From assembly GCA_026399095.1 (NCBI GenBank), contig JAPLRP010000006.1:1-55427 (forward strand): a stretch of DNA of 55,427 nt. Direction: 5' to 3'. The translations under genes were made by a program, and so were the position numbers. This DNA is from Methylococcales bacterium (GTDB lineage: Bacteria; Pseudomonadota; Gammaproteobacteria; Methylococcales; Methylomonadaceae). Below, piece by piece: positions 1-55,427 of the stretch (the first letter of the stretch is position 1; each line of letters opens with the position of its first letter). The notes below the pieces were generated by a model that searched no databases, was not told the origin of the DNA, and saw nothing but the letters and a program-made list of their open reading frames with translations.

Positions 1-1
1 T

Positions 2-232
2 CTACAATTTTGTTTGATGGCGTCAACGATCACTTGGATTTATGCAGATCGCCTGAAAGCCGATCCGGAGCGTCGGCATAAAGTGAAGGGTCGAACCAGT
101 TTTGCCTTTTCGGATGTTCGACGGCTTATCGCTGAAGCTGGACTTGATCAGGATTTTGATAGGGCTTGCCCCAAACCTGGCAACCCCACGAAAAATTCGC
201 TAGTGGCCGTATTGCTTCGCATGGTGGCCTGA
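2..232 (+). CDS. C-terminal fragment of an unrecognised protein, possibly a transposase
   Basis: The frame is open from the left edge of the window to a TGA at 230-232, so only about the last 76 residues are seen and the 5' end lies outside. An in-frame TTG-ATG at 14-19 is available but the frame is open before it, so a longer gene is more likely. The peptide is rich in Arg and Lys and ends in LLRMVA. I do not recognise the family; its basic character and the insertion sequence about 50 bases downstream make a transposase C-terminus possible, but no catalytic motif is visible. Its base composition looks more GC-rich than the neighbouring DNA, which hints at foreign origin. Confidence 0.35.
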   Translation, partial: LQFCLMASTITWIYADRLKADPERRHKVKGRTSFAFSDVRRLIAEAGLDQDFDRACPKPGNPTKNSLVAVLLRMVA

Positions 233-282
233 TAATTTTCTAGGAAACTTCAGGTTAAAAATATCAGCTGTTGTATGTCTAG

Positions 283-299
283 GAGGCTGTCCGAGAATA
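283..299 (+). repeat. Left terminal inverted repeat of the insertion sequence
   Basis: GAGGCTGTCCGAGAATA, a perfect inverted match to 2087-2103. It is preceded directly by CTAG at 279-282, which recurs directly after the right end. Confidence 0.88.
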
Positions 300-439
300 G
301 CTCATAAATTACTTGATCTAACGCTTGATCACTTTCAATTTGAATTGGCGTGTAATAACCTGTTAAAATACAAAATTAATAATAAATATCAATTGGTTGC
401 TGTATATTTACACAAGTTTACTAACTATTGATCCATACC

Positions 440-1952
440 ATGCCAGCTCCTTTCAAATCAAGTCCGGTTGAATTTAATCAACACCTGCTGTTTCCCACTA
501 ATATTTTTGACCTGCTCCCAAAAGATCACGAATGTTTTCTCTACGCCGACTTGTTTCAACAGCTTGATACGAGCAGCCTTGAAAGTATTTATAGCGTTAA
601 AGGCCAGAATACCTATCATCCCAAGCTCATCGTTTCGATCCTTATATTTGCCTATTGCCAAGGTGTTTTCAGTTCCCGGAAAATAGAAAAACGCTGCCAT
701 GAAGACTTATCCTTCATGTTTATCGCGCAAATGAATTGTCCAACAATCGAGTACTCAGCGATTTTAGAAAAGATCATGGCGTTTTTTTTCAGAATTGTTT
801 TAAACAAACCGTCAAACTAGCGCTGGAGTTGAAACTGGCTTCCTTAGGTCATATCCGCCTTGACGGCTCCAAGTTCAAGGCTGATACGTCTAAATATAAA
901 GCAATGAGTTATGGGCATTTAAAAGCAAAGGAACAAGTGCTACACGATGAAATTACTGACTTGATTAAAAAAGCTAACCGTTGTGACCAAGCTGAAGATA
1001 AGACCTATAAAGATAAAACCGGTTATGACATCCCGGAAGATTTGAAATTCAAGCAAGACCGATTGGCTAAAATAAAAGCAGCCAAGCAAGCCCTTGAAGA
1101 GCGTGAGGAACAGCTTAATCCAGGTAAGGCCATTGACGATAAAAAGCAGATTAGCTTTGCCGATACCGAGGCTCGCATCATGGGTAAAAAAGGTCGCTTT
1201 GACTACGCCTATAATGTCCAAATCAGTGTTGATGCTGATCTGCAAATTATTGTCGCTCAGCATATCAGTCAAAGCGCCAACGACAAACAGGAACTTGAGC
1301 CAGGCCTGAAAGCAATAGAGGATACGACGGCAAGATTACCTGAGCAACTGAGCGCTGACAATGGCTATTTTTCTGGCGATAATCTCCAAGCACTGGAGCA
1401 GAGCGGTATTAATGCTTACATTGCCACCGATAAAGGGGAAAAGATCCACAAAATACCGTTGGCGATCTCGGATCGAAAACTGATCAAAGCCGACTTCGAC
1501 TACCACGAAACCGATAACACCTTTACTTGTCCTGAAGGACAAATTTTAACCATGAAGCGCGAAAGCCAAGACGGCAGCCGTGTCTATCAAGGCTCATCGG
1601 AAGTCTGTGCCACTTGCCCACTGCACAGTCGCTGCTGCCAGTCTGTTAAAGGGGAAGCTCGAACGATCAGCACCGATAACAAAGAACCACTGCGTCAACA
1701 GATGAATAGAAAATTGGTAAAAGAACCCGCCAAAATGATTTACGCTAAACGCAAAACGATTGTTGAGCCGGTGTTTGGTCAAATTAAAAATAATGGCTTT
1801 CGTGGCTTCAGTGTGCGCGGTAAAGAAAAAGTCGCCGGTGAGAATTTTCGATGGTCTGTGCGGCGCATAATATCAAAAAAATTGCCAAGGCCATTATTAC
1901 GGGATTAATCCGTCCGGAGTATGGGAAGTTCATTGAAAATACAGCGATATAG
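440..1952 (+). pseudogene. IS1182-type transposase with two frameshifts
   Basis: The reading starts at ATG 440 (MPAPFKSS) with the N-terminal region typical of IS1182 transposases: YHPKLIV, then FSSRKIEKRC. Near 740 the homology moves by -1 (or +2) into a frame containing SDFRKDH, HIRLDGSKFKA and KAMSYG, which continues through the catalytic core to about 1845. There it moves by -1 (or +2) again, into the frame starting at 1851 with MVCAAHNIKKIAKA and ending at TAG 1950-1952. No classical A-AAA-AAG slippery heptamer is visible at the first shift, so mutation is a better explanation than programmed frameshifting. If the frames were joined, the protein would be about 500 residues, normal for the family. 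Confidence 0.85.
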
Positions 1953-2086
1953 ATAAAAATAGACTGGATAAGTCGGTCTTGAGCCAGCTTTAGTGTTAAA
2001 ACAGAGCTGTTTTGGGTGATTTTAAAATGGTTTCAGGAAAATTTAAATTTCGCTGAATCCAATTAGAGGATTATAATTTATAACCT

Positions 2087-2103
2087 TATTCTCGGACAGC
2101 CTC
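2087..2103 (-). repeat. Right terminal inverted repeat of the insertion sequence
   Basis: TATTCTCGGACAGCCTC, the reverse complement of the left end at 283-299. It is followed by the second CTAG at 2104-2107. Confidence 0.88.
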
Positions 2104-2107
2104 CTAG

Positions 2108-2426
2108 TGACGGGTATTAATTTGGAAATAACAACTGTTGGATGCCTATAAACAGCTGTTAATTTAGAGAAAACTCCCTTCGCTTGTTCTATAACAATTG
2201 ATAATCAGTTCATGAACTGTGTATGTTGGTCATTAACACTTGCTAATAAACCTGTGACTTATGAGCTTTAGTCATTAATATCCGGTAGCAACCGGATGAA
2301 ACGGGATAAGAAGAAAAAATTTTAAGAGATTTGATTTTTTAATGATGTGCTGGGATCAATTGATAAAATAATAATATAGATGAGGTTATTACTAAAATAA
2401 CACCCGCTATAAACAAAGAGACAAAA
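2108..2426. other. Intergenic stretch after the insertion sequence
   Basis: An AT-rich stretch of 319 bases between the IS and the stop of the PAS-SpoIIE gene. I see no coding frame, RNA gene or convincing terminator in it. Confidence 0.5.
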
Positions 2427-3998
2427 CTAGTTCCGTTTAAAAATCATTAAGGTAATATCGTCGTTAAAGGATTCGCTTTGGCAAAATTGTTTTAGCTGAC
2501 CTACCAGTGCTTCAATAATTTTTTCTGGAGAATATTGGGCATACTGAACAAATAGTTCACTGACCCGCTCCAAACCAAAAAATTCGCCCTCTGGATTTTC
2601 TGCTTCTGTCAGTCCGTCAGTATAGAGTAGTAGTAAATCACCCTTGGACAGTACTGTGGTTTTCTCTTCAAAAACAATATGTTTTCGTACCCCCAGTATC
2701 ATCCCTTCTGCATCCAACTGCCTGCATTCGGTATGAAAGGGGCTTAATAATAAAGGGGGAGGATGACCTGCATTAGCAAAACTTAATTGCTGATTTTTAA
2801 TATCATATTGAAAGTAAAACAGCGTGATAAAGTAGTCGGCTTTATCCAAATCTTCAAATAAAAAGCTATTCAGTTCCATCAAGATTTCTGCTGGTGAACT
2901 TAATCGGTTTAGCTGTGATCGAAGTGCACTCCGGGCTTCTACCATAAACAGTGCCGGACCAATAGAATGTCCGGAAACATCTGCAATAACCATATCCAAA
3001 TGTTCTTCATTTCTAAAAAAATAATCAAAATAATCACCACCAATCTGATCGGCAGGTAAGCAATAACCGGTTACTTCAAAATGCTCGGATTTAATGGACG
3101 CTGAAGGTGACAAGGAGGCTTGAATACGTTGAGCAATTTTGATTTCACTTTGATTAATGGCCAAATTAATCTCTGCCTGGATAATTTTCTGTTCAGTCGC
3201 TTTTCGGGTCGTTATATCATGTATAAAAGCACTGAATATATAAGCATTACCGAGTTTTAAAGGTGAAACACTCAATTCTATCGGAAATTCTGAACCATCC
3301 TTGCACATGCCAATTTGCTCAAGCAGCCGATTTAAGAAGGGGCTACTACCCGAACTTAAAAATTGCTGTAAACCTTGGCGGTGCGCATTTCGATACCGAA
3401 GCGGCATAATTAAATCTTCAAGACGTTGATTAATAGCCTCTGTTCGTGACCAACCAAACATGATTTCAGCTTGATGATTCCAGTCATTAATTAACCCATA
3501 GGAATCCATAATAACAATGGCACTTAGAGAGCTTTCGATAATAAGTCGCGTGCGTTTTTCACTTTCTATTAAAGCATCCTGAATATGCTTTCTGGCGGTA
3601 ATATCACGATCAACACCACGCCATTTAAGCAAATTTCCAGCTTCATCGGTAATTGGCAAGCCGGTTGATTCGGTAAAAACAGGGTGGCCGTCTTTGTGTC
3701 GATAGTGATTAGTTAAGCCATAAAACGGCAAATGACTAAACGCATAAGATTTCTGCTCGACTTTATCTTGAGGTGTTAAAAACTCGGCATAGTGTTTACC
3801 GATGACTTGATCTTGGCTAAAGCCCAGTATTTGATTAACTGCATTGCTGCTATAAATATAAAAGCCGAGAGGATCTTGTTCCCATAACCATTCACCGGTC
3901 ATTTCGGCCATTTGCCTAAAGCGTTCTTCACTTTCTTTTAAGGCTGACTCAACCTCATGGCACTGGAAAGGGGTGTCTTTTTCGTCTAACGCCATCAT
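2427..3998 (-). CDS. PAS-PAS-SpoIIE protein phosphatase (RsbU-like)
   Basis: Two PAS domains (about residues 24-140 and 145-268) are followed by a linker helix (270-300) and a PP2C-type SpoIIE phosphatase domain (about 305-523). Each PAS domain ends in a PAC-like segment (RDIT at 131-134, HDITTRK at 260-266). Metal-binding phosphatase motifs are seen: GGDYFD (320-325), ADVSGH (339-344) and a C-terminal NDDIT (512-516). Such proteins dephosphorylate an anti-sigma-factor antagonist in response to a signal sensed by PAS domains. There are no membrane segments, so a cytoplasmic sensor is expected. No anti-sigma or antagonist gene lies beside it, so its partner is elsewhere. The start could be either Met of the initial Met-Met. 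Confidence 0.88.
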   Translation of the reverse strand: MMALDEKDTPFQCHEVESALKESEERFRQMAEMTGEWLWEQDPLGFYIYSSNAVNQILGFSQDQVIGKHYAEFLTPQDKVEQKSYAFSHLPFYGLTNHYRHKDGHPVFTESTGLPITDEAGNLLKWRGVDRDITARKHIQDALIESEKRTRLIIESSLSAIVIMDSYGLINDWNHQAEIMFGWSRTEAINQRLEDLIMPLRYRNAHRQGLQQFLSSGSSPFLNRLLEQIGMCKDGSEFPIELSVSPLKLGNAYIFSAFIHDITTRKATEQKIIQAEINLAINQSEIKIAQRIQASLSPSASIKSEHFEVTGYCLPADQIGGDYFDYFFRNEEHLDMVIADVSGHSIGPALFMVEARSALRSQLNRLSSPAEILMELNSFLFEDLDKADYFITLFYFQYDIKNQQLSFANAGHPPPLLLSPFHTECRQLDAEGMILGVRKHIVFEEKTTVLSKGDLLLLYTDGLTEAENPEGEFFGLERVSELFVQYAQYSPEKIIEALVGQLKQFCQSESFNDDITLMIFKRN

Positions 3999-4018
3999 TA
4001 ATAAATTTTAGACCTGAC

Positions 4019-4615
4019 TTATTGATGATATAAAGCTAAAACCTGTTTTACATAATTTTGGGTTTCAGGATACGGCGGAATGGCGTTGTTATTTCGGATG
4101 ACTGCATTTTCGCCGGCATTATAAGCGGCTAAAGCCAGATCTAAATTAGGATTAAATAACTTGATCAAATGCTTTAAATAACGCGTACCACCATCAATAT
4201 TTTGATCAGGATCATTTCGATCGATAACGCCAAAGCGCTTAGCCGTATCAGGCATTAACTGCATTAAACCAACGGCACCTTTAGGTGATTGTGCGGATGA
4301 ATTGTAAGCCGATTCGGTTTGTATAACAGCATGCACCAATTTGGCATCAACTTGATGCTTATAAGCCGCTTGTTCGATGAGGTCTGTAAATCTTTTCTTG
4401 TTTGTTCCGGTAAAGTTATTAAATTTCAAGGGATCAGTCAGACTGTTTTTTAATAACGCAAATTGAATAGGTTTGCTCTTAATGATACGTTTATAAGCGC
4501 TGTTTCTAGGTTCATCAGTATAGAAAACACGACCTTGGTTATCGGTATATTTATAAACATCTGCTATGACGTTAGTCGAGATTAGCGTTAATAAAATAAC
4601 TACAATTTTCATCAC
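4019..4615 (-). CDS. Lytic murein transglycosylase with DUF4124 N-terminus
   Basis: A 198-residue exported protein. Residues 1-18 form a signal peptide ending near VIA. A DUF4124-like segment follows (DVYKYTDNQGRV, 19-30). The SLT domain runs from about 75 to 195, with catalytic Glu101 in IQTESAYNS, then GLMQLMP (116-122) and AYNAGE (164-169). The family cleaves the MurNAc-GlcNAc bond of peptidoglycan, forming 1,6-anhydro-MurNAc, in the periplasm. It lies 13 bases after purT and just before the PAS-SpoIIE gene, all on one strand. Physiological role (wall turnover or assembly of an envelope machine) cannot be told from sequence. Confidence 0.9.
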   Translation of the reverse strand: MMKIVVILLTLISTNVIADVYKYTDNQGRVFYTDEPRNSAYKRIIKSKPIQFALLKNSLTDPLKFNNFTGTNKKRFTDLIEQAAYKHQVDAKLVHAVIQTESAYNSSAQSPKGAVGLMQLMPDTAKRFGVIDRNDPDQNIDGGTRYLKHLIKLFNPNLDLALAAYNAGENAVIRNNNAIPPYPETQNYVKQVLALYHQ

Positions 4616-4628
4616 TATACCTATACGG

Positions 4629-5831
4629 CTAAAGCTCAGCTTTAACCACCACTAAACCGGCCGCTTTAACTGCCTTAAACCTTGCCTCTTTGACATTTTC
4701 AGCAGTCGCTAGTGCGACACCCATACGCCTGTTTAAAAAGGCCTCAGGCTTACCAAATAACCTGACTTCGGTATCTGGAACGGTTAAGGCCTCTGCCAAA
4801 CCATCATACCTTACGCCAGTGGCGTTTACACCACCTAAAATAACTGCGCTAGCCCCTTCATTATGTAGTTGTGCATTAACAGGCAACCCTAGTATGGCTC
4901 TTGCATGTAATTCAAATTCATTCTGTCTCTGGGTTACCATTGTTACCATCCCGGTATCATGGGGTCTGGGACTGACTTCGCTAAACCAAACAGCATCACC
5001 TTTGATAAATAACTCAACACCAAACAAGCCGAGTCCGCCAATTTCATCAGTGACTTTGAAGGCGATTTCCTTAGATAAGTTTAAAGAAGCGTCTGTCATT
5101 GCTTGAGGTTGCCAGCTTTCGCGGTAATCACCATTTTCTTGTACATGGCCAATAGGTGCACAAAAACTGGTTTGTACCTCACCCTTTTCATTTAACGCGC
5201 GAATAGTTAGTAAAGTAATTTCAAAGTCGAAATCAATTTTGGCTTCTACAATAACTTTACCCGTATCAACCCGCCCGCTTGATTTTGCATAATCCCAAGC
5301 AGCTCTAAGCTGATCGGCACTTTTAACCATTGATTGACCTTTGCCTGAAGATGACATGGTCGGCTTTATAAAACAGGGGTAACCAATACCCTTATCAACA
5401 GCCGCTTGCAACTCATCAAAACTCTGTGCAAAAGCATATTTTGAAGTCGGTATATTCAGCTGTTCAGCAACCAGTGTTCTAATGCCCTCCCTATTCATGG
5501 TTAATTGAATAGCTCTGGCATTAGGAACCACTGTACACAAGCCCTCAGCTTCAATTTCGGCCAACGCCTGTGTGGCAATCGCTTCTATTTCCGGAATTAT
5601 AAAATGCGGCTGTTCCATCGCTATCAGTTTTTTAACCGCCACCGTATCTGTCATATCAATAACATAACTACGATGGGCAACTTGGTGAGCAGGTGCATTT
5701 TGGTAACGATCAACAGCAATGACTTCGACGCCATAGCGTTGCAAAGAAATAGCCAATTCTTTACCTAATTCACCACTTCCCAGTAGCAAAGCACGTGTTG
5801 CATTAGCTGTTAATGCTGTACCGATTGTCAT
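4629..5831 (-). CDS. purT: Formate-dependent phosphoribosylglycinamide formyltransferase PurT
   Basis: A 400-residue protein matching the usual PurT length (about 390). The N-terminal pre-ATP-grasp fold carries [11 protein letters not shown] (residues 16-26), the ATP-grasp centre [14 protein letters not shown], and downstream [12 protein letters not shown] near the active site. PurT makes formyl-GAR from GAR, formate and ATP in purine synthesis, without tetrahydrofolate. The start ATG overlaps the end of the MutS-like gene by four bases (ATGA), so the two are probably translationally coupled. Nothing looks damaged. Confidence 0.96.
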
Positions 5832-7423
5832 TGTGCATCCGCCAAATAATTGTCTATATCTTCTTTTGAAAAACCGATTTTTTTAGCGACTCGATCAGCA
5901 TGACTAACCCGAGAAACGCCGGGGATTAATTTATAAGTCGGTGCATCATTAGCAAATTCAACCTGTCTTGGTAATCCAACTCTTTGCCTTACAAACTCAT
6001 CAACCAACTGATGATTATGGGTAATTAATATAGTACTGTTACCTTTTCGATAAAAACCATTTAATACATTAGAGGAGGACTCCATTTTTTCTTCGAATGT
6101 TGTACCTTCTGATAACTCATCCAACACGACCAAACTTTTAGGCGTTGTTGCCAGAAATATATCTTTTGTTCTTTTTAATTCCGTACCAAACCGCCCTTCC
6201 CCATCACTTAAATGGCTAACTTCTGATACTTGATAAAAAATCCTGTCTGCTACTGTGAGTGTGGCTGCCTGTGCCGGAACATAGCTACCAATTTGCGCCA
6301 ACAGTTGAAGTTGGGCAATGGTTTTGCAAAAAGCGGTTTTACCACCGCTGTTAGGTCCGGTAACCAGCACTAACTTATCATCCTCTAAAAGAAAGTCATT
6401 ACCCACGTAATCTGGATTATCCTTACCCAAAACCGGATTTTTTGCATCAACCAGATTGATTCGATGATGATTACTCTCTATCAAATCCGGCAACACAACC
6501 GGACTGGCAAAGGAATCAGCAAACTTTAGAAAAGACAGTAATTCATCTAACTGACCTAAGGCATCCAGCGTTTCAGCTACTTCGGGTGCGTTTTTATAAA
6601 CATTCCTTAACGGGATAATACAACTATCGCGATCAAAGCTGCCAATGACGGGGTAATAAGCCAACAACAGTGGCACAAAGAATATTGTCGCTGTCGGAAT
6701 TGCTTCAATGGACACGTTAAACATATCCGTTGGAAAAAAATGTGCTATTGCCCAGACAAACCCAAATAACAAAGCGATTAATAAGGGTTTAAATAACCGT
6801 GGCCTAAAGATAATAGCCGGAGAAAATGAATCTTTTCTCTCCTGCTTGGATAGTATGCCACTTTCAGAAATATAAGCCGGCCCTTCCATTAAGGAATAAG
6901 CGCGCGTTTCTGCAAATGCTTTAATCTTTTCAAACAACGCTTTTAAATATAGGCTTTGTGGTGTATCTGTATCTTGAATGTCAGCGACCAAATCGAGCAT
7001 AAAACGAATACCACGTTTATACTGACTATAACCGTAACCTTCAATTTCGTGTTCTTCTCTAGCGGTTCCCAAAGAACCTAGAAATTCTCCAAACAAGAGC
7101 AAGTAAAAGCTTTTTTCGTGTCGGGTTGCAGATTCAATGATATGTTCGAGCTTATCTTTAAGTGCAGAATTATTGCGCAATTCTTTTAGCGCTTCCTGCT
7201 TGGCTTTAATTTCATCGATATCATCAAGCGGTTGAATTAAAGAACGATATAAAACGGCCTGTCCAATAGTCGTAGACGCATAATTAACAGCATCAAACAC
7301 CTTATCGACTTCAATCGTATTAAGCGCACTTTCGTCTATAACACCAACCCCGGTAGCTAAAGGTTTGCTGGATTTGACGGTCGGCCAAGCACTTTGCCAG
7401 CCTTGCAATATTGTTTCTTTCAT
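5828..7423 (-). CDS. MutS-like ATPase with membrane segments
   Basis: A 531-residue protein whose C-terminal third is a MutS-type ABC ATPase: Walker A GPNSGGKT (356-363), a signature-like LSDGEGRF (405-412) and Walker B LVVLDEL (431-437). The N-terminal half is helical and lacks the MutS mismatch-recognition and connector domains. Two hydrophobic stretches (about 211-230 and 243-262) look like membrane segments inserted before the ATPase. It therefore resembles the MutS-related ATPases of unknown function rather than MutS1. It overlaps purT by four bases. The mutS label should not be applied, because mismatch repair is not supported by the domain layout. Confidence 0.82.
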
Positions 7424-7535
7424 TATTTTTAACTCTTAAAAGACCGAGGTAATCAAAAGATACTGGTTTCACTAAAAAACGTTGTGTGTTATTACTGATT
7501 AACTTAAGAAAACAGGCATAATATTTATTAAATAA

Positions 7536-8504
7536 TTATAGTTTTTTCTCAATTAAGTTAATAATAGCGGAAACATGTGATTCTGAATTATTTAGCGCTG
7601 AAATATATCTATAATCAGTTCCACCGGCTTCCATAAATATGGATTTATTTTCCATGGCTATTTCTTCAAGTGTTTCAAGACAATCCACCGCAAATCCCGG
7701 ACACACCACATCAACTTTTTTAATACCTTGCCCCGGAAGTTCTTCCAAGGTGTCAACGCAATAAGGTTTTAGCCATTCTGCCTTGCCAAAACGGGATTGA
7801 AATACAATCATCCATTCTTTTTCATTAAGACCTAACTTTTCAGCGATCAAAGCCGCTGTTTTATGGCATTGATGGAAATAAGGATCACCCCATTTAGTCA
7901 AAACGGCGGGCAAGCCATGAAAAGACATAATTAACAGTTCGTTTTTGTCCTGTTCACGCCAAGCTTGCTCAATAGATTCAGCTACCGCTGCGATATAATG
8001 ATCATCTTGATGATAATCACTGATAAATTGAAAACTGGGAAGATGGCGCCATTGATTTAGCTCTTTAACCAGATCATCGTAAATAGAAGCGGTCGTAGTT
8101 GATGAATACTGTGGATAGAGCGGCAAAACAATAACATCAGTCACACCGTCAGCTTTAAATGCTTTTAATTGATTAGCAATAGACGGCTCACCATAACGCA
8201 TCGCATAATTTGTCACAATTCCTTTTGGCGTAAGCTTTTCTGCCAACTTTTCGGTTAATTCCCGAGTCATGTAAGTTAAAGGCGAGCCTTTTTCATGCCA
8301 AACTTTTTGATACGCTTTTGCCGATTTACTGGGTCTAAAAGGTAATACAAAAAAATTCAGTATCATCCACCACAGAGGTCGAGGTAAATTAACAACGCGA
8401 GGATCCCATAAAAAATCCGCTAAAAACCGTCTGACTGCTTTTGTTGTAGGCGCAGTGGGCGAACCCAAATTTGCCAGTAATACACCTGTTTTTTTAGTCG
8501 TCAT
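7536..8504 (-). CDS. hemH: Ferrochelatase HemH
   Basis: A 322-residue protein of normal ferrochelatase length. It begins with GVLLANLGSPTAPTT, contains YPQYSSTTTAS and has the catalytic histidine in MSFHGLP, followed by the GDPYFHQCHKTA segment and a C-terminal CPGFAVDCLETLEEI. It inserts ferrous iron into protoporphyrin IX as the last step of haem synthesis. It starts six bases after the folE stop, so the two form a tight pair. About 110 bases separate its stop from the MutS-like gene. Confidence 0.96.
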   Translation of the reverse strand: MTTKKTGVLLANLGSPTAPTTKAVRRFLADFLWDPRVVNLPRPLWWMILNFFVLPFRPSKSAKAYQKVWHEKGSPLTYMTRELTEKLAEKLTPKGIVTNYAMRYGEPSIANQLKAFKADGVTDVIVLPLYPQYSSTTTASIYDDLVKELNQWRHLPSFQFISDYHQDDHYIAAVAESIEQAWREQDKNELLIMSFHGLPAVLTKWGDPYFHQCHKTAALIAEKLGLNEKEWMIVFQSRFGKAEWLKPYCVDTLEELPGQGIKKVDVVCPGFAVDCLETLEEIAMENKSIFMEAGGTDYRYISALNNSESHVSAIINLIEKKL

Positions 8505-8510
8505 ATAAGT

Positions 8511-9068
8511 CTATCGGTTAATCAGGTTTAAAAACTCTGAACGCGTACTGATTTCTTTACGGAAAATACCCGTCATCACAGAGGTGGTCATTACTGAATT
8601 TTGTTTTTCAACACCCCGCATCATCATACATAAATGCTTGGCTTCAATAACAACAGCAACGCCTCGAGCGCCAATGGAGAGCTCAATGGCATCTGCAATT
8701 TGCTTGGTTAGCTTTTCCTGAATTTGTAAGCGACGAGCATACATATCGATGATACGAGCCACTTTGGACAGGCCTAGCACTTTACCTTGCGGCAAATAAC
8801 CAATATGACACTTACCAATAAAAGGTAGCAAATGATGCTCACACAATGAATAGAGTTCAATATCCTTCACGATAACCATATCTTCTGTATCAGCAGTAAA
8901 AATTGCACCATTCAGAACTTCTTCCAAGGTTTTATCATAACCGTTGTTGAGAAATTTAAATGCTTTGGCAGCTCGTTTGGGTGTATCAATCAGTCCTTCA
9001 CGATTCAAATCCTCACCGACTGCTTTAATAATGTTGGCGAAATGTTCTTCCATGGTTTTATGTCTCAT
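8511..9068 (-). CDS. folE: GTP cyclohydrolase I FolE
   Basis: A GTP cyclohydrolase I that turns GTP into 7,8-dihydroneopterin triphosphate, the first step to folate (and tetrahydropterins). Zinc ligands are visible in LCEHHLLPF and HLCMMMRG, along with [17 protein letters not shown] near the N-terminus and [15 protein letters not shown] place the start at ATG 9068 (MRHKTMEEH), 185 residues; the frame is open 17 codons further to 9119, but that extension is not family-like. A Met five codons downstream (9053) is also possible. There is no strong Shine-Dalgarno site before either. It is followed six bases later by hemH. Confidence 0.95.
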
Positions 9069-9175
9069 GTATATAATAAATAGTCGGAAGTATAGCACTA
9101 CCCTTAATGTTACTGCCACATTTAGAACTGAGTTGTTTTTTTAGAAAATTGTATTTAATTTAAGGTCTTTGAGCA

Positions 9176-10177
9176 TTAAAGGCAGGTATATGACAAAGCC
9201 TGTAGTATTACATTTTCGTCTGCCCCCGGTTTGCTGACATTCTCGCTAATATATCTTCGCCAGCCTCTGGCACCGGGTTTACCATGAAAAAGCCCTAAAA
9301 TATGCCGTGACACGCTATTCAATCTTACCTCAGATTTAAGTTGTTCCTGAGTATAAGTAACTAATTCTTTCACAATCATCTGACGTGACAAAGGTTCATT
9401 AGCAGCACCAAAAAAGCGCTTATCCACTTCAGACATGATATAAGGATTTTGATAAGCTTCTCGCCCCATCATAACGCCATCAACATGCTTAAGTAGCTCT
9501 TCTGAGTGATCTAATGTAGTAATGCCGCCATTAATAATAATCTCTAATTGTGGAAATTCTTTTTTTAATTGATAGACCCAATCATAACGTAACGGCGGCA
9601 CTTCTCTGTTTTGCTTGGGCGACAAACCGCTTAACCAGGCTTTTCTGGCATGAACAATAAACGTTTTACAGCCGGCACTGGCAATCGTGGCGACAAAATT
9701 TACAAGTTCCTCATAAGAATCAAGATCATCAATACCAATTCTCGATTTAATGGTAATGGGAATAGAAACTGCCTGTGACATGGCCACTACGCAATCAGCG
9801 ACCAACTGTGGTTCTGCCATTAAACAGGCCCCAAAACGCCCATTTTGAACGCGATCACTAGGACAACCCACATTCAAATTAACTTCTGCATAAGCATAGT
9901 CTTCAACCATCTTGGCACAGATAGCCAAATCCTTGGGGTTACTCCCACCCAATTGAAAAGCAACCGGATTTTTCATAGGCAGGTGTTCTAAAAATCGATG
10001 ATGATCTCCATGAATCAATGCCCCAGTCGTAACCATTTCTGTATATAACAAAGCATGTTGAGTAATTAACCCATGAAAATAGCGGCAATGTCTATCTGTC
10101 CAGTCGAGCATGGGGGCAACGCAGAATTTTCTACTGAGTGAATTAAAGCTCTGTGGGTTAGTGATTTTTATATTCAT
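9176..10177 (-). CDS. dusA: tRNA-dihydrouridine(20/20a) synthase DusA
   Basis: A 333-residue FMN enzyme that reduces uridines 20 and 20a in the tRNA D-loop. It has the N-terminal CVAPMLDWTDRHCR, the catalytic cysteine in NVGCPSDRVQNGRFGACLM, TIKSRIGID, VHARKAW and the FMN phosphate-binding INGGI and GVMMGREAY segments. The DusA subfamily is indicated by the WTDRHCR and HARKAWL motifs. It is transcribed away from the Anbu-type locus, with a 351-base intergenic gap upstream. Confidence 0.96.
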   Translation of the reverse strand: MNIKITNPQSFNSLSRKFCVAPMLDWTDRHCRYFHGLITQHALLYTEMVTTGALIHGDHHRFLEHLPMKNPVAFQLGGSNPKDLAICAKMVEDYAYAEVNLNVGCPSDRVQNGRFGACLMAEPQLVADCVVAMSQAVSIPITIKSRIGIDDLDSYEELVNFVATIASAGCKTFIVHARKAWLSGLSPKQNREVPPLRYDWVYQLKKEFPQLEIIINGGITTLDHSEELLKHVDGVMMGREAYQNPYIMSEVDKRFFGAANEPLSRQMIVKELVTYTQEQLKSEVRLNSVSRHILGLFHGKPGARGWRRYISENVSKPGADENVILQALSYTCL

Positions 10178-10528
10178 TTAACTATTGGTATTTACTTGTT
10201 CAACGAAGCTATTTAATGCAATGAAGGCAAATAAAATAGCTATCACCCCAAAAAATTGCCTGACTTTAATTTAAAGTCATTTTCGCACAGCTATACTAAG
10301 TTGGGTAAACTTAATCCCAGCATAAATAATTCTATATCCATAAACAATTTAATGTAAATGGATGTTAAGATTCAAAAACAGTTTTAATTTTTTCAAACCA
10401 ATAAGACTCTATTAAAAGAACATAATCATTCGATTTTAAAAAATGCACGACTCGGCTAATAATTGCCATAGCTGGCATTATTAATGCTTTATATTTAGTA
10501 AAACTAAACATCACATAGCTAAAGTCAC
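10178..10528. other. Divergent intergenic region between dusA and the ATP-grasp gene
   Basis: 351 AT-rich bases between two divergent genes, so promoters for both should lie here. The clearest structure is a near-perfect dyad at 10261-10279 (TGACTTTAA, one T, TTAAAGTCA). I see no gene or RNA in it. Confidence 0.5.
10261..10279. promoter_or_regulatory. 9-bp dyad, possible operator
   Basis: TGACTTTAA-T-TTAAAGTCA lies in the dusA/ATP-grasp divergent promoter region. Its symmetry suits a dimeric regulator site, but there is no second copy that I noticed and no known regulator consensus is recognised. Confidence 0.25.
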
Positions 10529-11980
10529 ATGAAATCAATCTGGAAAAACTATAAAACTGACATTGCCTACGATGAACTGATGTATTCAGAGTTTCAATCA
10601 CGCGCAGTTAGTCACAGACTATGTCAATATTTAGATTCGCTTAAAAAAGAGGATATAGATAAAAGAAAAATAGCTGCAGAACTGGCAATTATGGAAATGG
10701 GTATTAGTTTTACTGTCTACAGCGATGAAGGAAACATCGATAGAGCATGGCCTTTCGACATTATTCCTCGCATTATTGATGCTAAAGAATGGCGAATTAT
10801 AGAAAAAGGTTTAAAACAACGCTTAACCGCTCTTAACTGCTTTATAAGTGATGTTTATAACGAGCAGGCCTTTATTAAGGACGGAAAAATGCCTGGAGAA
10901 ATCATCAATAGCTCCAAGAATTTTCGTAAAGAATGCATCGGCATGAAGCCCCGTCATAATACTTGGGCCAATATATGTGGCACTGATTTGGTGCGAGACA
11001 AAGATGGCATCATGTATGTATTAGAAGATAACTTAAGGGTTCCCTCGGGCGTTTCTTATATGCTTGAAAATCGGATTATCACCAAACGAGTATTTCCTGA
11101 ACTATTGCAAGATATTGATATTTTGCCTATTGATGATTACCCAACTCATTTGCATGAAATGCTAACGTCAATTGCTCCGCACCAAAATGGGCAAGTCACC
11201 TGCGCTTTATTAACTCCGGGCATTTATAACTCAGCTTATTTTGAACATGCCTATTTAGCACAACAAATTGGTGCGCAGTTGGTTGAAGGTAGTGATCTGG
11301 TCGTCAACGATGATGACTGTGTCTATATGCGAACTATTAACGGACTTGAAAAAGTTGATGTCATATACCGCCGTATTGATGATGATTTTCTTGACCCTGA
11401 AGTGTTCCGCCCGGATTCAACTCTTGGCGTTCGGGGATTGATGCGTGCATGGAAAGCTGGCAATGTGGCTTTGGCTAATGCGCCCGGAGCTGGTGTTGCG
11501 GATGATAAAGTTGTCTATGCTTATGTACCGGAAATGATCCGATACTATTTAAATGAAGAGCCCATATTGCCCAATGTACCTACCTATTTGTGTGGCAATG
11601 AAGATGATCTGGCGTATGTTTTGGAACACTTGGCCGAGCTGGTAGTAAAACCAGCTAATGAATCAGGTGGTTATGGAATGCTCGTTGGCCCCCATGCAAC
11701 AGCAAAAGAAGTAGAAAATTTCCGTCAAATTATTCAAAAAGATCCTCGCAATTATATTGCGCAACCTACTTTGTCAATTTCAACCGCACCAACTCTGTGC
11801 AAGGGTAAGCTGGAGCCGCGTCATATTGATTTGCGGCCTTTTATATTACAAGGTGAAAATACTTTTGTAACGGCAGGTGGTTTAACCCGCGTGGCACTTA
11901 AAAAAGGGTCTTTAGTCGTGAATTCTTCTCAGGGTGGTGGCAGTAAAGATACATGGATTATTAACATGGAGGAAAGCTAA
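10529..11980 (+). CDS. Circularly permuted ATP-grasp protein (type 2)
   Basis: A 483-residue protein of the circularly permuted ATP-grasp family. Landmarks are MEMGISFTVYSDEGNIDRAWPFDI in the N-terminal part, WANICGTDLVRDKDG and VLEDNLRVPSGVSYMLENR in the middle, VDVIYRRIDDDFLDPE, VVKPANESGGYGM and PRHIDLRPF near the end. ATP-grasp enzymes form amide bonds through acyl-phosphates; this family is predicted to join amino acids or peptides, but its substrate is unknown. The stop overlaps the ATG of the alpha-E gene by one base (TAATG). It is homologous to residues 1-490 of the fusion protein at 16348-18918, giving two ATP-grasp copies in the locus. Confidence 0.9.
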   Translation: MKSIWKNYKTDIAYDELMYSEFQSRAVSHRLCQYLDSLKKEDIDKRKIAAELAIMEMGISFTVYSDEGNIDRAWPFDIIPRIIDAKEWRIIEKGLKQRLTALNCFISDVYNEQAFIKDGKMPGEIINSSKNFRKECIGMKPRHNTWANICGTDLVRDKDGIMYVLEDNLRVPSGVSYMLENRIITKRVFPELLQDIDILPIDDYPTHLHEMLTSIAPHQNGQVTCALLTPGIYNSAYFEHAYLAQQIGAQLVEGSDLVVNDDDCVYMRTINGLEKVDVIYRRIDDDFLDPEVFRPDSTLGVRGLMRAWKAGNVALANAPGAGVADDKVVYAYVPEMIRYYLNEEPILPNVPTYLCGNEDDLAYVLEHLAELVVKPANESGGYGMLVGPHATAKEVENFRQIIQKDPRNYIAQPTLSISTAPTLCKGKLEPRHIDLRPFILQGENTFVTAGGLTRVALKKGSLVVNSSQGGGSKDTWIINMEES

Positions 11981-12909
11981 TGTTATCTCGCTCAGCAGAA
12001 CGCCTTTATTGGCTGGCTCGTTATCTGGAACGTACAGAAAACATAGCAAGACTGGTTAATGTGCACATGAATTTATTAATGGACTTACCGAAAGGTGTTG
12101 AAATGAGTTGGCGCCAACTTATTTTGATTAATGCATCGCAAGAAGAGTTCTACAAAAAAAATACTGTCGCCAACGAGCGTAATATTACTCGATTCTTATT
12201 GGCTGATGAAAGTTATTCTGGCTCTTTAATTTCGTCACTAAGTGCTGCAAGGGAAAATATACGTACTTCAAGAGAATTATTACCTGATGAGGCTTGGGAA
12301 CAAGTCAACGAGATGTATTTGTACGCAAAAAACAACCTGGAAACGGTTGCTAACAGGCGTCATCGTGTACTATTTCTTAATGAGATTTTAAAAGGCTGTC
12401 AACGCTTTACCGGTTTATTATCAGGTTATATGAGCCATAATGCCCCTTATCGATTTATTCGCTTGGGCAGAAACATTGAACGTGCTGACATGACCAGTCG
12501 AATTTTAGATTTGGCGTCATTACTGCTATCAGAATCACGGAGTGATGAGGTTAGGCAATATGAAACCATTCTGTGGATGAATATTTTAAAGGCGCTTAAC
12601 GCCTTGCTAATATATCGTCAACAAATGCATAGCAGTGTCAACGGTGATGATGTTCTTAATTTTCTGTTGCAGGATAACACGTTGCCACGTTCAGTAAGCT
12701 GCTGTATTTCTGAACTGTCAGATTGTATTAGTAGGCTTCCTAATAACGATGACTTGCCACTAGTTCTTATTGAGTTGGAAGAATATGTAAAAGCAATCGA
12801 TACCCGACAAACCACTCAAGAACAATTACGTGGAATATTGGATGATTTACAAAATAAACTAGGAGCGTTTCATAATAAAATAGCTGATAACTGGTTTTTA
12901 AGTAATTAA
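11980..12909 (+). CDS. Alpha-E domain protein
   Basis: A 309-residue, almost all-helical protein. It opens with MLSRSAERLYWLARYLERTEN, the hallmark of the alpha-E family, and has a second conserved helix with FIRLGRNIERADMTSRILD. Alpha-E proteins nearly always sit beside, or are fused to, circularly permuted ATP-grasp proteins, and are assumed to be a partner subunit. Here the coupling is explicit: the start codon overlaps the ATP-grasp stop. No catalytic residues are known for the family. A convergent hairpin follows at 12938-12969. Confidence 0.9.
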   Translation: MLSRSAERLYWLARYLERTENIARLVNVHMNLLMDLPKGVEMSWRQLILINASQEEFYKKNTVANERNITRFLLADESYSGSLISSLSAARENIRTSRELLPDEAWEQVNEMYLYAKNNLETVANRRHRVLFLNEILKGCQRFTGLLSGYMSHNAPYRFIRLGRNIERADMTSRILDLASLLLSESRSDEVRQYETILWMNILKALNALLIYRQQMHSSVNGDDVLNFLLQDNTLPRSVSCCISELSDCISRLPNNDDLPLVLIELEEYVKAIDTRQTTQEQLRGILDDLQNKLGAFHNKIADNWFLSN

Positions 12910-12937
12910 AGGCTATCAAAAACTATCATTAAGCCGA

Positions 12938-12969
12938 AGATGGGGAGCAGTTTTAACTGAAACCCATCT
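12938..12969. terminator. Hairpin between convergent genes
   Basis: AGATGGG (12938-12944) pairs with CCCATCT (12963-12969), with an inner CAGTT/AACTG stem. It lies between the ends of two convergent genes, so a bidirectional terminator role is likely, but no clear U-run follows on either strand. Confidence 0.35.
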
Positions 12970-12999
12970 AGCAAGCCACCAATAAAGCCAGCGGTGACT

Positions 13000-13755
13000 C
13001 TATAAGTTTACTCGCATAGGTTTTATCAATGTCTTATCCAACGAAGGCAGGGCACCAATTGCTTCACGTAGTTTAGCTTCCCAACTACGCCTTAACTGCA
13101 CCATATAATCATCATCATCATCAAAGCAATAATACTCTTCAAGGCTAAAGCTGTTTTTTCGATAAACCAACATTTCAACAGGCGAGCCAACGCTTGCATT
13201 ACTGCGGATAGTTGAATCCATTGAAACCAAACAACAACGTGCAGCTTCGTCAATAGAGGTATTTAACTTAAGAAACCGATCTAAAATAGGCTTACCGTAC
13301 TTACTTTCACCTATTTGTAAAAAAGGTGTACTGGCTGAACTGGTTATGCTATTACCTTCAGCATAAACCATATAAGCACCATGCGGATCAGAACCGATTT
13401 GACCCGCTAATATAAAGCTAGCAGTAGGATTAAAAGCTGATTGACCCTGAGAACTTTTGTGTTGTTTTTGTTTTTCTACGCTGACATGTCCTAAATAATC
13501 AGCTGCTTCAAACAAACTTTCTACTGTATTCAGATTGACTTCTGCATTCTTCATTTTATCGCGGTGTAATTGCTCCAAAACCGCTTGTGTAGTTGCAAGA
13601 TTGCCAGCGCAAAGCAACACTATCTTTCGGTCGCTTAAAGTATCAAATGCATGCATTTTGCCGTGTGTACTTACATTATCAATACCGGCATTGGTTCTTG
13701 AATCAGAAACGAGAATTAGTCCTTCGTCAATAGAAGCTGCAATACAATAAGTCAT
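13000..13755 (-). CDS. Anbu, proteasome-like N-terminal nucleophile hydrolase
   Basis: A 251-residue relative of proteasome beta subunits and HslV. The N-terminus MTYCIAASIDEGLILVSDSR exposes Thr2 as the nucleophile after Met removal, with Asp18 (SDSRTNAG) and Lys33 (GKMHAF) at the expected catalytic positions. RTNAGIDN followed by KMH is characteristic of the Anbu group. Anbu proteins form ring- or helix-like assemblies; their natural substrate is not established, and no HslU- or Clp-type unfoldase is nearby. It follows the transglutaminase gene by 34 bases on the same strand. Its setting, with ATP-grasp, alpha-E and transglutaminase genes, is the standard Anbu neighbourhood. Confidence 0.92.
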   Translation of the reverse strand: MTYCIAASIDEGLILVSDSRTNAGIDNVSTHGKMHAFDTLSDRKIVLLCAGNLATTQAVLEQLHRDKMKNAEVNLNTVESLFEAADYLGHVSVEKQKQHKSSQGQSAFNPTASFILAGQIGSDPHGAYMVYAEGNSITSSASTPFLQIGESKYGKPILDRFLKLNTSIDEAARCCLVSMDSTIRSNASVGSPVEMLVYRKNSFSLEEYYCFDDDDDYMVQLRRSWEAKLREAIGALPSLDKTLIKPMRVNL

Positions 13756-13789
13756 AGACGTTTAATCAGTGTTAATAAAAATTAATCCG

Positions 13790-14578
13790 CTAATTATCCA
13801 GCAAATCGACGTGAACGTCCATGCTATTCAGCAAACAACCAGAACCGAACTGATGAAATATGGCAACATCTGCCGCATCGCGGCCAAAGGCAATTATAAC
13901 CCTTCCTCCACGTGGTTCAATTTGTGTAGGGTCAAAAGTATACCAACGATCACCAATATAAGCCTCAAACCAGGCATGTAAATCCATAGGCTGAAGTCCA
14001 TATAAATATCCAACTACCAGTCTTGCAGGTATACTGATACTTCGGCATAGTGCTATCGCCACTTGAGCAAGATCTCTACAGACTCCATGCCCACACAGAT
14101 GAACTTCAACCGCCGACAAGGGAAAATCACTAGAGCCCGGGATATACTGTATAGAATCTTGGACCCACTCGTTTATTTTGCTTACTTGATCGTAACCTGG
14201 CTGAGTGTTATTTGTTATTTCTCTGGCAAGATCGCCAAACCGATCAGATTCACAATAGCGACTAGGTAATAAAAAGGGTAGAACATTGTTTGGAAGGTGT
14301 TGTATTTCCACAAAATACTTTCCTGGAGCAACATCAATATTGTCTGCAACAATGACATCTGTTGAGGTATATATCAAAAAATTACCCATTGGCACCATTA
14401 AACGCTGTAACGAATTACCAAAACTATCAGTACTCTCAATCATAGGTATAACCGGCTTTATGATATAAACCTCGCGATTAATCCATTGTTGAATGCCTCT
14501 AAACGGGCGTAGCATTAAAATTAATACGCTCGCTTCAAGAATATGAAAACGAAGACTGCAACTTACCCTTAATTTCAT
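13790..14578 (-). CDS. Transglutaminase-like protein (Anbu-locus type)
   Basis: A 262-residue protein with an N-terminal beta region starting MKLRVSCSLRF and ILMLRPF, then a transglutaminase/papain-like core. The triad is visible: Cys167 in GHGVCRDLAQ, His201 in DLHAWFEAY and Asp216 in TFDPTQ. The fold can act as a peptidase, amidase or transamidase; which reaction applies here is unknown. It lies between the ParA-like ATPase and Anbu, all on the minus strand with short gaps (50 and 34 bases), which suggests one transcript. There is no signal peptide, so a cytoplasmic role is likely. Confidence 0.9.
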   Translation of the reverse strand: MKLRVSCSLRFHILEASVLILMLRPFRGIQQWINREVYIIKPVIPMIESTDSFGNSLQRLMVPMGNFLIYTSTDVIVADNIDVAPGKYFVEIQHLPNNVLPFLLPSRYCESDRFGDLAREITNNTQPGYDQVSKINEWVQDSIQYIPGSSDFPLSAVEVHLCGHGVCRDLAQVAIALCRSISIPARLVVGYLYGLQPMDLHAWFEAYIGDRWYTFDPTQIEPRGGRVIIAFGRDAADVAIFHQFGSGCLLNSMDVHVDLLDN

Positions 14579-14628
14579 CTTAGAAAGACTTGCCTGGACA
14601 ATTGTGAATCTTTGGGCTCACGATCATC

Positions 14629-15324
14629 TTAAATACCTAAAGACTCAATCTCTTTATATGCATGATTTAACCAAATTTTAACCCGCTGTCTTTCTAGTAA
14701 GCCCAAGGCATCAAGACTTTCTGCATCTTTATTTTTTGCTGCCCAAAAACTATAACTATTACTATCTATTTTAGTCATTACAGGCGCATGAAGACGCTTT
14801 AAAGTCATAACTTTTGCATCAAAAGCTAAAGCTCGTTCTTTTACACCGGAAAACTCCAGGATATTAAAATGCTCATCACGTAACTGGTTTTGTACCAAGA
14901 CATAATTTAAACGTGTACCAAATTGTGTGAGTAATTTATTAAGCAAATCTACTGAATCTTTACCTGAATCCATCACATTCCAGTAATAAATGGTAATTCC
15001 AAGTTCTTCTGCCAACTCCAAAACACCTGATTCATTTATCCACTTCGCTAAAGGATGATGTGTTTGTGCCGCCAAATCAACCAAAATGCGCTGCTCAGGT
15101 TGCTCCGAAGCTGCCTCCATAATGGAATCTAGACTCTGATAATTATCAATAATTGTTGGCGAGGCATAGTCAGCATAAAATCGCAGTAATGATCCATGTG
15201 ATTTATCAGTATCAAAACCAATAAATGGTAAGTCATGATCAATCATATATTGCGCCAATAGCCGGGCAACAACAGATTTTCCTACACCGCCTTTTTCGCC
15301 GCCTATTAGATGAATAGTAGCCAT
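14629..15324 (-). CDS. ParA/MinD-like P-loop ATPase
   Basis: A 231-residue protein starting MATIHLIGGEKGGVGKSVVA, with the deviant Walker A box GGEKGGVGKS at residues 8-17 (two lysines, as in ParA/MinD/MobD proteins). GFDTDKSHGSLLRFY follows where a Walker A' Asp is expected, and LVDLAAQTHHPLAKW fits Walker B. ParA-like ATPases dimerise on ATP and position cargo; MobD-like members sit in mobilisation operons. No ParB, plasmid or flagellar partner lies next to it. It sits between two transglutaminase-like genes in the Anbu locus, so a role there is possible but is inference. Confidence 0.75.
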   Translation of the reverse strand: MATIHLIGGEKGGVGKSVVARLLAQYMIDHDLPFIGFDTDKSHGSLLRFYADYASPTIIDNYQSLDSIMEAASEQPEQRILVDLAAQTHHPLAKWINESGVLELAEELGITIYYWNVMDSGKDSVDLLNKLLTQFGTRLNYVLVQNQLRDEHFNILEFSGVKERALAFDAKVMTLKRLHAPVMTKIDSNSYSFWAAKNKDAESLDALGLLERQRVKIWLNHAYKEIESLGI

Positions 15325-15415
15325 ATAAACCCCTTTAAGTTAAATTAATTAGATGTTAAGAAAGACGCAAGTCTAAGATTAAGCAAGGACTGTAACTCTT
15401 TCCTTGGTACTTAAG

Positions 15416-16351
15416 TCATTCCAGTCTCAATACATCGACCGACACCGAAAGCGTATGCTGTCCTCCACCAAAAGCGATACCTTTGAGCGGAGTGACATCT
15501 GCATAATCACGCCCCCATGCCAAGGTAATATGTTGATCAAGCGGCACGGTATTGTTGGTTGGATCAAAATCCAACCAACCAGTGCCAGGAATATAAACTG
15601 AAAACCAGGCATGAGATGCATCTGCACCAACAAGACGGGTTTTGCCAGGTTCGGGTAAAGTTTCAACATAGCCGCTTATGTAGCGGGCGGCTATTCCATA
15701 AGCACGTAAACAACCAATGGCTAAATGCGCAAAATCCTGACACACACCTCTGCGAAAGCTGAGTACTTCTGCCAAAGGTGTAGCAATAGTGGTAAAGGTT
15801 GGGTCGTATGTAAAGTCTTTGTATATACGCCCCATTAAATCATGCACAACATCCACGAGCGCTCGCCCCGGCAGGAATGAATGTTGAGCAAAGTCAGCAA
15901 GAGCTGGTGTCACGGTTACCATAGGCGAATCAAGAAGATATTGTTTGGCATCCAACATCTCAAGGATACGCTCCTGATCTTGCGATTGAATTTGACTCTG
16001 CTGACTTTGTGATTGTCCATGCAAAGTTGTACTCTGTAAAAGATTACGAACCTGTTCCCATGGAATTTGGTTAAACAAATCCAGGTTATTTTGCCTTGGA
16101 AATATTGTGACTTCGCTCACCGCTGTTACAATTAACTTACTATGTGGTTGCTGTACTGCGAAATAAACAACACGATTGCCAAAAAAATCAATGCGCTCTC
16201 GAAAATCCATCGGTGAAGGCGTAATGTCAAAAAGACTACTGTCACAATGCTGACGCCAAAAATTGCGCGGCTGTAATCTGGCCTCATTTTGGCATAACCC
16301 TACCGACTGACTATAGTGATAAAAAGTACTATGTGTAATTCGATATTTCAA
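15416..16351 (-). CDS. Transglutaminase-like protein with Q-rich linker
   Basis: A 311-residue protein. Residues 1-90 are the bacterial transglutaminase-like N-terminal beta domain (MKYRITHSTFYHYSQSV). A Gln/Ser-rich linker spans about 112-126. The core has Cys204 in FRRGVCQDFAH, His247 in ASHAWFSVY and Asp263 in LDFDPTNN. It overlaps the stop of the ATP-grasp/alpha-E fusion by four bases (ATGA), a strong sign that the two proteins act together. Compared with the other two transglutaminases here, it is the one most tightly linked to an ATP-grasp gene. Confidence 0.92.
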   Translation of the reverse strand: MKYRITHSTFYHYSQSVGLCQNEARLQPRNFWRQHCDSSLFDITPSPMDFRERIDFFGNRVVYFAVQQPHSKLIVTAVSEVTIFPRQNNLDLFNQIPWEQVRNLLQSTTLHGQSQSQQSQIQSQDQERILEMLDAKQYLLDSPMVTVTPALADFAQHSFLPGRALVDVVHDLMGRIYKDFTYDPTFTTIATPLAEVLSFRRGVCQDFAHLAIGCLRAYGIAARYISGYVETLPEPGKTRLVGADASHAWFSVYIPGTGWLDFDPTNNTVPLDQHITLAWGRDYADVTPLKGIAFGGGQHTLSVSVDVLRLE

Positions 16352-18918
16352 AGTTCGTCCTCTGATGCATTAAGCACCATCAACTGAGAAGTTTGAGAAT
16401 GGCTAAAATAGGCTTCGGCAATCACCTCTGCAAGTCGCCATAAAAGATCAGTTATATTCGAAAGCAACATCTCAAAATCAGTATAAATACCATCATCTTC
16501 ATTCACTTGGGTTAATTCATGCAAGTTACACAAGCGCAAACTGGTGTATGCTTTTAAAATCAAACGCTCCTCTTCACTTAAATGACTTTTGCCTTTTCCT
16601 TTTGGTAATGCACTCACATGAATCGATAAATTATGCAGTTGATACGCAACTGAACGGGGATGAGTTTCATCTAATAGCAGTAACTCCAACACTAAAGGCA
16701 ACTGGATATAAGAACGGTATCGTCGCTGATAGATGATTAAACTATCGGTTGAAATCAAAACCTCCTCAAGCACCTGATTTTGCAAAGCGTCTTCATGTCG
16801 CAGAGCCAAAGTAGAACGAAGTAAGGCAATAAGAGCTAACGCACGCTCAAGCCGGCGACCACTATCCAGCATTAACCAAGCAGCTTCACGGGTCATACTT
16901 TCATTGGTTAAACCAGTAAATGCGACAATACCAGTAATTAAATCATCCAGATTATTCTGCAATTGCTCGATTTTTAAATCCGTATTTATTATCCGTTGTT
17001 GCCATCTACGTTGAATATTATCAACACTTCGCCAAGTATCTTGCGACCAAAAATCACGAATACTAAACGCCGCTTGAAAAAAAGCCTGAATATTCGAACT
17101 CAACGAACCGTGCCGATTGCTATCTTTAACTAACGATAGCAATTCAATATCAGGTGTTTTCAGGAGTTGATCATCGCACTTTACAAAGCCCGGATAAGTG
17201 CCAGTCACTTGAGTTAAAGTACGGAGTAAAACTTTTAAACATTCATTATCAACTGGATCTTTAAATTCCAGTGTTTCTCTGGATTTTTGCAATACAGTAC
17301 GCAATAATCGGGTAACGGCTTCAGTTCGTTCGAGATGCCTTCCTACCCAAAAAAGATTGTCCGCAGCTCGACTGGTCAATGGCTCTGTAACCGCATTAAT
17401 CAATTGATTACGTTTCGGCTGAGTCCATAAACTGATTGTTTTATCGGGCTCAGATGCTAATACCCACGTGTCTTTACTGATTCCTCCGGCTTGATTTGAA
17501 ACAATAAAGTTATCTTTTTGGCGGGCAACACGGGTAAGTCCTCCGGGCATTACCTCATAACCATCACCGCTTGCGACAACAAAGCTCCGTAACACTGCAT
17601 TACGTGGTTCAATCTGATGATCAACAAACGCTGGTAAAGTTGAGAAACTAACTTGTTCCTGGCCAACAAACAAATGTGGCTTGGCTAAAATTTGACTTCG
17701 CAAAAGTTCTTTTTCTTTAATACTTAACTCACCACCAAAAACAGCATAATTTCCAGAGCCTCTATTAATAGGTTTAATAACCATATTATCAATATGTTGC
17801 AATACAAAATCACGTTCACGGCGTTGACCGCACCACCAAGTGGCAATGGAAGGCAGCTTAAGTTCTTGATTTAAATAATACCGGGCGAGTCTGGGCAAAA
17901 AAGCCAACAAAGCTGGATTTTCAAGAATACTACTCCCTAAGGGGTTGGCAATTGCAACATTTCCTCGTCGAACAACCTCTAACAATCCGGCAATACCAAG
18001 CTTTGATCCACTACGCATTTCCAAAGGATCACAAAATGAATCATCGACTCGCCGTAAAATAACATCAACAGCCTGAAGACCCTCCAGTGATTTAAGCCAT
18101 ACACGACCATCACGAACCGTCAAATCACCACCTTGAACTAAGGTATAACCATGATAAGCAGCTAAATAGGCATGTTCAAAATAGGTTTCATTAAGCGGGC
18201 CTGGTGTCAGGATAACTATTCTGGGATCTTCTTTATTGTGCGGTGCTATATCAACAAGTCCCTTATGAAGCGACTTAAAAAAACCGGATAAACGATGCAC
18301 TTGTGTTTCCCGGAAAATATCAGGCAAAACCCGCGTCATCACTGTACGATTTTCCAACGCATAGCCTGAACCTGAGGGTGCCTGTGTCCGGTCATCCAAC
18401 ACCCACATACGGCCATTCGGACCGCGAGCAAGATTTGCTGAATAAATAGTTAAATGGCGCTTTTGATTTTGCAAAGCATCCATACAAGGCTGTAAAAACC
18501 CTTCATGGCCGAATATTAACTCAGGAGGCAGCAAACCTTTTTTAAGTAAAGTTTGTTTACCATAGACATCTTTAAGTATTAAATCGAGTAAGTCAGCTCG
18601 TTGTTTCAGACCCGCTTCAATAACCGACCATTCTTCACTACTGATTAACAGAGGAACGGGATCAAGCCGCCAGGGTCTGGTAAGATTTTGTGAATCACCG
18701 TAAACATTGTAAGTAACACCATTTTCGCGCAATAACCGCTGTGCTTCCCTCCGTCGTAGTTCAAGCTTCTCGATGCCCATACTGTCAAGCGCAGCCATAA
18801 AGCGCTCCCAATAAGGCAACGCTTTATTTTTAGTAGCATACATTTCATCGTATATGCCAAGTTGTGTCGCGTAATATTGCGCTCCAATATCTTCGGCAGA
18901 ACTATTATTATTACGCAC
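16348..18918 (-). CDS. Circularly permuted ATP-grasp / alpha-E fusion protein
   Basis: An 856-residue fusion. Residues 1 to about 490 are a circularly permuted ATP-grasp domain (RPWRLDPVP, WVLDDRTQAPSGSGYALENR, VDVILRRVDDSFCDPLE, MVIKPINRGSGNYA, EPRNAVLRSFV). From about 515 an alpha-E domain follows, opening with LTSRAADNLFWVGRHLERTEA and repeating the ERALALIALLRS helix pattern. It combines in one chain what 10529-12909 encodes as two. The gene is translationally coupled to the transglutaminase at its 3' end. The enzyme is predicted to form amide bonds, but the product is unknown. ATG at 18918 is preceded by a purine-rich AAGGAAAAATACG, a usable Shine-Dalgarno site. Confidence 0.92.
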   Translation of the reverse strand: MRNNNSSAEDIGAQYYATQLGIYDEMYATKNKALPYWERFMAALDSMGIEKLELRRREAQRLLRENGVTYNVYGDSQNLTRPWRLDPVPLLISSEEWSVIEAGLKQRADLLDLILKDVYGKQTLLKKGLLPPELIFGHEGFLQPCMDALQNQKRHLTIYSANLARGPNGRMWVLDDRTQAPSGSGYALENRTVMTRVLPDIFRETQVHRLSGFFKSLHKGLVDIAPHNKEDPRIVILTPGPLNETYFEHAYLAAYHGYTLVQGGDLTVRDGRVWLKSLEGLQAVDVILRRVDDSFCDPLEMRSGSKLGIAGLLEVVRRGNVAIANPLGSSILENPALLAFLPRLARYYLNQELKLPSIATWWCGQRRERDFVLQHIDNMVIKPINRGSGNYAVFGGELSIKEKELLRSQILAKPHLFVGQEQVSFSTLPAFVDHQIEPRNAVLRSFVVASGDGYEVMPGGLTRVARQKDNFIVSNQAGGISKDTWVLASEPDKTISLWTQPKRNQLINAVTEPLTSRAADNLFWVGRHLERTEAVTRLLRTVLQKSRETLEFKDPVDNECLKVLLRTLTQVTGTYPGFVKCDDQLLKTPDIELLSLVKDSNRHGSLSSNIQAFFQAAFSIRDFWSQDTWRSVDNIQRRWQQRIINTDLKIEQLQNNLDDLITGIVAFTGLTNESMTREAAWLMLDSGRRLERALALIALLRSTLALRHEDALQNQVLEEVLISTDSLIIYQRRYRSYIQLPLVLELLLLDETHPRSVAYQLHNLSIHVSALPKGKGKSHLSEEERLILKAYTSLRLCNLHELTQVNEDDGIYTDFEMLLSNITDLLWRLAEVIAEAYFSHSQTSQLMVLNASEDEL

Positions 18919-19100
18919 GTATTTTTCCTTATACCTTATTCATTATCGAGTGTCTTGCCCTTTACCTAGGGCTTCCTTCACGATTACCGACTTGATGCCA
19001 TCAATTTAAAAAAGGCTACCTCGGTCTTTTAGGATAGGTTTTAAATTAAAGCAGGTTATTTTTTAATCCAACATTTCTTTCATCTTTCATCAAGTTTAAC

Positions 19101-20408
19101 CTAATAAGTTCTTTGACTAATTTCTTGATAGTGTCGCATTTTCTCACCTGTATAAATTTGGCGTGGCCTATAAATAGTAACTTGTTCGCCATGAATCATT
19201 TCGCGCCAATGAGCCAGCCATCCAGGCATACGACCAATTGCAAACAAAACAGTAAACATGTTGGTGGGAATACCGGCTGCACGTAAAATCAATCCAGAGT
19301 AAAAATCAACATTAGGATATAATTTTCTGGATATAAAATAATCATCTTTCAGCGCTATTTCTTCAATTCGTCTCGCAATATCCAACAACGGGTCATTGAT
19401 GCCGGGTTTATTAAGTAGCTTGTCACAATGCTGCTTTAATACTTGAGCTCGTGGATCAAAGTTTTTATAAACACGATGACCAAAGCCCATTAACCGACAC
19501 CCCGAATTCTTATCTTTAGCCTGATTAATAAATTCTGTTCCATCCCCCCCTTCAGCATGAATCTGTTCGAGCATTTTGATCACCTCTTGGTTGGCTCCAC
19601 CATGACGAGGCCCCCAAAGAGCAGCAATTCCTGCAGTAATAACCGCATAAACATTTGCCATACTTGAACCGGCAGTTCGCACAGAAGAAGTACTGCAGTT
19701 CTGCTCATGATCCGCATGCAGTATCAACAGCATATCAATTGCACGCACGATATCAGTATCCAGTTGATAATCACGTACAGGCGATGAAAACATCATATTC
19801 ATAAAGTTACTGGTATATTTGTACTTGATAGAAGGATATACCAATGGTTCACCAATTGATTTTTTATACGAAAATGCAGCGATAGTCCGTACTTGAGAAA
19901 CCAAATTAGCCACAATTTGTATTTCAGTCGTTTCATCCAATCGATCAGGTACTGGATAAAAAGTCGACAATGAAGCAACCATGGTGGTAAGTATCCCCAT
20001 AGGATGTGAACCACGAGGAAAGCCATTAAAAAAATGATGCATATCTTCATGAATAATTGAAGACTCATTAAGACGTGTCGAAAAACTTAACAATTGATCA
20101 GAGGTCGGCAATTCACCATAAAGCAGCAAATAAGAAACTTCTACAAATCGGGAATGTTCAGCCAATTCTTCTATCGGATAACCACGATACCGCAATATAC
20201 CTTTTTCACCATCTATATAAGTGATCGCGCTTTCACAGGCACCGGTATTACCATAACCATCATCCAAGGTTACATAGCCGGTTTGGGTACGTAATTTGGT
20301 AATATCAATAGCTTTTTCACCTTCAACACCCATATATGTTGGCAATGAATAGCTCTTATCGTCTAGTATTAAGGTAGCTGGATTTAACAGTTTTAATTTA
20401 TCGCTCAT
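19101..20408 (-). CDS. gltA: Citrate synthase GltA (type II)
   Basis: A 435-residue citrate synthase, close to the 427 of E. coli GltA. Active-site segments are visible: ADHEQNCSTSSVR, ALWGPRHGGANQEV, GFGHRVYKNFDPRA and PNVDFYSGLI. It condenses oxaloacetate with acetyl-CoA at the entry to the TCA cycle. A strong AGGAG precedes the ATG. It sits between the ATP-grasp/alpha-E fusion and the transglutaminase-DUF2126 gene, on the same strand, an odd place for a central metabolic gene. A hairpin upstream (20465-20491) may separate it from the DUF2126 transcript. Confidence 0.96.
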   Translation of the reverse strand: MSDKLKLLNPATLILDDKSYSLPTYMGVEGEKAIDITKLRTQTGYVTLDDGYGNTGACESAITYIDGEKGILRYRGYPIEELAEHSRFVEVSYLLLYGELPTSDQLLSFSTRLNESSIIHEDMHHFFNGFPRGSHPMGILTTMVASLSTFYPVPDRLDETTEIQIVANLVSQVRTIAAFSYKKSIGEPLVYPSIKYKYTSNFMNMMFSSPVRDYQLDTDIVRAIDMLLILHADHEQNCSTSSVRTAGSSMANVYAVITAGIAALWGPRHGGANQEVIKMLEQIHAEGGDGTEFINQAKDKNSGCRLMGFGHRVYKNFDPRAQVLKQHCDKLLNKPGINDPLLDIARRIEEIALKDDYFISRKLYPNVDFYSGLILRAAGIPTNMFTVLFAIGRMPGWLAHWREMIHGEQVTIYRPRQIYTGEKMRHYQEISQRTY

Positions 20409-20464
20409 TTAAATAGATCTCCTGGCAAAGTATTGTTAATACTCTATGATTGACTTATTGGACA

Positions 20465-20491
20465 CCGGGTTAGGCAAAAAACATAACCCGG
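20465..20491 (-). terminator. Hairpin between the DUF2126 gene and gltA
   Basis: CCGGGTTA (20465-20472) pairs with TAACCCGG (20484-20491) around an 11-base loop, 18 bases from the annotated boundary (after the DUF2126 stop and before gltA). No U-run follows on the minus strand, so it may be a terminator, an attenuator or an RNA-stability element. Confidence 0.4.
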
Positions 20492-20508
20492 CTGATAGCT
20501 TTAGTTGA

Positions 20509-23500
20509 TTAGCGATTCCGATGACGTAAATCCAAGGTAAATGGATATTCTGTACTCAATTCTTCCACAGGAGGCGCCATAGCTCTGGGAGCTTCATCAC
20601 TGATACTGAACTTTGCCAGCAACGGTTTATCAGATGCCGCAACCCGAGATGTCGCTAATGGTGGCCTAATTATAACCCCTGGCGTATGTCCATAATCCCA
20701 AAACCGTGTCATGCGTCGAGTTTCCGCTGCATAATCATTGACAGGAAAATCATCGTAACTACGACCACCAGGATGAGCAACATAATAGGTGCACCCACCC
20801 ACAGAACGGCCATTCCAAGTATCAATTACATCAAATACCAAAGGCACATGTGGAGCGATAGTTGGATGCAATGCTGAAGGTGGTTGCCATGCCCGGTAAC
20901 GCACGCCGGCAACAAATTCTCCTTTGCGTCCCGTATTACGCATCGGTAAACGCCTGCCATTACAGGTTATGACATAACGTCCCTCAGTATATCCCGTTAC
21001 CAGTACTTGTACACGCTCGACGGATGAATCCACATATCGCGCAGTGCCAGTACTGCTAACTTCTTCGCCCAGAACATGCCAAGGCTCAATCGCGAAACGC
21101 AATTCCAAATCAATACCGTCAATCAAGGCATTGCCATAGCGGGGAAAACGAAACTCGAAAAACGGTGCCAGCCATTCCAGATCAAAACCAAAACCTGCAC
21201 GCTGAAGGTCTTTAGTCACTTGTTTCATGTCTTCATGAACATAATGTGGCAACATAAATTGGTCATGCAATTCAGTTCCCCAACGGACTAAATCGTGCTT
21301 ATAAGGTTCACGCCAAAACCAGGCAATTAAAGAACGCAGCAACACAATTTGTACCAACGACATCTGAGCATGTGGTGGCATTTCAAAAGAACGCAATTCC
21401 AGAATGCCAAGCCTTCCTGTTGAACTATCTGGTGAATATAACTTATCAACACAAAATTCGGAGCGATGAGTATTCCCGGTTATATCTGTCAGCAAATGAC
21501 GTAGCAATCGGTCAACCAGCCAAGGCTCTGGAACTTCACCTTCAGGCATTTGTTGAAAGGCAATTTCCAGCTCATATAGTTTTTCATCACGACCTTCATC
21601 TACTCGGGGTGCTTGACTGGTAGGCCCTATAAACATACCCGAAAACAAATAAGACAAACCCGGATGATGCTGCCAATAAGTAATCAAACTACGTAATAAA
21701 TCGGGGCGACGTAAAAGCGGACTGTCAACCGGCATTTCCGCACCCATGGTAATATGATTACCTCCGCCAGTGCCAGTGTGGCGACCATCCTGCATAAACT
21801 TTTCAGTACCCAGTCTGGTAAGATGCGCTTGTTCGTAAATGATGGTATTTTTTTCAACCAACTCTTCCCACGTTTTAGATGGGTGAATATTGACTTCAAT
21901 TACGCCAGGATCAGGCGTAACCATTAAGCGTTCAATCCGATAATCCCGAGGCGGTTCATAACCTTCAAGCACGACCGGTAAAGCAAGACTTTCTGCGGTA
22001 GCTTCAATAGCAGCGACCAGTTCAAGATAATGCTCGAGTGTAGCCAACGGCGGCATAAAAACATACAAACGACCTTCTCGAGCTTCTATACACATAGCAG
22101 TGTGCGGAACCTCTACCTCTTCAGGTAAATCGTCACCAATTTCCTGTCCAATAATTTCAGGGTGTTCATTAATTTTAGGCTCAATATGGCTGTATCTACG
22201 TGTGACTTCACCATAATAATCGCCCAATTCCGGTAATTCGCCAAAGAGACTTTGAGGCTCTTGAGAGTCACGTTTGTCAGGTGCAACCCACGGCAGGCTC
22301 TCTAAAGGTAAACGCATGCCCATCGGGGAATTCCCGGGGATCAGAAACATTGCGTCTCGTCTAAAATCCCAAGGACCACTTTTCCAAACTTGTTCAGACC
22401 AATTCCACTTAATCGGCAAAGTAAAGCCTACCGGTTGATCTAACCCAACATCCAATAACTTGGTTAAGGTTTTACGTTCAATAGAATCTTTTAAATTACT
22501 TTTTAAAGGATCAATGTTTGTCGGTAAGGTGCCTTCTTGCCATAAATAATAAAAAGTATCTTCAAAAGCAGTCACTATGTACTTAGATTTAACACCCAAA
22601 CGCTGGCTAATTTGATAGATAAATTTTTGCGCCTGTTTTATCGTATGACCATAATCTTTATTAATGTCGGCCAGTAACGCCGGGTTCCGCCAAATAGACG
22701 TACCGTCTTTTCTCCAAAAAATACCATATTGCCAGCGTGGCAAAGGCTCTCCCGGATACCATTTACCTTGGCCATAATGGAGCATGGCTCCTTTTGCAAA
22801 CACATCTCTCAGACGAATGGTCAATTGTTGTGCACGCTCACGCTTATTTGCACCATCAGCGTGCGTATTCCATTCGTCGCCCTCCATGTCATCAACCGAA
22901 ACAAAGGTGGGCTCTCCTCCCATCGTCAGGCGAACATCATCCTCCAACAAACGTTTATCAACCGCTTTTCCAAGTGCATCAATGTGGAACCACTGTTCAT
23001 CAGTATAAGGCTTGGTTACTCTAGGATCTTCGTGCAAACGATCTACTGCGTTGCTAAATTCAAATTCTACTTCACATTTATCTGTGCCTCCGGTTACTGG
23101 TGCGGCACTAATTGGATCAGGCGTACAAGCCAGAGGAATATGACCCTCACCAGCCAATAAACCAGAGGTTGGATCTAGCCCAATCCAACCAGCACCAGGC
23201 ACATAAACTTCTGTCCACGCATGTAAATCAGTAAAGTCCTGTTCCGGACCGGACGGTCCATCCAGTGACTTTATATCTGCCGTCAACTGAACCAGATACC
23301 CGGATACAAAACGTGCAGCCAAACCAAGATGTCTCAGTGCCTGCACCAAAAGCCATGCTGAATCACGACATGAACCACTGCGTATTTTAAGTGTTTCTTC
23401 AGCACTTTGGACACCCACTTCCATACGGATGTTATAGCTTATTGCTTCAAAAACAATGCGATTAATATAAACCAAAAAATCGTTTATAGAACGCTTACTG

Positions 23501-23907
23501 GTATCTAATTCTTTTACCCATTCTGTTAATAAAGGGCCTTTTTCAGATAACTCAAGATAGGGTTGTAGCTCTTTTAGAGTCAGTGAATCGTAAGTAAATG
23601 GATAGTTCTCAGCATATTCCTCAACAAAAAAATCAAACGGATTTATCACTGTCATATCAGCAATGACTTCTACTTCAACGCTAAGTTTTTGGCATTTATC
23701 AGGAAAAACAACCCGCGCAACAATATTACCAAAAGGATCTTGTTGCCAATTAATAAAATGATTTTTTGGTTCAATACGCAACGCATAGGCCTTAATAGGC
23801 GTACGACTATGAACTGCCGGACGAAGTCTAAAGACATGAGGGGACAAAGACACAGGTCTATCAAAGTTGTATATCGTTTTGTGACGAATGGCGACACGTA
23901 TGGTCAT
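20509..23907 (-). CDS. Large transglutaminase-DUF2126 protein
   Basis: A 1132-residue protein with a transglutaminase-like N-terminal domain (1-90), a catalytic core with Cys180 in SGSCRDSAWLL, His229 in TDLHAWTEVY and Asp245 in GLDPTSG, and a long DUF2126 region from about 300 to the C-terminus. The latter includes DVRLTMGGEPTFVSVDD (amidoligase-like start), NIHPSKTWEEL and TGGGNHITMG, a Gly-rich stretch resembling the amidoligase fold proposed for this family. Known relatives co-occur with ATP-grasp/alpha-E genes. It would thus couple an amide-cleaving or transferring domain with an amide-forming one. The reaction has not been shown. Start ATG at 23907. Confidence 0.9.
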   Translation of the reverse strand: MTIRVAIRHKTIYNFDRPVSLSPHVFRLRPAVHSRTPIKAYALRIEPKNHFINWQQDPFGNIVARVVFPDKCQKLSVEVEVIADMTVINPFDFFVEEYAENYPFTYDSLTLKELQPYLELSEKGPLLTEWVKELDTSKRSINDFLVYINRIVFEAISYNIRMEVGVQSAEETLKIRSGSCRDSAWLLVQALRHLGLAARFVSGYLVQLTADIKSLDGPSGPEQDFTDLHAWTEVYVPGAGWIGLDPTSGLLAGEGHIPLACTPDPISAAPVTGGTDKCEVEFEFSNAVDRLHEDPRVTKPYTDEQWFHIDALGKAVDKRLLEDDVRLTMGGEPTFVSVDDMEGDEWNTHADGANKRERAQQLTIRLRDVFAKGAMLHYGQGKWYPGEPLPRWQYGIFWRKDGTSIWRNPALLADINKDYGHTIKQAQKFIYQISQRLGVKSKYIVTAFEDTFYYLWQEGTLPTNIDPLKSNLKDSIERKTLTKLLDVGLDQPVGFTLPIKWNWSEQVWKSGPWDFRRDAMFLIPGNSPMGMRLPLESLPWVAPDKRDSQEPQSLFGELPELGDYYGEVTRRYSHIEPKINEHPEIIGQEIGDDLPEEVEVPHTAMCIEAREGRLYVFMPPLATLEHYLELVAAIEATAESLALPVVLEGYEPPRDYRIERLMVTPDPGVIEVNIHPSKTWEELVEKNTIIYEQAHLTRLGTEKFMQDGRHTGTGGGNHITMGAEMPVDSPLLRRPDLLRSLITYWQHHPGLSYLFSGMFIGPTSQAPRVDEGRDEKLYELEIAFQQMPEGEVPEPWLVDRLLRHLLTDITGNTHRSEFCVDKLYSPDSSTGRLGILELRSFEMPPHAQMSLVQIVLLRSLIAWFWREPYKHDLVRWGTELHDQFMLPHYVHEDMKQVTKDLQRAGFGFDLEWLAPFFEFRFPRYGNALIDGIDLELRFAIEPWHVLGEEVSSTGTARYVDSSVERVQVLVTGYTEGRYVITCNGRRLPMRNTGRKGEFVAGVRYRAWQPPSALHPTIAPHVPLVFDVIDTWNGRSVGGCTYYVAHPGGRSYDDFPVNDYAAETRRMTRFWDYGHTPGVIIRPPLATSRVAASDKPLLAKFSISDEAPRAMAPPVEELSTEYPFTLDLRHRNR

Positions 23908-24244
23908 AATCAGTTTTCCTATTGCCCGATGGTTAGTTTGGCTTTTCTCAACAACTGCGTTGAATTAATAAGCTACATGTAATAGTGTTAGCATGAATTG
24001 TTCCAAAATATAATTTTATCAAAACAAAAAAATAAACCTATTAATAGCCTTGTTAGCTGACTAAACCTAAACGACTTTGGCTCGTTGTGTTATTCACAAC
24101 AATCAAACTCAAACTTTTTAATGCCCTACTTAAACGTAATATAAGTATTTCAGTTTCATTTATTCCAATTGGAACTTGTCGTTAGCGATCAAAAGGCCAT
24201 TCACTTCTAGTGTGATTTAAGTTTATCTAGACCAATCTTACTTT
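23908..24244. other. Intergenic stretch upstream of the DUF2126 gene
   Basis: 337 AT-rich bases between the start of the DUF2126 gene and the stop of the membrane protein gene. The DUF2126 promoter must be here or further up. No coding frame or structured RNA is evident. Confidence 0.5.
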
Positions 24245-25291
24245 TTATTTTGAAAAGGCAATAAAGCGACGATAAGGTGACTCACCCTTCCAAGTTATAG
24301 ACTCAGTGTAATAGTGCATTAAAGCCAGATAACCCAATAAGCCTAGCGTTATCGCTTTGCGAATATCGATGCCAAACAAGTATTCTGTTAATGCGCTAAC
24401 CAGATTATCGCCATAAGCCTGTAAAACAAAGGCCAAAACAAATGAACACAATGGCAGCACAATAAACACGCTGATATTTAATCGTGCAGCATAACGATAA
24501 AGAAAATTTTGAGGATGTTTATGATGCTTGTTGTAATCATGGGTTATATAAAATGAATAGGCCGTTGCATCATGCACCAATCTCGGCACAAGAATGGCCA
24601 AAAAATAATAGTGCTGTACAAAAAAATAAAAACTGCTTATAACCAGCAAAATATTGGACCATAGAAACCATTTACCGAAGTTATTGTTTACATAACGCTG
24701 ACAATAAAATGCACTTAATATCAGACTTAAACATAATAAAGTTGCACTTTGTTTAATCCATTCTGCTTGCTGGGGCTCAAGACTGTTTTTTAGAAAAATA
24801 CCAATATAAACACATAAACCTGCAGCCACGCTTAACACTAATAAAAGATAAAATGCCCAGTTTGGCAGGCGACAAATACCTCTAACAACTCCATGCTGCT
24901 GTTTAAGCACATGATATACTGTCCAAGCCGCAACAAAAATATAAAAGATTTGATAAGGAATAAATAAACTCCCAAGGCCAAATACAATAGCTATAGCAAT
25001 AGTCATTGCCATAAGATTACGCTGATAGTATTTCAAATAGTCTATGCTGCCTATCAATACAAATGTGCTGGCGAGAATATGTGGCGTTCCAAACAAAATC
25101 TGAAATAATAAAAAATGGGTAGGTTTAGTGGGTAAATTTTCTCTTAAAAAACCATGCCAAAACAAAACATCAGCTATTTGTAAAAGAAAGCATAATGGAA
25201 TAATGGCATACAAGCTCAATAAGACCCTAAATGAGACCGTCAACTTATTTTCAATGGGTACTTCTTGATTTATAAGGATGTGTGCTGACAT
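24245..25291 (-). CDS. Histidine-rich polytopic membrane protein, function unknown
   Basis: 348 residues from ATG 25291, chosen because AGAGG lies eight bases upstream; the frame is open to 25378, but that would overlap the divergent HIT gene. About nine hydrophobic segments are seen. Conserved-looking polar residues lie at their edges: GTPHILAS (His71), VYHVLKQQHG (His127, His133), VQHYY (His227), LVHDATAYSFYITHD (His240, His251), KHHKH (256-259), and MHYYTESITWKG (His326) near the C-terminus. Clusters like these recall membrane di-metal enzymes (desaturase or Brp/Blh-like), but I cannot assign a family. It may bind metal or quinone-like lipid. No neighbour suggests a pathway. Confidence 0.65.
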   Translation of the reverse strand: MSAHILINQEVPIENKLTVSFRVLLSLYAIIPLCFLLQIADVLFWHGFLRENLPTKPTHFLLFQILFGTPHILASTFVLIGSIDYLKYYQRNLMAMTIAIAIVFGLGSLFIPYQIFYIFVAAWTVYHVLKQQHGVVRGICRLPNWAFYLLLVLSVAAGLCVYIGIFLKNSLEPQQAEWIKQSATLLCLSLILSAFYCQRYVNNNFGKWFLWSNILLVISSFYFFVQHYYFLAILVPRLVHDATAYSFYITHDYNKHHKHPQNFLYRYAARLNISVFIVLPLCSFVLAFVLQAYGDNLVSALTEYLFGIDIRKAITLGLLGYLALMHYYTESITWKGESPYRRFIAFSK

Positions 25292-25368
25292 GAAGGTATC
25301 CTCTCGTTTATAGTTGTTATATTTTAAAACAGAAGATAAATTACTCTGAACTATTTTATTAAAAAAAT

Positions 25369-25791
25369 ATGAAGACATTATTTCAATTACATGCCAAGTT
25401 AAATCAAGATTGCATAAGCCTTGGTCGCTTCGATTTGTGCCAATTATTAATAATGAATGATAGCCAATATCCGTGGTTTATCCTTGTTCCTCAAATTGAC
25501 AATATCAAAGAAATATATCAGCTAACCAATACTGATCGCCTAACCCTATGCGAAGAATCAAATTATCTTGCAGAAAATCTGGCAACACTTTATAACGCAG
25601 ATAAAATGAATATTGCTGCAATAGGTAACTTGGTTCCACAACTTCACATCCATCATGTCGTTCGCTACCAAAACGACATAGCCTGGCCTGCGCCAATCTG
25701 GGGGAAATTTACCGCCATTCCTTATGCCCCTGAACAAATCACAGATACTATCAATCGCGTTAAAAAACAATTAATGACCTTAAAGAATTAA
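25369..25791 (+). CDS. HIT-family protein
   Basis: A 140-residue histidine-triad protein. The C-terminal active-site region reads PQLHIHHVVRYQND, a variant of the H-x-H-x-H triad in which the last two His are adjacent, as in a common proteobacterial HIT subfamily. Upstream, PWFILVPQ matches the second HIT strand. Members hydrolyse nucleotide conjugates (AMP-amide or ApnA-type). It ends three bases before cstA starts, so the two are probably one transcript. The substrate is unknown. Confidence 0.88.
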   Translation: MKTLFQLHAKLNQDCISLGRFDLCQLLIMNDSQYPWFILVPQIDNIKEIYQLTNTDRLTLCEESNYLAENLATLYNADKMNIAAIGNLVPQLHIHHVVRYQNDIAWPAPIWGKFTAIPYAPEQITDTINRVKKQLMTLKN

Positions 25792-25794
25792 ATC

Positions 25795-27864
25795 ATGAAT
25801 AAAACACTAAAAAATGCTATCTGGATTCTAATTGCTATCATTGGTGCTTCTTCAATCGGTGGCATTGCAATCACTCGTGGAGAAAATATTAACGCGCTTT
25901 GGTTCATAGCCGCAGCTCTTTGTGTTTATGCAATTGCATACCGCTTTTACGCAAGCTGGATTGCTACTACCGTTCTAATGATTGATGATACAAGATCTAC
26001 GCCAGCAGAGCGCCTTGATAACGGTCATGATTTTGTGCCCACCCACAAATGGATAGTATTTGGCCACCATTTCGCAGCCATCGCAGGCCCCGGTCCTTTA
26101 GTAGGACCGACACTGGCTGCACAGTTTGGTTATCTGCCCGGAACACTTTGGATATTATTTGGCGCAGTACTAGGCGGCTGTGTTCAAGATATGGTGACGT
26201 TATTTTTATCTACCCGACGTGACGCCAAAAGCTTGGGACAAATTGCACGCGAAGAATTGGGACCGCTCGGCGGAACGGCAGCCTTAATAGGCACGTTTGC
26301 CATTATGATTATCCTCATTGCCGTACTCGGACTAGTGGTAGTAAATGCAATGAAACATAGCCCATGGGCCACGTTTACCGTATCTGCAACCATTCCAATT
26401 GCCATGATTGTGGGCGTTTACATGCGTTTTATTCGTCCAGGCCAAGTCCTTGAAGCATCAGCTTTAGGGGTTATATTATTATTGTTATCTGTAGTGGGCG
26501 GTCGATTTATCGATCAACATGAAACCTTACGTTTACTTTTCAATCACGAGGGTTTGACATTGGCTTGGTGGGTAATGGGATACGGTTTTGCCGCAGCAAT
26601 TTTACCCGTCTGGTTGTTATTAGCCCCTCGTGATTACTTATCGACTTACATGAAACTAGGCACCATTTCCCTCTTGGCTGTGGCTATTATCATGCTACAA
26701 CCCAACATAAAAATGCCGGCAATCACTCAGTTTGTAGACGGCACAGGGCCTATTTTTGGGGGTAAATTATTTCCATTTGTCTTTATAACCATCGCGTGCG
26801 GCGCTATTTCAGGCTTTCACGCACTGATTGCTTCAGGAACCACACCCAAACTACTGAGTAATGAACGCGATATACGTATGATTGGCTATGGTGGTATGTT
26901 ATTGGAGTCATTTGTTGCCATGATGGCAATGATTGCTGCTACCGTGCTGGATCCCGGTGTGTTTTTTGCCATTAACAGTTCTGCAGGTGTCGTTGGTTCC
27001 GATGCTATTAATGCAGTCGCCAAAATATCTTCTTGGGGCTATCCGGTGACTGTAGAGCAAATGCAAAACCTTGCTCATCAAATGGGCGAAGCCACTTTGT
27101 TTGCTCGTACAGGAGGCGCACCCTCATTGGCAGTTGGAATGGCAAGTATTTTCGGCAGCGCATTTGGAGAGAGTCTACTGGCTTTGTGGTATCACTTTGC
27201 CATAATGTTTGAAGCTATCTTTATCTTAACAACTTTAGATGCAGGAACACGTGTTGGCCGTTTCATGTTACAGGATATGCTAGGTAATATCTGGCCCAAA
27301 ATGGGAGAAACCTCCTGGAGGCCTTCTGTTATATTTACCAGTGCTATTGTAGTATCAGGTTGGGGTTATTTTCTTTATATCGGTGTGATAGATCCAAATG
27401 GTGGCGTCAATATCTTATGGCCATTATTTGGAATTGCAAATCAAATGCTGGCAGCAATAGCACTTTCTGTAGCAACAGGCATTTTAGTAAAATCCGGTAA
27501 ATTAAAATATGCTTGGGTTACTGGTTTACCGCTTATCTGGCTAATTACCATTACCAGTTCAGCTGCATGGCAAAAAATTACCAGTGACGATATCCGTATC
27601 GGTTTTTTTTCCGCCGCCAATGATTTAACTCATAAACTGGCGAGTGGTCTTTTACCACCAGAAAAAGCATCTATTGCTCCTCAATTGATATTCAATCTAC
27701 ATTTAGATGCATGGCTAACGTTGTTTTTTGTTAGCTTACTATGGTTGATTATTTTTGATATGCTGCGTGTTTGTTCTCGGCACCTATCTGGTAAACCCGT
27801 ATTACCCTTAACGGAATCGGCGCATATTCCAAGCCCTTCAGTCGAAGATTGGGTTAGGGATTAA
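25795..27864 (+). CDS. cstA: Carbon starvation protein CstA (pyruvate/peptide transporter family)
   Basis: A 689-residue inner-membrane protein with about 16-18 hydrophobic segments, close to the 701 of E. coli CstA. Family landmarks are HHFAAIAGPGPLVGPTLAAQFGYLPG, GGCVQDMVTLFLS and FHALIASGTTPKLLSNE. Members (CstA, BtsT) take up pyruvate or peptides. The stop overlaps the ATG of ybdD by one base (TTAATG), and the HIT gene is three bases upstream. Carbon-source control cannot be read from this sequence. Confidence 0.93.
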   Translation: MNKTLKNAIWILIAIIGASSIGGIAITRGENINALWFIAAALCVYAIAYRFYASWIATTVLMIDDTRSTPAERLDNGHDFVPTHKWIVFGHHFAAIAGPGPLVGPTLAAQFGYLPGTLWILFGAVLGGCVQDMVTLFLSTRRDAKSLGQIAREELGPLGGTAALIGTFAIMIILIAVLGLVVVNAMKHSPWATFTVSATIPIAMIVGVYMRFIRPGQVLEASALGVILLLLSVVGGRFIDQHETLRLLFNHEGLTLAWWVMGYGFAAAILPVWLLLAPRDYLSTYMKLGTISLLAVAIIMLQPNIKMPAITQFVDGTGPIFGGKLFPFVFITIACGAISGFHALIASGTTPKLLSNERDIRMIGYGGMLLESFVAMMAMIAATVLDPGVFFAINSSAGVVGSDAINAVAKISSWGYPVTVEQMQNLAHQMGEATLFARTGGAPSLAVGMASIFGSAFGESLLALWYHFAIMFEAIFILTTLDAGTRVGRFMLQDMLGNIWPKMGETSWRPSVIFTSAIVVSGWGYFLYIGVIDPNGGVNILWPLFGIANQMLAAIALSVATGILVKSGKLKYAWVTGLPLIWLITITSSAAWQKITSDDIRIGFFSAANDLTHKLASGLLPPEKASIAPQLIFNLHLDAWLTLFFVSLLWLIIFDMLRVCSRHLSGKPVLPLTESAHIPSPSVEDWVRD

Positions 27865-28061
27865 TGTCAACCAAACTTAAAGCATTCTGGCGATTTATAA
27901 GGTGTCTGTCTGGTGATGATGCTTACGAACGATACCTGAAAAACCATGCCAGATATCACAAAACTAATACAGACCATAACTGTCATGGCCCTTTAAGTAA
28001 AGCCGATTTTTTTAAACAATGGCAAGATGAAAAATGGAACGGCATTAAGCGCTGTTGTTAG
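27864..28061 (+). CDS. YbdD/YjiX family protein (DUF466)
   Basis: A 65-residue protein with the family features LSGDDAYERYLKN, a H-x6-H region and a C-terminal FFKQWQDEKWNGIKRCC. DUF466 proteins are encoded directly after cstA or btsT genes in many proteobacteria and are thought to assist the transporter. Here it overlaps the cstA stop by one base. The paired terminal cysteines are unusual-looking but may be normal for the family. Confidence 0.9.
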   Translation: MSTKLKAFWRFIRCLSGDDAYERYLKNHARYHKTNTDHNCHGPLSKADFFKQWQDEKWNGIKRCC

Positions 28062-28226
28062 CTCTAATTAGCCCCCCCGTCATTATATGAACTTATAAGC
28101 AGTAGACAACAGATATAATAAATTCCTTCTGACAACAACTGCTAAAGATTCACAGAATACCTATCAATTAATTTTTGAATCTGTGGCGATTTATTTATTA
28201 TAATTTAACCCCATTAAATTCAGTTA

Positions 28227-29285
28227 ATGACTATCGATTACTTAATTATTGGTCAGGGACTTGCCGGCAGCTTATTGGCATGGGAGCTTATGCAACGAAA
28301 TTGCAATGTCATGATAATAGACAATGGCAAAGAAAGTGCCTCTCAGATCGCCGCCGGTTTAATTAATCCGGTGACCGGTATGCGTTTCGTAAAATCTAAA
28401 GATATAGACATATTATTGCCTACGGCCAAACAGTTTTATTCAAAATTAGACAATCGTTTACAGAATAGTTTTTATATAGAAAAACCAATGTTGCGACTGC
28501 TTCGCAATAAACTAGAATTAAACCACTGCCTTAAACGGCTTGAACAACCTGATTATCAAGCCTATTTAGGTGCAATAGTACAGCCAGATAAAGACGTGCA
28601 TAATCTTGTAACGCCATTCTGTTTTCTGGAGCAAAAGCAAACCGGATACTTGTTAACCCGATTATTATTAAGCTGTTTAAAAGATTTCTTTATCACCAAA
28701 GACAGTTATCGAAAAGCCGCAATTAATTATCAAGACATTCAATTACAACCTTCTTTACGCTGGCAAGATATTACTCCAAAACAGATTATTTTCTGCGAAG
28801 GCCATCATGCCATTCATAATCCCTGGTTTTCTTGGTTACCTTTTCAATTAGTAAAAGGTGAAATTTTAACGCTAAAACATCGCAACCAACTACCTGATAA
28901 AATCCTTAACTTCCAAAACTGGTTAATTCCCTTAAATAATGAACAAATCCGTATTGGAGCAACATTTGATCGAGACAACCTCAATACACTCGCTACCGAG
29001 ACTGGAAAAAACGAACTATTAATGGCTCTATACTTAATTTCACCGCGCTTGGCAGAGGTTACGTTATTAAGTCATCAGGCTAACATTCGACCTTGCACCT
29101 TGGACAAACAACCGTTTATCGGTCATCATCCTCAACATGCACAACTGTCAATTTTTAACGGCTTTGGGGCTAAAGGCAGCTTACAAATACCGTGGTATAG
29201 CCAACAATTCGCTGAGTCGCTACTACATAACTCGCCCCTACCCTCTCCAATTCAACGCTATTATGCAACGCATTTCGCTCGTTAA
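28227..29285 (+). CDS. FAD-dependent oxidoreductase (DAO-like)
   Basis: A 352-residue flavoprotein. The N-terminal Rossmann motif is LIIGQGLAGSLLAWEL with GxGxxG at 9-14, followed by a DxG acidic end of strand 2 (IIDNGKES). ASQIAAGLINPVTGMRF is typical of DAO-type oxidoreductases. A C-terminal NGFGAKGSLQIPWYSQ stretch resembles the family's FAD-contact region. It may oxidise an amine or amino acid, but the substrate is not readable. The next gene begins inside its 3' end (overlap of 23 bases). Confidence 0.85.
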   Translation: MTIDYLIIGQGLAGSLLAWELMQRNCNVMIIDNGKESASQIAAGLINPVTGMRFVKSKDIDILLPTAKQFYSKLDNRLQNSFYIEKPMLRLLRNKLELNHCLKRLEQPDYQAYLGAIVQPDKDVHNLVTPFCFLEQKQTGYLLTRLLLSCLKDFFITKDSYRKAAINYQDIQLQPSLRWQDITPKQIIFCEGHHAIHNPWFSWLPFQLVKGEILTLKHRNQLPDKILNFQNWLIPLNNEQIRIGATFDRDNLNTLATETGKNELLMALYLISPRLAEVTLLSHQANIRPCTLDKQPFIGHHPQHAQLSIFNGFGAKGSLQIPWYSQQFAESLLHNSPLPSPIQRYYATHFAR

Positions 29286-29850
29286 CATTGCCCATAATTT
29301 ACTTAAAAACAAACTTCATCCTGGCGACATTGCTATTGATGCTACCTTAGGCAATGGTTACGACAGCTTGTTTCTTGTCGAACAGGTCAGTCCATGCGGC
29401 CTGGTTTTTGGTTTTGATATTCAGGAGACAGCTATCGAATCAACCAAAAATAAAATCCTGCAAACCCGTTACCCGGAATGCTTAAGGTTAATACACGGAA
29501 GCCATGCAGACATGATTGTAAACATTCCCTTACAATACCATGGGGACATTAGCGTGATCATGTTTAACTTGGGCTATTTACCAGGCGGTGACAAAAGTGT
29601 CATAACTAATACAAATACGACTTTAATAGCTTTAAATAATGCCCGACAATTACTCGAAGTTGAAGGAATAATCACTGTTATGGCTTATCCCGGCCATTCA
29701 GGTGGCGACTCGGAAGCCGAGCAGGTTAAAAACTGGTGCAATCAATTAGATAAAGTTCAATTTAAGGTCGATTTTATTTCCAGCTCAGTAGATAACAATT
29801 CAGCCCCTATACTTTTTGTGATTCAAAAACTGACTAATCCAAACTTATAG
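29263..29850 (+). CDS. Class I SAM-dependent methyltransferase (YtqB-like)
   Basis: 195 residues from ATG 29263 (MQRISLVNIAHN). The frame is open upstream to 29137, but that part is inside the FAD oxidoreductase gene and not family-like. Motif I is IDATLGNGYDS (25-35), with FGFDIQETAI as the acidic strand and NLGYLPGGDKS as the catalytic-loop region. Members resemble rRNA or tRNA methylases. It overlaps the preceding gene by 23 bases, so translational coupling is likely. The target is unknown. Confidence 0.88.
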   Translation: MQRISLVNIAHNLLKNKLHPGDIAIDATLGNGYDSLFLVEQVSPCGLVFGFDIQETAIESTKNKILQTRYPECLRLIHGSHADMIVNIPLQYHGDISVIMFNLGYLPGGDKSVITNTNTTLIALNNARQLLEVEGIITVMAYPGHSGGDSEAEQVKNWCNQLDKVQFKVDFISSSVDNNSAPILFVIQKLTNPNL

Positions 29851-29910
29851 CAAAACAATCTGCTATTATCAGGCCCCTGCCAACTTCATTTACATCCAAA
29901 AAGGAATAAC

Positions 29911-30225
29911 ATGTCAGAATTTAATAATGTATCCATCGTCAAAAAAGCTAACGTCTATTTCGATGGCAAGGTCACTAGTCGTTCTATTTGTTTTGCAGAT
30001 GGTTCTTCAAAAACGCTTGGCTTTATGTTACCCGGCGAATATACCTTTAATACGGCCGATAAAGAACTAATGGAAATAATTGATGGTGATCTTGAAGTGT
30101 TATTGCCGGGAACAGAGCAATGGCAAAAAGTAACAGGGGGAGAATCTTTTGATGTACCTGCCAATGCCGCTTTTACAGTAAGAATAAAAACAGGTACCGA
30201 TTATTGCTGTTCTTTTATTAAATAA
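29911..30225 (+). CDS. ppnP: Pyrimidine/purine nucleoside phosphorylase PpnP
   Basis: A 104-residue cupin-like protein. LGFMLPGEYTFNTADKELMEIIDGDLEV and PAGAAF-like PANAAFTVRI match the YaiE/PpnP family. It cleaves several purine and pyrimidine nucleosides to base and ribose-1-phosphate. An AAGGAAT lies just before the ATG, a good Shine-Dalgarno site. The NYN-domain gene starts four bases after its stop. Confidence 0.95.
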   Translation: MSEFNNVSIVKKANVYFDGKVTSRSICFADGSSKTLGFMLPGEYTFNTADKELMEIIDGDLEVLLPGTEQWQKVTGGESFDVPANAAFTVRIKTGTDYCCSFIK

Positions 30226-30229
30226 CCGC

Positions 30230-30703
30230 ATGGAAAAAGTCGCCATCTTTGTCGATGTGCAAAATATTTATTACACGACCAAACAAAGCTATCAAAGACA
30301 TTTCAACTATAGCGCCTTTTGGACTCAAGCGACTGCCAACAGAATCGTTGTGGGGGCTTTTGCTTATGCCATCGACAAAGGTGACAGCAAGCAATTGGGC
30401 TTCCAGCAAATACTTAGAAACATAGGATTTGAAGTCAAACTTAAACCCTACATTCAACGTAGTGACGGTTCTGCTAAAGGTGACTGGGACGTAGGCATCA
30501 CTCTTGATGTAATTGAGTATGCCGCCAAAGCAGATGTTATTATTTTATTATCAGGAGATGGTGACTTTGATTTGCTTCTCAATAAAGTACGAAATACTAA
30601 CTTGGTCACTACCGAGGTTTATGGTGTACCCGAATTAACAGCACCATCACTTATCAACTCGGCTAATCGATTTATACCGATTGATAACAACTTGCTACTT
30701 TAA
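30230..30703 (+). CDS. NYN-domain (LabA/DUF88) protein, putative ribonuclease
   Basis: A 157-residue protein of the PIN-like NYN fold. Acidic, likely metal-binding residues occur in VDVQNIYY (9-16), KGDWDVGITLDV and LLSGDGDFDLLLNKV, the LabA/DUF88 pattern. Such proteins are predicted nucleases acting on RNA. It follows ppnP by four bases, suggesting co-transcription, and is followed by a strong terminator. The RNA target is unknown. Confidence 0.92.
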   Translation: MEKVAIFVDVQNIYYTTKQSYQRHFNYSAFWTQATANRIVVGAFAYAIDKGDSKQLGFQQILRNIGFEVKLKPYIQRSDGSAKGDWDVGITLDVIEYAAKADVIILLSGDGDFDLLLNKVRNTNLVTTEVYGVPELTAPSLINSANRFIPIDNNLLL

Positions 30704-30740
30704 GAAAGTTGCAACAATTTATAAAAAACCAAGCATAAAA

Positions 30741-30777
30741 AAACCGGATTCCAATAGCCTGAAATCCGGTTTTTTTT
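30741..30777. terminator. Bidirectional rho-independent terminator
   Basis: AAACCGGATT (30741-30750) and AATCCGGTTT (30763-30772) form a 10-bp stem around a 12-base loop, followed by a run of T on the plus strand and a run of A before the stem, which is U on the minus strand. It serves the NYN gene and the ctpA gene that end towards each other. Confidence 0.9.
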
Positions 30778-30796
30778 TATTAGGCCAAACTAAACA

Positions 30797-32122
30797 TTAC
30801 TTCTTGATAATGCTGATACCTTTTAATAAATTAAGCGCTTCATGTAAAGAATAATCCTCCTGATCTTGCTTGTTGTCTTTTTCCTTTTGTTTATCAACCA
30901 CCTCTTTTTTATCCTTGCTTGCACCATTGCCATTTTGCAAATGACCCGATAAATCAGATTCTTTGATACCTATAAAATCTGCCTTATCCAAGGCTTCCAA
31001 TTTAACGCGTTCCAATAAGATATCAGGCTCAATACCCTCAGCCTGAATTGAACGTCCGGAAGGTGTATAGTAACGAGCAGTTGTCAATTTAACTGCAGCT
31101 CCATTACTGGTTGGCAAAATAGTTTGGACTGACCCTTTACCGAAGGACTTTTCACCCATAATGACAGCACGCTTTTGATCTTGCAAAGCACCTGCAACAA
31201 TCTCGGACGCAGAAGCAGACCCCCCGTTAATCAATACAACAATCGGTGCCCCGTCAATCAGATCATCTGGAGCCGCATTAAAACGCATTTCCGAGTTTTC
31301 AATCCGGCCTTCCGTGTAAACAATTAGTCCGCTTTTTATGAAAGCATCACTCACTTCAACCGCTGCATTTAAAACACCACCGGGGTTATTTCTTAAATCC
31401 AACACTAGTCCTTTAAGTGGACCGCCATTTTCTTTTTTCAACGCAGCAAGCGCTTCTTTTAATGAATCGCCTGTACCTGATTGAAAACTACTAATACGCA
31501 CATAGCCATAGCCTTTTTCCAATATCCGGCTCTTGACACTTTTAACTTTTATAATGTCACGCGCCAAAGTCATTTTTAAAGGGGCTTCCGCGCCCTCACG
31601 AACAATAGTAAGAACAATTTTACTACCTGGCTCACCCCGCATCAGCTTTACTGCATCGGTTAAAGTCATACCTTTTACCGGCTTATCATCAAGCTTGATA
31701 ATAAGATCCCCCGTTTTTATTCCAGCTTTTTGTGCAGGTGTATCATCTATTGGTGAAACAACTTTAATAAAGCCGTTTTCCATAGTGACCTCTATGCCTA
31801 ATCCTCCAAATTGGCCGGTAGTACCTTCTTTCAGCTCTTGATATTCTTCGGCAACCAAATAGGCAGAATGTGGATCAAGTCCGCTTAACATGCCACGAAT
31901 AGCATCTTCCAATAATTTCTTATCGGTTACAGGCTCTACATAATCCCTTTTTATCCGACCAAAAATTTCTGTAAATGTCCGTAAATCCTCATAGGGTAGT
32001 GTTTCGGTATCTGTTGCTACTTCTCCATTATTCCTCTCGGCAAACACACTACCGCAAATACCTATAAAAACACCCAACATAATTCCCAGGGATAAAATAA
32101 AAATAGCTTTCTTTTTTAGCAT
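30797..32122 (-). CDS. Carboxyl-terminal S41 protease CtpA
   Basis: 441 residues from ATG 32122; the frame is open to 32191, but MLKKKAIFI is preceded by GGAG and begins a signal sequence or anchor. A PDZ domain (about 100-190, GLGIEVTMENG, DTPAQKAGIKTGDLI) precedes the S41 serine protease domain, with catalytic Ser in NGGSASASEIV and Lys in GEKSFGKGSVQ. The C-terminus is Lys/Asp/Gln-rich and likely disordered. CtpA degrades or trims envelope proteins. It lies last in a gpmI-envC-ctpA run. Confidence 0.93.
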   Translation of the reverse strand: MLKKKAIFILSLGIMLGVFIGICGSVFAERNNGEVATDTETLPYEDLRTFTEIFGRIKRDYVEPVTDKKLLEDAIRGMLSGLDPHSAYLVAEEYQELKEGTTGQFGGLGIEVTMENGFIKVVSPIDDTPAQKAGIKTGDLIIKLDDKPVKGMTLTDAVKLMRGEPGSKIVLTIVREGAEAPLKMTLARDIIKVKSVKSRILEKGYGYVRISSFQSGTGDSLKEALAALKKENGGPLKGLVLDLRNNPGGVLNAAVEVSDAFIKSGLIVYTEGRIENSEMRFNAAPDDLIDGAPIVVLINGGSASASEIVAGALQDQKRAVIMGEKSFGKGSVQTILPTSNGAAVKLTTARYYTPSGRSIQAEGIEPDILLERVKLEALDKADFIGIKESDLSGHLQNGNGASKDKKEVVDKQKEKDNKQDQEDYSLHEALNLLKGISIIKK

Positions 32123-32191
32123 GTTATTAAAAACTCCATATCCTCGATTTCGACCTATATTATCATCTAACAAACAACAACTTAAAACCAA

Positions 32192-33364
32192 TCATTTGCG
32201 GCACCATTCAATCGGGTCAATCGGCACGCCTTTGCTTCGTATTCCAAAATACAACCCTGCCTTATTACGCCCACCACTTTGGCCAACAGATGCAATAACG
32301 TCTCCAGCTTCTACCATATCACCTAGTTGCTTATAAAGACTTTGATTAAAGGCATAAAGTGTCATATAACCTTGACCATGATCAATAATAATCAACAAGC
32401 CATAACCACGTAACCACTCAGCGAAAACTACTTTACCCCGTGTAACCGCTTTAATATCGACACCTTCATTCGCATCAATCAACACGCCATCCCAAGTACC
32501 TTCTGTACGACCACTTCCAAACTTATGCGCCAACTTTCCAGCCACAGGCCAAGGCAATTTACCTTTAAGACTCAAAAAATCAGCATTAGCATCATTAGTA
32601 TTTGGCATCGATGTTGACAACTGTTTTGGCTGTTCTGCATCGACTGACAGTGTTTTTTCTGAAGCAGACAATGAGCTAATCAAGCCTCTCATCCTGTTCT
32701 CACTTTCTTGTAACTGACTTAATTGCTGCTCAGTTGAAGAAGAATCAGTACCAATTTGAGCCAGCAAATCATTTCTTTGATTTCTGGCTTCAGAAAGTGC
32801 TGCCTGTTCTGATTTTTTACTTTCCAGATCTTGCTCTAAAACAATTGTTTCAGCTTGTTTCTGCTTATCCAACTCATCCAGTTCCTTAACAGCTGCTTCC
32901 AGATCAACGAGTTTTTTTAAGCGGTCTTTATTAAAATAGTTAAAATAAACCATCATTCGACCCGATAAGGCATGGTTATCCTGATTAAACAGTAACTTTA
33001 GCTTTTCTTTTTGACCCATGGCATAGGCGAGCCTCATCTGCTCGCCCAATTCCTTACTTATTTTCTGAACATCGCTCTGGCAATCATCGATATCTTGACG
33101 AATTTTATCCAGACTTTCGCGTTTTTGTTCAATGCTAACTTGCAATTTTTTTAGATCAGCTGCCGTTTCACCATAATGTTTATCAATATCTGACAATAAA
33201 CTCTGCAGCCTGTCTTTCTGTTCTGAAAGTAGCTGCCTCGACTGGGCATTATTATCAATACCGGATTCGGCGTCAGTGAGCTCATTAACGCTTTGCAAAT
33301 CCTCCGCATAACCATAATCGAACCCGGTGCTCAGCAAAAAAACAAATAGCAGCTTTTTTCTCAT
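32192..33364 (-). CDS. envC: Murein hydrolase activator EnvC
   Basis: 390 residues: signal peptide (1-19), long coiled coil (about 40-240) and a LytM/M23 domain at the end (about 285-388). In the latter, GTWDGVLIDANEGVDIKAVTRGKVVFAEW and GLLIIIDHGQGYMTLYA are visible; the usual metal ligands of active M23 enzymes are not all present, as expected of an activator. EnvC is thought to activate amidases at the division septum. The gene is followed 69 bases later by ctpA and preceded by gpmI, as in many gammaproteobacteria. Confidence 0.93.
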   Translation of the reverse strand: MRKKLLFVFLLSTGFDYGYAEDLQSVNELTDAESGIDNNAQSRQLLSEQKDRLQSLLSDIDKHYGETAADLKKLQVSIEQKRESLDKIRQDIDDCQSDVQKISKELGEQMRLAYAMGQKEKLKLLFNQDNHALSGRMMVYFNYFNKDRLKKLVDLEAAVKELDELDKQKQAETIVLEQDLESKKSEQAALSEARNQRNDLLAQIGTDSSSTEQQLSQLQESENRMRGLISSLSASEKTLSVDAEQPKQLSTSMPNTNDANADFLSLKGKLPWPVAGKLAHKFGSGRTEGTWDGVLIDANEGVDIKAVTRGKVVFAEWLRGYGLLIIIDHGQGYMTLYAFNQSLYKQLGDMVEAGDVIASVGQSGGRNKAGLYFGIRSKGVPIDPIEWCRK

Positions 33365-33371
33365 CCACGGT

Positions 33372-34916
33372 TCATGCAGCGGTAATAAGCGATCTACCCG
33401 TCATTTCCTCGGGCTGTGCAACACCTAATATTGCCAACATGGTTGGCGCTAAATCAGATAACCCCCCACCGGAAGCTAAAGGCTTATCACCACAAACATA
33501 AACCAAAGGAACCTTGTTTGTGGTATGCGCGGTATGTGGCTGACCAGTAGTTTTATCAACCATTTGTTCGATATTACCATGATCAGCTGTCAACAATAAT
33601 TGTCCATCGACAGACTTAAGAGCATCAACAACACGTTGTAGTGATGCATCCACAGCCTCCACAGCAAGAACGGCTGCAGGAATAATACCTGTATGCCCAA
33701 CCATATCGCAATTAGCATAGTTGCAAATAATCACATCGTATAGACCACCCGTAATCGCATCGACCAAATGATCTGTAACTTCTCCAGCATTCATTTCCGG
33801 CTGTAAATCATAGGTTCTAACTTTAGGTGATGGCACCAAAATTCTGTCTTCTCCTGGAAAAGGCGTATCGACTCCACCGTTAAGAAAGAAAGTAACATGA
33901 GCATATTTCTCGGTTTCTGCCAGTCGGAGTTGTTTCATGCCTAAAATAGACAAATACTCTCCGAGACAGTTTTTAATATCCACCGAAGGAAAAGCGATAT
34001 CGTAACCAAAATCTTGGTGATATTCCGTTAACGTACAAAAATAACCTTGATGTGGTGCACGCCCTCTTTCAAAGGAGTCAAATGTGGGCAAGGTCAAAGC
34101 TTGAGAAATTTCACGGGCACGATCCGCTCTAAAATTCATAAAAACAACCGAATCTTCAGGGTCAAGAGCCACTGCAAGACCTTCAGAATCAGTTATAGCA
34201 GTCGGTAAAACAAACTCATCTGTTTCACCTCTTTCATAAGCAGCTTCCAAAGCCTTTGAAGCTGAATCTGCATAGAAACTGGCAGTGCCCTTAGCGATCA
34301 TGTCATAGGCAGATTTTACACGATCCCAACGATTATCTCTATCCATCGCATAAAAGCGACCCACTATTGAAACGATACGACCGGTTCCAACAGCCGCAAA
34401 TTTTGCATCCAATAATTCAAGGGAAGCCATTGCGCTTTTAGGGGGTACATCTCGTCCATCCAAAAACGCATGCAAATAGATTTTACGTAAACCGCGTTTG
34501 GACGCCAACTCCACCATTGCAGCAATCTGCTCTTCGTGACTATGCACGCCACCCGGAGACAACAAACCCATAATATGCAATGCCTTGCCTTTTTCTATGG
34601 CAAGGTCAACTGCACGGCATAATACCGGATTAGTAAAAAAACTACCGTCTTCAATTGCATCATTTACTTTAGAGAAATCTTGCGGCACATAACGCCCGGT
34701 TCCAATGTGTATATGTCCCACCTCAGAATTACCCATTTGATCATCAGGCAACCCAACAGAGCGACCGGAACAATCTAATAAAGTCATCGGGTAATCTTTC
34801 TGCAACTTATCCCAACAAGGCGTATTAGCCATTGCAATGGCATTATTTTCTTTTTCCAATGAGTAACCAAACCCATCAATGATCAATAAAACTAGTGGCT
34901 TAGGTCGAGTTAACAT
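33372..34916 (-). CDS. gpmI: 2,3-bisphosphoglycerate-independent phosphoglycerate mutase GpmI
   Basis: 514 residues from ATG 34916 (MLTRPKPLVLLIIDGFG), with GGAG upstream; a TTG at 34934 would add six residues that include the Shine-Dalgarno site, so the ATG is preferred. The alkaline-phosphatase-superfamily Ser sits in DDQMGNSEVGH (about residue 64), with TADHGNIEQM and AHTTNKVP near the end as metal ligands. It interconverts 3- and 2-phosphoglycerate using Mn2+. It starts the minus-strand run gpmI-envC-ctpA and is divergent from the ArsR gene. Confidence 0.95.
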   Translation of the reverse strand: MLTRPKPLVLLIIDGFGYSLEKENNAIAMANTPCWDKLQKDYPMTLLDCSGRSVGLPDDQMGNSEVGHIHIGTGRYVPQDFSKVNDAIEDGSFFTNPVLCRAVDLAIEKGKALHIMGLLSPGGVHSHEEQIAAMVELASKRGLRKIYLHAFLDGRDVPPKSAMASLELLDAKFAAVGTGRIVSIVGRFYAMDRDNRWDRVKSAYDMIAKGTASFYADSASKALEAAYERGETDEFVLPTAITDSEGLAVALDPEDSVVFMNFRADRAREISQALTLPTFDSFERGRAPHQGYFCTLTEYHQDFGYDIAFPSVDIKNCLGEYLSILGMKQLRLAETEKYAHVTFFLNGGVDTPFPGEDRILVPSPKVRTYDLQPEMNAGEVTDHLVDAITGGLYDVIICNYANCDMVGHTGIIPAAVLAVEAVDASLQRVVDALKSVDGQLLLTADHGNIEQMVDKTTGQPHTAHTTNKVPLVYVCGDKPLASGGGLSDLAPTMLAILGVAQPEEMTGRSLITAA

Positions 34917-35176
34917 CTTCTTATTTATCTCCAAATACTAACAATAAAATGGGTGAAACCGATGCTTGCAAATTTAATTATAAAATACAGTAATATTATC
35001 CATTACCCAAAATGATTGAAAATAGAGTATCATTTTGTTAAATTTGCTGCTTTAAAAAATAGGCAACGTTGCCATTATATTAATACACGTTGATAGCAGT
35101 TGTGTATAAATAATTCGTCGTGGGTTCTTTATTCAATTTAAAGGCACCATAAATTAAATATCAGTTAAGTAGCACT

Positions 35177-35491
35177 ATGATGATTAAAGACAAAGATATT
35201 GCTTATGATGACACAGACATCGTTAGAGCAGCTGAATGCTTAAAAGCCATGTCAAATCCATTAAGACTAAAAATATTATGTGTACTTGGCAGTAACTCAA
35301 TCAGTGTACAGCACATTGTAGAACAGGTTGGTACCAGTCAAAGCAATATTTCCCAACACTTGATAATTCTTAAAAATAAAAAAATTCTTGGCTCTAAAAA
35401 AGACGCTAATAAAGTTTATTACTTTATAGAAGATATTCGTATGTTAAAGCTGATTAAAATGATGCGCGATGTTTTTTGTTCCAATCACTAA
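35177..35491 (+). CDS. ArsR-family transcriptional regulator
   Basis: A 104-residue winged-helix protein. The recognition helix is SQSNISQHLIILKNKKI, with SNPLRLKILCVL before it. The usual ArsR metal-binding ELCVCDL motif is absent (only scattered Cys at 25, 36 and 101), so it may respond to redox, sulfide or another cue. It sits between gpmI (divergent) and a rhodanese gene 39 bases downstream, which makes a sulfur-related signal possible but unproven. Confidence 0.85.
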   Translation: MMIKDKDIAYDDTDIVRAAECLKAMSNPLRLKILCVLGSNSISVQHIVEQVGTSQSNISQHLIILKNKKILGSKKDANKVYYFIEDIRMLKLIKMMRDVFCSNH

Positions 35492-35530
35492 TAAAATTTA
35501 CTATTCCACTTAACCAAATAATCATATTCC

Positions 35531-35992
35531 ATGGACCGTTACCTAGATTTCATTTTAAACCACTATATTTTATCACTTGCGCTGGCAGTAGTTACCTACC
35601 TGCTGATTCAGGAGTTATTAGACGCAGCCTTAAAAAAATTCGACGCTGTATCACCTTTACTGGCTGTCGCTAAAATGAATGATAGCGAAACCCTTGTTAT
35701 TGATGTCAGAGAGCTAAATGAATACATTCTTGGCCATATTGACCCCTCCCTAAATATGCCCTTGGGTAAATTAACTGAAGAACTTCCCAAAATAGCTGAC
35801 CACAAAAACAAGCCCGTTCTTATTTCCTGCCAAACAGGTACACGTTCTGCATCAGCAGCAAAATTATTAACCAAGGCTGGATTTGAGCAAGTGTTTGTAA
35901 TTACAGGCGGCATGCAAGCATGGGAAAACGACTATAAATTACCCGTAAAAATAACCAGTAAACAAAAAACAAAAGTTACGCCTAAGGCCTAA
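35531..35992 (+). CDS. Membrane-anchored rhodanese (YibN-like)
   Basis: A 153-residue protein with an N-terminal membrane segment (about 10-32) and a rhodanese domain. The catalytic Cys is in ISCQTGTRSASAA, and VIDVRELNEYILGHI is the CH2A-like part. The C-terminal tail is Lys-rich. Rhodaneses transfer sulfur from persulfide donors. In E. coli, yibN-grxC-secB-gpsA are neighbours; here yibN, secB and gpsA keep that order while grxC is missing. Confidence 0.9.
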   Translation: MDRYLDFILNHYILSLALAVVTYLLIQELLDAALKKFDAVSPLLAVAKMNDSETLVIDVRELNEYILGHIDPSLNMPLGKLTEELPKIADHKNKPVLISCQTGTRSASAAKLLTKAGFEQVFVITGGMQAWENDYKLPVKITSKQKTKVTPKA

Positions 35993-36058
35993 CTTTTTAG
36001 CATAGATAATTTCTATATCTTATTAAATTTATCCCTTAACCACTCACACACCTTTATT

Positions 36059-36526
36059 ATGGCTGAAGAACAAACTACGACAGAAAAACAATTTTCCATC
36101 CAAAAGATTTATACAAAAGACATGTCTTTTGAAACACCTAATTCACCTAAAATCTTCACCGAAAAATGGGAACCATCCGTTGATTTTAATCTGGGGTCTC
36201 ACGTCGAACCCTTAGAAAACTCATTATATGAAGTAGCCCTTACCGTCACTATTACTGTTAAAAGTGAAGACAAAACTGCCTATCTAGTTGAAGTCAATCA
36301 AGCCGGTATTTTTGCTTTAAGCGGCTTTTCAGAACAAGAAATGGGCCCAATGGTTGGCAGCTTTTGCCCTAACATCCTCTTTCCTTATGCCAGAGAAGCT
36401 GTTTCTGATTTGGTAGCAAAAGGTGGTTTCCCACAATTGCTTTTAGCCCCTGTCAATTTTGATGCGTTATATTCACAACATATTCAAGCGCAACAACAAG
36501 TGCCAAGTTCTGAAACCATCAATTAA
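36059..36526 (+). CDS. secB: Protein-export chaperone SecB
   Basis: A 155-residue SecB of normal size. Family segments are FSIQKIYTKDMSFETPNSP, VEVNQAGIFALSGF and FPYAREAVSDLVAKGGFPQLLLAPVNFDALY. SecB tetramers hold preproteins unfolded and pass them to SecA. It lies 66 bases after yibN and five bases before gpsA, the conserved arrangement. Confidence 0.97.
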   Translation: MAEEQTTTEKQFSIQKIYTKDMSFETPNSPKIFTEKWEPSVDFNLGSHVEPLENSLYEVALTVTITVKSEDKTAYLVEVNQAGIFALSGFSEQEMGPMVGSFCPNILFPYAREAVSDLVAKGGFPQLLLAPVNFDALYSQHIQAQQQVPSSETIN

Positions 36527-36531
36527 TTGAT

Positions 36532-37533
36532 GTGAAAAATAAAAAAATAGCTATCCTTGGCGCTGGCTCTTGGGGCACAGCGCTTGCTATTTTGGCAGCT
36601 AGAAATGGCTGCCAAACTTTATTATGGGGACACAACCCCGAACACATGCTGGCTCTTGCTACTGACCGTCAAAATATACGGTATTTACCTAATCTTCCTT
36701 TTCCTGATAATCTGCAGATCACCTCAGAGTTATCTGACGTTGCAACCTTTAGCAACTTAATACTGATATGTGTACCCAGTCACGCCTTTAAAAAAACGCT
36801 AATCAGTCTTAAACCCTATTCATCCATTGACATACAAATAGCATGGGCCAGTAAAGGCTTTAACCCTGATGATGGCTGCCTGCTTCATGAAATAGTCGCA
36901 GAAATATTTACCGAACAAACACCCGCCGCTATCCTGTCTGGCCCTACCTTTGCACGCGAAGTAGCTGCCAACTTACCCACCGCTCTTACCATAGCCTCCG
37001 CGCAACCCGATTTTGCCAAACAACTCAGCACTATCTTACATGGCGGGCTTTTTAGAATTTATACCAGTTCTGATGTTATTGGTGTTGAAGTAGGTGGTGC
37101 GGTAAAGAATGTATTGGCTATAGCTGCAGGCATTGCCGATGGCTTGGGCTTTGGTGCCAACACACGAGCCGCCCTAATTACCCGAGGGCTTAATGAGATT
37201 ATTCGCTTAGGCGTTGTACTGGGTGGAAAACAGGAAACCTTTATGGGCTTGGCAGGCTTGGGGGATCTTATTTTAACCTGCACAGACAATCAATCCAGAA
37301 ACCGTCGCTTTGGTTTAGCACTTGGCTTAGGCAAAAATAGAAACGATGCCATACAAGAAATTGGCCAGGAAATTGAAGGTATATCAGCCGCAAGAGAAAC
37401 TTTTTTACTGGCAAAAAAGTATGGCATAGAAATGCCCATTACCGAACAAACCTATAAAGTGCTCTATGAAGACCTGGCGCCTTTGACTGCTGTTCAAAAT
37501 CTATTGTCGCGTGAACAAAAAGCCGAATCTTAA
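36532..37533 (+). CDS. gpsA: Glycerol-3-phosphate dehydrogenase GpsA
   Basis: 333 residues, starting at GTG 36532 (MKNKKIAILGAGSWG); no in-frame ATG suits better, and the ATG two bases earlier is followed at once by a stop. The NAD-binding GxGxxG is GAGSWG. LSGPTFAREVA, EVGGAVKNVLAIAAGI with the catalytic Lys, and GLGDLILTCT are family motifs. It reduces dihydroxyacetone phosphate to sn-glycerol-3-phosphate for phospholipids. It starts five bases after secB. Confidence 0.96.
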   Translation: MKNKKIAILGAGSWGTALAILAARNGCQTLLWGHNPEHMLALATDRQNIRYLPNLPFPDNLQITSELSDVATFSNLILICVPSHAFKKTLISLKPYSSIDIQIAWASKGFNPDDGCLLHEIVAEIFTEQTPAAILSGPTFAREVAANLPTALTIASAQPDFAKQLSTILHGGLFRIYTSSDVIGVEVGGAVKNVLAIAAGIADGLGFGANTRAALITRGLNEIIRLGVVLGGKQETFMGLAGLGDLILTCTDNQSRNRRFGLALGLGKNRNDAIQEIGQEIEGISAARETFLLAKKYGIEMPITEQTYKVLYEDLAPLTAVQNLLSREQKAES

Positions 37534-37661
37534 TACCCACTAACTAGGTTCCGTTACTGATTGATTAGGTGTCGTTATTCTGGAAAAATCATTTGATCCA
37601 CGGAAATTTTCAAAAAGTGACAATAAGTTGCCTGTCGCCTTAAGGATGAGAGAAGGTAATC

Positions 37662-38741
37662 TTGGCATTGTTGATTAATAAAAGCGTTATGATTACTACA
37701 AAAAACCCTATCAAAACTTTCGTACACCTTATATCTCAGAAATTTATCTGGATAATCATAGCCTCTTATATTATTGCGACCGTGATGCCAGAATTCGGTC
37801 TTAAGATTCGTCATTTTAACTTTGGCAATGTGCATGTGTTTCAAAGTAATTTGGTGATATCTTTGCCCCTAATAATGCTGGCATCTTTACTATTCAATGC
37901 CGGACTTGGCGTAAAAGCCATAGAATTGAAGCATCTATTGCATAAACCTTTTTTGTTACTCAGTGGCGTATTAGGAAATATAGTACTCCCACTAACCTTT
38001 ATCATCGTCATAAATTTTATTATGCAATTTTGGCATGACCAAGATGAGTTACAACAGATTCTTGTTGGTCTTGCTTTAGTTGCTTCCATGCCTATCGCTG
38101 GAGGCTCAACTGCGTGGGTACAAAACGCCAATGGAAATTTGGTATTGAGTTTAGGCTTAGTTTTAATTAGTACAATACTCAGTCCTTTACTAACACCCTT
38201 AGTGCTTCATGCTGTCGGTTTTGTGGCCACAGGCGATTATGCAGAAGATTTACACGAACTTGCTTCTGATGGAGCCGCCAGTTTTCTGGGTATATGGGTA
38301 ATCTTACCTTCGTTGCTGGGTATTTTGGCAAATTGGGTGATTGGAGTACATCGCATCTCTTTGGCAATGCCTTATTTAAAGCTCATAAATTACGTTGTTC
38401 TAACCTTACTAATCTATTCAAATGCTTCTTTAACATTACCTAATGCCGTTTTTCATCCTGATATAGACTTTCTTATTATCATATTAGTCATTGTTACCCT
38501 GCTTTGTATCAGTGCTTTCGCTTCAGGATATTTACTGGCACATGTTTTCCATGCTGATCGTAAAGAAACAGTTTCTTTAGTTTTTGGACTTGGCATGAAT
38601 AATACGGGTACAGGGCTTGTTATTGCCTCATTAGCCTTGGCAGACCACACCCAAGTGATGCTACCTATAATTTTTTATAACCTAATCCAGTATCTGATGG
38701 CATCTGCTGTTTATAGTAGACAAGGGCCTAAGCAAAACTAA
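37662..38741 (+). CDS. BASS-type transporter (bile acid:sodium symporter family)
   Basis: A 359-residue membrane protein with about ten hydrophobic segments. NAGLGVKAIELKHLL, ASMPIAGGSTAWVQNANGNLVLSLGLVLISTILSPLLTP and GLGMNNTGTGLVIASLALA match the crossover-helix regions of the BASS family. These carry organic anions with Na+, and the substrate here is unknown. I list the TTG start at 37662 (AGAAGG five bases upstream); an ATG at 37689 is an alternative. It stands alone, after gpsA by about 130 bases. Confidence 0.78.
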   Translation: MALLINKSVMITTKNPIKTFVHLISQKFIWIIIASYIIATVMPEFGLKIRHFNFGNVHVFQSNLVISLPLIMLASLLFNAGLGVKAIELKHLLHKPFLLLSGVLGNIVLPLTFIIVINFIMQFWHDQDELQQILVGLALVASMPIAGGSTAWVQNANGNLVLSLGLVLISTILSPLLTPLVLHAVGFVATGDYAEDLHELASDGAASFLGIWVILPSLLGILANWVIGVHRISLAMPYLKLINYVVLTLLIYSNASLTLPNAVFHPDIDFLIIILVIVTLLCISAFASGYLLAHVFHADRKETVSLVFGLGMNNTGTGLVIASLALADHTQVMLPIIFYNLIQYLMASAVYSRQGPKQN

Positions 38742-38977
38742 ACCCTAAAATTTAATTTGACTGGCTTTTAATAGAACCCAATTAAAACACGGTAAGACAT
38801 AATCCTTAGGGCGACAATAGCGTATTGAACCGCATGATTAACCATCAATCACACAACATTCTCAACCATTCTCACCCTCAACAAATTCAATACTTACCTT
38901 GGTGCGCTTCCCAATCTGCGCATTACGACTGCTTACACGTTCTTTCATGCGATTCAATAGACAGCCCAGTTATCGTG

Positions 38978-39598
38978 CTATAAGGCGTGAATATCAATTT
39001 CTTTATGTAGGATATAACCAAGCTCAAGACTAAGCGTCCTTTCTTCGGAAAAATCCTTTGGAATATATTCGTTCGAGGGGAGTTTCTCTGTCAAAAGCCC
39101 CATTTTCTGATAGGCTTCGGCCACAAGCTCACTACAAAATAAAGAACTCAAATCTTCCTTATTGTCCCCAAATAGACCATCGTAAGCCGACTTGAGCAAT
39201 TCGATTTTATTGGTTTCATACGGGCGTCCGCTCACATCATGTCGGAATTGATTTAGCGCACGCATCATAGTATCCGTAAGCGGATTTGAAAGTTGTCTAA
39301 CACTAATCTCATATCCCTTTGCAAAACATCTTTCGAGACGTTCAGAAAGCTCTACTCGTTGCACCCCTTTAGTCAGCTTCCCAGAATCAGCATCTTTAAG
39401 GTCGTTTAATGTGGTTGATTCCCAACAAAATAGAGAGCCTTTGGGATCGAAGGGATCATCGAGTTTGTAAACCATGCCTACGTGTGAATATTTGCTGAGC
39501 GTAAAGAACTTAATCCCATCTGAAATGCCGCCTTTGCCTGAGAATAAAAGAATGTCTCCTGTTTTTAAATCGCTACGTATATCTTCGTATTTCATCAC
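38978..39598 (-). CDS. YiiX-like permuted NlpC/P60 (papain-like) protein
   Basis: 206 residues. Permuted papain-fold order is seen: GDILLFS and SKYSHVGM with His39 first, then FCSELVAEAYQ with Cys155 near the C-terminus, as in YiiX/YycO-like hydrolases. No signal peptide is visible. Such proteins may cleave amide or ester bonds in lipids, peptides or peptidoglycan. The neighbours downstream on this strand are a hypothetical protein and a secreted endonuclease/exonuclease/phosphatase-fold protein, with gaps of about 150 and 110 bases, so shared regulation is not clear. Confidence 0.78.
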   Translation of the reverse strand: MMKYEDIRSDLKTGDILLFSGKGGISDGIKFFTLSKYSHVGMVYKLDDPFDPKGSLFCWESTTLNDLKDADSGKLTKGVQRVELSERLERCFAKGYEISVRQLSNPLTDTMMRALNQFRHDVSGRPYETNKIELLKSAYDGLFGDNKEDLSSLFCSELVAEAYQKMGLLTEKLPSNEYIPKDFSEERTLSLELGYILHKEIDIHAL

Positions 39599-39755
39599 TA
39601 TCTCCTGGCTCGTGAAACAAAAAATAAATATCTAAGGTAAAGTAGTCGCCTAAAAAGATCTCCTGTCATTCTTTAAAAAAGACCAAAATAGGCGACTATC
39701 AATAAACCAATAAGGTCGAATTAAATTATTTCTGATACCATTTATTGCTTAAGGA

Positions 39756-40403
39756 TCATACCAACATTAAGGTATAAATTTTTCGACCGTATCTGAGAAA
39801 GTTGTACAAGCCCATTTTATTGGCTTCCGAACTGACTGCTGCGGCTTTAAAGTCATATTTACATTCTCTTTTTAAATGAGTGAGTGTACCTTTTGACTTG
39901 GAAAACAGTTGGCTATACCACTCGTTATTATCTTCAGGTGCAGGCGAAGGTATATAAAGAACAATGTAACCAGAGGCCCTTTCTACAAAATCAATTTCGA
40001 TGTTAACCTCACCGGGATTATTGCCATAGGTTACGTTTAAGAAAGAGGGAGCTTCTAATATACCGACGGGCTGTGGCAGTTTTGAAAGCTTAAAACCAGT
40101 GCTATCCAGTTTTACCACATCCCCCTTGGCAACCAAGTTAACATAATTACCAAGGTCAGAAAGATTAGCCTCTAACGTTAAACGAGCGGCGTTTTTGGCC
40201 GCCGTCTCTTCCTTGGTACAGTCGCCACATTTTACCTGCGCTGCTGTATAGACGTTTATGGCATCTTGAATAGTCGCCAAGGGCGGGATGGGGTTGGAAA
40301 AACTGGGGTTATTGCTCATTTTATTAACAATATGCTGGGCTATTGACCCTAACTCAGTGTCTTTAACTTTTGAGAAACTAACCAATGCTTTTTGGGTTTT
40401 CAT
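39756..40403 (-). CDS. Hypothetical protein, 215 residues, possible C-terminal frameshift
   Basis: I do not recognise a named family. The N-terminal half is helical (a repeated NAARLTLEANLSDLGNYVNLVAKGD-like pattern with CGDC at 77-80). The second half looks like a beta sandwich, perhaps fibronectin type III-like (NPGEVNIEIDF, ASGYIVLYIPSP, FKAAAVSSEANKMG). The annotated C-terminus GLYNFLRYGRKIY looks unlike the rest. A one-base shift after KMG would give TTFSDTVEKFIP followed by a stop ending at 39767, which resembles a natural end of such a domain. This may be a real frameshift. No signal peptide was seen. Confidence 0.7.
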   Translation of the reverse strand: MKTQKALVSFSKVKDTELGSIAQHIVNKMSNNPSFSNPIPPLATIQDAINVYTAAQVKCGDCTKEETAAKNAARLTLEANLSDLGNYVNLVAKGDVVKLDSTGFKLSKLPQPVGILEAPSFLNVTYGNNPGEVNIEIDFVERASGYIVLYIPSPAPEDNNEWYSQLFSKSKGTLTHLKRECKYDFKAAAVSSEANKMGLYNFLRYGRKIYTLMLV

Positions 40404-40514
40404 AACGCCTCCTTTTTTACCCGTTAAACGGGAAAACGTTTTAAAAGATGACTAACATTAAATCGCGTCCTTGCATCGTTTCATTCCAAATACTCATACA
40501 ACCATTCCTTCTTA

Positions 40515-41732
40515 CTACCAAAAGCGTAATTCAGCCGACACACCGCCATGATCTGAGGGCCATAATCTTGGCCCGGTGGATGATAAGGTTTTATCCCATG
40601 GCTTGATGCCTACAATATGAATATCCTTAACCCATTTCAGTACTTTACGAGAAAAAACAAAATCAATCCGTTCATACAAATTAGATGGCTTTAACAATTC
40701 TTCTTCTTGGCAACAGGTATAACCGGGCGTGTGTTGATATGTTTGCAGCCACCCATCAATATAACCAGCGTCGACAAATTGATCATAAGGCGGCACCATG
40801 CCATTTGCTTCTATATCATCCGGTGAGGAATTCATATCCCCCAGCACCAGCAAATACTTACCCCGGGGAGTTGTTGTCTTAAGTGTTGCAATCAACTCGC
40901 TCGCTTGTGCAGACTGATAGAATCGGCTTAAGGAGTTTGTTGGGTCGGGTTCTCGTACTTCAAGATGGGTATTAACTACACGATAGTTCTTATCACCTAC
41001 CTTAACATCAGCGGCAACAAAACCTCGTTGAATAGGAAGCGCGATTGGCCCTGGTAGTTGTGCGATGACTACCTGTTGATAATTACAGCCATCAAACGAG
41101 ATTTTGGCCGGACATACTTTTTTAAAGTTTACAGCGCGTGCCTTTATATCATTTCTGACCAGAATCACATCGCGGTCAATTGTATTTAAAAGGACTGGAA
41201 TCTCATTAATTTGAAAAGGAATTCCGGGCGGAAAATCGGGAAGATGTATGTCTGAAACATCCAGATTTTTTACGCTGGCGACTGCTTTGTAATGAACGCC
41301 TTGTGCCTTAAGAGCAGATAAAGTTTCTTTTAATTGATCAACAAACGCACCCGCGATCTCAGGATCGTTACAGCCCTTCCCTGCTATTGGTGACAGCAAA
41401 TCAGTACAGTCAAATCGCCATGCTTCCTGAAGGGCCACAACATGTGGATGATCTTTTGCGATTTGTGCTGCTTGCCGCTGCACTCTATCATGAAAGCGAC
41501 TGTCTGCTATTTTCTTAAGCACCGAAACCAAAGCCGCATTAAATGCAGTAGAATCAGAAGCCGTTAGTAGCGGTGTCAGATCAGCACCGGGATATTGATT
41601 TTGGGTTATAACCTTGATCGTATGGCGATCATCCCAATGGTTCTCATGCCGATGATCTGTTGCTGATGCTACCGAGTAAAAAAACAGTAAGGATGAAATG
41701 ATTAATGTCTGAAGGATGCGTATCGTATTCAT
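40515..41732 (-). CDS. Secreted endonuclease/exonuclease/phosphatase-fold protein
   Basis: 405 residues from ATG 41732 (preceded by GAGG six bases upstream); the open frame up to 41762 is ignored. Residues 1-24 are a signal peptide ending in VASA. Motifs of the fold are visible: HVVALQEAW (catalytic Glu), LVLGDMNSSPDD (Asp and Asn) and WPSDHGGVSAEL (SDH) at the end. The family includes DNases, sphingomyelinases and inositol phosphatases, so the substrate is open. Export implies action in the periplasm or outside the cell. Confidence 0.88.
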   Translation of the reverse strand: MNTIRILQTLIISSLLFFYSVASATDHRHENHWDDRHTIKVITQNQYPGADLTPLLTASDSTAFNAALVSVLKKIADSRFHDRVQRQAAQIAKDHPHVVALQEAWRFDCTDLLSPIAGKGCNDPEIAGAFVDQLKETLSALKAQGVHYKAVASVKNLDVSDIHLPDFPPGIPFQINEIPVLLNTIDRDVILVRNDIKARAVNFKKVCPAKISFDGCNYQQVVIAQLPGPIALPIQRGFVAADVKVGDKNYRVVNTHLEVREPDPTNSLSRFYQSAQASELIATLKTTTPRGKYLLVLGDMNSSPDDIEANGMVPPYDQFVDAGYIDGWLQTYQHTPGYTCCQEEELLKPSNLYERIDFVFSRKVLKWVKDIHIVGIKPWDKTLSSTGPRLWPSDHGGVSAELRFW

Positions 41733-41762
41733 AGTTTTCCTCATTAATTTAAACGTATACAA

Positions 41763-42478
41763 GCTATTAATAGTGAAGATTGCAGTTGTTGAATAGCATG
41801 ACCAAACGGCACACCCTCAGCTGGGCTACTAAGATACGCTCTTTAAATTAATGCACAATACGTATAAATACCTATACGCCCGTTGCTTAGGGGTTATTAC
41901 GCGCTTATTATTTTTGATGCTGTGACTATGAAAAATCGGGGCAATGATCCTATTTGCCTTACACTAGAGCATAAAGCCATCATGGCGACCAAGTTTTTCT
42001 ATTTCAGAGCTAGAGAATACGCCACTAGCGTTGGAGTTATTTTCGAATAAGCGGGGCAATATGCCAACAGAGTTTAGGCTATCGTCACGACCATCTAAGC
42101 AGACCTGTAATAGGGCAAAGTATAATTTTATTGGTTACTGCTTTAATCTCCAGTTATGCTGGTGAACTGCCCTGCAGTCTTGTCATACTCTCCCAGATTG
42201 CTGATTTATGACCCCACTCTGCCGTAATACTTTACCGCTCTGCTGTTAAAGTACCCAACTGCACTGTAGATCAGTGTCAAGCTGCTTTATCCTTAAAAAA
42301 CCATTTGATCCACAAAAAACACGAAAAGCACGAACATAGTCAAAAACATACAAGTACTAACTCATCGCCTAAAAGATGATTGGCTTTTGAAAATAATCGA
42401 CTGATTACCCGCTTGTCTTTTGTTTCTTTCTTGATTTTGTTCAACTAACTAAGGTTTTGAAGTTTAACAAGCATATCT
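41763..42478. other. Sparse intergenic stretch
   Basis: About 715 bases with no confident gene. On the minus strand, a stop-free run of roughly 55 codons (about 41970-42145, containing LDGRDDSLNSVGIL) has no start codon and no family resemblance that I know; it may be a gene remnant. Near 42301-42335 there is the phrase CATTTGATCCAC, followed by an A-rich CACGAAAAGCACGAAC, which recurs in part at 37590-37601. Otherwise nothing is seen. Confidence 0.4.
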
Positions 42479-42658
42479 TTATTGATCCGGATTTTTAGAA
42501 AAGCCGCTTGGCATTTCTTGCGACTTTGCCAACTCTTTTTTAGCCGCTGCCTTTTGCTGATTAGACAAATAGGTGCCGCCGAGTATAAAGGCCATGATAA
42601 TAAGATAGGTAATCGAGGCAACGCGCCTTGCTTTTTTGCTGTGTTCGTAATTGTTCAT
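42479..42658 (-). CDS. Small single-pass membrane protein, 59 residues
   Basis: ATG 42658 to TAA 42479 gives a protein starting MNNYEHSKKARRVASITYLI. A hydrophobic segment at about 15-30 (SITYLIIMAFILGGTYL) is followed by a Gln/Lys/Ala-rich tail. The positive residues before the segment suggest that the N-terminus is inside. It lies 80 bases after the uvrB stop on the same strand. It is a natural-looking composition rather than random translation, and I count it as a probable gene of unknown function. Confidence 0.6.
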   Translation of the reverse strand: MNNYEHSKKARRVASITYLIIMAFILGGTYLSNQQKAAAKKELAKSQEMPSGFSKNPDQ

Positions 42659-42738
42659 GAGTCAATCCAAATTTATTGTCTAGTTAGTGTACACCCGAGC
42701 CTATTGCTTCGTCATACCCGATCTTTTATTTTTACCTA

Positions 42739-44745
42739 TTAAAGTAATAATTGGTCTTGCAACACTTTAATTTCATCACGGGTTCTTGCGGCTTGTTCAA
42801 ACTCCAAGTTTTTAGAATACCGATACATATCATCTTCCAGTTGCTTGAGTTTTTTGCCCAGTTGTTTGGGCGTCATGGTTTTATAATCCGCTGAATATTC
42901 TGCGACTTTATTAAGTGCTTTAGCAGAGGACGTTCCGGAACCGGGAATTGCCACCTGCAGAATATCCGTTATGGATTTTAGAATGGTTGCCGGCTCTATA
43001 CCTTGTTCTATATTAAATAGATGTTGTTTTTCTCGGCGACGTTCCGTTTCTTCTATGGCTTGTTGCATGGAGCGGGTGATTTTGTCGCCATACAATATCG
43101 CTTTACCGTTACTATTTCTGGCCGCTCGACCTATCGTTTGCACCAACGACACCACTGAGCGTAAAAAGCCTTCTTTATCCGCATCCAATATGGCAACCAA
43201 GGACACTTCGGGAATATCCAAACCTTCTCGTAAAAGATTAATACCCACCAAGACATCAAACTGCCCTAACCTCAAATCACGAATAATCTCTACGCGTTCA
43301 ACGGTATCGATATCAGAATGTAAATAACGCACACGCACGCCATGTTCTGACAAATATTCCGTTAAATCCTCCGACATTCTCTTGGTTAAAGTCGTTACCA
43401 GAACACGCTCTTTGACGCTGACACGTAAATTGATTTCTGATAATAAATCATCAACCTGCGAGGTTGCCGGACGCACTTCAACGACCGGATCAAGTAAACC
43501 AGTCGGCCTGACCACTTGCTCGGCAAACACACCTGAATGTTCTTTCTCATAAGGACCGGGGGTTGCAGAGACATAAATCCGTTGCGGCGATTTGGCTTCA
43601 AACTCTGCAAACATCAACGGTCGATTATCCAACGCAGACGGTAATCTAAAGCCGTATTCGACTAGTGTTTCCTTACGCGACCGATCACCTTTATACATCG
43701 CGCCGATTTGTGGCACAGTCACATGGCTTTCATCAACGATGACCAAGGCATAATCGGGTAAGTAATCAAACATGGTCGGTGGTGATTCGCCTGCGGCTCG
43801 ACCTGATAAATAACGGGAATAATTTTCAATACCGGAGCAATAACCCACTTCCAGGATCATTTCAATATCAAACAAAGTGCGCTGCTCAAGCCGCTGGGCT
43901 TCTACCAATTTATTTAAAGCGCGCAAATGTTTAAGCCGTTCTTTAAGTTCAATCTTGATCGATTCAACGGCTGTTAACAGTTGCTCTCGCGGCGTTACAT
44001 AATGGCTTTTTGGATAAACCGTATAGCGAGCCAAGCGCCGAATGATTTCACCGGTTAACGGATCAAACAAAGACAAACGCTCGACTTCATCATCAAATAA
44101 TTCAACGCGTAAGGCTTCGCTATCCGATTCGGCGGGAAAGATATCAATCACTTCGCCACGCACACGATAGGTTGCCCGTCGTAATTCAATGTCATTACGG
44201 GTGTATTGCATTTCTGCCAAACGCCTCAGAATATCACGCTGCTTAATGAGGTCGCCCTTAACCAGATGCAACACCATTTGAAAATACGATTCGGGTTCAC
44301 CCAAACCATAAATAGCCGAAACGGTTGCAACAATAATCGTATCGCCTCTTTCTATTAAGGCCTTCGTCGCTGACAAACGCATTTGTTCAATGTGTTCATT
44401 GATCGCGGCATCTTTATCAATAAAAGTATCGGAGGCTGGGACGTAAGCTTCCGGTTGATAATAATCATAATAGGACACAAAGTACTCGACACTATTTTCC
44501 GGAAAAAACTCTTTCATTTCCCCATAAAGCTGTGCAGCCAGCGTTTTATTAGGCGCCATAATCATCGCCGGGCGCTGCACTTCATTAATCACATTGGCGA
44601 TGGTAAAGGTTTTTCCGGAGCCGGTTACGCCCAGCAAAGTTTGATGTACCTCACCATCATTTAAGCCTTCAATAAGTGCTTTAATAGCGGTGGGCTGATC
44701 ACCTGCCGGCGTAAATCGGCTATGGAGTTTAAATGGCTTTTTCAC
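42739..44745 (-). CDS. uvrB: Excinuclease ABC subunit B UvrB
   Basis: 668 residues, the usual length. Walker A GVTGSGKT is at 39-46, with [11 protein letters not shown] (the DNA-binding beta-hairpin), [10 protein letters not shown] (helicase motif II) and [14 protein letters not shown] and QTIGRAARN (motifs V and VI). A C-terminal UVR domain ([23 protein letters not shown]) binds UvrC. UvrB verifies DNA damage in nucleotide excision repair. It stands apart, with divergent genes on the far side of a 217-base gap. Confidence 0.98.
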
Positions 44746-44962
44746 TGATATTATTTCTCTTTACTCTACAGTCGCTATTAACGGATAGTTTTTCGTACCA
44801 CCCGCACCGCCTTTTAGACAAGGGGCGACAGAACTTGTGTAGCTATTAATGCTGTTGGGTCAAGATAACTATTGTTGCTATTTTAACACTGTACTCTTAG
44901 CAAGCTACATTACATAGCGTATAATCGTCCCCATTTATGACATTCATTTTACACGGCGGATC

Positions 44963-46084
44963 ATGAGCATCACACTTTCGAACAGAGTCAAAGCAGTTAA
45001 ACCTTCTCCTACCTTGGCGATTACTGCCAGAGCGGCTCAAATGCGTGCCGCTGGTAAAGACATTATCGGCCTTGGAGCGGGCGAACCCGACTTTGATACA
45101 CCCGATCATATTAAAGCGGCGGCTGTTAAGGCAATGGAAAGTGGCTTTACCAAATACACGGCCGTTGATGGCACTGCAAGTCTTAAAAAAGCAATTATCG
45201 CCAAGTTTAAATACGACAATAATCTTGATTACCAACCCAAGCAAATTCTGGTTTCTTGCGGGGGTAAACAAAGCTCTTACAATTTAACTCAGGCCATGAT
45301 TAACCCGGGCGATGAAGTGATTATTCCTGCACCTTTTTGGGTTTCTTATCCCGACATGGTTTTATTGGCTGATGGTGTGCCGATTATTATCGAGACCACA
45401 CAAGCGCAAAATTTTAAAAGCCCCTCTAATCCTTCTGGCGTTGCTTATACCCTGGAAGAATTAAAAGCCTTGGGTGATGTGCTTGCTGATTTTCCCGATA
45501 TTATTATCGCAACCGATGATATGTATGAACATATCCTTTGGAATAAAGGTTCATTTGTTAATATTTTAAATGCACACCCCGAATTTTATGACCGTACCGT
45601 GGTTATGAATGGCGTTTCAAAAGCTTATTCCATGACCGGCTGGCGTATCGGTTATGCCGCAGGCCCCGCTGATTTAATCGAAGCGATGTGTACCATTCAA
45701 TCACAAAGCACATCTAACCCAACCTCTATTTCGCAGTATGCCGCCGAAGCCGCTTTATTAGGCGACCAAAGCTTTATTACCAACATGTGCGTAGAGTTTA
45801 AAAAACGTCATGATTATGTTGTTGCTGAACTGAATAGTATTGAAGGCATTGAATGTCTGGAAACTGACGGCACATTTTATGTGTTTCCTAATGTTCAAAA
45901 ACTGATTGACCGCTTGGATGGTATTAACAATGATTTGGAGTTTTCTGATTATTTAATCGAAAAAGCCGGCGTTGCTTTAGTACCCGGCTCTGCGTTTGGT
46001 TCCGAAGGTCATATCAGAATTTCCATAGCCACCAGCATGGCTAATTTGCAAAATGCTTTGGAACGTATCAAGAAAGCTATTTGA
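44963..46084 (+). CDS. Class I aminotransferase (aspartate aminotransferase-like) with internal deletion
   Basis: 373 residues. Subgroup Ib features are present: LGAGEPDFDTPDHI, KYTAVDG, SCGGKQSSYNL, PAPFWVSYPDMVLLADGVP, the PLP lysine in GVSKAYSMTGWRIGYA and a C-terminal GHIRISIATS. Between QAQNFK and SPSNPSG (residues 152 and 153), relatives have about 20 more residues, a helix and a core strand ending in the conserved Asn region. Here they are absent while the frame is kept. The total is correspondingly shorter than the usual 385-400. Activity may be lost, or this is an assembly error. A divergent uvrB lies upstream. Confidence 0.9.
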   Translation: MSITLSNRVKAVKPSPTLAITARAAQMRAAGKDIIGLGAGEPDFDTPDHIKAAAVKAMESGFTKYTAVDGTASLKKAIIAKFKYDNNLDYQPKQILVSCGGKQSSYNLTQAMINPGDEVIIPAPFWVSYPDMVLLADGVPIIIETTQAQNFKSPSNPSGVAYTLEELKALGDVLADFPDIIIATDDMYEHILWNKGSFVNILNAHPEFYDRTVVMNGVSKAYSMTGWRIGYAAGPADLIEAMCTIQSQSTSNPTSISQYAAEAALLGDQSFITNMCVEFKKRHDYVVAELNSIEGIECLETDGTFYVFPNVQKLIDRLDGINNDLEFSDYLIEKAGVALVPGSAFGSEGHIRISIATSMANLQNALERIKKAI

Positions 46085-46103
46085 TTTTGTAATAACGCTT
46101 ATT

Positions 46104-46137
46104 AAGATGGGTAATGGCAAGCGCTGTTATCCATCTT
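46104..46137 (+). terminator. Hairpin after the aminotransferase gene
   Basis: AAGATGGGTAA (46104-46114) pairs with TTATCCATCTT (46127-46137), with one G-U pair and a 12-base loop. It starts 20 bases after the stop codon. The following sequence is AT-rich but has no true U-run, so this is a weak terminator or an RNA-stability hairpin. Confidence 0.35.
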
Positions 46138-46162
46138 ATCAATAAACCAATTCACCACTTTT

Positions 46163-47191
46163 ATGAAAATACTCATCGTTCGTCCTGATGGAATTGGTGA
46201 TTTAGTCGTATCGCTACCGTTTGCCACTCAAATTCGTCAGCAAATACCTGATGCTGAGATTGGTTTTTTAGTCCATCCAATTGTCGCACCCGTTTTAGAA
46301 AACCACCCCGATGTCGATTTCGTTAAAACGATAACGATTTTTTCGCCTTTTAAAGAACGCATGCAAGCCTTCTCAAAAGATATCGATGTCACTATTTTTC
46401 TTAAGCCCTTTAAAGAATTGATGTGGCCGGCTTTCTTTGCGCGAACGCCTATTCGAATCGCCACGGGCTATCGTTTAAGAAGCTTATTGGTCAATCGTCG
46501 CATCTATGAACATCGTAGGGATTGCACCAAGCATGAAGCTGACTACAATTTAAGTTTATTAAAAGGACTGGGCATCACCCCTGCTCCACTGCTTCCTCCT
46601 CAATTGGTGATGACTGCAAACGAACTTAGTGCGGGTCAAAACTATTGGAAGAAAACAGACAAGGCACGCATCATCATCCATCCGGGCGGCTTTTCTACTC
46701 GGCATTGGCAGCCCGTCCATTATTTAAATCTGGCCTTGGATCTGGTTGACCGAGGCTATAGTGTAATCTTTACGGGCAGTGAACAAGAACGCGTTGATTT
46801 TGCGCGAGAGACCCTAATTGATAAGACAAGCTCTCCTGACATGATCAACTTAATGGGACAGCTCTCGATTCGAGAATTAATGGCTGTTATTGCAACCGGC
46901 CAAGTCCTTGTTTCCGGCTCAACCGGCCCTGCCCATTTAGCTGCTGCTCTGGACACGTTTACCGTTAGTATCTTTGATCCAAGACGAAGTTCACTGCCTA
47001 TAAGATGGCAACCCTTAGGACTCGGCGTTCTTTTACGTCCTAACGTTCCAACCTGCGAAAAATGTATTGGAGAAGCCTGCGCTTATTGGGATTGTCTTGA
47101 TCGAATTAAAGTGTCTGATGTTGCCTCTCAAATAACTCAACACATCCAAAACCCTCAACACCAAACCGATATGCAAATAATAGACATTTAA
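46163..47191 (+). CDS. Glycosyltransferase family 9 (heptosyltransferase-like)
   Basis: 342 residues with the GT9 pattern: MKILIVRPDGIGDLVVSLPFATQIRQ at the start and ILVHPGG-like IIIHPGGFSTRHWQ plus LVSGSTGPAHLAAAL in the C-terminal domain. These enzymes transfer heptose or similar sugars to lipopolysaccharide core at the inner membrane. CEKCIGEACAYWDCLDR near the end holds several cysteines. It follows the aminotransferase by about 80 bases and is not in an obvious LPS operon. Confidence 0.9.
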   Translation: MKILIVRPDGIGDLVVSLPFATQIRQQIPDAEIGFLVHPIVAPVLENHPDVDFVKTITIFSPFKERMQAFSKDIDVTIFLKPFKELMWPAFFARTPIRIATGYRLRSLLVNRRIYEHRRDCTKHEADYNLSLLKGLGITPAPLLPPQLVMTANELSAGQNYWKKTDKARIIIHPGGFSTRHWQPVHYLNLALDLVDRGYSVIFTGSEQERVDFARETLIDKTSSPDMINLMGQLSIRELMAVIATGQVLVSGSTGPAHLAAALDTFTVSIFDPRRSSLPIRWQPLGLGVLLRPNVPTCEKCIGEACAYWDCLDRIKVSDVASQITQHIQNPQHQTDMQIIDI

Positions 47192-47214
47192 GAGACTAGA
47201 ATCTCAGTGATTTA

Positions 47215-47904
47215 TCATTCATTGTTCGGGAAACATGTGCCCTTATAAAACGCTTCTGTGGGACAGCTTGAGCCATCTTTAAACGTACAAACCGAATTTT
47301 TAACGGCCAGTGTTTGACCACCTGACCAAGCGCAATATTTTTGATCGACACTATCTAAACCAGTCGTTTTTACCCCACCTTGAGGGCATTCCCCCCGTAA
47401 TAATGCCCATTCCTCACAGGCTTTATTATCTTCAAAATAACAAACGCCGTATTCGCCGCCATCACCGCGCTTTTCAATAGTTAAATGACCGCCGGATTTT
47501 GAACAATTAACAGAGGCCGGATTAGCTAATTGTGTTGAAGTTTCCGCTTTGACACCGGTTACACAATTTTTATAGGTAGAGACATTACCCTCCTCTATAA
47601 AAGCCGTGTCACCTTTATTCCAAAATACAAATGATTCATCTGTATTCACATAACGCGCACCAGAGCCGGACATACCTTGAGATAAGAGAAAATGTCTTCC
47701 GTCGCTTAAGGTCAGTGAGACTTTATCTTTTAAAAAGACCGCTTGTATTGTTTTATTTTCAATACAATTAAAAAGTGCAGAGTTTATTACCTCAGCAGTC
47801 GATGCCTCCACAAAGGTATTAGGTTGCAGACTTTTTTGATATACAACGAAAATACCTGCACTGATAAAAGCGGTAATTAAAACAATCAAGGCTAATTTTT
47901 TCAT
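47215..47904 (-). CDS. MliC-like domain joined to two DUF333-like domains
   Basis: 229 residues. A hydrophobic N-terminus (5-22) is an anchor or signal. Residues 44-115 resemble the MliC lysozyme inhibitor fold (FNCIENKTIQAVF, SGSGARYV, FWNKGDTAFI). Residues 130-177 match DUF333 (VNCSKSGGHLTIEKRGDGGEYGVCYFEDNKACEEW), and a second Cys-rich copy follows at 184-226 (YCAWSGGQTLAVKNSVCTFKDGSSC). MliC domains inhibit C-type lysozyme; DUF333 is called putative hemolysin but the function is unknown. It may protect the envelope. The arrangement of one MliC-like and two DUF333-like units in one chain is noteworthy. Confidence 0.82.
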   Translation of the reverse strand: MKKLALIVLITAFISAGIFVVYQKSLQPNTFVEASTAEVINSALFNCIENKTIQAVFLKDKVSLTLSDGRHFLLSQGMSGSGARYVNTDESFVFWNKGDTAFIEEGNVSTYKNCVTGVKAETSTQLANPASVNCSKSGGHLTIEKRGDGGEYGVCYFEDNKACEEWALLRGECPQGGVKTTGLDSVDQKYCAWSGGQTLAVKNSVCTFKDGSSCPTEAFYKGTCFPNNE

Positions 47905-48143
47905 AAATAATATGCTTTGGGGGTTAAGGCTTATCGGATGTGATAATTAGGTTACTGGATTCCCTTAAGGAATTGGTTTTAATTTTAAAATCGACTTAAA
48001 CTAACTGTTAATGTTGTTATGTATAGTGGTTAAGAGTAAGCTAATCTTGGCTATTCAATAGAGCATTTAGCCTTCCAATCCGTAACTACGGTGTCATAAA
48101 GCTTTAAATCACAAAATTCCTTTCAACTATTTGGAGAATTGCC

Positions 48144-48245
48144 ATGAGTAAAGAACAAAAAAGCAATAAAGAAGACAAGAAAAAACCGGCTCTAAGCCCT
48201 AAAGAAAAGAAAGCGGTCAAAAAATCCAAGAAAGATTCTAAATAG
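48144..48245 (+). CDS. Very small lysine-rich protein, 33 residues
   Basis: ATG 48144 to TAG 48245 with a good GGAG seven bases before the start. About 15 of 33 residues are Lys, and the rest are mostly Ser, Glu, Asp, Ala and Pro, giving a disordered, highly basic peptide (MSKEQKSNKEDKKKPALS...). It lies between the MliC-DUF333 gene and a hairpin, with no other gene on its strand. It may bind nucleic acid or ribosomes, but no family is recognised. The ribosome binding site and closing hairpin support a real gene. Confidence 0.55.
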   Translation: MSKEQKSNKEDKKKPALSPKEKKAVKKSKKDSK

Positions 48246-48266
48246 TTAAATAAAAGCCCGTCATTG

Positions 48267-48307
48267 CCCGACATCCTCAAGCTTAAACAATGCCTGAGGA
48301 TGTCGGG
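48267..48307. terminator. 13-bp hairpin between the small basic gene and gloA
   Basis: CCCGACATCCTCA (48267-48279) pairs perfectly with TGAGGATGTCGGG (48295-48307) around a 15-base loop. On the minus strand it is followed after a short gap by CTTTTATTT, giving a terminator for gloA and a likely end for the small plus-strand gene. Confidence 0.7.
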
Positions 48308-48314
48308 AGTTTAG

Positions 48315-48755
48315 CTACCAACTCCCCGTATTTACCATAGAAACCCAAGGCTCCTGAGGCGCAAGAGGGGCTCCTTTTTGTAAAAACTCGATTGAAATAG
48401 CATCTGGTGAACTTACAAAAGCCATGTGTCCATCACGAGGCGGGCGATTGATTAAGACACCTTTATCCAACAACTTTTGACAGGTTTCATAAATATTATC
48501 GACTTCAAAGGCAAGATGACCAAAGTTACGCCCTCCCCCATAATCTTCTGTATCCCAGTTATAAGTCAGTTCAATTAAAGGTGCCTCGGCTTTAAGCGCC
48601 TGATTCTCATCAAAGGGTGCATATAAATAAATCAAGGTAAAGCGACCCTGTTCACTCTCAAATCGGTGACTCTCAATCAAGCCCAATTTATTACAAAAAA
48701 AATCTAGGGATTCCTGTAAATCACGAACTCGAATCATGGTGTGTAAATAACGCAT
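48315..48755 (-). CDS. gloA: Lactoylglutathione lyase GloA (VOC family)
   Basis: 146 residues. Metal ligands of glyoxalase I are visible: His5, Glu62 (LIELTYN), His80 (NFGHLAFEV) and Glu123 (SIEFLQKG), with the N-terminal [16 protein letters not shown]. It isomerises the hemithioacetal of methylglyoxal and glutathione to S-lactoylglutathione. It lies 13 bases after the tag gene, suggesting co-transcription, and ends at a strong hairpin. Confidence 0.95.
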
Positions 48756-48768
48756 AGCAATTTATTCC

Positions 48769-49383
48769 TTATGATTGTTTTGTATTGATAAGCGCTGCCT
48801 GCCCATCAATAAGTTCAATAGCTTTGTATCTAAAGCAATCAACGGTATGATCATTTACCATCCCGATTGCCTGCATATAGGCATAACAAATTATACTGCC
48901 TACAAACTTAAAACCACGCTTTTTTAAATCTTTACTCATTACCTCGGATAAACCACTAAAGGCTGGAAGTTCCGCATGATTTTTCCAAGCGTTCTGCAAA
49001 GGTTGGTTATCAACAAACAACCAAATGTAGGCATCAAAACTGCCAAAACTTTCTTGAATAGCCAAAAAAGCGCGAGCGTTAGTGATCACTGAATTGATTT
49101 TTAGTTTATTCCTTATAATGCCTGGATTAGTCAATAATGAGTTAATTTTGCTGTCGTCATAACATGCGATGATACTGGGTTCAAAATTATCAAAGGCTTT
49201 TCTGTATCCATCACGCTTTTTTAAAATAGTCGACCAACTTAATCCTGCTTGCGCGCCTTCAAGCGATAAAAACTCAAATAAGAGTATGTCATCATGAATA
49301 GGGACACCCCATTCGTGATCATGATAATGCTCTTCAAGTGCGCTGGAAAGTGCCCATGAACATTTTTTTTGGGATATTATCAA
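48769..49383 (-). CDS. tag: DNA-3-methyladenine glycosylase I Tag
   Basis: The family core is clear: CSWALSSALEEHYHDHEWGVPIHDD, FLSLEGAQAGLSWSTILKKRDGYRKAF and the zinc-binding DHTVDCFRY near the end. Tag removes 3-methyladenine from alkylated DNA. The frame is open to an ATG at 49434, but the extra residues are not family-like. I suggest the TTG at 49383 (MIISQKKCSWA), because AGAGG lies eight bases upstream. The N-terminus is therefore uncertain. It is followed 13 bases later by gloA. Confidence 0.9.
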   Translation of the reverse strand: MIISQKKCSWALSSALEEHYHDHEWGVPIHDDILLFEFLSLEGAQAGLSWSTILKKRDGYRKAFDNFEPSIIACYDDSKINSLLTNPGIIRNKLKINSVITNARAFLAIQESFGSFDAYIWLFVDNQPLQNAWKNHAELPAFSGLSEVMSKDLKKRGFKFVGSIICYAYMQAIGMVNDHTVDCFRYKAIELIDGQAALINTKQS

Positions 49384-49434
49384 TATCAAAACCTCTATAT
49401 AAAAGCATCGACCGATATAAAACATGTCAGCCAT

Positions 49435-49903
49435 TAGCTTACAACAGCTCTAACTTTTTACGTTACTTCTTGGCTAAAATAAGTAGCTACTCTTTAATAA
49501 AATTAAAGTTGATTAGGTTATTGAGACTCAAAAAGAACATATACCTGCAAAAAATGGTACAAAAACTGCTATAAACAATTAGATGCCTGATATTAAAAAA
49601 GCATTACAAACTCTACATTGAACTTAACGCTCCATGAAATGGTGCAACTTATCGTTAACCAGGTAAATATTACATAAATTTTATAACATCAAACACTCTG
49701 GAAATAATAGATAACTCTCTAAAAAGATAAAAGTGGTTTATTACCAACCTAATGCACCAATGTAGGGCTGATCCGTTTATAACGCGCACCAATAGTGGAA
49801 TTAAATATAACAGTGCATTATTATAAAAGTTAGAGTCGACAACGACTTATCACCTAAAAACCTTTAGCCATTTACGCAACACCGACATTGAGAATCTGAA
49901 ATT
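49435..49903. other. Intergenic stretch before the RND genes
   Basis: 469 AT-rich bases between tag (minus) and the adaptor gene (plus). The promoter for the RND pair should be here. No gene, RNA or regulator gene is recognised. Confidence 0.5.
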
Positions 49904-51013
49904 ATGACACCCTTCTTTAAGCCACTGATCATTCTATTCCTGATATCTCCAGCAGCTAATGCTAACGATTTATTACCGGTTGTGAAAGCCAGTCCAACCC
50001 TAATGAAACAACTTAAAGTTATTGCCATAGGAGAAGGTCAAACGCAAGACTCCTTTCGCTTACCTGCACGGATTGATCTCGACCAACAGCATGTCGCTCG
50101 CATAGGAACCACAGTGATAGGTCGAATTATCGAAACAGACGCCGTACTCGGCCAAGAAGTTCGTAAAGGTGAAAAACTCGCGACATTAAATAGTACCGAA
50201 CTCGGCTTGGCACAATCAGTCTATTTAAAGACCAATTCCCAAGTAAACTTAAAACGCTTGGTGGTATCCAGAGCCAAGCGTCTAATGGACAGTGGCATTA
50301 TTGCAGCCGCTAACATTCAAGAAAGAGAAACCATGCTGGCTGAAGCAGAGGTTGATTTACGAACAGCTACCGATCAATTACGTGCACTCGGCATGTCTAG
50401 TGGTGATCTGGCGCGACTATCAAAGGAAAAAAAAATCCACTCCATTTTACCCATTACAGCCAGTATTGGAGGAACCATTGTTGAACGCCAAGTTACGGTT
50501 GGCCAGGTAGTACAACCCGCAGATGCCTTATTTACCGTCGCTAATCTCTCCCATGTCTGGGTAGTTGCTGAACTACCGGAACAACAAGCCAGTTGGGCTC
50601 ATAAAGGTGATGAAGCTGAAGTAACCATCGCTGCCCTGCCAAATGAAACCTTTCATAGTCAACTTATTTATGTGGCCGATATGGTTGATCCTAACACCCG
50701 CACCGTAACTGTCCGTATGGAACTGCCAAATCCTCAACGGAATTTAAAACCACACATGTTGGCTAACTTACTGATACGTAAAAAAGGCGTTCAAGACTTG
50801 ATCTTACCTGATTCCGCCGTGATTCGTGATAATGATACTGATCACGTATTCGTAGAAACAGGGCCTAATTCGTTTGAACTTAGGTCGGTAAAACTAGGTG
50901 ATATTAACGTCAATTCAAGGCCTATTCTAAGTGGATTACAACTGGGTGATAAAGTAGTCGTTGAAGGTGGGTTCCATCTTAACAGCGAACGCCAACGCAA
51001 GGAATTGGAGTAA
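49904..51013 (+). CDS. RND efflux periplasmic adaptor (CusB/CzcB-like)
   Basis: 369 residues with a signal peptide (1-20, ending ANA). The lipoyl/hairpin/beta-barrel pattern is seen: VIGRIIETDAVLGQEVRKGEKLA, a coiled hairpin (100-160), then GGTIVERQVTVGQVVQPADALFTVANLSHVWVVAELPE and NTRTVTVRMELPNP. It links an inner-membrane RND pump to an outer-membrane channel. The pump gene follows three bases later. No outer-membrane factor or regulator gene accompanies it. Which metal it handles cannot be told. Confidence 0.92.
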   Translation: MTPFFKPLIILFLISPAANANDLLPVVKASPTLMKQLKVIAIGEGQTQDSFRLPARIDLDQQHVARIGTTVIGRIIETDAVLGQEVRKGEKLATLNSTELGLAQSVYLKTNSQVNLKRLVVSRAKRLMDSGIIAAANIQERETMLAEAEVDLRTATDQLRALGMSSGDLARLSKEKKIHSILPITASIGGTIVERQVTVGQVVQPADALFTVANLSHVWVVAELPEQQASWAHKGDEAEVTIAALPNETFHSQLIYVADMVDPNTRTVTVRMELPNPQRNLKPHMLANLLIRKKGVQDLILPDSAVIRDNDTDHVFVETGPNSFELRSVKLGDINVNSRPILSGLQLGDKVVVEGGFHLNSERQRKELE

Positions 51014-51016
51014 ATC

Positions 51017-54000
51017 ATGATTGAAGCTTTAATTCGCGGTAGTTTAAACAATCGTATTTTAGTCATAGCACTGGCATTTGGAATGATCCTGTTTGGCATT
51101 CGCGCGCTGCAATCACTATCTGTCGACGCCTTTCCTGATGTCACCAATGTACAGGTTCAAATTGCCAGTGAAGCGCCAGGTCGATCACCGGAGGAAGTTG
51201 AACGTTTCATCACGGTACCCCTGGAAATTTCCATGACAGGCCTACCTGGTTTGACAGAAATGCGCTCGTTAAACAAAAATGGTTTATCTCTGATCACCCT
51301 TGTTTTTACTGACGACACTGATGTCTATTTTGCCAGACAACTAGTGATGGAACGCTTGATAGAAGTTAGTCATAGCATGCCAAGCGGAGTCAACCCTATA
51401 TTAGGCCCGGTATCAACCGGACTGGGTGAGGTCTATCAATATACCTTAGATCGTAATGACGATGGCAACCGTGCACTGACACGTGAAGAATTGATGCATC
51501 GACGTGAAACCCAAGACTGGGTAGTCCGCCCCTTACTAAGAGGAATACCGGGGGTTGCAGAAATTAACTCACAAGGTGGTTATAACAAACAATATCAAGT
51601 ATTGATTAATCCGGATCGGATGCTGCATTACCATATTACGCTGGATGAAGTCTTTAATGCCTTGATACGAAATAACGCCAATAGTGGTGGCGGTGTTTTA
51701 CCTCATTATGCCGAGCAATATTTAATTCGCGGTGTTGGTTTAATTCGTGATATTGCAGACATTGGCAACATTGTTCTTAAAGAAGAAAATAGCGTTCCTG
51801 TTCATATTCACGACGTCGCCGAAGTAAAAATTGGTCATGAAGAAAGAGTGGGAGCTGTTATAAAGAACGGTTATACCGAATCTGTTGGTGGTATTGTCAT
51901 GATGCTTCGCGGAGGTAATGCGAAAGAACTGGTCAGTCGCATTAAAGAGAGGGTAAAAGAAATCAACGACAAAAATATGTTGCCGGAAGACCTTAAAATC
52001 GTACCTTATTACGACCGGAGTGAACTGGTAGATGCGGCACTCCATACCGTCACTAAGGTTCTTCTAGAAGGCATAGGTTTGGTTGTTATTACCTTACTGC
52101 TATTTCTAGGTGATATTCGTTCCAGCCTGATCGTTGTCAGTACATTAGTTGTAACACCGCTGGTTACTTTTATCGTCATGAATCAACTGGGTATTTCTGC
52201 GAACTTAATGTCCTTAGGCGGACTGGCAATTGCTATAGGATTAATTGTCGACGGATCTGTTGTGGTGGTTGAAAATGCTTTTAGCTTTCTTACTGACCGT
52301 AGGGGCGGTACAACCAGTCGTGTAAAAGTGGTGATGGCTGCAGCGCAAGAAGTTGCTACTCCGGTATTATTTGGTGTGGGTATTATTATTTTGGTTTTTT
52401 TACCGCTCATGACACTAGAAGGTATGGAAGGCAAAATGTTTGCGCCCTTGGCCTACACCATCGCCATTGCCTTGATGATTTCACTGGTACTTTCATTAAC
52501 CTTAACACCGGTTTTATGCTCATATTTATTGCAAGGCCAGACTGAGAAAGAACATGACACACGCATTATTGCCTTCATTAAAAAACCTTATTTAAAACTA
52601 CTGGATTTATCTCTACAAAAAAGTAAAACCGTTGCTTTAACGGCCACTGCTTTATTTGTTGGTGCCTTAGCATTGCTCCCTTTTTTGGGCAGTGCCTTTA
52701 TTCCTGAAATGAAAGAAGGTTCCATTGTTCCAGCCATCAACCGTATGCCAAATATTTCCTTGCAAGAAGGTATAAAAATGGAAATGGAAGCCATGCGTAT
52801 GGTTATGGAAATTCCCGGGGTGAGTTTGGCAGTAACCAATATTGGTCGTGGCGAAAGTCCTGCTGATCCACAAAGTCAAAACGAATCAACCCCTATTGTC
52901 AGCTTAAAACCAAGAGATCAATGGCCTAAAGGTTGGACTCAGGATACTATTGCTGATGCCATGCGTGATAAATTAAGCAATAACTTACCAGGCATACAAG
53001 TGGTTATGGCTCAACCGATTTCCGACCGTGTCGATGAAATGTTGACCGGTGTACGATCGGATTTGGCTGTAAAAATATTCGGTGACGACCTGGAAAAGTT
53101 AAAGGCAACCGCTAACGAGATCGCACGAGTTGCCAGCAACATAAAAGGTGCTCAGGACATTCGTGTAGAACGACTAACGGGTCAACAGTATTTATCTATT
53201 GATGTTAATCGGGAAGCAACAGCCCGACATGGTATCAATGCATCTGATATTCATGATGTGATTGAAACCGCTATCGGAGGCAAAACAGCAACCCTTATCT
53301 ATGAAGGTGAACGACGCTTCTCAGCTGCCGTCCGTTTACCTGAAGGTTTTCGTAATAGCATAGAAGCCATCAAAGCCATTTTCTTAACGTCAGCTAATGG
53401 TGCACGCGTTCCTTTAGGGGACCTCGCAAACATTCAATTAAATGACGGACCCTCACAAATTAGCAGAGAAATGGGCAAACGACGAATCGTTGTCGGTATT
53501 AATGTAAGAGACAGAGACTTGGGTAGCTTCGTGGCAGAATTGCAAAAAACAGTCTCCGAACAGATAAAACTTCCGGATGCCTATTATCTTGAATGGGGTG
53601 GACAATTTCAAAATATGGAACGAGCATTGGGTCACTTAAAAATCATCATCCCAATTACCATTGGTGCCATTTTCTTTTTATTATTCATGCTTTTTAACTC
53701 GTTACGCTTTGCAACACTGATCATTTTAGTACTGCCCTTTGCATCTATTGGTGGCGTAGTGTCTTTATTTATCAGTGGGGAATATTTATCGGTACCAGCT
53801 TCTGTCGGCTTTATAGCCTTGTGGGGAATCGCAGTTTTAAACGGTGTGGTATTAGTTTCTTATATCCGTAACCTGAGAGACAGTGGACTCAGTCAAATTC
53901 AAGCTATTAGACAGGGTTGTGCTCAACGATTTCGCCCTGTCATGATGACAGCTACGGTTGCATTACTCGGCTTGGTACCTTTTCTATTCGCAACGGGTCC

Positions 54001-54118
54001 TGGTTCAGAAGTTCAACGCCCCTTAGCCATTGTTGTTATCGGTGGACTGATAACTTCAACATTACTGACATTAATTATGTTACCGGCTCTCTACCGATGG
54101 TTTGAAGAAAAACGTTAA
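51017..54118 (+). CDS. Heavy-metal RND efflux pump (CusA/CzcA family)
   Basis: 1033 residues with the RND layout of two sets of about six membrane segments around large periplasmic loops. SVDAFPDVTNVQVQI and EAPGRSPEEVERFITVPLE at the N-terminus are typical of heavy-metal RND pumps. In the fourth segment GGLAIAIGLIVDGSVVVVEN keeps Asp and Glu residues thought to carry protons. It would expel a divalent or monovalent metal ion from periplasm or cytoplasm. The adaptor is directly upstream. A short hairpin follows the stop codon. Confidence 0.94.
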   Translation: MIEALIRGSLNNRILVIALAFGMILFGIRALQSLSVDAFPDVTNVQVQIASEAPGRSPEEVERFITVPLEISMTGLPGLTEMRSLNKNGLSLITLVFTDDTDVYFARQLVMERLIEVSHSMPSGVNPILGPVSTGLGEVYQYTLDRNDDGNRALTREELMHRRETQDWVVRPLLRGIPGVAEINSQGGYNKQYQVLINPDRMLHYHITLDEVFNALIRNNANSGGGVLPHYAEQYLIRGVGLIRDIADIGNIVLKEENSVPVHIHDVAEVKIGHEERVGAVIKNGYTESVGGIVMMLRGGNAKELVSRIKERVKEINDKNMLPEDLKIVPYYDRSELVDAALHTVTKVLLEGIGLVVITLLLFLGDIRSSLIVVSTLVVTPLVTFIVMNQLGISANLMSLGGLAIAIGLIVDGSVVVVENAFSFLTDRRGGTTSRVKVVMAAAQEVATPVLFGVGIIILVFLPLMTLEGMEGKMFAPLAYTIAIALMISLVLSLTLTPVLCSYLLQGQTEKEHDTRIIAFIKKPYLKLLDLSLQKSKTVALTATALFVGALALLPFLGSAFIPEMKEGSIVPAINRMPNISLQEGIKMEMEAMRMVMEIPGVSLAVTNIGRGESPADPQSQNESTPIVSLKPRDQWPKGWTQDTIADAMRDKLSNNLPGIQVVMAQPISDRVDEMLTGVRSDLAVKIFGDDLEKLKATANEIARVASNIKGAQDIRVERLTGQQYLSIDVNREATARHGINASDIHDVIETAIGGKTATLIYEGERRFSAAVRLPEGFRNSIEAIKAIFLTSANGARVPLGDLANIQLNDGPSQISREMGKRRIVVGINVRDRDLGSFVAELQKTVSEQIKLPDAYYLEWGGQFQNMERALGHLKIIIPITIGAIFFLLFMLFNSLRFATLIILVLPFASIGGVVSLFISGEYLSVPASVGFIALWGIAVLNGVVLVSYIRNLRDSGLSQIQAIRQGCAQRFRPVMMTATVALLGLVPFLFATGPGSEVQRPLAIVVIGGLITSTLLTLIMLPALYRWFEEKR

Positions 54119-54119
54119 C

Positions 54120-54140
54120 TGATTAAGTTATTCTTAATCA
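54120..54140 (+). terminator. Hairpin directly after the RND gene
   Basis: TGATTAAG (54120-54127) and CTTAATCA (54133-54140) form an 8-bp stem with a 5-base loop, two bases after the stop codon. CATTTTCATT follows, a weak U-rich tail. Confidence 0.45.
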
Positions 54141-54171
54141 CATTTTCATTGGGAATTCAGGGAAAAATTGT

Positions 54172-54273
54172 ATGGTTAACCATATAATCAAACAAGCTAA
54201 AACCAATACTGTTGTTTTGATATTTTTTTTGGTTTCTTTATCGTTTGTTTTGAACATAATTTTCACCTTTTGA
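54172..54273 (+). CDS. Possible short hydrophobic peptide, 33 residues
   Basis: ATG 54172 to TGA 54273 encodes MVNHIIKQAKTNTVVLIFFLVSLSFVLN and a short end, with one membrane segment. AGGG lies about nine bases before the start. It sits in an AT-rich accessory region, where hydrophobic open frames also arise by chance. I list it as a weak candidate only. Confidence 0.25.
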   Translation: MVNHIIKQAKTNTVVLIFFLVSLSFVLNIIFTF

Positions 54274-54660
54274 TTAATACGTTATGATTCTTAATTAGAC
54301 TAATCCTAAGTTCAATATTAGCTTTTTTTAGCAATACGTTAAAAGAGTTTTAGCAAATGTAAGGGTATTAGTTACTCAGTTAAATAAACTTGGACTTAAC
54401 AGATTTGATCAGACTAAAACTAATAATGCTAATCTGATCAATTTATTACCTGTAAAACTACTCTCCGAACTAATTTATAACCGGGTTTGGAATAAAAGCA
54501 AATTAATGTTGATCTTAATGGTGATAATTAGCAAGAATTGCTAGTAATTTCAGAGTTTGAAAAATTGGATTAATCCAATTCAACTTCAAAGGTGTGGTAA
54601 CGAAACTTGCAGACATAAAAAAACAGAAAGCTACTTAAGAACAATCAGTTATCTTTTGTA
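54274..54660. other. AT-rich degraded region with short inverted repeats
   Basis: No gene is seen. Two inverted repeats stand out: TTGATCAGA/TCTGATCAA (54405-54413 and 54433-54441) and an 18-bp perfect palindrome AATTGGATTAATCCAATT (54563-54580). Frames are broken by many stops, fitting a decayed phage or plasmid segment. Confidence 0.4.
54563..54580. repeat. 18-bp perfect palindrome
   Basis: AATTGGATTAATCCAATT equals its own reverse complement. It lies about 80 bases before the primase remnant and could be a former operator or recombination site. No known consensus is recognised. Confidence 0.3.
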
Positions 54661-55264
54661 TATGACGAAGAAGCAACACCCGACCTAGCCGATTTAATTG
54701 GTGCAAGAATGGTAATATCGTCAGAAACAGAAGATGGAGCGGCACTTGCTTAGTCTTTAGTTAAGAGTTTAGTCTCTGGTGACACAATGACCGTTAGGAA
54801 GCTCTATGGCTCGCCTGTGCAGTTCACACCTCAGTTTAAATTAATAATGCTAGGTAATCATATACCAATCATTAAAGGGGGTGACTACGGGATTTGGCGT
54901 CGGGTTTGTTTAATTCCGTTTAACCGAATATTCAGCCCAGAAGAGCGAGATGCAATACTAGTTGATAAGTTAAAAGGCGAAGCACCTCATATCTTGGCTT
55001 GGATGGTAGATGGTTGTTTAGATTGGCAAAGTCGGGGGCTAAAAGACTTGCCAGCCATAGTAGTAAATGCTACAGATAACTTATAAAGAAGAGCAAGATT
55101 TAATTGGAACTTGGATATCTGAATGTTGCGAAACATCGTCAAGCAAAGAAACTACAACAGAAGTTATTTATGCTAACTATGTTGTATGGAGTGCTGCTAA
55201 TGGTTTAAGGCCTGATCATTCGTTGAGACTTCGGCATGACTCGTTTGAATCGCGGCATCGATGA
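54661..55264 (+). pseudogene. Phage/plasmid DNA primase (D5/P4-type), C-terminal remnant
   Basis: The reading YDEEATPDLADLIGARMVISSETEDGAALA is followed by an in-frame TAG (54751-54753), then SLVKSLVSGDTMTVRKLYGSPVQFTPQFKL, GIWRRVCLIPF and DAILVDKLKGEAPHILAWMVDG. This is the classic sequence of the C-terminal helicase part of phage P4/D5-like primases. After IVVNATDN (about 55079) homology continues one base out of frame, with YKEEQDLIGTWISECCE and YANYVVWSAANGLRP, until about 55210. One nonsense codon and one frameshift show that it is dead. The N-terminal half is missing. It marks an old integrated element. Confidence 0.85.
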
Positions 55265-55427
55265 TGGGCGCGTGCTCCGGTTTAGTAATAACCGGCTTGG
55301 CCGGGGTAATTTCTTTAATGGCTTTGGTCAGGCTTTTTTTACCATCAATGACTTCTTTAACCAACTCTGCCGGGGCTTCCTTAATTAGTTTATCAGCCAT
55401 TTGTTGGGTGCGCTGCCCTACCCCGGA
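55197..55427 (-). CDS. Partial ParB-like protein, C-terminal end
   Basis: The frame is open from the right edge (SGVGQRTQQ) to a TAG at 55197-55199, giving 76 residues. ADKLIKEAPAELVKEVIDGKKSLTKAIKEI resembles the helix-turn-helix area of ParB-like nuclease or phage regulator proteins, where a short GVG-x-T helix is followed by EAP-x-L-x-x-x-V-x-x-G-x-x-S-L. The last 35 residues are Pro/Ala-rich and look disordered. The gene starts outside the window. Its 3' end overlaps the end of the primase remnant, so a recombination junction probably lies near 55200-55260. Confidence 0.5.
   Translation of the reverse strand, partial: SGVGQRTQQMADKLIKEAPAELVKEVIDGKKSLTKAIKEITPAKPVITKPEHAPIIDAAIQTSHAEVSTNDQALNH

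Follow-up and report, generated by a model that had tools for sequence, protein, structure and literature searches.

The window, that is, the whole stretch of 55,427 nucleotides of Methylococcales DNA that was analysed, carries two stereotyped and already known operons side by side (Table 1). Module I comprises a split ATP-grasp and an alpha-E gene with Anbu nearby, and module II comprises a transglutaminase-DUF2126 protein (the giant), an ATP-grasp/alpha-E fusion and a further transglutaminase. All genes named in an earlier note on this DNA were found where it had placed them and were supported by profiles, and its three transglutaminase-core proteins with Cys-His-Asp were borne out by their translations, which show C, HAW and DPT motifs. 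Its description of the region as one expanded Anbu-type locus gives way to two separate operons. The citrate synthase gene and the DUF2126 bulk of the giant had been omitted from it. The locus is an ordinary pairing of known gene sets with one unusual detail, because a single one of its two ATP-grasps keeps the parts needed for work.

Table 1 Genes and predicted promoter motifs of the two operons, with positions in the window.
Feature	Position	Strand	Remarks
Sigma-54-type -24/-12 promoter motif, split operon	10473..10488	+	2 mismatches to TGGCACN5TTGCW; prediction
Split circularly permuted ATP-grasp ligase (putative), module I	10529..11980	+	E-x-N and GGYG kept; match to solved structure 3n6x
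Split alpha-E, module I	11980..12909	+	PF04168
Anbu, proteasome-like Ntn hydrolase	13000..13755	-	Thr1, Asp17, Lys32
TGa, transglutaminase-fold, adjoins Anbu	13790..14578	-	C, HAW, DPT motifs
TraL/MinD-like P-loop ATPase	14629..15324	-	KGGVGKS
TGb, transglutaminase-fold, module II	15416..16351	-	start overlaps fusion-gene stop
ATP-grasp/alpha-E fusion, module II	16348..18918	-	ATP-grasp part without E-x-N and GGYG
Citrate synthase	19101..20408	-	between giant and fusion
Transglutaminase domain + DUF2126 putative amidoligase (giant), module II head	20509..23907	-	PF09899
Sigma-54-type -24/-12 promoter motif, DUF2126 operon	23990..24005	-	2 mismatches; prediction

Protein families of the two modules

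In profile searches, the split ATP-grasp matched PF14403 with 556 bits and the split alpha-E matched PF04168 with 270 bits, and the fusion matched both profiles (515 and 227 bits, respectively). Phosphate release from ATP has been reported for the ATP-grasp of Y. bercovieri. The predicted model of the split alpha-E was all-helical (pLDDT 88), and a search for its function by fold returned no PDB match at E<=0.001. Anbu reached 22.4 bits against PF00227, which is exactly the profile cut-off, and had E values of 1e-67 to 5e-47 with five chains of solved structure whose names read Anbu or peptidase (Anbu in the case of 5lox). T2, D18 and K33 (Met counted) were invariant in all eight aligned sequences, and the comparison with YbAnbu placed Thr1, Asp17 and Lys32 in the window protein, which shares with the Anbu family the proteasome-like fold, the N-terminal Thr1, Asp17 and Lys32/33. 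TGa fell into an order-specific clade with long branches; among the type-I transglutaminases, simple motifs recovered the C in 34, HAW in 37 and a DPT-like motif in 29 of 38 sequences. GSP_synth matches were found in 0 of 21 relatives and in 5 of 114 members of the class, and PADLOC contained no models for Anbu or the P-loop ATPase.

The 1132-residue protein first taken for a transglutaminase consists mostly of the putative amidoligase DUF2126 (PF09899, 1340 bits over the full profile), which may be akin to the glutamine synthetase (GS) fold. Its predicted model failed with a pLDDT of 34, and hhalign gave no match of DUF2126 to the GS and GCS families, a method that also missed the known kinship between the related families GCS2 and GS. 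Both operon types recurred across 60 stretches from the phylum, and in the fetched phylum sample the giant adjoined the fused gene in 22 of 25 cases and a transglutaminase adjoined it in 23 of 25.

The P-loop ATPase carries KGGVGKS and matched CbiA below the cut-off. Its match to the TraL family NF010461 covered residues 1-149 with 48.8 bits, below the curated cut-off of 360, a score that does not support an identity as a TraL conjugation ATPase. The gene looks like a Methylococcales add-on. A place in the core of the system is disfavoured, since no P-loop ATPase was present in the 60 stretches (L164-L223), and six loci with related P-loop genes (L116, L117, L134, L147, L159 and L160) had no system gene on the retrieved stretch. 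Outside the order, a strong match was obtained in two genomes only (G286 and G182), and a tie between the ATPase and the system is possible because both carry modules I and II, located elsewhere. The citrate synthase gene sits between giant and fusion in many relatives, though not in all, and probably lies outside the system.

Split and fused ATP-grasps form separate lineages

In the ATP-grasp domain phylogeny that the earlier note had called for, one branch with an SH-aLRT of 100 parted 64 split from 37 fused sequences. A recent duplication in this genus was rejected, as the split and fused forms keep to distinct lineages throughout the phylum sample. The motifs GGYG and EDNxR (E-x-N), which we take to be needed for ATP-grasp function, were present in 64/64 split copies, that of the window included, and in 0/37 fused copies, counts that are inflated by kinship among the sequences and include 12 fused rows from the window's own order. 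The fused copy of the window has D-D-R and S-G-N-Y at the respective E-x-N and GGYG positions and retains the equivalents of K361, R423, R441 and D461, and among all fused copies E153 was kept in one, N155 in none and Y369 in none. Judged from motif spacing, D140, E153 and N155 may correspond to the metal residues known from GspS biochemistry; the hhalign probabilities were 0.1-1.4%. Judged from these sequences, the fused ATP-grasp is probably a pseudoenzyme that has lost ATP-dependent catalysis, because both motifs are universal in the split and missing from the fused copies. DRTQ was found in 22 and PSGxGY in 31 of the 37 fused copies, and the fused domain may therefore have a new activity instead of none.

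Occurrence across the phylum

Among 249 genomes of the phylum, the ATP-grasp was found in 136, Anbu in 84 and DUF2126 in 71. DUF2126 was never found without an ATP-grasp; 67 of the 71 genomes carried two or more ATP-grasps and four a single one, and in G116 both of two copies were split-sized. Eight further genomes had two ATP-grasps with DUF2126 absent, the fused or split state of second copies being known among the matches listed. The DUF2126 module is found only alongside a split-size ATP-grasp, regardless of Anbu. The profiles of the two ATP-grasp copies, for which the earlier note had raised the prospect of an unrelated distribution, are nested. The modules do co-occur, as it had stated, and two or more ATP-grasps, present in 75 of the 249 genomes, are not special to this locus.

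After exclusion of four weak ATP-grasp matches (G061, G161, G192 and G220), 132 ATP-grasp genomes were compared, of which 42 carried both Anbu and DUF2126, 41 Anbu only, 29 DUF2126 only and 20 neither, the two being independent of each other (Fisher p = 0.37). One genome, G134, had Anbu without an ATP-grasp. In the fetched sample, Anbu started less than 6 kb from the fused gene in just 2 of 25 cases, and in DUF2126-positive genomes 15 of 29 split stretches carried part of module II on the same ~19-20-kb stretch. The parts belong, as the earlier note had stated, to the world of Anbu, ATP-grasp, alpha-E and transglutaminase genes, whose proposed product is a peptide (Iyer 2009, as cited in PMC5666114 and PMC6376114); Fuchs 2017 considered peptide synthesis less likely for Anbu.

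Promoters and possible nitrogen control

Sigma-54-type sites were predicted upstream of the split operon in 42 of 45 and upstream of the DUF2126 operon in 29 of 49 deduplicated regions, the window being included in both; regions below 300 bases were dropped from these counts, and the choice of the best site per upstream region itself raises the conservation at the site. Within the loci of relatives, the motif preceded 25/25 split heads and 24/38 giant heads compared to 35/309 other genes, and in the phylum sample 19/50 and 9/25 compared to 50/1101, with control genes from the same loci, upstream regions below 330 bases dropped and counts inflated by relatedness. At the threshold used, no site preceded 31 of the 50 split heads or 16 of the 25 giant heads in the phylum sample. 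The genome encodes sigma-54 and NtrC (730 bits for NtrC at a cut-off of 558.6). An NtrC-like dyad was not found at the window's own two promoters; such sites were found in 16 of 60 and 9 of 38 loci, the window not among them, compared to 6% and 5% in shuffles.

According to published accounts, the P. putida genes PP_2685-2688 are nitrogen-induced, PP_2686-2688 rising 11-fold or more, unlike the Anbu gene (1.12-, 4.81- and 1.45-fold in three strains, with little change in two), and B. cenocepacia I35_5080-83, large transglutaminase included, depend on NtrC. The sigma-54-type motifs and the sigma-54 and NtrC genes would fit, by analogy, the nitrogen control published for these two species. Both operons look as if they are switched on by nitrogen shortage via sigma-54, probably with a share for NtrC, and it is in this sense that we infer nitrogen control here.

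A model of the two operons

We propose that the locus combines adjacent nitrogen-starvation operons in which module I supplies an active ligase and module II elaborates on it, a reading to which we give about an even chance. Its gene content, the two ATP-grasp lineages, the motif loss in the fused copies, the nested occurrence and the enriched promoter motifs were computed here; what we infer is the catalysis, the partnership and the product, along with control by nitrogen in this bacterium. Both operons would belong to a sigma-54-dependent nitrogen-starvation regulon, probably with NtrC. The circularly permuted ATP-grasp of module I, active together with alpha-E, would activate a carboxylate with ATP and join it to an amine, and Anbu and its transglutaminase-fold enzyme would cleave or transfer the resulting amide. 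In module II, the ATP-grasp/alpha-E fusion, with its ATP-dependent catalysis probably lost, may serve as partner or scaffold, and the DUF2126 domain would be the likely catalyst of any amide bond of module II's own.

A reading with the smaller, though still appreciable, chance holds that the fusion is a conserved pseudo-ligase with the sole role of partnering the split pair and that DUF2126 performs a second ligation, all within one nitrogen-starvation machine. We regard as unlikely a nitrogen scavenging cycle in analogy to the gamma-glutamylation route for putrescine, in which a ligase would conjugate an acyl carrier with amines or amino compounds, and hydrolases would release ammonia or amino acids. 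In the responses of P. putida and B. cenocepacia to nitrogen, the genes appear in the same lists as genes for the uptake of urea and amino acids, and an association with urea-metabolism domains in marine metagenomes has been published, but neither a transporter nor an amine-oxidising enzyme was found among the cluster's nine genes.

Less likely still is a system similar to Pup and the proteasome, in which, under nitrogen starvation, ligases would tag proteins and Anbu would degrade or de-tag them so that amino acids are recycled. Anbu is a proteasome homologue, there are signs of nitrogen control, and a tagging role was proposed by Iyer 2009 and by Valas and Bourne 2008, as cited in a later paper. 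However, no conserved small tag gene was found in the intergenic spaces, where small ORFs recurred only as two overlapping frames where the giant begins (10 loci each); no AAA+ unfoldase gene was found among the nine scanned genes; the Anbu proteins tested in published work had no peptidase activity in vitro; and Anbu is absent from 49 of the 132 ATP-grasp genomes. The least probable reading, that of the earlier note, is two active ATP-grasp ligases performing two amide-forming steps or serving two substrates with one shared Anbu, which agrees with the two or three ATP-grasp matches in 24 of 25 same-genus genomes (those of G011 being fragments) and with the four residues retained in the fused copy, but is unsupported because GGYG and E-x-N are confined to the split copies, and which is also opposed by the independence of Anbu and DUF2126, the distance of Anbu from most fused genes and its absence from 29 of 71 DUF2126 genomes.

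The Anbu system is widespread, and its two ATP-grasps are not equivalent. This difference, the confinement of the DUF2126 module to genomes with a split-size ATP-grasp, and the sigma-54-type motifs at both operon heads narrow the search for the product to nitrogen-starved cells, with the split ATP-grasp as the candidate catalyst and DUF2126 as the second candidate.

Comparison with known systems

Among known systems, the TraL conjugal transfer family resembles the P-loop ATPase weakly and over the residues given above; here, the score lies far below the family cut-off and the gene stands beside transglutaminase genes. B. cenocepacia I35_5080-83 (DUF404/407, DUF403, a transglutaminase-like and a large transglutaminase-like protein) is similar in that a split ATP-grasp pair adjoins transglutaminase genes, a large one included, under NtrC/sigma-54 control, but the available part of the published listing contains neither a fused ATP-grasp nor Anbu. 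The known operon of transglutaminase-DUF2126, fused ATP-grasp-alpha-E and transglutaminase has its three genes and their order in common with module II, which differs in having citrate synthase encoded between giant and fusion and in the P-loop ATPase, TGa and Anbu genes that come next with unchanged direction. With the Anbu operon of P. putida (PP_2685-2688) and Y. bercovieri, the locus shares four protein families, intact split ATP-grasp motifs and a nitrogen-linked promoter motif; there, ATP-grasp, alpha-E, transglutaminase and Anbu form a single operon with a conserved gene order, whereas here all four are present but that order is not, since the first two are on the plus strand and Anbu and its transglutaminase are on the opposite strand, downstream of module II and the P-loop ATPase.

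Two recurring operons side by side

In 60 stretches from a phylum-wide sample of 249 genomes, whose genes were labelled with iterated profiles, we found two recurring arrangements: ATP-grasp, alpha-E, transglutaminase and Anbu (module I, often with Anbu or the transglutaminase missing) and transglutaminase-DUF2126 protein ("giant"), ATP-grasp/alpha-E fusion and transglutaminase (module II). The locus is two such known operons side by side plus lineage-specific extras, and is ordinary in kind; what this analysis contributes is that the two ATP-grasps are not equivalent, that the modules are nested in their occurrence and that both operon heads carry predicted promoter motifs. The genes described in an earlier note are all present in the nine-gene stretch at 10529-23907, but the note had omitted the citrate synthase and the DUF2126 part of the 1132-aa protein.

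Genes of the two operons and predicted promoter sites in the window
Feature	Position	Strand	Remark
Predicted sigma-54-type site, split operon	+10473	+	56 bases before split ATP-grasp start
Split circularly permuted ATP-grasp	10529-11980	+	
Alpha-E	11980-12909	+	
Anbu	13000-13755	-	7th in transcription order
Transglutaminase TGa	13790-14578	-	6th in transcription order
P-loop ATPase	14629-15324	-	5th in transcription order
Transglutaminase TGb	15416-16351	-	4th in transcription order
ATP-grasp/alpha-E fusion	16348-18918	-	3rd in transcription order
Citrate synthase	19101-20408	-	2nd in transcription order
Transglutaminase-DUF2126 protein (giant), 1132 aa	20509-23907	-	1st in transcription order
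Predicted sigma-54-type site, giant operon	-24005	-	98 bases before giant start

Anbu, which we take to be COG3484, was identified by its similarity to five chains of solved structure that bear the name Anbu or peptidase; its Pfam score lies just at the cut-off. The predicted alpha-E model is all helices (pLDDT 88) and had no PDB match at E<=0.001 in Foldseek, so this fold may be unsolved. Among the 25 fused genes in the fetched stretches, the giant adjoined 22 and a transglutaminase 23, and an Anbu start lay within 6 kb of two. Anbu also occurred in 26 of the 50 stretches with a split ATP-grasp. Since 15 of the 29 split stretches from DUF2126-positive genomes carried part of module II as well, the window is one among many side-by-side cases. 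In a few genomes (L215, L219, L221), Anbu was found inside or beside module II.

The citrate synthase stands between giant and fusion in the window and many relatives and is absent from that place in others (the loci compared include L103, L105 and L115), and therefore seems to have been inserted into module II. The P-loop ATPase looks like a Methylococcales add-on: in 80 loci collected by similarity to this protein, its gene lay less than 1.6 kb from a same-strand transglutaminase gene in 76 (with such a gene on either side in 48 and on a single side in 28), and four had no system gene on the locus. Two further families of the class each contributed a copy (62% and 42% identical) that stood among unlabelled genes, although both of these genomes have the two modules at other places. 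Two MAG contigs assigned to Verrucomicrobiaceae and Moraxellaceae (L116, L117) encode P-loop proteins 78% and 83% identical on loci free of system genes, reflecting either mislabelled bins or transfer. The protein at 25795-27864 presumably resembles the carbon-starvation/peptide transporter CstA; as BLAST query it gave no best match in the stretches listed, many of which stop short of its place. Searches of an open-access library of papers turned up none on the system's product.

The host genome is 98% complete, with 2.77 Mb on 94 contigs. Its nearest named loci, by P-loop protein, are in Methylococcaceae MAGs, Methylobacter, Methyloglobulus and Crenothrix. The genus of the host (25 genomes, the window's included) showed two ATP-grasp matches in 22 genomes, three in two and none in one; 16 order-mates showed one in four and none in 12. 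Gene order is conserved on many contigs within the genus. In some genomes of the same genus (L042, L043, L044, L045, L059, L061 and L052), the split ATP-grasp/alpha-E pair next to the giant or next to another Anbu is of another kind, with about 50% and 30% identity, which suggests that module I copies were exchanged within the genus.

Nested occurrence of the modules

Across the 249 genomes, ATP-grasp was present in 136, DUF2126 in 71 and Anbu (at E<=1e-20) in 84. All 71 DUF2126 genomes had an ATP-grasp, 67 of them two or more and four a single one. Among the matches listed, all 71 included a split-size ATP-grasp (open frame 407-616 aa, except in G247, whose frame of 1368 aa was counted as split-size and whose stretch L174 nevertheless has a separate alpha-E gene), and both ATP-grasps of the DUF2126-positive G116 were of split size. 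Conversely, eight genomes had two ATP-grasps without DUF2126. The nesting thus runs one way: ATP-grasp accompanies every DUF2126, and the converse fails.

Of the 84 Anbu genomes, 83 also had an ATP-grasp. Among 132 ATP-grasp genomes (four weak matches left out), 42 had both Anbu and DUF2126, 41 Anbu only, 29 DUF2126 only and 20 neither. Anbu is therefore not tied to module II, and the proposal that two ATP-grasp modules share one Anbu is not supported.

The two ATP-grasps are not equivalent

In a tree of 101 sequences, built by a quick method with SH-aLRT only and containing several long fused branches, a single branch with support 100 parted the split (64) from the fused (37) ATP-grasps. The window's two copies are 37% identical over 464 columns. 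GGYG (367-370) and E-D-N-x-R (153-157; domain numbering, to which 13 is added for the split protein) were present in 64/64 split and 0/37 fused copies; the latter had R at position 155 in 32, kept E153 in one and had Y369 in none. The C part of the fused copies was much more variable than that of the split ones (mean entropy 1.93 vs 1.05), with PSGxGY standing in 31/37 and DRTQ in 22/37.

ATP-grasp enzymes use E-x-N to bind metal, and we take D318, E330 and N332 of GspS to be metal-binding; E. coli Gss has D, E and N at these positions. In hhalign, the fused motif aligned with these residues, though not significantly. From these sequence patterns, we read the fused domain as a putative pseudo-ATP-grasp that would be under selection for another role. 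The ATP-grasp encoded in the Anbu operon of Y. bercovieri is reported to release phosphate from ATP.

Promoter motifs and nitrogen control

A scan for TGGCACN5TTGCW (GG and GC fixed, <=2 other mismatches) predicted 15 sites in the window, two of them just upstream of the two operon heads (first genes). In the P-loop-similarity loci, with identical proteins counted once, sites preceded 25/25 split and 24/38 giant heads, against 0/53 fused, 0/24 alpha-E, 1/62 Anbu, 6/127 transglutaminase, 7/76 P-loop and 35/309 other genes. The phylum sample gave 19/50 split and 9/25 giant heads, against 1/25 fused, 2/50 alpha-E, 5/55 transglutaminase, 1/26 Anbu and 50/1101 others. After deduplication of upstream regions (L033-L147 plus window), 42/45 split and 29/49 giant heads had a site. 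Positions left free in the scan stood well over the flanks (0.5 bits), the first T, for example, having 1.8 bits; selecting sites by their match accounts for part of this excess. In five relatives whose giant lies downstream of a split pair in the same direction (L042, L043, L045, L059, L061), the site is at the split head and none is at the giant.

NtrC-like dyads lay upstream in 16/60 and 9/38 cases with a site, compared to 6% and 5% in shuffles; the same scan found none upstream of the window's own sites. The window's genome encodes sigma-54 and NtrC. Gln-synt_C (PF00120) had no match in this genome, probably owing to an assembly gap.

That module I is under nitrogen control had already been published. 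In P. putida, PP_2685 and PP_2688 were up on nitrate vs ammonium (PMC8050072); under nitrogen limitation, PP_2686-2688 rose at least 11-fold and PP_2685 (Anbu) just 1.12-, 4.81- and 1.45-fold in three strains, the PP_2685-2688 operon being termed likely NtrB/NtrC-controlled (PMC7801951). B. cenocepacia I35_5080-83 depend on NtrC and sigma-54 (PMC5491218), and the sigma-54 regulons predicted for alpha-, beta- and gamma-proteobacteria show an enrichment of the proteasome-type protease COG3484 (PMC12316311). To these systems, our analysis adds a predicted sigma-54-type motif at the heads of both operons, in the window and in its relatives.
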